Source: Bordetella parapertussis
GTDB taxonomy: Bacteria > Pseudomonadota > Gammaproteobacteria > Burkholderiales > Burkholderiaceae_E
DNA: 35,629 nucleotides
Assembly: GCA_945883285.1 (NCBI GenBank)
Contig: CAMCXH010000010.1
Coordinates: 1-35,629, forward strand
Direction of reading: 5' to 3'
Position numbers and translations under genes: made by a program. Within the stretch, counting starts at the first letter, position 1. Each line of letters starts with the position of its first letter. This document shows, piece by piece, positions 1 to 35,629 of this stretch. Under the pieces are notes generated by a model. It was not told the DNA's origin. It made no database searches and worked only from the letters and a program-made list of their open reading frames with translations.

Positions 1-1072
1 CGCCGATACCGACGCCTTCAAGCAGATCGAGGAATACGTCGGTTCGGGCCCCTACATCTTCAAGGCGGATGAGTTCAAGCCGGGCGACAAGGCGGTTTAC
101 CTCAAGAACACCAAATACGTGCCGCGCAGCGAAGCACCGTCGGGCACCACCGGCGGCAAGCGGGTCTATGTCGATCGGGTCGAGTGGAACCTCGCCCTGC
201 GGGACACCCAGGCACAGGTCAGCGCCCTGCAAAAAGGCGAAGTCGACATCATCGAATCACTCGGCTTCGACCACTTCGAGACCGTCAAGAAAGACGACAC
301 CCTGCAGATGCCGAAGTATGCGAGTTACGGCCTGCAGTACATGGCACGCTTCAATCACCTGAACAAACCCTTCGATAATCCGAAGGTGCGCGAGGCAGCG
401 ATTGCCGCCTTCAGCCAGGAAGCGTTCCTTCGCGCCCAGGTCGGTGTCAAGGAGCTCTACAAGCCCTGCGGCTCGATGTTCATCTGCGGCACGCCTTATG
501 GCAGCACTGCCGGCAGCGACATCCAGATGAAGTCGAACATGAAGAAGGCGCAGGACCTGCTCAAGGCCTCGGGCTATGACGGCACCCCGATCGTGCTGAT
601 GAAGCCGACCGACCTTGCCTCGATCCAGAAGCTGCCCGACGTTGGCGCACAACTGCTGCGTCAGGCCGGCTTCAAGGTCGACCTGCAGGCCATGGACTGG
701 CAGACCCTGGTCGGACGTCGGGCCAAGAGAGACCCGATCGACAAGGGCGGCTGGCATATGTTCATGACCGCGTGGCAGGCCTTCGATGTCTGGAGCCCGA
801 TCGCCAACCCGACCACCGACACCCGCGGCGAGAAGTCGACCTGGTTCGGCTGGGCGACCGACGACAAGATGGTGGTGTTGCGCAACCAGTTCATGCGGGC
901 GACCGACGAAGCCGAGAAGAAGAAACTGGCCGACCAGATGCATGCCCGCATGTATGAGATCGGCACGCACGTGATCCTTGGCGAGTTCGACCAGCCAATG
1001 GCCGCGCGCAAGAACATCTCGGGCTTTTTCGTGACCAATGGCAACATCTACTGGAACCTGAAGAAGAACTGA
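1..1072 (+). CDS. Peptide/solute ABC transporter substrate-binding protein, family 5 (5' end missing)
   Basis: The frame is open from base 2, so the N-terminus and signal peptide lie outside the window. The visible ~356 residues are the C-terminal two thirds of a family 5 (DppA/OppA-like) periplasmic binding protein. The GSGPY segment near base 44, the 'ALQKGEVDIIES' stretch and the 'FDNPKVREA' block are typical of this family. Such proteins capture peptides, nickel or other small solutes and hand them to the membrane permeases. The stop codon overlaps the ATG of the next gene (TGATG), and two permeases and a double ATPase follow, so this is the first visible gene of one importer operon. The substrate cannot be told from sequence. 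Confidence 0.93.
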   Translation, partial: ADTDAFKQIEEYVGSGPYIFKADEFKPGDKAVYLKNTKYVPRSEAPSGTTGGKRVYVDRVEWNLALRDTQAQVSALQKGEVDIIESLGFDHFETVKKDDTLQMPKYASYGLQYMARFNHLNKPFDNPKVREAAIAAFSQEAFLRAQVGVKELYKPCGSMFICGTPYGSTAGSDIQMKSNMKKAQDLLKASGYDGTPIVLMKPTDLASIQKLPDVGAQLLRQAGFKVDLQAMDWQTLVGRRAKRDPIDKGGWHMFMTAWQAFDVWSPIANPTTDTRGEKSTWFGWATDDKMVVLRNQFMRATDEAEKKKLADQMHARMYEIGTHVILGEFDQPMAARKNISGFFVTNGNIYWNLKKN

Positions 1073-2013
1073 TGTTTGCCTTCCTCGCCCGCCGGCTGGC
1101 GGCGACGATCCCGGTGCTGGTGGTCGTTGCGGTCCTTGTTTTCCTGATGTTGCGGCTGACCCCCGGTGATCCGGCCGCTGTGCTGGCGGGTGACGCGGCC
1201 AGTCCCGAGCAGATCGCGCAGATCCGCGAGGGGCTTGGCCTCGACAAGTCGATTCCGGAGCAGTTCGTCATCTGGGCCAACCGGATGCTGCATGGCGACC
1301 TCGGCAGGTCGTACTACTACAAGACCGAGGTCACCACGCTGGTCGCCCAGCGTCTCGAACCCACCCTGTCGCTCACCGTCGTGACCATCATCGTGGCGGT
1401 GCTGATTGCAGTGCCGCTGGGCGTGCTCGCCGCCTGGCGTTTCGGTGGCTGGTTCGACCGCCTGCTGATGGGCTTTTCGGTGATGGGTTTTTCGGTGCCG
1501 GTCTTCGTGCTGGCCTATCTGCTGATCTGGGGCGTGTCGCTCAAGCTCGGATGGTTGCCAGTGCAGGGCTACAAGCGGATTGCCGACGGGCTGGGGCCCT
1601 GGTTCATCCATCTGATGCTGCCGGCGATCACGCTGTCGGTGGTCTATATCGCGCTGATCGCGCGGGTGACACGGGCAGCCGTGCTCGAGACCCTGGGCGA
1701 GGACTACATCCGCACCGCGCGGGCCAAGGGTCTGCCCGAATCGAAGGTGCTGATGCGCCATGCGCTGGCCAATGCCGCCGTGCCGATTGCCACCGTCATC
1801 GGTATCGGCATCGCGCTGCTGATCGGCGGGGTGGTGGTCACCGAGTCGGTCTATGCCATCCCGGGACTTGGGCGCCTGACGGTCGATGCGGTCCTGGCGC
1901 GCGACTTCCCGACCATCCAGGGCGTGATCCTGTTCTTTTCCCTGGTCTATGTGGTGATCAACCTGCTGGTCGATCTGTCTTATGTCTTCTTCGATCCGCG
2001 CATCCGGTACTGA
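1072..2013 (+). CDS. ABC transporter permease, DppB/OppB type
   Basis: A 313-residue inner-membrane permease of the binding-protein-dependent family. The N-terminus 'FLARRLAATIPVLVVVAVLVF' region is the first membrane span, and the 'LTPGDPA' segment after it is characteristic of DppB/OppB. The cytoplasmic EAA loop that docks on the ATPase is visible as 'DYIRTARAKGLPESKVL', about residues 215-231. About six membrane spans are expected and the length is normal. The ATG overlaps the upstream stop by one base, implying translational coupling. It should form a heterodimer with the next gene product. Confidence 0.95.
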   Translation: MFAFLARRLAATIPVLVVVAVLVFLMLRLTPGDPAAVLAGDAASPEQIAQIREGLGLDKSIPEQFVIWANRMLHGDLGRSYYYKTEVTTLVAQRLEPTLSLTVVTIIVAVLIAVPLGVLAAWRFGGWFDRLLMGFSVMGFSVPVFVLAYLLIWGVSLKLGWLPVQGYKRIADGLGPWFIHLMLPAITLSVVYIALIARVTRAAVLETLGEDYIRTARAKGLPESKVLMRHALANAAVPIATVIGIGIALLIGGVVVTESVYAIPGLGRLTVDAVLARDFPTIQGVILFFSLVYVVINLLVDLSYVFFDPRIRY

Positions 2014-2014
2014 C

Positions 2015-2986
2015 ATGGCTTCCTCGGCACCCCCTGTTCCGGCTGCAGCACCAGGCGCTGCGGCACCCGACTTCGAAGCCCTGTCGGTCGAGTCGGCGAC
2101 TGTCGTTGCCCAGCCCTCGTTGTGGCAGCGGGTACGACGCAACGGATCGGTGCGGCTGGGCGGCGCGGCGCTGCTGCTGCTGGTGGCGATTGCCCTTGCC
2201 GCGCCCTGGCTGGGCACGGTCGACCCCTCGCTTTTCGATCCGGCCAGCCGTGATCTGCTGCCGGGCAAGTCGGGGGAGATCACCACGCTTGAGGGCGAGA
2301 CGATCGAGCACACCTTTCGCATGGGCTCCGACAGCTTCGGTCGGGACATCTACAGCCGGGTGGTCTACGGCACCCGGGTGTCGCTGCTGGTGGGGCTGTT
2401 CACCGCGGTGGTTGCAATCAGTTTCGGCACGCTGCTGGGTCTGATGGCGGGCTATATCCGCTGGCTCGACGGCATCCTGATGCGGGTGATGGACGGTCTG
2501 ATGTCGATTCCGGCCATCCTGATCGCGATTGCACTGGTGGCGATGTGGCGCGGCAGTCTGCTCACCGTGGTGATCGCGATTGCGATCCCCGAAATTCCGC
2601 GGGTCACGCGACTGGTGCGATCGCTGGTGCTGACGATCCGCGAGGAGCCGTATGTCGAAGCGGCGATCTCGCTGGGCACGCCCACCTGGAAGATCATGCT
2701 GCGGCACATCCTGCCCAATACCGTGGCGCCGCTGATCGTGCAGGGCACCTTCATCTGCGCCTCGGGCATCCTGGTCGAGGCGATCCTGTCGTTTCTCGGC
2801 GTGGGACTGCCGCCCGATATTCCGACCTGGGGCAATGTGATGGCCGAGGGTCGCAGCCAGTTCAACGAGTTTCCGCACAACATCTTTTTCCCGGGCATCT
2901 TTCTCGCGGTCACGGTGCTGGCGGTCAATATTCTGGGCGACGGGCTTCGCGACACGCTCGACCCCAAGATGGCGAAGCGGGTGTGA
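2015..2986 (+). CDS. ABC transporter permease, DppC/OppC type
   Basis: A 323-residue permease starting one base after the previous stop. An in-frame start at 1982 would lie inside the upstream gene, so the ATG at 2015 is preferred. A long alanine/proline-rich cytoplasmic N-terminus precedes the first span. The 'GTDSFGRDI'-type DppC signature appears as 'GSDSFGRDIYSRVVYGTRVS', and the EAA loop as 'PYVEAAISLGTPTWKIMLRH'. The C-terminus 'GDGLRDTLDPKM' is classic for DppC/OppC. It pairs with the preceding permease to form the membrane channel. Confidence 0.95.
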   Translation: MASSAPPVPAAAPGAAAPDFEALSVESATVVAQPSLWQRVRRNGSVRLGGAALLLLVAIALAAPWLGTVDPSLFDPASRDLLPGKSGEITTLEGETIEHTFRMGSDSFGRDIYSRVVYGTRVSLLVGLFTAVVAISFGTLLGLMAGYIRWLDGILMRVMDGLMSIPAILIAIALVAMWRGSLLTVVIAIAIPEIPRVTRLVRSLVLTIREEPYVEAAISLGTPTWKIMLRHILPNTVAPLIVQGTFICASGILVEAILSFLGVGLPPDIPTWGNVMAEGRSQFNEFPHNIFFPGIFLAVTVLAVNILGDGLRDTLDPKMAKRV

Positions 2987-2988
2987 CC

Positions 2989-4635
2989 ATGGCGTTTGCA
3001 AACGACGGCAACGAGCGGGCCGATACGCCAATCCTCGAAGTCCACGAGCTCACCATCGGCCTGCCCAGCGGCAGCGACCGCTCCTCGGCAGTGCAGAAAG
3101 TGTCGTTCTCGGTGGGGCGCGGCGAGATCGTCTGCCTGGTGGGTGAATCGGGCTCCGGCAAATCGGTGATTGCGCAATCGGTGATGGGGCTGCTGCCCAA
3201 GTCGCTGCCGGTGCGCGGCGGGCGCATCCTGCTGCAGGGCGAAGACATTACCCACGCGCCTCAGGCCCGCCTGCGCGAGCTGCGCGCCACCCGCATGTCG
3301 ATGATCTTCCAGGAACCGATGACCGCGCTCAACCCGGTGATGACCTGCGGCGATCAGATCGACGAGGTGCTGGCCGAGCACACCTCGCTGTCGGCGAGCG
3401 AGCGGCGGGCCAAGGTCCGCGCAATCATCGGCGAGGTGCTGCTGCCCGATCCCGACCGCATCATCGCGAGCTATCCGCACCAGCTGTCGGGCGGCCAGCG
3501 CCAGCGCATCGTGATCGCGATGGCGCTGGTGCTCGACCCGGTGCTGCTGATCGCCGACGAGCCGACCACCGCACTCGATGTGACCACCCAGGCGCAGATC
3601 CTGCGGCTGATCCTCGAACTGCAAAGAAACCATGGCACCGGCGTGCTCTTCATCACCCACGACTTCGGTGTCGTGGCCGAGGTGGCCAACCGGGTGGCGG
3701 TGCTGCGGCTGGGCGATCTGGTCGAGATCGGCCCGCGCGATGATGTGCTCAAGCGCCCGCGCCACGATTACACCCGGATGCTGATGAGTGCGGTGCCCAA
3801 GCTCGAAGTGGTCGAGCGCGCCGAGGTGCCGGGCGCACCGGTGGTGCTCGAGGTGGCCGGGCTCGACAAGACCTATTTTTCGAAGCGCTGGCTTGGCGCA
3901 GATCGCAGTGTGGTGGCGGCTACCGACGTCAACTTTTCGATCCGGCGCGGCCGCACGCTGGGCATCGTCGGCGAATCGGGCTCAGGCAAATCGACGGTCG
4001 CACGCTGCATCATGCGTCTGATCGACCCCACCGGCGGCAGCATCCTGCTGTCGGGCGACGACATCGCCACCAAGTCGAGCAGCGCGCTGCAGGCGGTTCG
4101 CAAGCGCGTCCAGATTGTCTTTCAGGATCCCTACCGCTCGCTCAACCCGCGGCGCACGGTGGCCGAGGCCATGATCGAAGGGCCGATGAATTTCGGTCTG
4201 GGGCGCACCGAAGCCCTGGCACGGGCCCGCAATCTGATCGAGCTGGTCCGCATGCCGGCGAGCTCGCTCGATCGCTATCCGCATCAGTTTTCGGGCGGCC
4301 AGCGCCAGCGCATCTGCATCGCGCGTGCGCTCGCCATGGAGCCCGAGCTGCTGGTGGCCGACGAGGCGGTCTCGGCGCTGGACGTCTCGGTGCAGGCGCA
4401 GGTACTCACGCTTTTGGCCGACATCCGCGAGCGGCTGAACCTTGCCATGCTCTTCATCACCCACGATCTGCGGGTGGCGGCGCAGGTCTGCGATGACGTG
4501 GCGGTGATGTCGAAGGGGCGCATGGTCGAGTACGGCACCGCGACGCAGGTCTTCACCGCGCCGCGCCACGAGTACACGCGAGCGCTGTTCGATGCGGCAC
4601 CGGGACGCGGCTTCGATTTCGGGGTGGCTGCCTGA
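2989..4635 (+). CDS. ABC transporter ATPase, fused DppD-DppF type (two nucleotide-binding domains)
   Basis: A 548-residue protein with two complete ATPase domains in one chain, which elsewhere are often two proteins. Domain 1 has Walker A GESGSGKS (about residue 52), signature LSGGQRQR and Walker [13 protein letters not shown]. Domain 2 has a second GESGSGKS (about residue 328), FSGGQRQR and [12 protein letters not shown], and both end in an ITHD switch histidine. The ATG at 2989 lies two bases after the permease stop; upstream in-frame starts lie inside the permease gene. It energises the importer encoded just upstream. Its stop (4633-4635) directly abuts the stop of the minus-strand birA, with no spacer. 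Confidence 0.96.
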
Positions 4636-5424
4636 TCAGGCCTTCGGGTCGCCCGGTGCGCGACGCCGAACGCCGACTTCGCCGCTGATGATCCGCTCGG
4701 GCGGCGATCCGGCTGCACGTTCGATGAGCAGTGCGCCGTCGTCATCAACGCCCAATGCCCGCACCGGCTCGCGCTGGCCGCCAGGGCGAAGCAGATCGAT
4801 CGGATGACCGGCCAGCATGTCGAGCCGCCGCCAATGTTTCAAAAATGGGGTCAGACCCCGTTTTTCGAATTCGATGAAGGCCGCGCAGATCGCCGCGCCG
4901 AATTCCTGCGCGAGCGGCACGCGCGCCGGCACCGACGCGGCATCGAAAAAGGCGGTGACCGGCTGGCCGAGCTCGGCCGATTCGGGCGCACCAGCCAGAT
5001 TGAGTCCGCAGCCGACCACTGTTCGCGTCAGATGACCGATATGACGAACCTCGACCAGAATGCCGCCGGCCTTGGCCACACCGCCGGGCACCTCGCAGTA
5101 GAGGTCATTGGGCCATTTCAGCAGCGCACGGGCGCCGTGACCGGCAAGCACCTGCGCGAGCGCGACGCCGACTGCCAGCGGAAAGCCGAGCTGCAACACG
5201 CGGTTTGCGTTGCATTCGATCGCCACCGAAAAAGTGAGCGCTTGCTGTCCGCCAGACAACCACTGGCGCCCGTTTCGACCCCGGCCGGCGAGCTGGCGGT
5301 CGGCCAGCAGGAGGATCGGTGGCCGGGATGCCTGATCGTCGGGCAGCGCGAGCAGGGGTCGACGCATCAGCTCGAGACTGGTCGAATCGATGCTGTCGAT
5401 GTGCTCGAAATCAGGCGGGGCCAT
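4636..5424 (-). CDS. birA: Biotin--[acetyl-CoA-carboxylase] ligase (BirA, catalytic form without DNA-binding domain)
   Basis: A 262-residue biotin protein ligase, which makes biotinyl-AMP and attaches biotin to carboxylase carrier lysines. The biotin/ATP loop reads GRGRNGR at residues 47-53, KWPND sits at 103-107, and AGGILVE follows with the catalytic lysine just before it. The protein begins almost directly at the catalytic domain, so the N-terminal winged helix of E. coli BirA is absent and it should not repress biotin genes itself. The C-terminal SH3-like domain is present. A near-perfect palindrome lies inside the coding region at 4841-4865. It is divergent from the VanZ-like gene and converges on the ABC operon. 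Confidence 0.95.
   Translation of the reverse strand: MAPPDFEHIDSIDSTSLELMRRPLLALPDDQASRPPILLLADRQLAGRGRNGRQWLSGGQQALTFSVAIECNANRVLQLGFPLAVGVALAQVLAGHGARALLKWPNDLYCEVPGGVAKAGGILVEVRHIGHLTRTVVGCGLNLAGAPESAELGQPVTAFFDAASVPARVPLAQEFGAAICAAFIEFEKRGLTPFLKHWRRLDMLAGHPIDLLRPGGQREPVRALGVDDDGALLIERAAGSPPERIISGEVGVRRRAPGDPKA
4841..4865. repeat. 25-bp near-perfect palindrome inside birA
   Basis: The sequence AAAAATGGGGTC, one central A at 4853, then GACCCCGTTTTT forms twelve-base arms with a single T/G mismatch (4846 and 4860), which is a wobble pair in RNA. It lies in frame inside birA and encodes part of the segment that aligns with the 'FEQEGLAPYL' region of E. coli BirA without a gap. The GGGGTCAGACCCC core resembles dispersed REP-like palindromes that I recall from other proteobacteria. 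Chance is less likely than a spread repeat, but that needs a genome count. Confidence 0.6.
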
Positions 5425-5485
5425 CGTCGTGTCTCGGATGCCTCAGACAATCTGCAGCCTGCCTGTTTACCATGAGCCCTGCGGG

Positions 5486-6640
5486 ATGAGCGAACCGTCG
5501 CCACTGGAACGCCGATCCGAACGCCGATCCGACCGCTTGATACGCGCGCTCGGCGCGGGCTTCGTCGCCTCGGTCATTGTGGCGACCCTGTATCCGCTGA
5601 GCGACTGGAAGCTCCATGCCGACAGCGCCTGGGCCTTCCTGTGGCAGGGTTTGCCGCGCTTCTGGACCTGGTTCGACCTGCTGAGCAATCTGCTCGCCTA
5701 TCTGCTGCTCGGACTGCTGCTCACGCTCGGCTGGCTCAAGCGGGCACCGCGTGCCACCGCAGTCGGTGCCGTCGGCCTGTTCTGCGTGGTCCTGTCATTC
5801 GGACTCGAGGCGACCCAGAGTTTTCTGCCGGGGCGGGTGCCGTCGCTGCTCGACTGGATCGCCAACAGCCTTGGTGCCCTGATCGGCAGCTGGATCGGCG
5901 CTCATCTCAATCGATCCGATCGAACTGGTCATCGTCGGGTCTTGCCGGTTGCCGAGCGCTGGTTCGAGCAGGGACCACCCTTCGGTTGGGTGCTCCTGCT
6001 GCTGTGGATCTCGACGCAACTGGTCCCGCAGCGGCTGCTCTTTGCCACCGGCAATCTGCGCCCGCTGATGCAGCGACTGATCAACGCCTTCGAACTGCCC
6101 GACCCGCCCGATCTGGCCCTGCTCACCGAGGCACTCTGGGGCGACAGCGCGCCGGCAGTCTGGGGCGTCGCGATCGAGGCCGCGGTCGTGGTCTGCGCAG
6201 TTTGCGCCACCGGCTCGATCGCCTTCGCGCTGGTGCGCGGATCGCGCCGCCGGCTGATCCTGCTGCTGAGCACAGCAGCGGCCGCCCTCGGGCTGCGCAG
6301 CATCGCCATGCAGGGCGTTTACGGTTCGGGTGACGCGCTGGCCTGGCTGACCCCGGGTGCACAGGGCGGACTGCTGGTCGGCACGGCCATCCTGTATGGC
6401 CTTGAAACGCTCAGCCCACGGGCCAGGGCGACGATCGCGCTGACCCTGCTGGCCGTCGGCACGCTGCTGGTGAACCTGGCGCCGCCTGACCGCTACTTCG
6501 AAGACGCGCTTGCCGGTTTCAGCGCTGGCAGGCTGGCCAATCTGCAGGGGCTGCTGCGCGTGATCGCACTGGTCTGGCCGCTGATCGCGCTGGCCTGGTT
6601 CTGGCGACGAACCGGTCGCAGCGCGGGCCGCTCGCTATAA
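5486..6640 (+). CDS. VanZ-like family membrane protein
   Basis: A 384-residue polytopic membrane protein. The first ~140 residues read like the VanZ-like domain: a short basic N-terminus, a span near 'VASVIVATLYPLSDW', then 'DLLSNLLAYLLLGLLLTLGW' and 'FGLEATQSFLPGRVPSLLDW', the last being the family's most conserved block. About eight to ten spans are expected in all. The biochemical role of VanZ-like proteins is poorly known; the founder gives low-level teicoplanin resistance. The start at 5486 is chosen because the frame upstream runs into birA; an ATG at 5472 is out of frame and stops at once. Its stop codon overlaps a TATAAT box for the next gene. Confidence 0.85.
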   Translation: MSEPSPLERRSERRSDRLIRALGAGFVASVIVATLYPLSDWKLHADSAWAFLWQGLPRFWTWFDLLSNLLAYLLLGLLLTLGWLKRAPRATAVGAVGLFCVVLSFGLEATQSFLPGRVPSLLDWIANSLGALIGSWIGAHLNRSDRTGHRRVLPVAERWFEQGPPFGWVLLLLWISTQLVPQRLLFATGNLRPLMQRLINAFELPDPPDLALLTEALWGDSAPAVWGVAIEAAVVVCAVCATGSIAFALVRGSRRRLILLLSTAAAALGLRSIAMQGVYGSGDALAWLTPGAQGGLLVGTAILYGLETLSPRARATIALTLLAVGTLLVNLAPPDRYFEDALAGFSAGRLANLQGLLRVIALVWPLIALAWFWRRTGRSAGRSL

Positions 6641-6641
6641 T
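6636..6641 (+). promoter_or_regulatory. Candidate -10 box (TATAAT)
   Basis: A perfect TATAAT overlaps the VanZ-like stop codon, 28 bases before the GTG start of the ferredoxin gene. No good -35 is visible at 16-18 bases upstream, so it may be a weak or activator-dependent promoter. Confidence 0.45.
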
Positions 6642-6669
6642 CGGCGATTGACCCTGAAGGCAGGCTGCC

Positions 6670-6981
6670 GTGAGCCATTTCGCCAAGCACATCTTCTTTT
6701 GCCTTAACGAGCGAACCGACGGCCGCGAATGCTGTGCCCACCAGGGCGCCGAAGCACTGCAGGTCCATGCCAAAAAGCGGGTCAAGGAACTCGGCCTGAG
6801 CGGCCCGGGGCAGGTTCGCGTCAACAAGGCGGGTTGCCTCGATCGCTGCGAACACGGCCCGGTGGCGGTCGTCTATCCCGAGGGCGTCTGGTACACCTTC
6901 GTCGACAAGCTCGACATTGACGAGATCGTCGAGAAGCATCTGCGCGACGGGGAGCCGGTCGAGCGCCTGCGCATCGACTGA
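6670..6981 (+). CDS. Thioredoxin-like [2Fe-2S] ferredoxin domain protein
   Basis: A 103-residue protein starting with GTG and preceded by GAAGGCAGG. Cysteines at 11, 21, 22, 56 and 60 fit the pattern of thioredoxin-fold [2Fe-2S] ferredoxins; the C56-x3-C60 pair in 'NKAGCLDRCEHGP' is the most diagnostic. It is probably a soluble cytoplasmic electron carrier, with partner unknown. It is followed 27 bases later by the alpha/beta hydrolase gene and probably shares its transcript. No oddities are seen. Confidence 0.87.
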   Translation: MSHFAKHIFFCLNERTDGRECCAHQGAEALQVHAKKRVKELGLSGPGQVRVNKAGCLDRCEHGPVAVVYPEGVWYTFVDKLDIDEIVEKHLRDGEPVERLRID

Positions 6982-7008
6982 TCCGATTCGATCAGAGACC
7001 CTGCCCCC

Positions 7009-7659
7009 ATGACCGCCCAAACCAGCGTGATCGGCCTGAACGGCGCGGCCGGCCGCATCGACGTTGCAATCGACCGTCCGGCGCAGGGCGCGGTGCGGGG
7101 CATCGCGGTGATCGCACATCCGCATCCGCTTTATGGCGGCACGCGCGACAACAAGGTGGTCCAGACCATGGCGCGGGCGCTGCTCGCGCTCGGCTTCGTC
7201 TGCTGGCGACCCGATTTTCGCGGCGTCGGCGATTCGGCCGGTGTGCATGACGAGGGCCACGGCGAAACCGACGACCTGATCGTCGTGGTCGACGCCGCCC
7301 GTGCAGCCGAGGCCGACGCCCACCCTGAGGCCGATGGTGCCGCGCTGCCCCTGGTGCTCGCCGGTTTTTCCTTCGGCACCTTTGTGCTGTCGCGGGTCGC
7401 GGCGCGACTGGCCCAGGCCGGCAAGCCGGCCTCCCGACTGGTCTTTATCGGCGCGGCCGCCTCGCGCTTCACGATCGAGACAGTACCGACAGACACCCTG
7501 GTCATCCACGGTGAACTCGATGACACCGTGCCGCTGCAGTCGGTCCTCGACTGGGCCCGACCGCAGGACTTGCCGGTCGTGGTCATCCCGGGTGCCGATC
7601 ATTTCTTTCACCATCGACTGACCGGTCTCAAGCAGTTGCTGCTGCGCGAGTTGCGCTGA
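7009..7659 (+). CDS. Alpha/beta hydrolase, short cytoplasmic type
   Basis: A 216-residue alpha/beta hydrolase. The nucleophile elbow is GFSFGT with Ser121; Asp172 in 'GELDD' and His198 in 'PGADHFF' complete a plausible triad. An 'HPHPLYGG' oxyanion-region motif (residues 37-44) and 'RPDFRGVGDS' are typical of a widespread small bacterial family often annotated only as hydrolase. There is no signal peptide and no lid domain. The substrate is unknown. It lies between the ferredoxin and a conserved hypothetical gene in the same orientation. Confidence 0.9.
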   Translation: MTAQTSVIGLNGAAGRIDVAIDRPAQGAVRGIAVIAHPHPLYGGTRDNKVVQTMARALLALGFVCWRPDFRGVGDSAGVHDEGHGETDDLIVVVDAARAAEADAHPEADGAALPLVLAGFSFGTFVLSRVAARLAQAGKPASRLVFIGAAASRFTIETVPTDTLVIHGELDDTVPLQSVLDWARPQDLPVVVIPGADHFFHHRLTGLKQLLLRELR

Positions 7660-7668
7660 GGGTTGCCA

Positions 7669-8190
7669 ATGGCCGAGCCGCTCGACCCCCGTCTGGTCTA
7701 TGCCAGAACCGACGACACCGACGACGCTTCGCCGGCGCTCGCCCGCCTGACACCGCCGGCGCGACGGCTGCTGCGCCTGATCGACGGCCGGCGTGCACTC
7801 GCCCAGCTGCCCAACCATGTGCGCCCGGGCGAGCTGCCGGGGCTGCTCGACGAACTCGCGGCTTATGGACTGATCGTGCTCTCGGGCATTCTCGAGGAGC
7901 TGCCCGCCGGTTGGACCAATGCCCGTGATCCGCGTCTGGACGACTTCAAGCTGCGTGTTCGCGGATCGGTCGAGCGCGAACTCGGCGCCGCCGGACGTGT
8001 GCTCGAAGCGCGGCTGCAGGACTGCGTCAACATGACCGTCATGCGCGGTGTGCTGCGCGAAGTCATCGAGCTGGTCCGGATCCGCGCCAGCGTCGAGGCC
8101 GCCGATCGGGTCGCGGCGGCGGCCCAGGCAGCCAACACCGCCTGGGCACTGCGCGAGTCGGGCGGTTCGCCCCCGCCTGCCCGGGGCTGA
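7669..8190 (+). CDS. Conserved hypothetical protein, 173 aa
   Basis: I do not recognise a named domain. The ATG at 7669 lies nine bases after the hydrolase stop, preceded by GAGGG; an in-frame TTG at 7663 is less likely. The protein is soluble and charged, with an N-terminal helical part that includes 'LTPPARRLLRLIDGRRAL', reminiscent of a winged-helix-like segment, and a long C-terminal helix rich in Arg, Glu, Ala and Val. No membrane span or signal is visible. Position and tight spacing suggest cotranscription with the hydrolase. Confidence 0.75.
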   Translation: MAEPLDPRLVYARTDDTDDASPALARLTPPARRLLRLIDGRRALAQLPNHVRPGELPGLLDELAAYGLIVLSGILEELPAGWTNARDPRLDDFKLRVRGSVERELGAAGRVLEARLQDCVNMTVMRGVLREVIELVRIRASVEAADRVAAAAQAANTAWALRESGGSPPPARG

Positions 8191-8204
8191 GCCTGCCTCG
8201 CCGG

Positions 8205-8210
8205 TATAAT
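8205..8210 (+). promoter_or_regulatory. Candidate -10 box (TATAAT) for dacC
   Basis: A perfect TATAAT lies 55 bases before the dacC start and just after the stop of the upstream gene. The expected -35 position is GC-rich and does not match consensus. It is the most plausible promoter for the dacC-dat-ybeD-lipB-lipA string. Confidence 0.45.
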
Positions 8211-8264
8211 CAATCGTCTTTTCCGACCACTTTTCGCCCTTCAACCGGCGAACACTCCCCCCAG

Positions 8265-9530
8265 ATGTCCTACCGCATCCCGGCTCGTTCCATTGCGTCG
8301 CTTCTTGCGCTCACGCTTGCTCTGACGATCCCGATGGCGCCGGCCGGGGCAGCCGGCAAGATCGGTTCGAGCAGCAAGGCCGGGGCAGCCGCCAGCTCGA
8401 CAAAACCTGCGCCCCCCGGCGTCCCCGCGAGTCAGGGGCTCGGCGCACAGGGCGCCCCGCAGATCGCCGCACGCTCATGGCTGCTCATGGACCTCACCAC
8501 CGGCCAGCTGCTCGCCGCAAGCGATCCCGACATGCGGGTCGAGCCGGCGTCGCTCACCAAGCTGATGACCGCCTATCTCGTCTTCAATGCGGTCCAGGAC
8601 AAGAAGCTCGCCCTCGACACCCGCCCGCCGGTCTCGGCCTATGCCTACAAGGCGATCGGCTCACGGATGTTCGTCGAGCCGGCCAGCCCGGCCACCGTCG
8701 ACGAACTGCTTCACGGCCTGATCATCCAGTCGGGCAACGATGCGGCGATCATCCTGGCCGAGACGCTCGGCGGCAGCGAAGAGGGCTTCGTCAAGCAGAT
8801 GAATGCGCAGGCCCAGAACATGGGGCTCAAGAACACGCGCTTTACCAATGCCTCGGGTCTGCCCGATGCGCAGCACTATTCCACCGCGCGCGATCTGGCG
8901 AGCCTGAGCGCCCGGCTGATTCAGGATCATCCCGATTTCTACAAGCTCTACGCCCAGCGCGATTACACCTTCAACGGCATCAAGCAGCCCAACCGCAATC
9001 GCCTGCTGTTCATCGACCCGTCGGTCGATGGCGTGAAAACCGGCCATACCGATGCAGCAGGCTTTTGCCTGATCGCGTCGAGCCGCCGCGACCAGCCGGG
9101 GCTGGGCGTCTCGCGACGGCTTCTGTCGGTGGTGCTGGGCACCGCCTCCGAGTCGGCCCGGGCAATCGAATCGCAAAAGCTGCTCAACTACGGCTTTTCG
9201 GCCTTCGAGCTGGTCGAACTCTTTCCCAAGGGCAAGCCGCTTGGTGCCTACCGGGTCTGGAAGGGCGCGGTACCGGAGGTCAAGGCCGGATTCAACGGCA
9301 GCATCCTGGTCACCGTGCTGCGCGGCCAGGCTGATCGCGCCAAGGCCGACATCGAACGCACCGAGCCGCTGATTGCACCGATCGCCAAGGGCCAGCGCCT
9401 GGGCACGCTGCATGTCAAGCTCGACGACAAGCCGGTCGCCGACTACCCGCTGATCGCGCTCGACGCGGTCGAGCAGGCCGGCTTCCTGGGCCGCAGCTGG
9501 GACACCCTTCAACTCTGGTTCAAACGATGA
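8265..9530 (+). CDS. dacC: D-alanyl-D-alanine carboxypeptidase (PBP5/6 family)
   Basis: A 421-residue periplasmic enzyme that removes the terminal D-Ala from peptidoglycan pentapeptides. The three active-site motifs are present: SLTK with Ser96 and Lys99, SGN at 156-158 and KTG at 258-260. An N-terminal signal peptide ends near 'APAGAAG', followed by an Ala/Ser/Pro-rich linker. The C-terminal PBP5_C domain ends in a short amphipathic helix ('RSWDTLQLWFKR') suited to inner-membrane anchoring. The stop overlaps the next ATG (ATGA), coupling it to the D-amino-acid transaminase. Paralogues are common, so the exact symbol (dacA or dacC) is uncertain. Confidence 0.95.
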   Translation: MSYRIPARSIASLLALTLALTIPMAPAGAAGKIGSSSKAGAAASSTKPAPPGVPASQGLGAQGAPQIAARSWLLMDLTTGQLLAASDPDMRVEPASLTKLMTAYLVFNAVQDKKLALDTRPPVSAYAYKAIGSRMFVEPASPATVDELLHGLIIQSGNDAAIILAETLGGSEEGFVKQMNAQAQNMGLKNTRFTNASGLPDAQHYSTARDLASLSARLIQDHPDFYKLYAQRDYTFNGIKQPNRNRLLFIDPSVDGVKTGHTDAAGFCLIASSRRDQPGLGVSRRLLSVVLGTASESARAIESQKLLNYGFSAFELVELFPKGKPLGAYRVWKGAVPEVKAGFNGSILVTVLRGQADRAKADIERTEPLIAPIAKGQRLGTLHVKLDDKPVADYPLIALDAVEQAGFLGRSWDTLQLWFKR

Positions 9531-10405
9531 ACGACCTGCAGACCGTCTATCTCAATGGCGACTTCATGCCGATCGAAGAAGCCCGGGTACCGGTGCTCGA
9601 TCGCGGCTTCATCTTTGGCGACGGCGTCTATGAAGTGGTGCCGGTCTACCGCCGCCAGCCGTTTCGATGGTCTCAGCACTACACGCGCCTTGAGCGCAGC
9701 CTGGGTCGGCTGCGCATCGACAATCCTTTTGACGCCGACGGCTGGCGGGGTCTGGTCGATGCGCTGATCGCCCGCCATCCCTGGGACGATCAGTTCATCT
9801 ACCTGCAGGTCACCCGCGGCGTCGCAAAGCGCGACCATGCCTTTCCGAAGGGTGTCACGCCAACGGTCTTCGGGATGAGCAGTGCGCTGCCGCTGGTACC
9901 CGCGGAGCAGCTTGCCCGCGGCGTGAGCGTGGTGTCGCTGCCCGATGAGCGCTGGCTCAACTGCGACATCAAATCCACCTCGCTGCTGGGCAATGTGCTG
10001 GCGCGACAAAGTGCGATCGATGCCGGCGCCGCTGAGTGTGTGATGTACCGCGACGGATTCCTCACCGAGGGGTCGTCGAGCAATATCTGGGTGGTTCGCG
10101 ACGGTCGGGTACTGGCGCCGCCTCGTGACAGGCTGATCCTCGAAGGCATCCGCTACGGGCTGCTGCATGAGCTGTGCGAGTCGCAGGGCTTGCCGTTCGA
10201 GATGTGCCCGATTTCGCGTGCCGAAGTCGAGTCGGCCGACGAACTGATGCTCAGTTCGGCCACCAAGGAGGTGCTGCCGATCACCCGCCTCGACGGCCGC
10301 CCGGTCGGCAGCGGCGAGCCCGGGCCGGTCTTTGCCCGGCTGCACGCCGCCTATCAGCAGGCCAAGGCCAGTTCGGCCAGCACCGACCCCGGGGCCTCGC
10401 GATGA
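9527..10405 (+). CDS. dat: D-amino-acid transaminase (class IV PLP aminotransferase)
   Basis: A 292-residue fold-type IV PLP enzyme. The N-terminus 'VYLNGDFMPIEEARVPVLDR' is diagnostic for the family, the PLP lysine is Lys149 in 'NCDIKSTSLLGNVLA', and the 'GSSSNIW' phosphate-binding segment follows. D-alanine transaminase is the best call because of the CDIKS context and because it is translationally coupled to a D,D-carboxypeptidase: D-Ala released by DacC could be recycled to pyruvate or D-Glu. Branched-chain transaminase or aminodeoxychorismate lyase are less likely. It overlaps both neighbours by four bases. Confidence 0.9.
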   Translation: MNDLQTVYLNGDFMPIEEARVPVLDRGFIFGDGVYEVVPVYRRQPFRWSQHYTRLERSLGRLRIDNPFDADGWRGLVDALIARHPWDDQFIYLQVTRGVAKRDHAFPKGVTPTVFGMSSALPLVPAEQLARGVSVVSLPDERWLNCDIKSTSLLGNVLARQSAIDAGAAECVMYRDGFLTEGSSSNIWVVRDGRVLAPPRDRLILEGIRYGLLHELCESQGLPFEMCPISRAEVESADELMLSSATKEVLPITRLDGRPVGSGEPGPVFARLHAAYQQAKASSASTDPGASR

Positions 10406-10707
10406 CGTCTGCCGATGCGCCGGCACCCGCCGATGGCCCGGTCGACCGACTCTCGCAGCTGCTGCAGTTTCCGGTCGACTTCCCGATCAAGATCATGGGC
10501 GCCCGGGTCGATGAGTTTGCCAACGAGATCGCGGCGGTCATCACCCGCCATGCGCCCGATTTCGATGTCGCGACCCTCGAATTGCGCAGCTCGAGCAAAG
10601 GCAACTACCTCGGGCTGACTGCCACCATCCGCGCCACCTCACGCGATCAGCTCGATGCGATCTATCGCGAGCTGACCTCGCATCCGCTGGTCAAGGTCGT
10701 CCTGTAG
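10402..10707 (+). CDS. ybeD: YbeD-like (DUF493) protein
   Basis: A 101-residue small soluble protein starting at the ATG that overlaps the dat stop (ATGA). Conserved YbeD features are visible: 'LLQFPVDFPIKIMG' near the start and 'SSKGNYLGLTATI' in the middle, ending with 'HPLVKVVL'. The family has an ACT-like fold and is nearly always next to lipB, as here. A regulatory or partner role in lipoate metabolism is suspected for the family but not demonstrated by this sequence. Confidence 0.92.
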   Translation: MTSADAPAPADGPVDRLSQLLQFPVDFPIKIMGARVDEFANEIAAVITRHAPDFDVATLELRSSSKGNYLGLTATIRATSRDQLDAIYRELTSHPLVKVVL

Positions 10708-10728
10708 GCAGGCGAGCCAGCTTTTTCA

Positions 10729-11367
10729 TTGCCAGCGACCGTGATCCTCATTCGCCCCTTGCGTGCAGCGCCCTATCTGCCGACGCTCGAGGCGATGCGC
10801 GCCTTTACCGCTACCCGCGATGATCAGACCCCCGACGAGATCTGGCTGATCGAGCATCCGCCGGTTTTCACACAAGGGCTCTCCGGAAAACCGGAGCATG
10901 TGCTTACTACCACCGAGATTCCCGTCATTCAGACCGAGCGCGGCGGGCAGGTCACTTATCACGGCCCGGGGCAGGTGGTCGCCTACACCCTGATCGATCT
11001 GCACAGGCGCGCGTTCGGTGTACGCGATCTGGTCTGCCGGCTCGAAGCCGCCGCGATCGATGTGTGTGCGGCGCACGGCGTGCGCGTCATGCGCAAACCC
11101 GGCGCTCCGGGGCTTTACCTGAGTACACCCGAGCCCGGCGCCAAGATCGCCTCGCTCGGCCTGAAGGTCAGCCGAGGCTGCAGCTTTCATGGCATCGCCC
11201 TGAACGTCGACATGGATCTGCGTCCATTTGAGTCGATCAACCCCTGCGGGTATGCTGGTCTGGCGGTGACCGATCTGGCGCATGCCGGCCCGGCACGCCA
11301 TCCCGATCTCGCCCTCGTCGCCCATGATCTGGGCGCAGCCCTGTCCGATCACCTCCAGCGCTCATGA
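10729..11367 (+). CDS. lipB: Octanoyl-[acyl carrier protein]:protein N-octanoyltransferase (LipB)
   Basis: LipB moves the octanoyl group from acyl carrier protein to lipoyl domains, the first step of endogenous lipoate synthesis. Motifs seen are [12 protein letters not shown] at residues 71-82, the catalytic lysine in '[10 protein letters not shown]' (Lys139) and the catalytic cysteine in 'NPCGY' (Cys173). Length is normal at 212 residues. The start is not certain: a TTG at 10729 is used here, and a GTG at 10741 in the same frame would shorten it by four residues. The stop overlaps the lipA start. Confidence 0.95.
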
Positions 11368-12383
11368 CCGATCCTGCCGAACCCGTCAGCCCTGCCGCCC
11401 CTGTCACCGCCGCGCCTGCCTACGACCCGTCAGCCAAGCACAAGGGCGCCGGCAAGACCGCCCGCATCCCGATCAAGGTGGTGCCGGCCGAGGAGGTGCT
11501 GCGAAAGCCGCCCTGGATCAGAGTACGAGCCGCCACGTCCACCAGCCGCTTCACCGAGATCAAGCAGATCCTGCGCGAGCATCGGCTGCACACCGTCTGC
11601 GAAGAAGCCTCCTGCCCCAACATCGGCGAGTGCTTCGGCAATGGCACCGCCACCTTCATGATCATGGGCGACAAGTGCACGCGGCGCTGCCCCTTCTGCG
11701 ATGTCGGCCACGGCCGTCCCGACCCGCTCGATGCCGAGGAGCCCGACAATCTCGCCCGCACGATTGCCGCACTGCGCCTGTCGTATGTGGTCATCACCTC
11801 GGTCGATCGCGACGATCTTCGCGATGGCGGCGCGCAGCATTTCGTCGACTGTATCCGGCAGGTGCGGGCGCAGTCGCCGTCCACCCGGATCGAGGTGCTG
11901 GTGCCCGACTTTCGCGGCCGACTCGACCGGGCGCTGGCCATCCTCGAGGCAGCCCCCCCCGACGTCATGAATCACAACCTCGAGACCGTGCCGAGGCTGT
12001 ACAAAGAAGCGCGCCCCGGCTCCGATTACGCCCACTCGCTCAGGCTGCTGGCCGACTTCAAACAGCGCGTGCCGGGCGTGCCGACCAAGTCGGGACTGAT
12101 GGTCGGGCTGGGCGAAACCGACGACGAGATCGTGCAGACCATGCGCGACATGCGGGCCCACGACATCGACATGATTACCATCGGCCAGTACCTCGCGCCG
12201 ACCTCGCATCACCTTCCGGTGCGCCGCTATGTGCATCCGGATGTCTTCAGCCAGTTCGAAGCCACAGCGAAAGCCTTGGGGTTCACTCACGCCGCGGTGG
12301 GCGCCATGGTCCGGTCTTCCTACCATGCCGATCAGCAGGCCCATGCAGCCGGCGTCGGCAGTGCGCACTTGAGTGCTGGTTGA
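11364..12383 (+). CDS. lipA: Lipoyl synthase (LipA), radical SAM enzyme
   Basis: A 339-residue radical SAM protein that inserts two sulfurs into the octanoyl group delivered by LipB. The auxiliary cluster cysteines are C79, C84 and C90 ('[12 protein letters not shown]') and the radical SAM cysteines are C105, C109 and C112 ('CTRRCPFC'). The C-terminal '[11 protein letters not shown]' segment carries the conserved R-S-S-Y block. The N-terminus has a short Ala/Pro-rich extension. Its ATGA overlap with lipB indicates coupled translation. It ends the housekeeping run; what follows looks accessory. Confidence 0.97.
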
Positions 12384-12493
12384 ACAAACGCCAATGGTGA
12401 ATAAGTTACGAGTCTGAAGGGGTAATTCACTACTTTCTGCTGCGCGCGATCAATACGCTTTGCCAATCGGTCGTTTGACTTTGCGAGGCGAAA
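12384..12493 (+). promoter_or_regulatory. AT-richer leader of the LuxR-type gene with an inverted repeat
   Basis: This 110-base spacer is visibly richer in A+T than its surroundings. It contains GTGAAT at 12397-12402 and its reverse complement ATTCAC at 12425-12430, centres 28 bases apart. This could be an operator, for example for autoregulation. GAGG at 12485-12488 is the likely ribosome-binding site. No convincing -35/-10 pair was found. Confidence 0.35.
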
Positions 12494-13177
12494 ATGGGCG
12501 TGGCTGAATTCGGCATTGATTCACTGGGCATCGATATTCCCGCCTTGGATGACGATTCCCCTGAGCGCGCAATGCTGCTCTCGGTCATCGACGAATTCGA
12601 CTACGGCGTCATTCTGCTCACCAGTCAGGGCGACCTGGTTGTGGCGAACGACATGGCCCGTTGGCATCTGGCGCAGGCATCCGTCTTCCTGCTGCGCAAT
12701 GGCCGTCCTGTCCCGGCCGAACCCCGAGACGAACGCCGCTGGCGTGCGATGTTGATGCTCACGACGAAAGACGGTCGAAGCCTGGATTTTTTTGGCATCG
12801 CACCGTCCATCCTGACAGTCGCGGTCTCGCCAGTCGGGTATCGCGCACGCGCGGGAATGGTTGCGAACGTGCTCGTCACCTTCGGCAAGCAATCGGTCTG
12901 TCAGCAAATCAGCCTGACCGCTTTTGCCCAATCTCGCGGCCTGACGTCCACCGAAGCGCGCGTTCTGGAGTCGCTCGCCCAAGGCTACACCCCTCAGCAG
13001 ACCGCAACAGAACACGGGGTCGCCATTTCAACGATTCGCACCCATGTCCGGCAAGTCCTGTCCAAGACCGGTTGCAGCTGTCTGCGCGACTTGCTCAGTC
13101 AGGTTTCTCGCCTGCCACCGATCCGATCGAAGATCAGGTCTGCGCAACAGCACGGCGACCGTCACGCCAGCCGCTGA
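12494..13177 (+). CDS. LuxR-type HTH transcriptional regulator with PAS-like N-terminal region
   Basis: A 227-residue regulator. The C-terminal part (about residues 148-205) is a LuxR/GerE helix-turn-helix, with 'LTSTEARVLESLAQGYTPQQ' followed by 'VAISTIRTHVRQVLSKTG'. Residues ~30-130 look PAS-like, beginning 'VIDEFDYGVILLTSQGDLVV', so a small-molecule or redox signal may be sensed. There is no receiver domain and no autoinducer-binding signature. It stands alone after lipA with its own leader, and a Crp-type regulator and the large enzyme gene follow on the same strand. Targets are unknown; control of the large enzyme gene is a reasonable guess. Confidence 0.88.
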   Translation: MGVAEFGIDSLGIDIPALDDDSPERAMLLSVIDEFDYGVILLTSQGDLVVANDMARWHLAQASVFLLRNGRPVPAEPRDERRWRAMLMLTTKDGRSLDFFGIAPSILTVAVSPVGYRARAGMVANVLVTFGKQSVCQQISLTAFAQSRGLTSTEARVLESLAQGYTPQQTATEHGVAISTIRTHVRQVLSKTGCSCLRDLLSQVSRLPPIRSKIRSAQQHGDRHASR

Positions 13178-13216
13178 TCCGGATCGATCTGCAGACACCG
13201 CCCCAATCACGCACGC

Positions 13217-13296
13217 TGCACACCTGAGGGACGCCATCGGATCCCGGTTCGCGTGAATCGGGCGCAAACCTTCGACCGACCGCCTTTGCACACCTG
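13217..13296 (+). promoter_or_regulatory. Two identical TGCACACCTG copies exactly 70 bp apart, upstream of the Crp-like gene
   Basis: TGCACACCTG occurs at 13217-13226 and again at 13287-13296. The spacing is close to seven helical turns, which would put both on the same DNA face. They lie in the 230-base gap before the Crp-type regulator. The CACACCTG core recurs upstream of the large enzyme gene and of the cyclase gene. Binding sites for a dimeric regulator are plausible; the bound protein is unknown. Confidence 0.4.
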
Positions 13297-13407
13297 CGAG
13301 GTCAGTCCATCTGCGCCCGTCATAACCGCCAGCCATTGCTCGCGTGTAACATCCTTGAGGCGATACTTGCCAAGGCAACAACTGGCAGGACCGCGCCACA
13401 AAACACG

Positions 13408-14037
13408 ATGACAGACGAGCGATTTCCCGACAACGCCATTGGGCGACTTGCGCAAAGAGGCGTGACCCGTCGATTCGCACGGGGAGTGATTCTGATCCAG
13501 GAGGGGGACGAGGGGGACTCGCTCTATATCGTCCTGAGCGGGCAGGTCAAGGTATTCGTCCAGGGTGACGACGGCCGTGAGTTCGTCCTGGGGCTCTTCG
13601 ACGCCGGCGACTATGTCGGTGAAATGTCTCTCGACGGCGGGCCGCGGTCAGCTTCGGTCATGACCACCCAAACCACCAGATGCTCGGTGGTGTCGCGGGC
13701 AGCCTTGACAGACTTTCTGAAGGACCACCCCGAATTTGCCTTCGACCTGCTCAGTCGGGTCATTCGAAGAGCGAGGCTTGCCACCGAGTCAGTTCGAGGA
13801 CTGGCGTTAATGAACGTCTACAGCCGAATTGCTCAATTGCTGCAGTCTCAACCCAAGGCCAGCGGGAGCCTTGGAGGCCACGGAATCCAGCGCCTGTCCC
13901 ATCAGGAAATTGCCAACCGTGTCGGATGCTCGCGAGAAATGGTCAGCCGAATCATGAAAGACCTGGCAACGGGCGGGTATCTGTCGGTCGGCCAGGATGT
14001 GATTACCCTGATCAAACCCCTTCCAGCGGCCTGGTAG
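13408..14037 (+). CDS. Crp/Fnr-family transcriptional regulator, CRP-like
   Basis: A 209-residue protein with a cyclic-nucleotide-binding domain and a C-terminal HTH. The phosphate-binding cassette keeps Gly71-Glu72 and Arg80-Ser81-Ala82, the residues that bind cAMP in E. coli CRP, and it lacks the N-terminal cysteine cluster of FNR. The HTH (about 164-187) reads 'LSHQEIANRVGCSREMVSRI', very close to CRP including the Arg/Glu recognition positions, so a TGTGA-like half-site is expected. The start is placed at the ATG at 13408; the frame is open further upstream. It sits directly before the large multidomain gene, and a nucleotide cyclase is encoded nearby. Confidence 0.9.
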   Translation: MTDERFPDNAIGRLAQRGVTRRFARGVILIQEGDEGDSLYIVLSGQVKVFVQGDDGREFVLGLFDAGDYVGEMSLDGGPRSASVMTTQTTRCSVVSRAALTDFLKDHPEFAFDLLSRVIRRARLATESVRGLALMNVYSRIAQLLQSQPKASGSLGGHGIQRLSHQEIANRVGCSREMVSRIMKDLATGGYLSVGQDVITLIKPLPAAW

Positions 14038-14385
14038 CAACTCCGGCTGCGATCTGCGAGGTGACCAGCTGTGGACTCCGTTTCAGGGTCGCTCGTTCAT
14101 TCATTTCGCCGATCCGCTGAGCTTCAGGTGTGAGTCGCCCGAAATGCCGAGGTCCTGTGGCAGGCAACGCCTGAGCAGACCGTTTGTGTTGTGCTTGCTG
14201 CCTCGCTGCCCAGGCCTCATCACTTCTGATGATGATTTTGTGTTTGCCGGACACTAAGCTTGGCGGTTTGCTCGATTCGGGCGATTCGGTCGACCACGGC
14301 GAGATCTTTCGCGTCCAGAGACCCTCAGCCCCTCCCGGCCGAAAGCGTCCGGTGCGCCAGCAAAGACGAACCAAGGAGGAGCGCC
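14038..14385 (+). promoter_or_regulatory. 348-base leader of the large enzyme gene
   Basis: No gene is seen here. It holds a CAGGTGTGAG element at 14125-14134 (a TGTGA half-site inside the CACACCTG core shared with neighbouring leaders). It also holds a short hairpin, TCATCA-CTTC-TGATGA, at 14217-14232, and a 9-base tandem repeat, CGATTCGGG/CGATTCGGT, at 14273-14290. AAGGAGG at 14373-14379 is an excellent ribosome-binding site six bases before the ATG. No clear -35/-10 pair was recognised, consistent with activator-dependent transcription. Confidence 0.5.
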
Positions 14386-17300
14386 ATGCAACCGGAATTT
14401 GAAGTCAGAACACCCAGCCTTGCAGCGTCGACCGAGCTTTTGGTCATGGCGCCGATACGAGCCGGCTTCGTGCCTGGCCTGGACACCGTGACCTACAAAA
14501 GCCGGGTTCAGACGCTTCTCAGGCAGCTTCATGCTGGCCGGCAAGGGCTGCACGAATACCGACCGCTTCGTGCGGTCTCAGACGCGGTGGAGCGCGTCGG
14601 CGTCATCCGCTCGCTGCGGGTGGCCGTCGTCGAGGGCCGAAACGAAACAGATGACCGTATCCTGCTTTCGGTGCACTTCGACGGCTCCTACGAGGCATAC
14701 GCGAGGACAATCTGGCAGCGGGCCGCACGCCTGCTCGACCTGATCTTCTGCAACTCCGAGGCTTACGTCACCGGATGGGACCACTCGTTCGATGACTGGG
14801 CCTCCTGGATCCGCTCGGTGCAGGTGCCCACGCCGTTCTTTTATGCGTCGCCGGGCCTGACCTTCCAGGACCAGACCTACCTGCTGATGCACGAGCGCCG
14901 CGACCGGGGCGGCGCCGGCGACGAAACTGCCCGCACGCGCATCGCCGTGCCGACGGCCGAGGAGATCGCTTGGTCGATCCTCAGCCGGGAGCTAGACCCA
15001 ACCAAGCGCGACGATGAGCAGGACGCAGGGGGTTCGCTGGTCAGGACCGAGAAGTTCCGCCAGAACCTCGGTGCACTGGCGGCGCTTTATCGCCTGGCCG
15101 ATTGGTACCGCCCCGACACGCCTGACGGCGCCGTGCTGCGCAACGCCGCGCACGAATTGCTGCCGCAACTGGTCGACGCCTTCGACTGCGCAGGCCACAA
15201 CCGTACGCTGGCCGAGGCCGTGAAGATCGCTGCCGGGCGGCAGTTGGAAAGGCCGCTGGCCTGGTTCCGCACCGGGCTAGACGATGTGCCGCCCGCCCGA
15301 TGCGGCACTGAACTGCCAGAGCATTCGCCGCAGCCGCAGCCGGCCGATGATGTGCAGGGTGGCATCCTCGCACCGTTCGAAGGTGCGCCCGATGGTGCGA
15401 TGGTCCTGCTGGCCTTCGACGGCCCGGCCGCCGCTTTCGCGTTCCTGGATGGGTTCCAGACGACGACGCGGGACGGCAAAGACACACCCGCCGATGCGCA
15501 GCTCGTCAATCTCGCGCTCACGCTCGAGGGTCTGCGTACCTGCGGGCTGACGGCGGCACAGCTCGAGGCCTGGCCCCCGGAGTTCCGGCAAGGCATGGCG
15601 GCGCGAGCCGGGCTGCTGGGCGACGTGCGCTGGAACCACCCGCGCCGCTGGGTACTGCCGCGCCGCAATGGCGGGCTGCCGCCCAACCCGACGCGCAATG
15701 ACAGCGGCTTGGCACCCGTCCCGCTGGAGTCGGTCCATGCGATCGTTCAGTTCCGTCGGCGACCCGTGGCGGGTAAGCGTAGCGACGCCGTCGCGGCGAT
15801 CGCCGAGGCGATCGAGCAACTGCCGCGAAAATTCTCCGGCGTCACCCTGCTGTCGGTGCAGTGGCTCGCACGACAGTTTTATGGCAAGGACACGGTCGAT
15901 CACTTCGGCTACATGGATGGGCAATCGCAGCCGACTTATGACCGCCGTCCGGCCGATAGCCCGTATTCGAACCAGGTTCACCTGGGCGAGGTGCTGGTTG
16001 GCTACCCCAACGCCGCCGATCGCGAATGCGACCTGGCGGTCAACCGCGACCCGGAGCTCAGCAGCCTGCTTCGCAATGGCAGCTTCCTGGTCGTGCGCAA
16101 GCTGCGCCAGGACGTCGCAGGCTTCCACGACGCAGCGACGAAGGCGGCTGGGGCCACCGACATCGATGACGCCGGGATCCGTGCCCGGATGATGGGCCGT
16201 TGGCCGGCCGACGCCACTGCCCATCGGGGCGAGCCGCTGGCCGAGATGGGCAGTGGCGGCATCAACGACTTCGACTACCGCGGTGACGAGCACGGCGACA
16301 TCACGCCGCTGGCCGCGCACATCCGGCGCGCGAACCCCCGCAGCTCGACCCTGGACACCGAATTCCCGAAGCCCCCGCCCGGCGGGCGGCCGCCGCGGAT
16401 CGTGCGCCGCAGCCTGTCCTACGGGCCACCGGTGCCTGCGGACGGCAATCCCGACGATGTCGACCGGGGCCTTGTCTTCATGGCCTACAACGCCAGCATC
16501 GCCGAGCAGTTCGAGGTCATCCAGGGCTGGCTGGCCGGTGGCAACAGTTCGCGCGGCTACTCCGGCGCCGCCTGCCCCTTCCTCGGCGTGCCCGAGGCAG
16601 GGCGCGAGCGCAACTTCCGCTTCCTGAACGGTACAAGCACGGTCCATATGACGCTCGATGGCAGCGATGACCTGGGGGCCGAGCCCAAGCCGCTGGTCAG
16701 CCTGCAATGGGGTCTGTACGCCTTCGCACCCTCGCGCTCGGCGCAGGCACGCCTGGCCGAGATCGCGAAGGGAGCCGGCGCAACTGCCACGCTGCCCTGG
16801 TCGGTCGACCGTGGCCAGCAGCTGATCGATCGCTTGCGACGCAAGGAAGCCGATGCCGGCGCCGTCGCAGGCGCCGCGGCATGGAAGGCCGCGCTCGAAG
16901 ACCCCGAGCCAGTGGCCCGCTTCGACAGCGCGTCGATCTGGGCCGCGGTGCGGCAGCTGCACGGGGGCTTGCTGCGCATCCCCTACGGGGTCTTGGTGGC
17001 AACGCCCGAGCTGGTGGACGAGGTGCTAAGCGACGAGACCCGCTACACCGTTGCCGGCTACCGGCGGCGCCTGGTCGCCGCAGGCATGGGCCCGATCTTC
17101 CTCGGCCGCGACGCCGACGACCCGGAGTACGCGCGGCTGTCAGCGGCGTGCAACCAGGCCGTCGAAGACATCGGGATGGCACAGGCGTTCGCAGACGGAC
17201 GCAACGCGGCCCTGGCCTGGCTCGACAGCTGGCTCGGCTATGCCGAGGCGATCGCCCGGGACTACGGCGACCCCACCTGGGAAGCCTCGGTCGACCCTCG

Positions 17301-19098
17301 CGAGCTGGTCGCCCAGACGCTGGCAAACTTGTGCGAAACCTGGTTCGGCCTGAACGACACGACCCCCGCAGAAGGCGGCCGTCAGCTGTTCCAGCGCGGC
17401 GTGCTGGACTGGGAATGGCGGCCCGGGGATCCGGTGTTCTACCCGGGTCACTTCACCGCCGCCTCGCGTGCGACTTTCCAGCCCGAGCCCTCGGCCGAGG
17501 TCATGCGGCTGGCCGCCGAGCATGGCCATGCGCTGACAAGCGCCCTGACCGAATTCATCAAGAAAGAGGGAGCGGCGTCGATTACCGCACCGGTCACCCG
17601 GGCGGTGCTTGACGACCTCTGGGAGGCGAGCCCGCAGGATGCCGTTCACACCATTGCCGGCGCGTTGATGGGCTTCCTGCCGACCACTGAGGGCGTGTTG
17701 CGGCGCGTGCTGACCGAGTGGACGCGCGACGGCACGCTGCTTGAGCTGAGTGGGCGTGTGCAAGGCGTGGGCCTGACAAATTGGGATACCGCTGGGCCGA
17801 TCGTCTCGCCCGCTCTGCGGCGGGCAATGAAGTTCCGCCCTGTGCCCGAGCAGATCTGGCGCGAGGCAAAGACGGCGCACCGGCTCGAGGGCGCCGGCGG
17901 AACCAGCATCGAAGTCCACCCCGGCGACAAGCTGGTACTGGGGCAGGTTTCGGCCACCCACGCGCAGCTCGAGCAGGGCAAGGCTGCCGACGTCTTCGCG
18001 ATGTTCGGTGGGCGCCGCGGCGCCGGGCAGCCGACGCATGCCTGCCCCGGCTATAGCGCTGCCATCGGTGCGATGGTGGGTCTGGTGACGGCCTTGCTCG
18101 GACCGTTACGGGGCGGGCTTGCACCCTCGACGGCGGGCGTGCTGGTCTTCCGCGGCACGACACAGCACCCGGTTGAGCAAGCCACCCCAAGTTGGCAGAA
18201 GGCCACGCTCGCCGTCGGGCCGGGGGAGAATCGTCGACTGCTTGGCTTCGGAGACTCCTGGTTGCGCTTCCAGATCGAGAACAGCACGACCGGCAGCGAC
18301 CTGATGCGCGCACTCGCCGATCTGGGCTACGACACCCGCAACTTCGCTCCGAACGGCTCTGCCAAGCATGGCTACCGTCTGGCGCTGATGGCCCAAGAAC
18401 TTCCCTCCAATGGCAAGTCCATCTATGGAACGCTGCGCAAACTCGTCAAGGCCGGTACGCCCCCTTTTGCCGTACTGCTTGGCGCAGGAGGCAATGACTT
18501 TATCGACGGCGTCGACACCAGTCCGCTGACCGGCTGCCTGCAGAATGGCGCCGGCTCGGTGCTTGACCGGGTGCTGAACCGCGAGGGCGCGAATCCAGCG
18601 TACGACCAGCAACACCTGAATGACTTCCTCGTCAGTATGACCGGCCATCTGACATTCATCGTGACCGAGCTGGCCCGTGCCGGCGGGGGCATCGGCTCGC
18701 CGACGCAGGTCCCTATCGTGGTCCATGCCTATGACCATCCATGGCCCAACGGCGAAAAATACATTTTCCTCATGTGCCCGTGGCTCAAACCAAGCTTTGA
18801 ACGCAAAGGCTATACCTCCGCCGATCTGACCACTACCGCCGGCCTGATGTCCACGTTCATCGACCAGTTGAACGACGCCTATGCCCACACCATCAATACG
18901 CTTGCCGGGACGGGCATCCGCGTTACTTTCGTTCGCCTGACCGGCGTGCTGGCGGAGACCGCCGAATTCAAGCAGGGCGATTACAGGGCTGTCTGGAAGA
19001 ACGAGATGCACCCCAACAAGACCGGGTTTGCGGCGCTGGCGAGGCACTTGCATACCCACGGGTTGATGCCGTTGGTGCCTCCCATGCCAGTCATTTAG
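14386..19098 (+). CDS. Multidomain fusion: N-terminal region, DyP-type peroxidase, cytochrome P450-like, SGNH hydrolase
   Basis: One uninterrupted frame of 1570 residues with a strong AAGGAGG before its ATG. Residues 1 to about 320 are not recognised. From about 322 ('DVQGGILAPF') to about 770 it reads as a DyP-type haem peroxidase: G508-x-x-D511-G512 (GYMDG), proximal haem His645 in 'AHIRRANPR', Arg674/675 in 'RRSLSYG'. About 845-1240 resembles a cytochrome P450 with haem-ligand Cys1220 in 'PTHACPG', but the K-helix ExxR is replaced by R1146-x-x-K1149 and the I-helix has AGALM (1091-1095) without the usual acid/Thr. About 1280-1570 is an SGNH hydrolase: GDS with Ser1291, GGND with Asn1370, and His1542 in 'NEMHPN'. 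No signal peptide is seen. Domain calls are motif-based; the reaction is unknown. Confidence 0.85.
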   Translation: MQPEFEVRTPSLAASTELLVMAPIRAGFVPGLDTVTYKSRVQTLLRQLHAGRQGLHEYRPLRAVSDAVERVGVIRSLRVAVVEGRNETDDRILLSVHFDGSYEAYARTIWQRAARLLDLIFCNSEAYVTGWDHSFDDWASWIRSVQVPTPFFYASPGLTFQDQTYLLMHERRDRGGAGDETARTRIAVPTAEEIAWSILSRELDPTKRDDEQDAGGSLVRTEKFRQNLGALAALYRLADWYRPDTPDGAVLRNAAHELLPQLVDAFDCAGHNRTLAEAVKIAAGRQLERPLAWFRTGLDDVPPARCGTELPEHSPQPQPADDVQGGILAPFEGAPDGAMVLLAFDGPAAAFAFLDGFQTTTRDGKDTPADAQLVNLALTLEGLRTCGLTAAQLEAWPPEFRQGMAARAGLLGDVRWNHPRRWVLPRRNGGLPPNPTRNDSGLAPVPLESVHAIVQFRRRPVAGKRSDAVAAIAEAIEQLPRKFSGVTLLSVQWLARQFYGKDTVDHFGYMDGQSQPTYDRRPADSPYSNQVHLGEVLVGYPNAADRECDLAVNRDPELSSLLRNGSFLVVRKLRQDVAGFHDAATKAAGATDIDDAGIRARMMGRWPADATAHRGEPLAEMGSGGINDFDYRGDEHGDITPLAAHIRRANPRSSTLDTEFPKPPPGGRPPRIVRRSLSYGPPVPADGNPDDVDRGLVFMAYNASIAEQFEVIQGWLAGGNSSRGYSGAACPFLGVPEAGRERNFRFLNGTSTVHMTLDGSDDLGAEPKPLVSLQWGLYAFAPSRSAQARLAEIAKGAGATATLPWSVDRGQQLIDRLRRKEADAGAVAGAAAWKAALEDPEPVARFDSASIWAAVRQLHGGLLRIPYGVLVATPELVDEVLSDETRYTVAGYRRRLVAAGMGPIFLGRDADDPEYARLSAACNQAVEDIGMAQAFADGRNAALAWLDSWLGYAEAIARDYGDPTWEASVDPRELVAQTLANLCETWFGLNDTTPAEGGRQLFQRGVLDWEWRPGDPVFYPGHFTAASRATFQPEPSAEVMRLAAEHGHALTSALTEFIKKEGAASITAPVTRAVLDDLWEASPQDAVHTIAGALMGFLPTTEGVLRRVLTEWTRDGTLLELSGRVQGVGLTNWDTAGPIVSPALRRAMKFRPVPEQIWREAKTAHRLEGAGGTSIEVHPGDKLVLGQVSATHAQLEQGKAADVFAMFGGRRGAGQPTHACPGYSAAIGAMVGLVTALLGPLRGGLAPSTAGVLVFRGTTQHPVEQATPSWQKATLAVGPGENRRLLGFGDSWLRFQIENSTTGSDLMRALADLGYDTRNFAPNGSAKHGYRLALMAQELPSNGKSIYGTLRKLVKAGTPPFAVLLGAGGNDFIDGVDTSPLTGCLQNGAGSVLDRVLNREGANPAYDQQHLNDFLVSMTGHLTFIVTELARAGGGIGSPTQVPIVVHAYDHPWPNGEKYIFLMCPWLKPSFERKGYTSADLTTTAGLMSTFIDQLNDAYAHTINTLAGTGIRVTFVRLTGVLAETAEFKQGDYRAVWKNEMHPNKTGFAALARHLHTHGLMPLVPPMPVI

Positions 19099-19118
19099 TG
19101 ACCGGCGCGGCAGGGCTG

Positions 19119-22100
19119 TCAGACCTGCCCGGCGATGCCCATGGCCTGCAAGCGGGCTCGTGCATCGGCCTCGACCGGCGCGGCGGCGTCGGGGCACGAG
19201 TCTTCGCGCAGCAGCCGCACGCGCAGCAGGTTGTTCAGCGCCGCCTCGCGCGCCGACTGCCGGCGGGCGGCCGAGGCGTCGGCCCGGGCCAGCCGGCGCC
19301 AGGCGCGGCCGTGGTCCCCCTGCTCAAGTGCCACCGTCGCCATCGCGCGCCAGCCGGCGGCTTCCCCCAGCCGTTCACCGGCACGCGCCCGCTGAAGCAG
19401 ACGGCCCGCCCACCGCATGGCCTCGTCGGGCCGACCGGCCTCGACCGACATCTCGACCAGCCATCCGTAGTACAGGGTCGTGAAGAAAAGGACCCGGTGG
19501 TTCTCCATCCAGCGGACGGCCTCGGCGGTCTCGGCAATCGCGGCTGGGTCGCGGTAAAGGCGCCAGCGAGCATAGCCGCCCACCGCACGGGCAATCGACA
19601 GGGGCAGCAGCGCCCGCGATCGCTGCGCCAGTTCGGTCGTGGCGGCGACGACGGCAAGGACATCGTCCCAACGCCGCTGCCATGCAAGCACCACCATTTC
19701 CCAGTTACGCACCGAATTCGCCACCGGATGGTTGGGCTGGCCAACGATCAGCGCACGGGCACGGTCCAGCGCGTCGTGCGCGGCGACGAAGTCACCGCGG
19801 TCGCCGTGGACGCTGGCCAGGCAAGCCAAAGTGAAGGCAGAGCCGATTGCGAGGCCGCTGCTGCGTTGCGACTGCGACTGCTTGGTGTGCAGCGCGATGT
19901 CCATCGCCGCCAGCGCCGCAGGGTAGCGGCAAACGGCAGCGAGTACCTGGCCCAGTGTCGCGTCCACTTGCGCCAGCAGCCGCGGATTGCCCAGCGCCAA
20001 GGCAAGCGATCGCGCCTCCTCGGCCAACCGCGAGGCGCGGCGCGGCTGTCCGAAGACATAGCACAGGTACGCTTCCCAATAGAGCGATCGTGCGAGCAGT
20101 TCCTCGCCGCCGAGTTCGCGCGCCGTCTGGACACAGCGCTCGACGAGCGGCAGCGCCTCAGGAAGCGCCAGCGGATCGAACATGCAGGTCATACCCAATC
20201 GATGCACAAGCGAACACCAGCGCGCGCTTGCCGGGGCAGCCTCGATGCCGGCGAACTCAGCCGCCTCGATCGCCGCCAGGTACTGGCGACGCGCGCTGTC
20301 GAAGGCGCCAAGGCGCATTGCCTCGTCGGCGGCGGCCTCGCAGCGCTGGGTGGCCTGCGGCCAGTCGCCCGCGGCGCGGGCGTGGTGGGCCAGCGATTCC
20401 AGCCGTTCGATGGGGTCGAGCATGCCGGGGGCCAGGGTCTCGATGCGTTGGACAACCCGGCGATGGAGTGCGACGCGGCTGTCCAGCGGGATCAGCTCAT
20501 ACACTGCATCGCGCGACAGGCCGTGGCGAAAACGCACCGCGTCGGCGCTTTCAGCGTACAGCAGGTCGGCATCAGCCAGCTGTCGGAGCACCGTCTCCTG
20601 GATACCGCCAGGAAGCAGCTCGCCGATCTGCCAGCGTGGCGAGCGGATGCCGAGGACGGCGGCTGCCTGCACCGTGCTGAGTGCCGGCGGGTCGAGGCTT
20701 TCCAGGCGCGTCGCCATCAGCGACTTCATCCAGCTGCCCGAGCCGGCGCGTGGGCCGTTCTTGCGCAGCTGGCGCCAGCCCGCCTCGCCCCGGTGCCGCA
20801 GCATCTGGCACAACTCCTCGACGAGCAGCGGCACGCCGCCGGCGTATTCATGCAACTCGTCCTCGATAAAGGGATTGGTGCCGGGCACCAGGGCTTGGAC
20901 AATGCCGCGCGTTTGCGCCGGCGTGAGCGGTTGCGGACTGATGGCCACACGAGCCGTCTTCGCATCCAGGTCCTCCGCCTCGCGAGAGGCGACGACAACA
21001 TGCAGCGCCGACGTGGCGCTCAGAACATCATTGAGAAGCTGGCGGCTTGCGTCATCAGCCCACTGCCAGTCATCGAGCAGCAGCACATGACGGCCGTCGT
21101 CACACTCGGAGAACAGCCGCAGACATCGAGTGCGCAGGTCCTGAACGTCTGGCGTGCCTGGCGCGGCGTGCAGCGAGACGTCGCCGGTCTGCGTCGCCAG
21201 CAGCTGACGGAAGGGCTCGAGCACCGGCGTGATGCCGTACGACTCGCATCCACCGCGCAGGACGATCCGGCCGCAGCCGGCGAGCTGGTCTGCAAGCTCG
21301 TCGAGCAGGCGTGTCTTGCCGATGCCGGCCGGCCCGCGAATCTCGGTGACGCGCTGCCCGCCGGCCTCGCCCGAGCATGCCTTCAGCAGTTCGGCGAGGG
21401 CCCCGTCCCGCCCCAGCAGCGGCGACCGGCCGACCGAGCCGCGGGCATCGATGCGTCGGCGAAGCGCCCTGAGCCCGGTCACGCGCACGGTTCGCACGGG
21501 GACAGCGCGTCCTGGCAGCGACAGGTTGGCCTCACCGTCGTTGTCGAAGAATGCGAGTTCGGGGCCGAGCGAGTCGGCATCGGCCAGGATGCGGCCTCGC
21601 CCGGCGAAGGAGGCGAGCCGCGCCGCGGTGTTTGCGGCGTCGCCGACAACGTCGAGTTCGCCACGCGCACGGTCACCAGGCGACACGTAGACGAGCCCGG
21701 AATGCACGCCCGAATGCAGGGCCAGGCGCTGCAGCCCACCCGGCAGCCGCAATGCCGGCCAAGCGGCCACCGCGGCGTGCACCTCAATTGCCGCCTCGCA
21801 CGCATGGCGTGCGTCGTGTTCCGAAGCGATCGGATAGCCGAACACGGAGAGGCTGCCATCGCCCTGCGTGCGCACGACCTTCCCGCCGTGGCGTGACACC
21901 GCCACCGCGACTGCCCCGCGCACATCCTCCAGCAATGCCGCGAACGGCTCGAACTCCAGCTGGCCTGCCAGCACGCTGGAGCCACTCAAGTCTGTGAATA
22001 GGAGCGTCAGGAATTGGCGCCTGGGCGCCGGTTCGATGCCACCACCTGTGAGTGAGCCCATATCTGAAGTTTCAATCACTTGCGAACTCGAAATGTCGGC

Positions 22101-22121
22101 AGTGTCCTCGCGCCCGTCCAC
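19119..22121 (-). CDS. Class III nucleotide cyclase - AAA ATPase - TPR-like signalling protein
   Basis: A 1000-residue protein. Residues ~36-200 form a class III adenylate/guanylate cyclase domain: metal-binding Asp44 ('LFTDLSGSS') and Asp88 ('RTQGDG'), and the transition-state Asn164 and Arg168 in 'GDAANTAARL'. The position before TQGDG that often carries the base-selecting Lys is Arg85, so nucleotide specificity is open. An AAA/STAND-type ATPase follows with Walker A 'GPAGIGKTR' (about 260-270) and 'VLLLDDWQWAD', then several hundred residues of Ala-rich helical, TPR-like repeats. There is no membrane span. The start is uncertain: GTG at 22121 or the ATG at 22061. It converges on the large enzyme gene, 20 bases apart. 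It may make the ligand of the nearby Crp-like protein (inference). Confidence 0.88.
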   Translation of the reverse strand: MDGREDTADISSSQVIETSDMGSLTGGGIEPAPRRQFLTLLFTDLSGSSVLAGQLEFEPFAALLEDVRGAVAVAVSRHGGKVVRTQGDGSLSVFGYPIASEHDARHACEAAIEVHAAVAAWPALRLPGGLQRLALHSGVHSGLVYVSPGDRARGELDVVGDAANTAARLASFAGRGRILADADSLGPELAFFDNDGEANLSLPGRAVPVRTVRVTGLRALRRRIDARGSVGRSPLLGRDGALAELLKACSGEAGGQRVTEIRGPAGIGKTRLLDELADQLAGCGRIVLRGGCESYGITPVLEPFRQLLATQTGDVSLHAAPGTPDVQDLRTRCLRLFSECDDGRHVLLLDDWQWADDASRQLLNDVLSATSALHVVVASREAEDLDAKTARVAISPQPLTPAQTRGIVQALVPGTNPFIEDELHEYAGGVPLLVEELCQMLRHRGEAGWRQLRKNGPRAGSGSWMKSLMATRLESLDPPALSTVQAAAVLGIRSPRWQIGELLPGGIQETVLRQLADADLLYAESADAVRFRHGLSRDAVYELIPLDSRVALHRRVVQRIETLAPGMLDPIERLESLAHHARAAGDWPQATQRCEAAADEAMRLGAFDSARRQYLAAIEAAEFAGIEAAPASARWCSLVHRLGMTCMFDPLALPEALPLVERCVQTARELGGEELLARSLYWEAYLCYVFGQPRRASRLAEEARSLALALGNPRLLAQVDATLGQVLAAVCRYPAALAAMDIALHTKQSQSQRSSGLAIGSAFTLACLASVHGDRGDFVAAHDALDRARALIVGQPNHPVANSVRNWEMVVLAWQRRWDDVLAVVAATTELAQRSRALLPLSIARAVGGYARWRLYRDPAAIAETAEAVRWMENHRVLFFTTLYYGWLVEMSVEAGRPDEAMRWAGRLLQRARAGERLGEAAGWRAMATVALEQGDHGRAWRRLARADASAARRQSAREAALNNLLRVRLLREDSCPDAAAPVEADARARLQAMGIAGQV

Positions 22122-22130
22122 AGATCAAGG

Positions 22131-22140
22131 CCAGGTGTGC
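22131..22140 (-). promoter_or_regulatory. CACACCTG-core element in the cyclase leader
   Basis: On the minus strand GCACACCTGG lies 10-19 bases before the proposed GTG start of the cyclase gene. It shares GCACACCTG with the two copies before the Crp-like gene. Its closeness to the start would suit repression or translation-level effects more than activation. A possible -10 (TAGAAT, minus strand, at 22182-22187) lies upstream of it. Confidence 0.35.
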
Positions 22141-22255
22141 CTCCCCGGTGCAAGCCAGCCGTCGCGGCAGACTGCGATTGCATTCTACAGGACCAACCGG
22201 CAGATTTGGCGGTCAGATCTGGGCAGCGATGCCGGTGAAGGGTGGGAAGCGCCGT

Positions 22256-22648
22256 TCACCCGGCAACTGGCGTGCACAGTTCAATGAGTGTGCCGTCCGG
22301 CGCGCGGACATAAGAGACTGTCTGGCCCCAGGGCTTGGCTACCGGCGGGGCCAGCTCCGTGGCGCCATGCTTGATCGCTGCCAGGTGCGCTTGCTGAACG
22401 TCTTCGGTGAGGAGAGCGATCTCCATACCCAGGGGTTGCCGGGACTCGCTTGCATGCACGTGACCGGCCGGAAAGTTCATCGCTCCCAGTGCATGAGAGG
22501 CAAAAGCGAGGGTGGTTTCGCCTGTCATGAGCTCGCCGTAGTCACCTGAGTCGTGAAGGAACTTCCGCTGGATACCGAATGCCCGCTCGAAAAACTGGAG
22601 CGAGTCCGCAACGCGGGGGACGTAGACGATGGTGTACCCGAGCTTCAT
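22256..22648 (-). CDS. VOC-superfamily (glyoxalase/bleomycin-resistance-like) protein
   Basis: A 130-residue single-chain VOC protein. It begins 'MKLGYTIVYVPRVADSLQFF', the typical first beta-alpha unit, and the second module ends 'YVRAPDGTLIELCTP' with the usual Glu metal ligand. The ATG at 22648 is chosen because it starts exactly at the first VOC strand; the frame is open 20 codons further up. Function could be a dioxygenase, an isomerase or a resistance binding protein, and cannot be told. It lies upstream of the cyclase on the same strand, with a 134-base gap. Confidence 0.88.
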   Translation of the reverse strand: MKLGYTIVYVPRVADSLQFFERAFGIQRKFLHDSGDYGELMTGETTLAFASHALGAMNFPAGHVHASESRQPLGMEIALLTEDVQQAHLAAIKHGATELAPPVAKPWGQTVSYVRAPDGTLIELCTPVAG

Positions 22649-22746
22649 GGTGTGGGAGCCTGCTGTTGAGAGCGTAACCAGCGCGGCGCGCGCGTCTTGC
22701 CGCATCACCCTCGCCCAGATGCGACTGGCACTGAAGGCGTGAGCAA

Positions 22747-23019
22747 TCAGCGTCGCACGCGTGCGATCACCTCGGCACAGGCCAGCACAACCGCCAGGAT
22801 GACCGAGTTGGAGACCAGCCCGGCAACCATGGCGTCGACAGAACTCGAAGACGCGTTTGGCATGGTGGCAGGAAGCATCACAGCGACAAACACCACGCCC
22901 AGGACCAGCGGAATGACTCGCCCAGTCACCGCAGCGGTTCGGCGCATCGTCACCACCAGTGCGACGATCAACCCGATGCGAAACAGGTCGGTCAGCTGCG
23001 AGAGCACGAGATCAATCAC
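22747..23019 (-). CDS. Small hypothetical membrane protein, 90 aa
   Basis: A short frame encoding three hydrophobic stretches: 'LFRIGLIVALVVT', 'VIPLVLGVVFVAVMLPATM' and 'LVSNSVILAVVLACAEVI', with a basic C-terminus (RVRR). The composition is what a real small inner-membrane protein would show. I do not recognise a family. It lies between the MFS transporter and the VOC gene on the same strand, 72 bases after the transporter stop. Confidence 0.6.
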   Translation of the reverse strand: MIDLVLSQLTDLFRIGLIVALVVTMRRTAAVTGRVIPLVLGVVFVAVMLPATMPNASSSSVDAMVAGLVSNSVILAVVLACAEVIARVRR

Positions 23020-23044
23020 GACGACGCTCTGGTCGACACTCGAC

Positions 23045-23077
23045 CCGGGCCAAGGCGTTGATGCCTCCTCGGCCCGG
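23045..23077 (-). terminator. GC-rich hairpin after the MFS gene
   Basis: CCGGGCC (23045-23051) pairs with GGCCCGG (23071-23077), and AGGC/GCCT inside forms an inner stem. It sits between the MFS stop and the small membrane protein start. There is no T-run, so it may attenuate or protect the 3' end rather than terminate fully. Confidence 0.35.
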
Positions 23078-23091
23078 TGATCGGCACTGAC

Positions 23092-24894
23092 TTATCTGCC
23101 GGTATCACCAGCGAAGATGTCCTTCTTGTGTGTACCACCCGGCACGAAAAGGGCGCCGATGATGACCGTCATGACAGCGATCACGATGGCGTACCACAGG
23201 CCCGAATAGATATTGCCGGTCTGTGCCGAAATCGCGAAGGCAGTTGCCGGCATCAGGCCACCGAACCAGCCGTTGCCGATGTGGTACGGCAGGGACAGGC
23301 CAGAGTAGCGGATGCGGGTCGGGAACAGTTCAACCAGCATGGCGGCGATCGGACCGTAGACCATCGTCACCAGCAGAACCAGGTAGGTCAGGGTGAGGAT
23401 GATCGTGATCTTCTGCGAGGTGAAGATGTCAAAGAAGTTCTGAGCCTTGACAACGGTCGTGTTGTCGGCCGGCACCAGCGGGTAGCCGGCCTGCTTCAGC
23501 GCAGCATTGAGCTTGGAGTCGAAACTGGCCTTGGCCTTCTTCAAATCGTCGCCTGTCAGCTTGCCGGCGTCGTACGACTCGATTGACGTACCACCCACCT
23601 TCACCACCGCCGGCGTACCCGGTGCTGCGCCTTCGATGGTGCTGTAGTTCACTGAGGTCCGTGCCAACTGGGCCTTGGCAATATCACAGGATGACGTGAA
23701 CTTGACCGTGCCGGTCGGGTTGAACTGGAACGAGCAGTCTTTCTCATCCACCGTGACCGTCACCGGGGTTTGGTGGGCAGCGTAGATAGCCGGGTTGGCA
23801 GTCTTCGTCAGGAAGTTGAACACCGGCAGGAAGGTCAGGGCCGCCAGCAGGCAGCCTGTCAGGATGATCGGCTTGCGGCCAATGCGATCGGACAGCGCGC
23901 CGAAAACAAGGAAGCCACCCGTGCCCAGAATCAGCGACCAGGCCACCATCACATTGGCCGTGAAGCTGTCGACCTTGATCACGTTCTGCATGAAGAAAAG
24001 CGCGTAGAACTGACCGGTGTACCAGACCACGGCCTGCCCCGCGACGAGGCCGAGCAGTGCGATCAGCGCGATCTTGCCGTTTTTCCAGTTGCCGAAGGCT
24101 TCGCTCAATGGCGCCTTGGAGGTGCGGCCCTCTTCCTTCATCTTCTTGAAGGCGGGGCTCTCGTTCATTTGCAGGCGGATGTAGAGCGAGATCGCCAGCA
24201 GGAATATTGAGGCGATAAAAGGAATGCGCCAGCCCCAGGCATTGAATGCCTTGACCATGGTCGGCTTGCCGTCGGCCATCAGTACCGCGACGCCGTCCTT
24301 CATGAGAGGCACGTCGGGGTAGTTGCCGTTGACATAGCCCTGGACCGACAGAATCACGATCAGCGACAGCAACAGGCCCAAGGTGGCGGTGGTCTGGATG
24401 AAGGCCGTGAAGTAGCCACGCTGGTTGGCTGGGGCGTGTTCGGCCACGTAGATGGCCGCACCACCATACTCGCCACCGAGCGCCAGGCCTTGCGCCATGC
24501 GCAGCAGGATCAGGATGACCGGAGCGGCAACCCCCCAGCTTTCGTAGTTAGGCAGTATGCCGACCAGGAAGGTCGACACACCCATGATGACAATCGTCAT
24601 CAGGAAGGTGTACTTGCGACCGACCAAGTCACCCAGCGAGCCGAACACAAGGGCGCCGAACGGACGCACGATGAAGCCCGCCGCAAAGGCGAGCAGCGCA
24701 AACACGTTACGGGTGTTCTCGGGGAAAGCGGTGAAAAACTGCGCCCCGATGATGGCGGCAAGAGAACCGTAGAGGTAAAAGTCGTACCACTCGAAGATCG
24801 TCCCTGCGGAAGAGGCCGCGATGACTTTCCGTTCTTCGCGGGTCATCGCACGGGATCGCTCGCGGGCATCGGTCGTCATGTCCGTCGTCGCCAT
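23092..24894 (-). CDS. MFS metabolite:H+ symporter with an inserted soluble loop
   Basis: A 600-residue major facilitator of the metabolite:H+ symporter group (ProP/ShiA/KgtP-like). Family marks are 'TIFEWYDFYLYGSL' in the first span, 'GSLGDLVGRKYTFL' in loop 2-3, 'RMAQGLALGGEYGGA' and the second-half 'GALSDRIGRKP'. The protein is longer than usual because about 125 residues (roughly 365-490) are inserted in the second half. This segment is hydrophilic, has two cysteines (C387 and C403) that could form a disulfide, and should lie in the periplasm. The substrate is unknown; carboxylates or betaine-like compounds are typical. Its leader carries a TTGAACCG direct repeat. Confidence 0.93.
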   Translation of the reverse strand: MATTDMTTDARERSRAMTREERKVIAASSAGTIFEWYDFYLYGSLAAIIGAQFFTAFPENTRNVFALLAFAAGFIVRPFGALVFGSLGDLVGRKYTFLMTIVIMGVSTFLVGILPNYESWGVAAPVILILLRMAQGLALGGEYGGAAIYVAEHAPANQRGYFTAFIQTTATLGLLLSLIVILSVQGYVNGNYPDVPLMKDGVAVLMADGKPTMVKAFNAWGWRIPFIASIFLLAISLYIRLQMNESPAFKKMKEEGRTSKAPLSEAFGNWKNGKIALIALLGLVAGQAVVWYTGQFYALFFMQNVIKVDSFTANVMVAWSLILGTGGFLVFGALSDRIGRKPIILTGCLLAALTFLPVFNFLTKTANPAIYAAHQTPVTVTVDEKDCSFQFNPTGTVKFTSSCDIAKAQLARTSVNYSTIEGAAPGTPAVVKVGGTSIESYDAGKLTGDDLKKAKASFDSKLNAALKQAGYPLVPADNTTVVKAQNFFDIFTSQKITIILTLTYLVLLVTMVYGPIAAMLVELFPTRIRYSGLSLPYHIGNGWFGGLMPATAFAISAQTGNIYSGLWYAIVIAVMTVIIGALFVPGGTHKKDIFAGDTGR

Positions 24895-25390
24895 TTTGCT
24901 TGCTCCATGTCTATATCTGGCTCAGTGGCCAGAGGTTTTTGAACCGTACTTGAACCGCGGAATGCGTCGTTTGCTCAACTGCCCGAGCCTGGAGTGCCAG
25001 GTTCTCGCGAAGCGCAGCTGGTCGGGCCTATTGATCTTGCCTATTGATCCTGCCGAGGGCGCACCCGGGCTCACCACCAACCGTTCCTGCCGCCCAGCAT
25101 TTTTCAGCTGAAAGCTGCAATCGACCGTTCGGCAGGAAGCCGAGCCGGTCAAGGTAACAAAATGGTAATCGTTGCGCAATGCGCGCGCTCAACCCTGACT
25201 GGGGCGATGCGTCGAGAAGCGTAAAGGGCCTCTCGGCACCCGCAGCTGACAGCCACTTATCCCTCACTTGACCCAACCAGCCTCGTCGATACCCGGGGCG
25301 CATCAGGGCAGTGAGATACTCCCGGACTGGATTGCCCCTGGTTGGCCGGACAACCTGTCCCGATCTGCAGCGGGTGCCGTCAGACCGCGC
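24895..25390. promoter_or_regulatory. 496-base gap between divergent MFS gene and truD
   Basis: No gene is supported here. It holds two direct TTGAACCG copies (24939-24946 and 24950-24957) 11 bases apart, 45-63 bases upstream of the MFS start. It also holds a 13-base tandem repeat of GCCTATTGATCTT/GCCTATTGATCCT (25026-25051). The AT-richer stretch near 25140-25175 may contain promoters, but no clear consensus pair was found. In-frame codons upstream of truD from 25268 are unlikely to be translated. Confidence 0.5.
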
Positions 25391-26410
25391 ATGAACGACA
25401 CGCAATACACCACCTTGCCGAAGTGGCCCAATGCTTATCCGGCCAGCGGCGCCAGCGCCACCCTGAAACGCCTCAACGAGGATTTCATCGTGACCGAACT
25501 GCCGCTGCATCTGCCCTGCGGTGAGGGCGAGCACCTCTGGCTGGACATCGAAAAGAACGGTGCCAACACTGCCTTCGTCGCTCAGCAGCTGGCCGAGGCC
25601 GCCAGGGTGCAGGAAGTGGACGTGGGCTATGCCGGCCTCAAGGACCGCTACGCCATCACCCGTCAGTGGTTCAGCATTTATCTGCCGAAAGGCGAGACGC
25701 CCGATTTGACCCAGCTTGAGCACCCGGAATTCAAGGTACTGAGCCAGAGCCGCCACGTGAAGAAGCTTCGCCCCGGCGATCTGCAGGGCAACCGATTCCG
25801 CATCGTGCTGCGTGATGTGACCGGCGAGCGCGATGCGATTGAGGCCAATCTCAAGGCCATTGCCTCACATGGCGCACCCAACTACTTCGGCGGTCAGCGT
25901 TTCGGCCACGGCGGCGGTAACGTCGAGCAGGGCCGAGCCATGCTGGCGCGCGAAATCCGCGTGCGCAACCCGAAGAAAAAAGGCATCTACCTGTCGGCGG
26001 TGCGCTCCCTCGTCTTCAATGACGTGCTGGCGCTGCGAATTCAGACCGGACTCTGGGGCCAGACCCTGCCCGGTGACGTGATGAACGAGGCGGGCCAGCC
26101 CACCGGACCGCTCTGGGGGCGGGGCCGCGTGACCACCACCGATCAAGCTCAGGCCCTGGAAAACGCAGTGGCTGAACGTCACGCCACCTTGTGTGCGGGC
26201 ATGGAATATGCCGGTCTGGATCAGGAGCGCCGCGCACTGGTGGCGAGCCCGACGGACATGTCGTGGGAATGGCCGCAAGCCAATCAACTGGTGCTCACTC
26301 TCTCTTTGCCCGCCGGGACTTACGCCACGACCGTTCTGAACGAAATTCTTCGCACCACAGAGCCTGACCGGTACTCAGACAACGAGTCTGCGGCGGCCGG
26401 GCCGGAATAA
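25391..26410 (+). CDS. truD: tRNA pseudouridine(13) synthase TruD
   Basis: A 339-residue TruD-family enzyme that makes pseudouridine at position 13 of tRNA-Glu. The catalytic aspartate is Asp85 in 'YAGLKDRYAITRQWFS', the family hallmark. 'NYFGGQRFGHGG' and the C-terminal 'VLTLSLPAGTYATTVLNEIL' are also conserved blocks. The ATG at 25391 gives a normal length and an N-terminus that aligns with the family; an in-frame TTG at 25268 would add 41 residues of no recognisable similarity. It is alone in its transcription unit, facing the DM13 gene. Confidence 0.95.
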   Translation: MNDTQYTTLPKWPNAYPASGASATLKRLNEDFIVTELPLHLPCGEGEHLWLDIEKNGANTAFVAQQLAEAARVQEVDVGYAGLKDRYAITRQWFSIYLPKGETPDLTQLEHPEFKVLSQSRHVKKLRPGDLQGNRFRIVLRDVTGERDAIEANLKAIASHGAPNYFGGQRFGHGGGNVEQGRAMLAREIRVRNPKKKGIYLSAVRSLVFNDVLALRIQTGLWGQTLPGDVMNEAGQPTGPLWGRGRVTTTDQAQALENAVAERHATLCAGMEYAGLDQERRALVASPTDMSWEWPQANQLVLTLSLPAGTYATTVLNEILRTTEPDRYSDNESAAAGPE

Positions 26411-26428
26411 AACGTCGCTCAGGCGACG
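26409..26428 (-). terminator. Rho-independent terminator of the DM13 gene
   Basis: On the minus strand the hairpin CGTCGC-CTGA-GCGACG (26413-26428) is followed by TTTT (26409-26412) then ATT. It overlaps the truD stop codon. A second perfect hairpin, GTTGCAC-GTGCG-GTGCAAC, lies at 26437-26455, nearer to the DM13 stop. Confidence 0.6.
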
Positions 26429-26478
26429 AAAACGCTGTTGCACGTGCGGTGCAACGAGGGGTCAGGCGGCACCGAGCG

Positions 26479-26955
26479 CTACCGGTACTTTGCGGCCGTG
26501 ATGAACTGGGCAAAGGTCTCGCACCAGACCACCACCGCTGTGTACCTGGCAGGCTCGATGCCAGCAGGAATGGGCACCACAAAGTTTTCAAAGGTCTTGA
26601 CGTCGCCGACACGCGCCATGCGGCTCTTGAGACGATTGAAGTCTGCCTCGGTCTCGACGAACTCGGGCGAGAGGTAGAGCTTGTAGTCCGGGCCCGGGGC
26701 AAGCCTCCCGGCCAGCGAGATTGCCTGCGGGGCAATCGACACGACGCCTTCACCCCAATGCAATGCATCACTGTCTTTCAAGTCTCGCTTGAACGTCCCT
26801 GTGAACAGAACCTCAGATGTTGCTGCCTTCAGTTCCTCAGCGGAAGGAACGGGAGGCGCGATCAGGATGGGCAGCGCATAAATGCCTGCCGCAAAGCCTG
26901 TTGCAGCGAAAGCACTGTGGGAGGCGACCAGCAGCAGGGTTCTTCGTTTACTCAT
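26479..26955 (-). CDS. DM13 domain-containing protein, membrane-anchored or exported
   Basis: A 158-residue protein with an N-terminal hydrophobic segment (about residues 6-34) that is either a signal or an anchor. The rest matches the DM13 domain: 'LFTGTFKRDLKDSDALHWGEG', 'LYLSPEF' and the C-terminal 'YTAVVVWCETFAQFITAAKY' with the conserved single cysteine. DM13 domains have been proposed to act in redox or electron-transfer reactions, but function is not settled. It converges on truD and is followed by a good terminator. It is monocistronic. Confidence 0.88.
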   Translation of the reverse strand: MSKRRTLLLVASHSAFAATGFAAGIYALPILIAPPVPSAEELKAATSEVLFTGTFKRDLKDSDALHWGEGVVSIAPQAISLAGRLAPGPDYKLYLSPEFVETEADFNRLKSRMARVGDVKTFENFVVPIPAGIEPARYTAVVVWCETFAQFITAAKYR

Positions 26956-27164
26956 TGGCGGGAGAGGGAGGAAAGTTGGTCAGCTTGCCAGCCACCTGAC
27001 CCTGGCGCAATGCTGACGATTGAGCAACTGGATCCACTGGAAAAACAGCGCTACCGGCACGCGATCCTTCAGCGACATACCCTGCTGTGAGCGTGTTGTC
27101 CCCAAGCGGTCGGTCACACCTGTCCCCGGCACAGCCTCCATAGACGACCACCACAAACACTGCG

Positions 27165-27722
27165 ATGCAAGTTACCCCACTCCCTGATGCCGAACCCGTT
27201 CACGAAGCGCTTGCACTCGCGCCAGAGCCTGAGCCGCAGCGTCTGTATCCGCACATGCCCATCGACGTGCGCAGTGTGTCGCTGGCGGCCATCGCGCTGA
27301 TGCTCAGCATCTTCATGCTGCACTGGGCCAGCGCGGTCTTCATTCCTCTGCTGCTGGGCGTGATGGCGAGTTATGCGCTGTCGCCCGCGGTGCAGAGAAT
27401 GCAGCGCTGGCGCATTCCGCGCGCGATCGGGGCGGCAGTGCTGCTGACTGCGATCGTATGCGGCTTTGGATCGATGCTGTATTCGCTGAGCGACGATGCC
27501 ACGGCGCTGGTCGACTCGCTGCCCGACGCGGCGCACAAACTGCGCGAGGCCGATCGAGCGGCCGCACTTCAACATCAAGGACTATCTTTGGGCCAGCACG
27601 CTCGGTCTGGTGGGTCTGGTGGGTCTGGCGGGACAGGCGATGGGGTGCTCTTCATCACGTTCTTCCTCCTGGCGTCGGGCGACAGCTTTCGCCGGGAGCT
27701 GCCACTCGACATCATTCGATGA
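27165..27722 (+). pseudogene. Degraded AI-2E (PerM-like) transporter
   Basis: The first ~130 codons encode a normal N-terminus with three membrane spans ('IALMLSIFMLHWASAVFIPL' onward) up to 'AHKLREADRAA'. The coiled-coil part that usually follows is missing. The next family block, 'FNIKDYLWASTLGLVGLVGL', is in a different frame (about 27570-27640). The block after it, 'VLFITFFLLASGDSFRRELP', returns to the first frame, as if one G were lost from the run near 27640. The rest of the protein (several hundred residues) is absent. At least one internal deletion, frameshifts and a 3' truncation make a working transporter unlikely. Confidence 0.8.
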
Positions 27723-27864
27723 ACGATCGCAGCCTATGCAGGCGTAAAGTAGGCCGTATCGGTCATGGCGGCCACGCTCAACCACTGCGAAGCCTGAATG
27801 GCAGGCTGATCCAGCAAGGCAAGCCATTGACGCCAGCCATTCCAATCCACCCAGAACCGCCAAT

Positions 27865-28023
27865 ATGACCGTGACCTGCTCTATCCGTTACCAGATCGAT
27901 CCCTTTCAGCGCGTGGCCTTCAAGGGGTTCACCGAGGCACGGCGCCGAATCATTCAGCGTTGCGCCGGTCATCTGGAGACTGTCGGCTCGACTGTCGATC
28001 TGTCGCCACAGGTGACGCCATGA
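27865..28023 (+). pseudogene. Truncated NIPSNAP-family gene
   Basis: A 52-codon frame begins '[19 protein letters not shown]' and reaches 'IIQRCAGHL', which matches the first ~40 residues of bacterial NIPSNAP proteins (usual length about 100 or more). After that the sequence is unrelated and stops. The stop overlaps the ATG of the next gene (ATGA), so the remnant may still be translated and couple translation of its neighbour. Confidence 0.6.
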
Positions 28024-28364
28024 TCGCGGTGATCTTTGAGGTCGAACCTCAGCCGGGTGCAGCCGCCCGTTACTTCGAGCTCGCAGCCGCCATGAAAGCC
28101 GAATTGATGTCCATTGACGGATTCATCTCGGTCGAACGATTCGAGAGCCTTGCCAATCCCGGGAGATTCTTGTCCTTGAGTTTCTGGCGCGACGAAGCCT
28201 CGGTGCGCGCATGGCGTTGTCATGGCATGCACCGCCAGGCTCAGCAGGAAGGCCGCAGCGACGTGCTCGCTGGCTACCGGCTGCGTGTTGCCAACGTGGT
28301 GCGCGACTATGGGCTGCATGAACGCGACGAGGCACCCCCAGATTCGCGAGGCGCGCTGATCTGA
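28020..28364 (+). CDS. Antibiotic biosynthesis monooxygenase (ABM)-like protein
   Basis: A 114-residue protein with the ABM/dimeric alpha-beta-barrel pattern: a first strand '[20 protein letters not shown]', then '[34 protein letters not shown]' in the usual order, and a late helix with 'HRQAQQEGR'. Such proteins range from quinone-forming monooxygenases to haem-degrading enzymes and stress proteins; the substrate is unknown. The ATG overlaps the stop of the NIPSNAP remnant by four bases. It is the only intact-looking gene in a stretch of decayed ones. Confidence 0.8.
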
Positions 28365-28390
28365 CACCGTGAGCCCCCCATGAACCCCGG

Positions 28391-28496
28391 CTGGCCAGCG
28401 CCAGCGAGTTGGCGAAGGCTGCATCAATCACGCCAGCGACGGCCAGCGGCCTCGAACTCACACACTCGGGTCGGGCGTGGCTCCAGGGGATGGCCG
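28391..28496 (+). pseudogene. Possible remnant of an ArsR-type regulator
   Basis: In one frame the bases read 'LASASELAKAASITPATASG', like the start of an ArsR winged-helix, followed at once by 'LELTHSGRAWLQGMAG', like the C-terminal part of such regulators. The middle of the domain is missing and no proper start exists. The match is by eye and short, so this is a weak call. It runs into the 3' end of the TlpA-like gene on the other strand. Confidence 0.3.
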
Positions 28497-28497
28497 G

Positions 28498-29070
28498 TCA
28501 GCCGCCCGGCAGCAAAGCCTCGATCTCGACGCGCAGACTCGCGAAATCGAGCCGCCCAAGCCGGCGCTGCCTGATTCGCCCATCACGCCCGGCCAGCCAG
28601 GTGAGCGGCGTGGCCTCGACACCGCCCCATGCCGCCACCGTCTGACCCATCGGGTCGAGCGCCACCGGAAACGGCAGTCGACGACTGGCCGCAAAGTGCA
28701 GGACACGGTCGGGGCGGTCGTAGGGCATGGCCACCGCCAGCAGCTCCAGGCCACGGGGCTGATAGTCGTTATGCAGACGAACCAGCTCGGGCATTTCGGC
28801 GACGCACACCGCGCAGGTAGTCGCCCAGAAATTGACCAGCACAACCCGGTCGCGAAGCTCGGCGGCGCCGATCCGACGGCCATCGATCAGGGTGTAGGTG
28901 AGATCCGGAAGGCGCGAGGGCCCGCCCGAAAAGCGACTGAACTGGCCATCCGAGAACCGATGCCAGGCCCAGGCTGCCATGCCGGTCGCAGCCAGTCCGA
29001 GCGCGGCCCAGGCCAGGCGGCGGCGCGGCGACTGAAAGGTTGGGGAGTGCTTGTCGGGAGGGGTCGACAT
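28498..29070 (-). CDS. TlpA/ResA-like thioredoxin-fold protein
   Basis: A 190-residue membrane-anchored periplasmic thioredoxin-like protein. An N-terminal span at about residues 17-36 follows a basic segment. The active site is 'NFWATTCAVCVAEMPEL' with C86 and C89 (CAVC in place of the commoner CxPC). 'LPDLTYTLIDGRRI' is the usual AhpC/TSA-Redoxin lead-in. A role in disulfide reduction, for example in cytochrome c maturation, is typical; the missing proline in the CxxC may alter redox potential. The ATG at 29070 is chosen because upstream in-frame codons lie in the M48 gene and make no sense. Confidence 0.9.
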   Translation of the reverse strand: MSTPPDKHSPTFQSPRRRLAWAALGLAATGMAAWAWHRFSDGQFSRFSGGPSRLPDLTYTLIDGRRIGAAELRDRVVLVNFWATTCAVCVAEMPELVRLHNDYQPRGLELLAVAMPYDRPDRVLHFAASRRLPFPVALDPMGQTVAAWGGVEATPLTWLAGRDGRIRQRRLGRLDFASLRVEIEALLPGG

Positions 29071-29110
29071 ACTGGCCGCAGAAACGCCGAAGAAACAATC
29101 GGCCCTCAGT

Positions 29111-31123
29111 CTAACCGCGCTGATCAACAGGTGAAGCGAGCGTCGACGTGATATTCGAAGTGAACACATACTCTCTTGACGACCCCTGATCCAGCGGGGA
29201 GGCAGGGCGCTGTCGCTCGGGTAACTGCGGTAGCGGGCAGTCGATGACCACGCACAGCACACGAAGAAAATCGCGCGGCTCGATCCCGGCGTCAGCTGGC
29301 AGCGTTTCGACCAGATGGCGCACCAACAGTGGCTTGGCCAGCGGCGGCAGCAGCGACACCTGCGCGACCGCACGCTCAAGTGCATCCAGCGTCAGGGCGC
29401 CGGACGAGCCGCCGATCGAGGCCAGCCCCAGCGCCCGGATCGATGCATTGGCAGCCCGATCGGCTCGCGCCTCGTTCAGATCGACACTGGCCGCCAGCAG
29501 CCCGAAGAGCACCCGGATACTGCGGGCGGCGATCGGCTCGAGCATCACCGAGCGGCCCATCTGCCTGGTGCGCGGCATCAGCCGCACGCGCAGCAAGGTG
29601 AAGTAGATCCACTCGCGCAGCGTGAGGCGTCCGTCGGCGACCACCACCGCCCGGGCAGTCTCCAGCAGGCTCTGGCGGGCCGAGGGCGACATCATGCGCA
29701 GCCGCGCCACGGCCAGCTCCAGCAGCGGCCACTGCAGCGGCCGCAGGCAGGTCATGGGCAACTCCAGCAGCGCCTGGCGCAGTTGGGCATGTCGGGCCGC
29801 CGCGCTCGACCATCCATCGCCCCAGCGGGGCTCGGGCGCCTCCTGCCCGGGCACCTGCAGCATCGCGATGACCAGAGCGGCCGCACTGGTTGGCTCCCGG
29901 GTCGCCTGCACCAGCCGCATGGTGGCGGTCGGCGGCGGCTGATCGAAGTGCTCGCCGATATCGGCGTGTCCGGCAATCCAGGCCATCCCGGTGGTTTCGA
30001 AGTCGAGCACCGGCAGCGCCGGTTCGCGACGATCGGGCTCGGGCAGCACCTCCGATGGGATCGCGTCGCGATGGCGCCCGTAGATTCGCCGCACACGTTC
30101 ACGAAGCGGTGGATGGGTGGCAAACCACTGAGCCGAGGGCGCGATGCCAACCAGCATCAGATGGCTGAGGCTGCGCAGATAGGGATGACGGCCCAAAGCA
30201 TCGCGGCGGATCGTGCTTCGTGCGAGCACCGGCGCCGCAGTCGCCTCTGCCTGGCTGGGATGACCGTCTTTCGCCTCATCAGGCAAACCCCGTCCGAATC
30301 CGGCGATCTTGCGCAGCGCGCCGCCCAGACCGTCCCGGCTGCGCGTGAACTCGATCGCCTGCGCATCGGCAAAAAACTCGCGCTGGCGGCCCACACCCGC
30401 CTCGATCGCCCTGGCTGCGAGCACCCCGAGGGCACCAACGCCTGCCAGCACGACGCCCACCAGCGCCATCGGCACGGCGAGCAGTCCGTCGAGGCCGGCT
30501 TGCGCTGCGCCACGTCGCGCCCGCGCAAGCAGCGAATACCCCATCTGCGCCACCAGATTCAGCCCGTAATTGAGCCCGACCAAGCGGGTATTGAGCCGTA
30601 CATCGCCGTTGACGATATGCGAGACCTCATGGGCCATCACGCCCTGCAGCTCATCGCGGGTCAGTCGCTCGAGCGCGCCACGGCTGGCGACCACCACGGC
30701 GCGATTGCGATCGAGCCCGGCGGTCAGGGCATTGATCGACGGCTCGTCTTCGAGCACGAAGGCGCGCGGCACACCGATCCGGGCGGCGATCGCGAGCTCT
30801 TCGAGCAGATTCTGCAGACGACGATGCAGGGGATCGTTGACCGGATCGACCGGCACAGCACCCAGACGCCTAGCAATCAGTGCGCCGTCATCACGCAGCC
30901 GCGCGGTCTCGATCCAGGCGCCGCCCACGATCAGACCGGTCACGACCAGCGTGTTGGTGAGAAAAAACCCTCTCGGATAGGGTGCCGTCCCGAAGAGCAA
31001 CTGCCAGATCAGCGCTGCGGCGGCATTCACACCGAAGACCACCGCCAGACTCGCCAGCGCATGCAGCCAGATCAGCCGATGAGCCGTGCGATCGGCCTGC
31101 GCCTGATGTCGCGCGAAGTTCAT
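29111..31123 (-). CDS. M48-family membrane metalloprotease
   Basis: A 670-residue zinc protease of the HtpX/Ste24 class. Zinc ligands are in HEVSH (His165, Glu166, His169), with Glu249 in 'REFFADAQA' as the third ligand. Membrane spans lie near the N-terminus (about 19-75) and at about 195-225. The typical 'EPSINALTAG' segment precedes the active site. A long C-terminal region (about 350-670) beyond the protease domain is helical and not recognised. It lies 64 bases downstream of lemA on the same strand, a common pairing. Confidence 0.92.
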   Translation of the reverse strand: MNFARHQAQADRTAHRLIWLHALASLAVVFGVNAAAALIWQLLFGTAPYPRGFFLTNTLVVTGLIVGGAWIETARLRDDGALIARRLGAVPVDPVNDPLHRRLQNLLEELAIAARIGVPRAFVLEDEPSINALTAGLDRNRAVVVASRGALERLTRDELQGVMAHEVSHIVNGDVRLNTRLVGLNYGLNLVAQMGYSLLARARRGAAQAGLDGLLAVPMALVGVVLAGVGALGVLAARAIEAGVGRQREFFADAQAIEFTRSRDGLGGALRKIAGFGRGLPDEAKDGHPSQAEATAAPVLARSTIRRDALGRHPYLRSLSHLMLVGIAPSAQWFATHPPLRERVRRIYGRHRDAIPSEVLPEPDRREPALPVLDFETTGMAWIAGHADIGEHFDQPPPTATMRLVQATREPTSAAALVIAMLQVPGQEAPEPRWGDGWSSAAARHAQLRQALLELPMTCLRPLQWPLLELAVARLRMMSPSARQSLLETARAVVVADGRLTLREWIYFTLLRVRLMPRTRQMGRSVMLEPIAARSIRVLFGLLAASVDLNEARADRAANASIRALGLASIGGSSGALTLDALERAVAQVSLLPPLAKPLLVRHLVETLPADAGIEPRDFLRVLCVVIDCPLPQLPERQRPASPLDQGSSREYVFTSNITSTLASPVDQRG

Positions 31124-31187
31124 GAGCGAGCGACCCTCTTCGAGTCAGCTGATCGAAAACGCCCCGACTGCCCCGGACAGACTCGCA

Positions 31188-31793
31188 CTAGAGCGTGACC
31201 GCCACCGGCTGACGCTCGGCATGACTGCGAGTGGCCTGCAGCAGGCGCGCAGGTCGGAAACCAAAAGCGATGGACACCATGTTTACCGGAAACCGTTCAA
31301 TCGCGGTGTTGTAGTCGGTCACTGCATCGTTGAACGACTGGCGTGCAAAGCCGATGCGGTTTTCGGTGGAGGTGAGTTCTTCGGTCAGATGGGCCAGCGT
31401 GGCGTCGGCTTTCAGATCGGGATGCGCCTCGACCAATCCGAACATCCTTGTGACCGCCGTCGTAAGCGTCTGCTCGGCGACATCAAGGCGCCCCATCGCG
31501 TGCGCGTCCGAGGGCTGAATCGCGGCCAGCGCGCGGGCGGCGGTGGCGCCCTGTCTGGCGGCAACGACCGACTCCAGCGTCTCGCGTTCGTGCTTCAGAT
31601 AGGCACGGGCCACCTCGACCAGGCCCGGCACCAGGTCGTGACGACGTTTCAGTTGAACGTCGATCTGGGAGAAGGCATTGCGAAACGCATTGCGCATGCC
31701 AACCAGATGGTTATAGGCCAGCATCGCCGCAATGAAGGGCAAAGCACAGATGAGAAGAAAGACCAGCAGACCGGCCGACATGTGGGGCTCCAT
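31188..31793 (-). CDS. lemA: LemA family protein
   Basis: A 201-residue LemA protein: one N-terminal membrane span ('LLVFLLICALPFIAAMLAY'), then 'YNHLVGMRNAFRNAFSQIDV' and 'LKRRHDLVPGLVEVARAYLK', the family signature, then long helices ending in 'YNTAIERFPVNMVSIAFGF'. It is anchored in the inner membrane with the helical bundle outside. Function is unknown, but LemA genes often accompany membrane proteases, as here. Start may be ATG 31793 or ATG 31781. Confidence 0.95.
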   Translation of the reverse strand: MEPHMSAGLLVFLLICALPFIAAMLAYNHLVGMRNAFRNAFSQIDVQLKRRHDLVPGLVEVARAYLKHERETLESVVAARQGATAARALAAIQPSDAHAMGRLDVAEQTLTTAVTRMFGLVEAHPDLKADATLAHLTEELTSTENRIGFARQSFNDAVTDYNTAIERFPVNMVSIAFGFRPARLLQATRSHAERQPVAVTL

Positions 31794-31983
31794 GGGCGCC
31801 TGAGTGCGCTCCGCGAAGCAAGACTAGCGACTGGCGCGCAACGCGCCGTGATTGGCCGATTGACGGTCGCCGATATCCGAAGCGAGGCACCGCGGTCGTG
31901 CGAACCTGCCAAATCAATCACATTTTTTGCCCGCCGCGCGACGACAAGGGCAGCCGTCGCGGTCGACACTCGCCCGGTCGATT

Positions 31984-32643
31984 TCAGCGATGTGTCGGCC
32001 CGGTGGGTGCGGGCTTCGGATTATTCCTTTCAGCGATCGCCGCAAGTTCTTCGTCGGTGATGAACTCGAAAAGGGTCACGACACGCCGCACCCCTGAGAC
32101 CCGGCTGGCAGCGGTGGCATAGGCCGGCGCCTCGCGTGCGGTCAGCAGACCCATCAGATAGACAACCCCATTGGTGGTCGTCACTTTGACAGCCGACGAA
32201 TCGAGCGCCTTTTGCTCAATGAAGGCGGCCTTGACGCGGGTGGTGAGCGATGCATCGTTGGCGGTGGTCGACAACTCGACTCGCGGCGCAACCTGGAGCT
32301 CGTTGAAGACCCCGGTCACACCAGGCACCTGGCGCATCACCCGCTCGGCGTCGGTCTTGTCGGTTTCGCTCGGCACTTGTCCGGTCAGCAGAACGCGACG
32401 ATTGAAGCTGGTGACACTGACGCCGGGCGCACCCTTGATCGCCATCGGCAGCCGGTTGGCGCCGCGCAGCTCGATCTCGGTGTCATCGGCCTGCGTCTTG
32501 ACCGAACGCCGGTCGAGGGCGCTCAGTGCGGCCACACCGACGCCAGCAGCAAAAATCGGCAGACAGCCTGTCGTGGCGATCGCCGAGGCCAACAATGCCG
32601 ACGCCAGCAAGGCGCGCGATGCAATCCGACGAACATGGGTCAT
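31984..32643 (-). CDS. Outer-membrane lipoprotein with two BON domains (DolP/YraP-like)
   Basis: A 219-residue lipoprotein with a signal peptide and lipobox ending 'ATTGC' (Cys27). Two BON domains follow: the first around 'PGVSVTSFNRRVLLTGQVP', the second around 'SAVKVTTTNGVVYLMGLLT'. E. coli DolP (YraP) has this architecture, binds anionic phospholipids and supports outer-membrane integrity. The neighbourhood (yraN, lpoA, rsmI) is the same as in E. coli, which supports orthology. The C-terminal tail is Pro/Asn-rich. A 190-base gap separates it from lemA downstream. Confidence 0.92.
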   Translation of the reverse strand: MTHVRRIASRALLASALLASAIATTGCLPIFAAGVGVAALSALDRRSVKTQADDTEIELRGANRLPMAIKGAPGVSVTSFNRRVLLTGQVPSETDKTDAERVMRQVPGVTGVFNELQVAPRVELSTTANDASLTTRVKAAFIEQKALDSSAVKVTTTNGVVYLMGLLTAREAPAYATAASRVSGVRRVVTLFEFITDEELAAIAERNNPKPAPTGPTHR

Positions 32644-32712
32644 GGCAACTCCTGAGCAGGGCCACCCGAGCGGCGGCCCCTCGCGGCGAAGTATATCGGC
32701 GCGACCGCTTGC

Positions 32713-33072
32713 TCAGCCGAGCGTAAAGGCAGACCGGATCCAGCGCGGCTCGCCAGCCTCGAAAGCAAGGACATCGAAGCGGCACGCCGGCCAGGCGCGC
32801 TGACCGAACCGCTTCAGAAGATAGAGCTGGGCTGCCATGACAAGCCGCTGCTGCTTGCGCCAGCCGACGCTGGCCGCAGCGCCGCCAAAACGCGCTGATG
32901 CCCTGGCGCGCACTTCAACGAAGACCCACTCGGCCCCCTCTCGCATGACCAGATCGATCTCGCCGCCCCGAAAACGCACATTGCGCTCGATCGGCTGAAG
33001 GCCCCGTTCACCGAGATAGGCCTCGGCACGCGCCTCGGCGTCAAAGCCTGCCCGCTGGCGCGGGGCGACCAC
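32713..33072 (-). CDS. yraN: YraN family (UPF0102) nuclease-like protein
   Basis: A 119-residue protein starting with GTG, ten bases after the lpoA stop. The PD-(D/E)xK nuclease-like core is seen as '[11 protein letters not shown]' followed by 'WVFVEVRAR', where the usual lysine position is Arg, as in many family members. 'FDVLAFEAG' completes the fold. DNA-related roles are suspected for the family but not established. It is cotranscribed with lpoA. Confidence 0.94.
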
Positions 33073-33082
33073 GCGAGCTGCC

Positions 33083-34264
33083 TCAGCGCGAAGTGACGAC
33101 GACCGGCATCCCGTCGCGATATTCAGCGATCACCGGCATCCGCTCGACGCGCGGCCCGACCATTGGGTCGTAACTGAGGTGACCGGTTACGCCATCGAGT
33201 TCGAACGCAGCGCTGCCAGCCATGATCTGCCGCCCGACGCGAAAGGCATCAATGCCCAGCGCGTAGAACCGTTGCATCTCCACGGTGTAGGCGGTGGGCG
33301 CCTTCGGATAAGCCATGACCGCTGGATGGTCGGGCTCGACCTGCCAGGGCATGTCGAGCACCCGCAGGCCATTGAGTTTGGGCAGACGCAACAGGCGACT
33401 CTGCCCGATGCTGGCAGCCGAACTGCTCCACAGTCGAACTCGCGAATCGATCGACTGGCGCGCGCTTCGCGCTTGCTCCGGGCTCATGGCCAGAAAGACG
33501 ACATCGGGGTTCGCGTCTTTGAGGGCCTCGCGAAAGCCCTGCGCCGGGCGCTTGGCATTGAACTCGATCGGCTCATCGATCTCGCCGCCGCGCGCGGCCC
33601 ATTCATCACGAAACGCGATCGCGCTGCGCTGGGCGAATCGCGATGCGTCGGCGACCGCGACCGCTCGGGGCGCGCGCCTGGCAATCGCACCACGCACCTG
33701 ATCAAAGGCGATGACCGCCACCTGACGCGACTCGGCCTCGATCGACAAGCCAAAGAATGCGATCTGAGATCGGGCTGGCAGCGCGCCATCAGGCAGGTTG
33801 AGCGCCAGGGTCGGCAGGCCGGGAACGCGATCGAGCGTCACCAGCGAATTGACGCCGTCTCGAGTCAGCGGCCCCATCACCAGGGCCACACCGCGCTCAC
33901 GCAGATCGGCAAAGACGCGGCCAAGCACTTCGGGCGCGGTGTCGGTTTCGATAACCTCGACCGCGACGCCGTCGCCGTCGCGCGAATGCGAAGCCCTGAC
34001 ACCGGCCAGGACGCCATTGCCGACTCGCCCGAAGGGCCCGTCGCGCGGGGGAATCAGCAGGGCGATCGTTGCCGGGCCACTGCCGAAGCGCATCGGCTGC
34101 GGCCCGGCTGCCGGTTTGACCGGCGCGACCGCATCCGGTGCGACAGGTGCCGCTTTGGGCGGCGTTTTCGTGGCCGGGTTTGCGGTCGGCTGGGCGAGCG
34201 CAGACAATGACGGACCGAGACTGCCCAACAGGATCGCGCTGATCAACCTACGACGTGAAAGCAT
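33083..34264 (-). CDS. lpoA: Penicillin-binding protein activator LpoA-like
   Basis: A 393-residue exported protein with a periplasmic-binding-protein type I fold like the C-terminal domain of LpoA, which activates PBP1A in E. coli. The N-terminus '[20 protein letters not shown]' is a signal peptide ending near 'ALAQP', with no clear lipobox, so anchoring is uncertain. A Pro/Ala-rich linker precedes '[20 protein letters not shown]', the usual first strand. The TPR-like N-domain of E. coli LpoA is missing. Its start codon overlaps that of rsmI on the other strand. Confidence 0.85.
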
Positions 34265-35315
34265 GGCAACTCTGGATGTGGATGTGATGCACCCTGACGC
34301 AGGTGCGCAGGGAGAAGCCAAGGGGGGCGTTCAGGCCGATGGCAGTCAAGGCGGCGACAGTCAAGGCGACAGTTTAGCGGCCGGATTATACGTAGTCGCC
34401 ACGCCGATCGGCCACCTCTCCGATCTAAGCCTGAGGGCCATCGATGTCCTGCGACGGGCCGATACCGCAGCTGCCGAAGACACTCGGGTCGCGCGCGTGC
34501 TGCTCGATCACATCGGCGCGCATCCGACGCTGATCGCCAGCCATGAGCACAACGAAGCCCGCATGGCGCAGGCGATCGTCGAGCGCATCCGCACCGGCCA
34601 GGCGGTCGCCCTGACCAGCGACGCCGGCACACCCGGCATCAGCGACCCCGGCTCACGCGTGGTCGCCGCCGTGCATGCCGCCGGACTGCCGGTGATCCCG
34701 GTGCCGGGTGCGTCGGCGGTGACCGCGCTGCTGTCGGTCGCAGGCTTTGCCGAGCCCCGGTTTCGTTTTGAAGGATTTCTGCCGGCACGCTCGCGAGCTC
34801 GTCGCGAGCGGCTTGCCACGCTGGCCCGCAGCGATGCGGTCGTGGTGATCTACGAGTCGCCGCACCGCATTGTCGAGACCGTGGGCGATCTGGCCGACGC
34901 GCTCGAACCCGATCGCATCGTCGTGCTCGGGCGTGAGCTCACCAAACGCTTCGAGCAGCTGCATCGAACCACTGCCGGCGCCCTGGTGGCCTGGCTCGAT
35001 GCCGATACCGACCGGCGGCGCGGCGAATTCGTGATCGCCTTCGATGCGGCACCGGCTGAACTGGCGCAGGAGCAGCCGGTCGATGCCCTGCTCGCAGCAC
35101 TGTGCGCCGAGTTGCCGGTGCGCCAGTCGGCGCGCCTGATCGCCAGCGCGACCGGACTGCGTGCCAATGATCTCTATCGACGGGCGGTCGCGCTTCGACT
35201 CGGCGCTGCCGGTACCGACGATGAAGCGAGCGCAGACATCTCGTCCGCCGCTTCGCCCGATGACCAGCCGTCAGACAAGCACACGCCACCGACCGGCGAC
35301 AGCGCCAAGGGCTGA
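34263..35315 (+). CDS. rsmI: 16S rRNA (cytidine(1402)-2'-O)-methyltransferase RsmI
   Basis: RsmI 2'-O-methylates C1402 in the 16S rRNA decoding centre. Family motifs are 'LYVVATPIGHLSD' (His where Asn is usual), 'AAEDTRVARVLLDHIG', 'LTSDAGTPGISDPGSRVV' and 'VPVIPVPGASAVTALLSVAG'-like segments, with 'VIYESPHRI' later. At 350 residues it is longer than usual: about 40 Gly/Asp/Gln-rich residues precede the first strand, including a short GSQGGDSQGDS repeat, and a ~35-residue tail follows. Start may be ATG 34263 or ATG 34287. Its 3' end overlaps rlpA on the other strand by 142 bases. Confidence 0.95.
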   Translation: MATLDVDVMHPDAGAQGEAKGGVQADGSQGGDSQGDSLAAGLYVVATPIGHLSDLSLRAIDVLRRADTAAAEDTRVARVLLDHIGAHPTLIASHEHNEARMAQAIVERIRTGQAVALTSDAGTPGISDPGSRVVAAVHAAGLPVIPVPGASAVTALLSVAGFAEPRFRFEGFLPARSRARRERLATLARSDAVVVIYESPHRIVETVGDLADALEPDRIVVLGRELTKRFEQLHRTTAGALVAWLDADTDRRRGEFVIAFDAAPAELAQEQPVDALLAALCAELPVRQSARLIASATGLRANDLYRRAVALRLGAAGTDDEASADISSAASPDDQPSDKHTPPTGDSAKG

Positions 35316-35629
35316 TCGGCGGCAGTCAGGCTCAGCGCCGCCAGCTCGCCCACAAGTCCCATCACCGAACGACCGGGCCCGAAAGCCGGCGGATTGCCGG
35401 CCACGATCATCTCGACCTCGACTTCAGCGGTACCGCTGGCGACATAGCCGAGTTTGTAGGCTGCGGTATAGGACAGATCGATCAGGCGCTTGTTCGAGAA
35501 CGGGCCGCGATCGTTGATCCGGACCACCACGGTGCGGCCATTGCGCAGATTCGTCACCCTGACATAGCTCGGTATGGGCAGCGTCGGATGGGCGCCGGTC
35601 ATGGCATACATGTCGTAGCGCTCGCCGCT
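35174..35629 (-). CDS. rlpA: RlpA-like septal ring lytic transglycosylase (5' end missing)
   Basis: The frame is open to the window end. The visible start 'SGERYDMYAMTGAHPTLPIP' followed by 'RVTNLRNGRTVVVRINDRGP' is the double-psi beta-barrel of RlpA, with the catalytic-region Asp in 'NDRGPF'. RlpA cleaves naked glycans at the septum in Pseudomonas. After the barrel comes a ~45-residue tail rich in Ser/Ala that has no SPOR motif and is antisense to the rsmI tail. The signal peptide and lipobox are outside the window. Confidence 0.9.
   Translation of the reverse strand, partial: SGERYDMYAMTGAHPTLPIPSYVRVTNLRNGRTVVVRINDRGPFSNKRLIDLSYTAAYKLGYVASGTAEVEVEMIVAGNPPAFGPGRSVMGLVGELAALSLTAADQPLALSPVGGVCLSDGWSSGEAADEMSALASSSVPAAPSRSATARR

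Follow-up and report, generated by a model that had tools for sequence, protein, structure and literature searches.

A single-chain fusion of a DyP-type peroxidase, a P450-like domain and an SGNH hydrolase in a conserved, apparently undescribed bacterial module

The window, that is, the whole stretch of 35,629 nucleotides analysed here, contains one stop-free frame of 1570 codons in which an N-terminal domain (N-dom), a DyP-type peroxidase domain, a P450-fold domain and an SGNH-type hydrolase domain follow one another in a single chain. A preliminary description of this DNA had proposed a fusion of the last three domains, and this proposal was borne out. As judged from sequences and structural models, the product is apparently an enzyme with two haems, probably cytosolic, and belongs to a conserved bacterial module that seems not to have been described before. 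What appears to be undescribed is a conserved di-haem fusion family with an exchangeable P450 or catalase-related partner and frequent lipases. Our best reading, to which we give a probability of roughly 0.5, is that peroxide drives this enzyme, without a redox partner, to act through its two haems on lipid (hydro)peroxides, which would make it a bacterial counterpart of the fungal and coral enzymes that form oxylipin signals. The features of the locus are collected in Table 1.

Table 1. Features of the fusion gene and its neighbours in the window (residue numbers refer to the fusion protein).
Feature	Position	Strand	Basis or remarks
LuxR-type regulator	12494..13177	+	upstream; also near some relatives
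CRP-type regulator with cyclic-nucleotide-binding domain	13336..14037	+	upstream; adjacent too in some relatives (L091, L102)
Shine-Dalgarno AAGGAGGA	14373..14380	+	sequence inspection, just 5' of the ATG
Fusion gene N-dom–DyP–P450-like–SGNH	14386..19098	+	1570 codons plus stop; architecture common to 16 other loci
N-dom, residues ~8-180	14407..14925	+	no match in Pfam or among PDB sequences; always accompanies this DyP clade
Helical linker region, residues ~181-315	14926..15330	+	secondary structure of AlphaFold model
DyP-type peroxidase domain, residues ~318-795	15337..16770	+	Pfam, TIGR01413, PDB, Foldseek, structural alignment
Distal Asp511 codon, GYMDG motif	15916..15918	+	Asp 39/41, Glu 2/41
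Proximal haem His645 codon	16318..16320	+	41/41
Distal Arg674 codon	16405..16407	+	41/41
P450-fold domain, residues ~811-1257	16816..18156	+	family profile, hhalign, AlphaFold model
Pro1099 codon, helix I GFLPTT, at the acid position of the acid-alcohol pair	17680..17682	+	alignment
Haem thiolate Cys1220 codon, HACPG	18043..18045	+	41/41
SGNH/GDSL hydrolase domain, residues ~1284-1570; Ser1291 at 18256, Asn1370 at 18493, His1542 at 19009	18235..19095	+	profile, alignment
Class III cyclase–AAA–TPR protein	19119..22121	-	convergent with the fusion gene; nearby in 61/70 relatives

The mechanically called open reading frame begins farther upstream, at a TTG. We accept the ATG at 14386, the start codon chosen in the preliminary description, because AAGGAGGA precedes it and N-dom opens only a few residues in. 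The codon composition of the gene has the coding pattern typical of this GC-rich genome, and the residue numbers given in the preliminary description (His645, Cys1220, Ser1291, Asn1370 and His1542) are exact.

A scan of 84,980 species genomes yielded 76 loci, in 66 of which N-dom, DyP and P450 lie in this order in one frame; the SGNH domain is additionally present in 16. Since these 66 relatives come from several classes, an assembly or frameshift artefact is ruled out. The predicted fusion proteins thus form a widely conserved bacterial family, much larger than one gene. The nearest relative, that of Ideonella alba, reaches 64 % in the best segment. Carriers include Bradyrhizobium japonicum, Roseateles/Pelomonas, Variovorax and Ideonella (Piscinibacter) sakaiensis 201-F6, and further Sphingomonas, Pseudomonadales and a Myxococcota MAG. 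In a tree of 65 fusion proteins including that of the window, the SGNH-bearing members all fall within one well-supported set of 31, and the distribution of this domain requires four gains or losses. Among the open-licence papers searched, a scope that makes this weak evidence, no description of a DyP–P450 fusion was found; a different DyP fusion, with pyruvate formate-lyase, is on record (PMC5041501).

Two carriers may be mentioned separately. The PET-degrading strain I. sakaiensis 201-F6 (locus L102) has the full four-part fusion in a frame of 1628 aa, and in Variovorax sp. WS11 (L103) the fusion is located on the isoprene plasmid pVarWS11_iso. A plasmid search returned mostly stand-alone DyPs, together with one partial DyP–P450 match in Sphingopyxis.

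The DyP part of the window protein is a member of the DyP family on every feature examined, namely the modelled fold, the Asp of the GxxDG motif, the Arg and the His. In the Pfam search PF20628 matched above its cut-off; TIGR01413 also matched the protein (E 1.2e-20), under its curated cut-off, and a comparison with PDB sequences gave 8re3 (E 8e-25). An AlphaFold model of residues 1-800 (pLDDT 86.9), calculated from an alignment of 41 natural sequences, superposes on the Deinococcus DyP 8re2 with a Z score of 34.8 and an rmsd of 2.7 A over 416 residues (27 % identity), and Foldseek matched it to 8re3 (E 1.8e-22). The conservation of the haem residues listed in Table 1 was counted in 41 aligned family members, and the domain is a predicted haem peroxidase with intact haem ligands. 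The D. radiodurans enzyme (8re2/8re3) shares the fold, the GxxDG motif, the distal Arg and the proximal His, but the solved protein stands alone, with no attached N-dom, P450 or hydrolase.

The preliminary description had left about 320 N-terminal residues as unknown. It is still true that they have no Pfam or PDB sequence match (for N-dom, PDB was searched to E 10), but they are now resolved into the helical linker and N-dom, for which the AlphaFold model gives the secondary structure strand-helix-strand-strand-helix. At the level of profile comparison, the idea that N-dom is a third DyP-like half received no support (hhalign probability <1 %). A search with N-dom alone, whatever its partners, detected it in 11 of 300 genomes at the level of the order and in 27 of 398 at that of the phylum. 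In the N-dom–DyP–P450 fusions this domain is present once. Tandem N-doms or two adjacent N-dom genes are seen where the parts are separate, for example at L012 (9505-10806, minus strand) and L010 (6354-7729, plus strand).

For the P450 part, PF00067 gave no match to the window protein in the Pfam search. The family profile, by contrast with this single-sequence result, recovers P450 structures (7qan, E 6e-5), and hhalign pairs it with a genuine P450 from a related module (E 2.6e-7). The AlphaFold model of residues 796-1570 (pLDDT 89.8) superposes in its P450 part on P450BioI 3eje with a Z score of 30.8 and an rmsd of 2.7 A over 342 residues, and the top Foldseek matches of this part are all P450s; structure prediction therefore upholds both the DyP and the P450 folds proposed earlier. 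Cys1220 lies in a loop of the HxCxG type (FGG...HACPG), and the thiolate Cys and the His-x-Cys pocket are invariant in all 41 aligned members. Two motifs are missing, however: the ExxR of helix K, which the alignment fails to show in any fused N-dom–DyP–P450 protein, and the acid-alcohol pair of helix I, in which the acid of the window protein is replaced by Pro1099. The earlier assignment holds for the fold and for Cys1220, with the correction that these motifs are absent, and in view of the model and the alignment we call the domain P450-like.

Without ExxR, haem binding could be weak, and Pro in place of the acid fits a P450 that does not need reductase-fed activation of O2. The sequence GxxPT is found in helix I of most P450s of the module, split or fused and in either domain order (departures occur at L078, L080, L009, L137, L142, L146, L147, L151 and L152). 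As a control, we inspected P450s outside the module in the same genomes, taking the best-scoring ones: the acid-alcohol pair is present in 24 of 25, and GxxPT in 0 of 25. A possible interpretation of the missing motifs, and of the failure of PF00067 to recognise the domain, is that it is a pseudoenzyme or an allosteric scaffold comparable to the P450-derived glycosyltransferase activators, catalysis being left to the DyP and SGNH domains. We consider this very improbable: an invariant thiolate Cys and His-x-Cys pocket would be needless in a scaffold, most split and P450-first relatives keep ExxR, and the split ones keep the Cys also. The CYP152 peroxygenases, bacterial enzymes of the P450 fold, work with peroxide and are without the usual acid-alcohol pair; they have Arg-Pro in helix I and are unfused, whereas the window protein has Pro-Thr with no Arg before the Pro, and has also lost ExxR.

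The SGNH profile PF13472 matches 15 of the 17 aligned family members (best 1.8e-12), and gives no match to the window protein's own sequence. The Ser/Asn/His esterase set named in the preliminary description, that is, Ser1291 of block I (GDS), Asn1370 of block III (GxND) and His1542, is invariant among the 17, but the usual triad Asp of block V is Asn1539 in the window and a corresponding Asn in most relatives; Asp is present in L088, L101, L102 and L127. The residue that follows this position is acidic in all 16 fused proteins compared. The predicted hydrolase is one that carries the SGNH motifs with an altered triad acid.

The composition of the module was assessed in a census of 37 N-dom loci picked without regard to their partners. 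Each of the 37 has a DyP, either fused to N-dom or next to it. As third partner, 23 loci have a P450, nine a catalase-related haem protein, five neither and none both; this zero overlap has a p value of 1.6e-5 if the loci are assumed to be independent, and kinship among them makes the true figure less extreme. In addition to N-dom–DyP–P450(–SGNH), the arrangements comprise chains of ~1400-1540 residues in the order P450–N-dom–DyP, in which N-dom is often present twice, P450–N-dom fusions plus a DyP, and separate neighbouring genes. Because such permuted fusions occur, it is the co-presence of the parts, not their order, that is conserved.

The catalase-related partners were identified from sequence: PF00199 matches two of them, one above the cut-off, and the best PDB matches of their profile are the small catalase-related protein 3e4w and the coral allene oxide synthase 1u5u. 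Many genomes also have similar catalase relatives that are not next to a DyP, so the DyP-linked partner is a sub-group of these. At L074, a DyP is fused to a catalase-like domain in a single chain of 900 aa, and this fusion is adjoined by a cyclooxygenase-type peroxidase gene (PF03098, 1008 residues) and a second catalase-related gene (5178-13389); two GST-like genes lie just past the fusion region, at 3254-4704. Other neighbours were noted at single loci. A RoxA-like cytochrome c (PF21419, a rubber-oxygenase relative; L084, 6384-7778, minus strand) adjoins an N-dom–DyP pair that has no P450 or catalase partner, a phosphoesterase-family protein (PF04185; L082, 1578-4625, minus strand) lies close to another N-dom–DyP pair, and a tyrosinase is encoded at the N-dom–DyP locus L079.

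Hydrolases recur as separate genes as well: a neighbouring SGNH gene is found at L055/L106 and L116, and neighbouring genes of patatin type at L008, L009 and L012 and in several fused relatives. The hydrolase is not obligatory, since 61 of the 93 P450-bearing loci have neither patatin nor SGNH within 6 kb. The two occur together in none of the 93, an exclusivity that alone is not significant (p ~0.07).

To our knowledge, fatty-acid hydroperoxide isomerases occur in two folds, P450 (CYP74 and the DOX-fused CYPs) and catalase-related (the coral enzymes). We favour a lipid hydroperoxide as the substrate of the module because both of these folds swap beside the same DyP. In the proposed mechanism, the SGNH hydrolase would free, or later release, an acyl chain or lipid; the DyP domain would be brought by peroxide to a ferryl/radical state and would oxidise the lipid or handle a lipid hydroperoxide; and the P450-fold domain, needing neither NAD(P)H nor a redox partner, would split and rearrange the hydroperoxide's O-O bond, in the manner of allene oxide, diol and epoxy-alcohol synthases. 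In other bacteria, the catalase-related haem protein would take over this third step. The oxylipin-type function suggested in the preliminary description is partly supported, by the strict exchange of P450 and catalase-related partners, the recurring lipases (patatin and SGNH), the loss of the helix I acid and the DyP–catalase fusion beside a cyclooxygenase-like peroxidase. The substrate would presumably be a lipid, with a (hydro)peroxide as the oxidant and a handover from DyP to P450, and the products and the role of the DyP are likewise putative.

A problem to be addressed is the source of the hydroperoxide. A lipoxygenase elsewhere in the genome was rejected as the source, as it is missing from 24 of 25 module genomes; cyclooxygenase-type genes are missing from 18 of 25. 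Given these counts, the hydroperoxide would have to be made by the module, arise by autoxidation or be taken from the surroundings. N-dom and DyP might together act as a DyP-based equivalent of cyclooxygenase: a dioxygenase that works on fatty acids by a radical route and supplies the hydroperoxide which the P450-fold or catalase-related partner isomerises. We know of no fatty-acid dioxygenation by DyP enzymes, and we regard this extension as doubtful; if true, it would mean that a bacterial oxylipin synthase was assembled independently of the fungal and animal ones.

The same scarcity of lipoxygenase and cyclooxygenase-type genes agrees with a detoxification or stress device, in which the DyP and its partner, P450-fold or catalase-like, would break down H2O2 or lipid peroxides and the hydrolase would remove oxidised acyl chains, no signal being made. 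The catalase-related partner, the phospholipase-type partners, which could trim peroxidised lipids, and the nearby CRP-type and cyclase regulators would also suit such a device. However, a P450 is a poor catalase, and the patchy spread of N-dom within the order is unusual for a general stress enzyme, so we take this explanation to be unlikely.

Somewhat more weight, though still clearly less than for the lipid (hydro)peroxide reading, should be given to a peroxide-driven tailoring or degradation enzyme with an aromatic, isoprenoid or peptide substrate, in which the DyP and P450-fold domains would both oxidise a non-lipid compound with H2O2 and an ester would be cleaved by the SGNH domain. Aromatic compounds are the best-known substrates of DyPs, SGNH enzymes accept a wide range of esters, the carriers include polymer and isoprene degraders (L102 and L103), and the RoxA-like cytochrome c and the tyrosinase noted above lie at N-dom–DyP loci. 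The recurrent patatin and, elsewhere, the cyclooxygenase-like gene fit a lipid better, and the surroundings of the relatives contain no conserved biosynthetic genes around the module.

If the lipid (hydro)peroxide reading is true, bacteria as common as Bradyrhizobium, Roseateles and Ideonella would make or remodel oxidised lipids by an apparently undescribed route with its own candidate regulator, and the plan of a peroxidase-type haem, a hydroperoxide-rearranging haem and an acyl hydrolase would have arisen again from different folds. It would also provide a function for the unnamed N-dom and an explanation for P450s that miss the oxygen-activating residue. The carriers include culturable bacteria, in which direct testing is possible.

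The fungal DOX–CYP enzymes (PpoA-type linoleate diol, allene oxide and epoxy-alcohol synthases; PMC13049297) likewise have two haem domains in one chain: in both cases a peroxidase-type domain with a His ligand comes first, and a P450 with a Cys ligand in an HxCxG pocket comes second. Among the fungal enzymes, self-sufficient hydroperoxide-rearranging P450 companions with this pocket are the rule (PMC13049297), whereas for the window protein a hydroperoxide handover is a proposal. The window protein also differs in having a DyP instead of a domain of the cyclooxygenase superfamily, in its extra N-dom and SGNH domains, in its bacterial origin and in the loss of ExxR. It may work like the fungal Ppo family, by analogy, but is not a member: PF03098 is missing from the protein and from genome G000.

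The coral fusions of a catalase-related allene oxide synthase with a lipoxygenase (1u5u/3dy5; PMC5617202) similarly join a haem domain that rearranges lipid peroxides, the putative role here, to an oxidising partner. The catalase-related fold fills the P450 slot in the nine related loci and is once fused to the DyP; the window protein itself has neither a lipoxygenase nor a catalase-fold domain, but a P450 fold instead. In oomycete CYP5619, a eukaryotic protein, a P450 is again fused to a partner, which the abstract describes as a peroxidase/dioxygenase, with no mention there of a DyP or a hydrolase (PMC5919972).

Two candidates concerning the neighbourhood were rejected. The plus-strand open reading frame 19098-21896, considered as a downstream partner, has no family match and is antisense to the cyclase–AAA–TPR gene. 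For a role in anti-phage defence, PADLOC matched nothing in the fusion; the one weak resemblance, to Pycsar cyclases, lies in the generic cyclase domain of the neighbouring protein. There are 20 bases between the end of the cyclase–AAA–TPR gene and the fusion gene, and several of the relatives in which the former is not found nearby are on short contigs. Together with the CRP-type gene, the cyclase gene would sense a signal and control the expression of the fusion, in a conjectural cyclic-nucleotide circuit. The metal-binding Asp residues of the cyclase are kept in 68 of 69 proteins and the Asn/Arg pair in most, and the protein may be an active cyclase.
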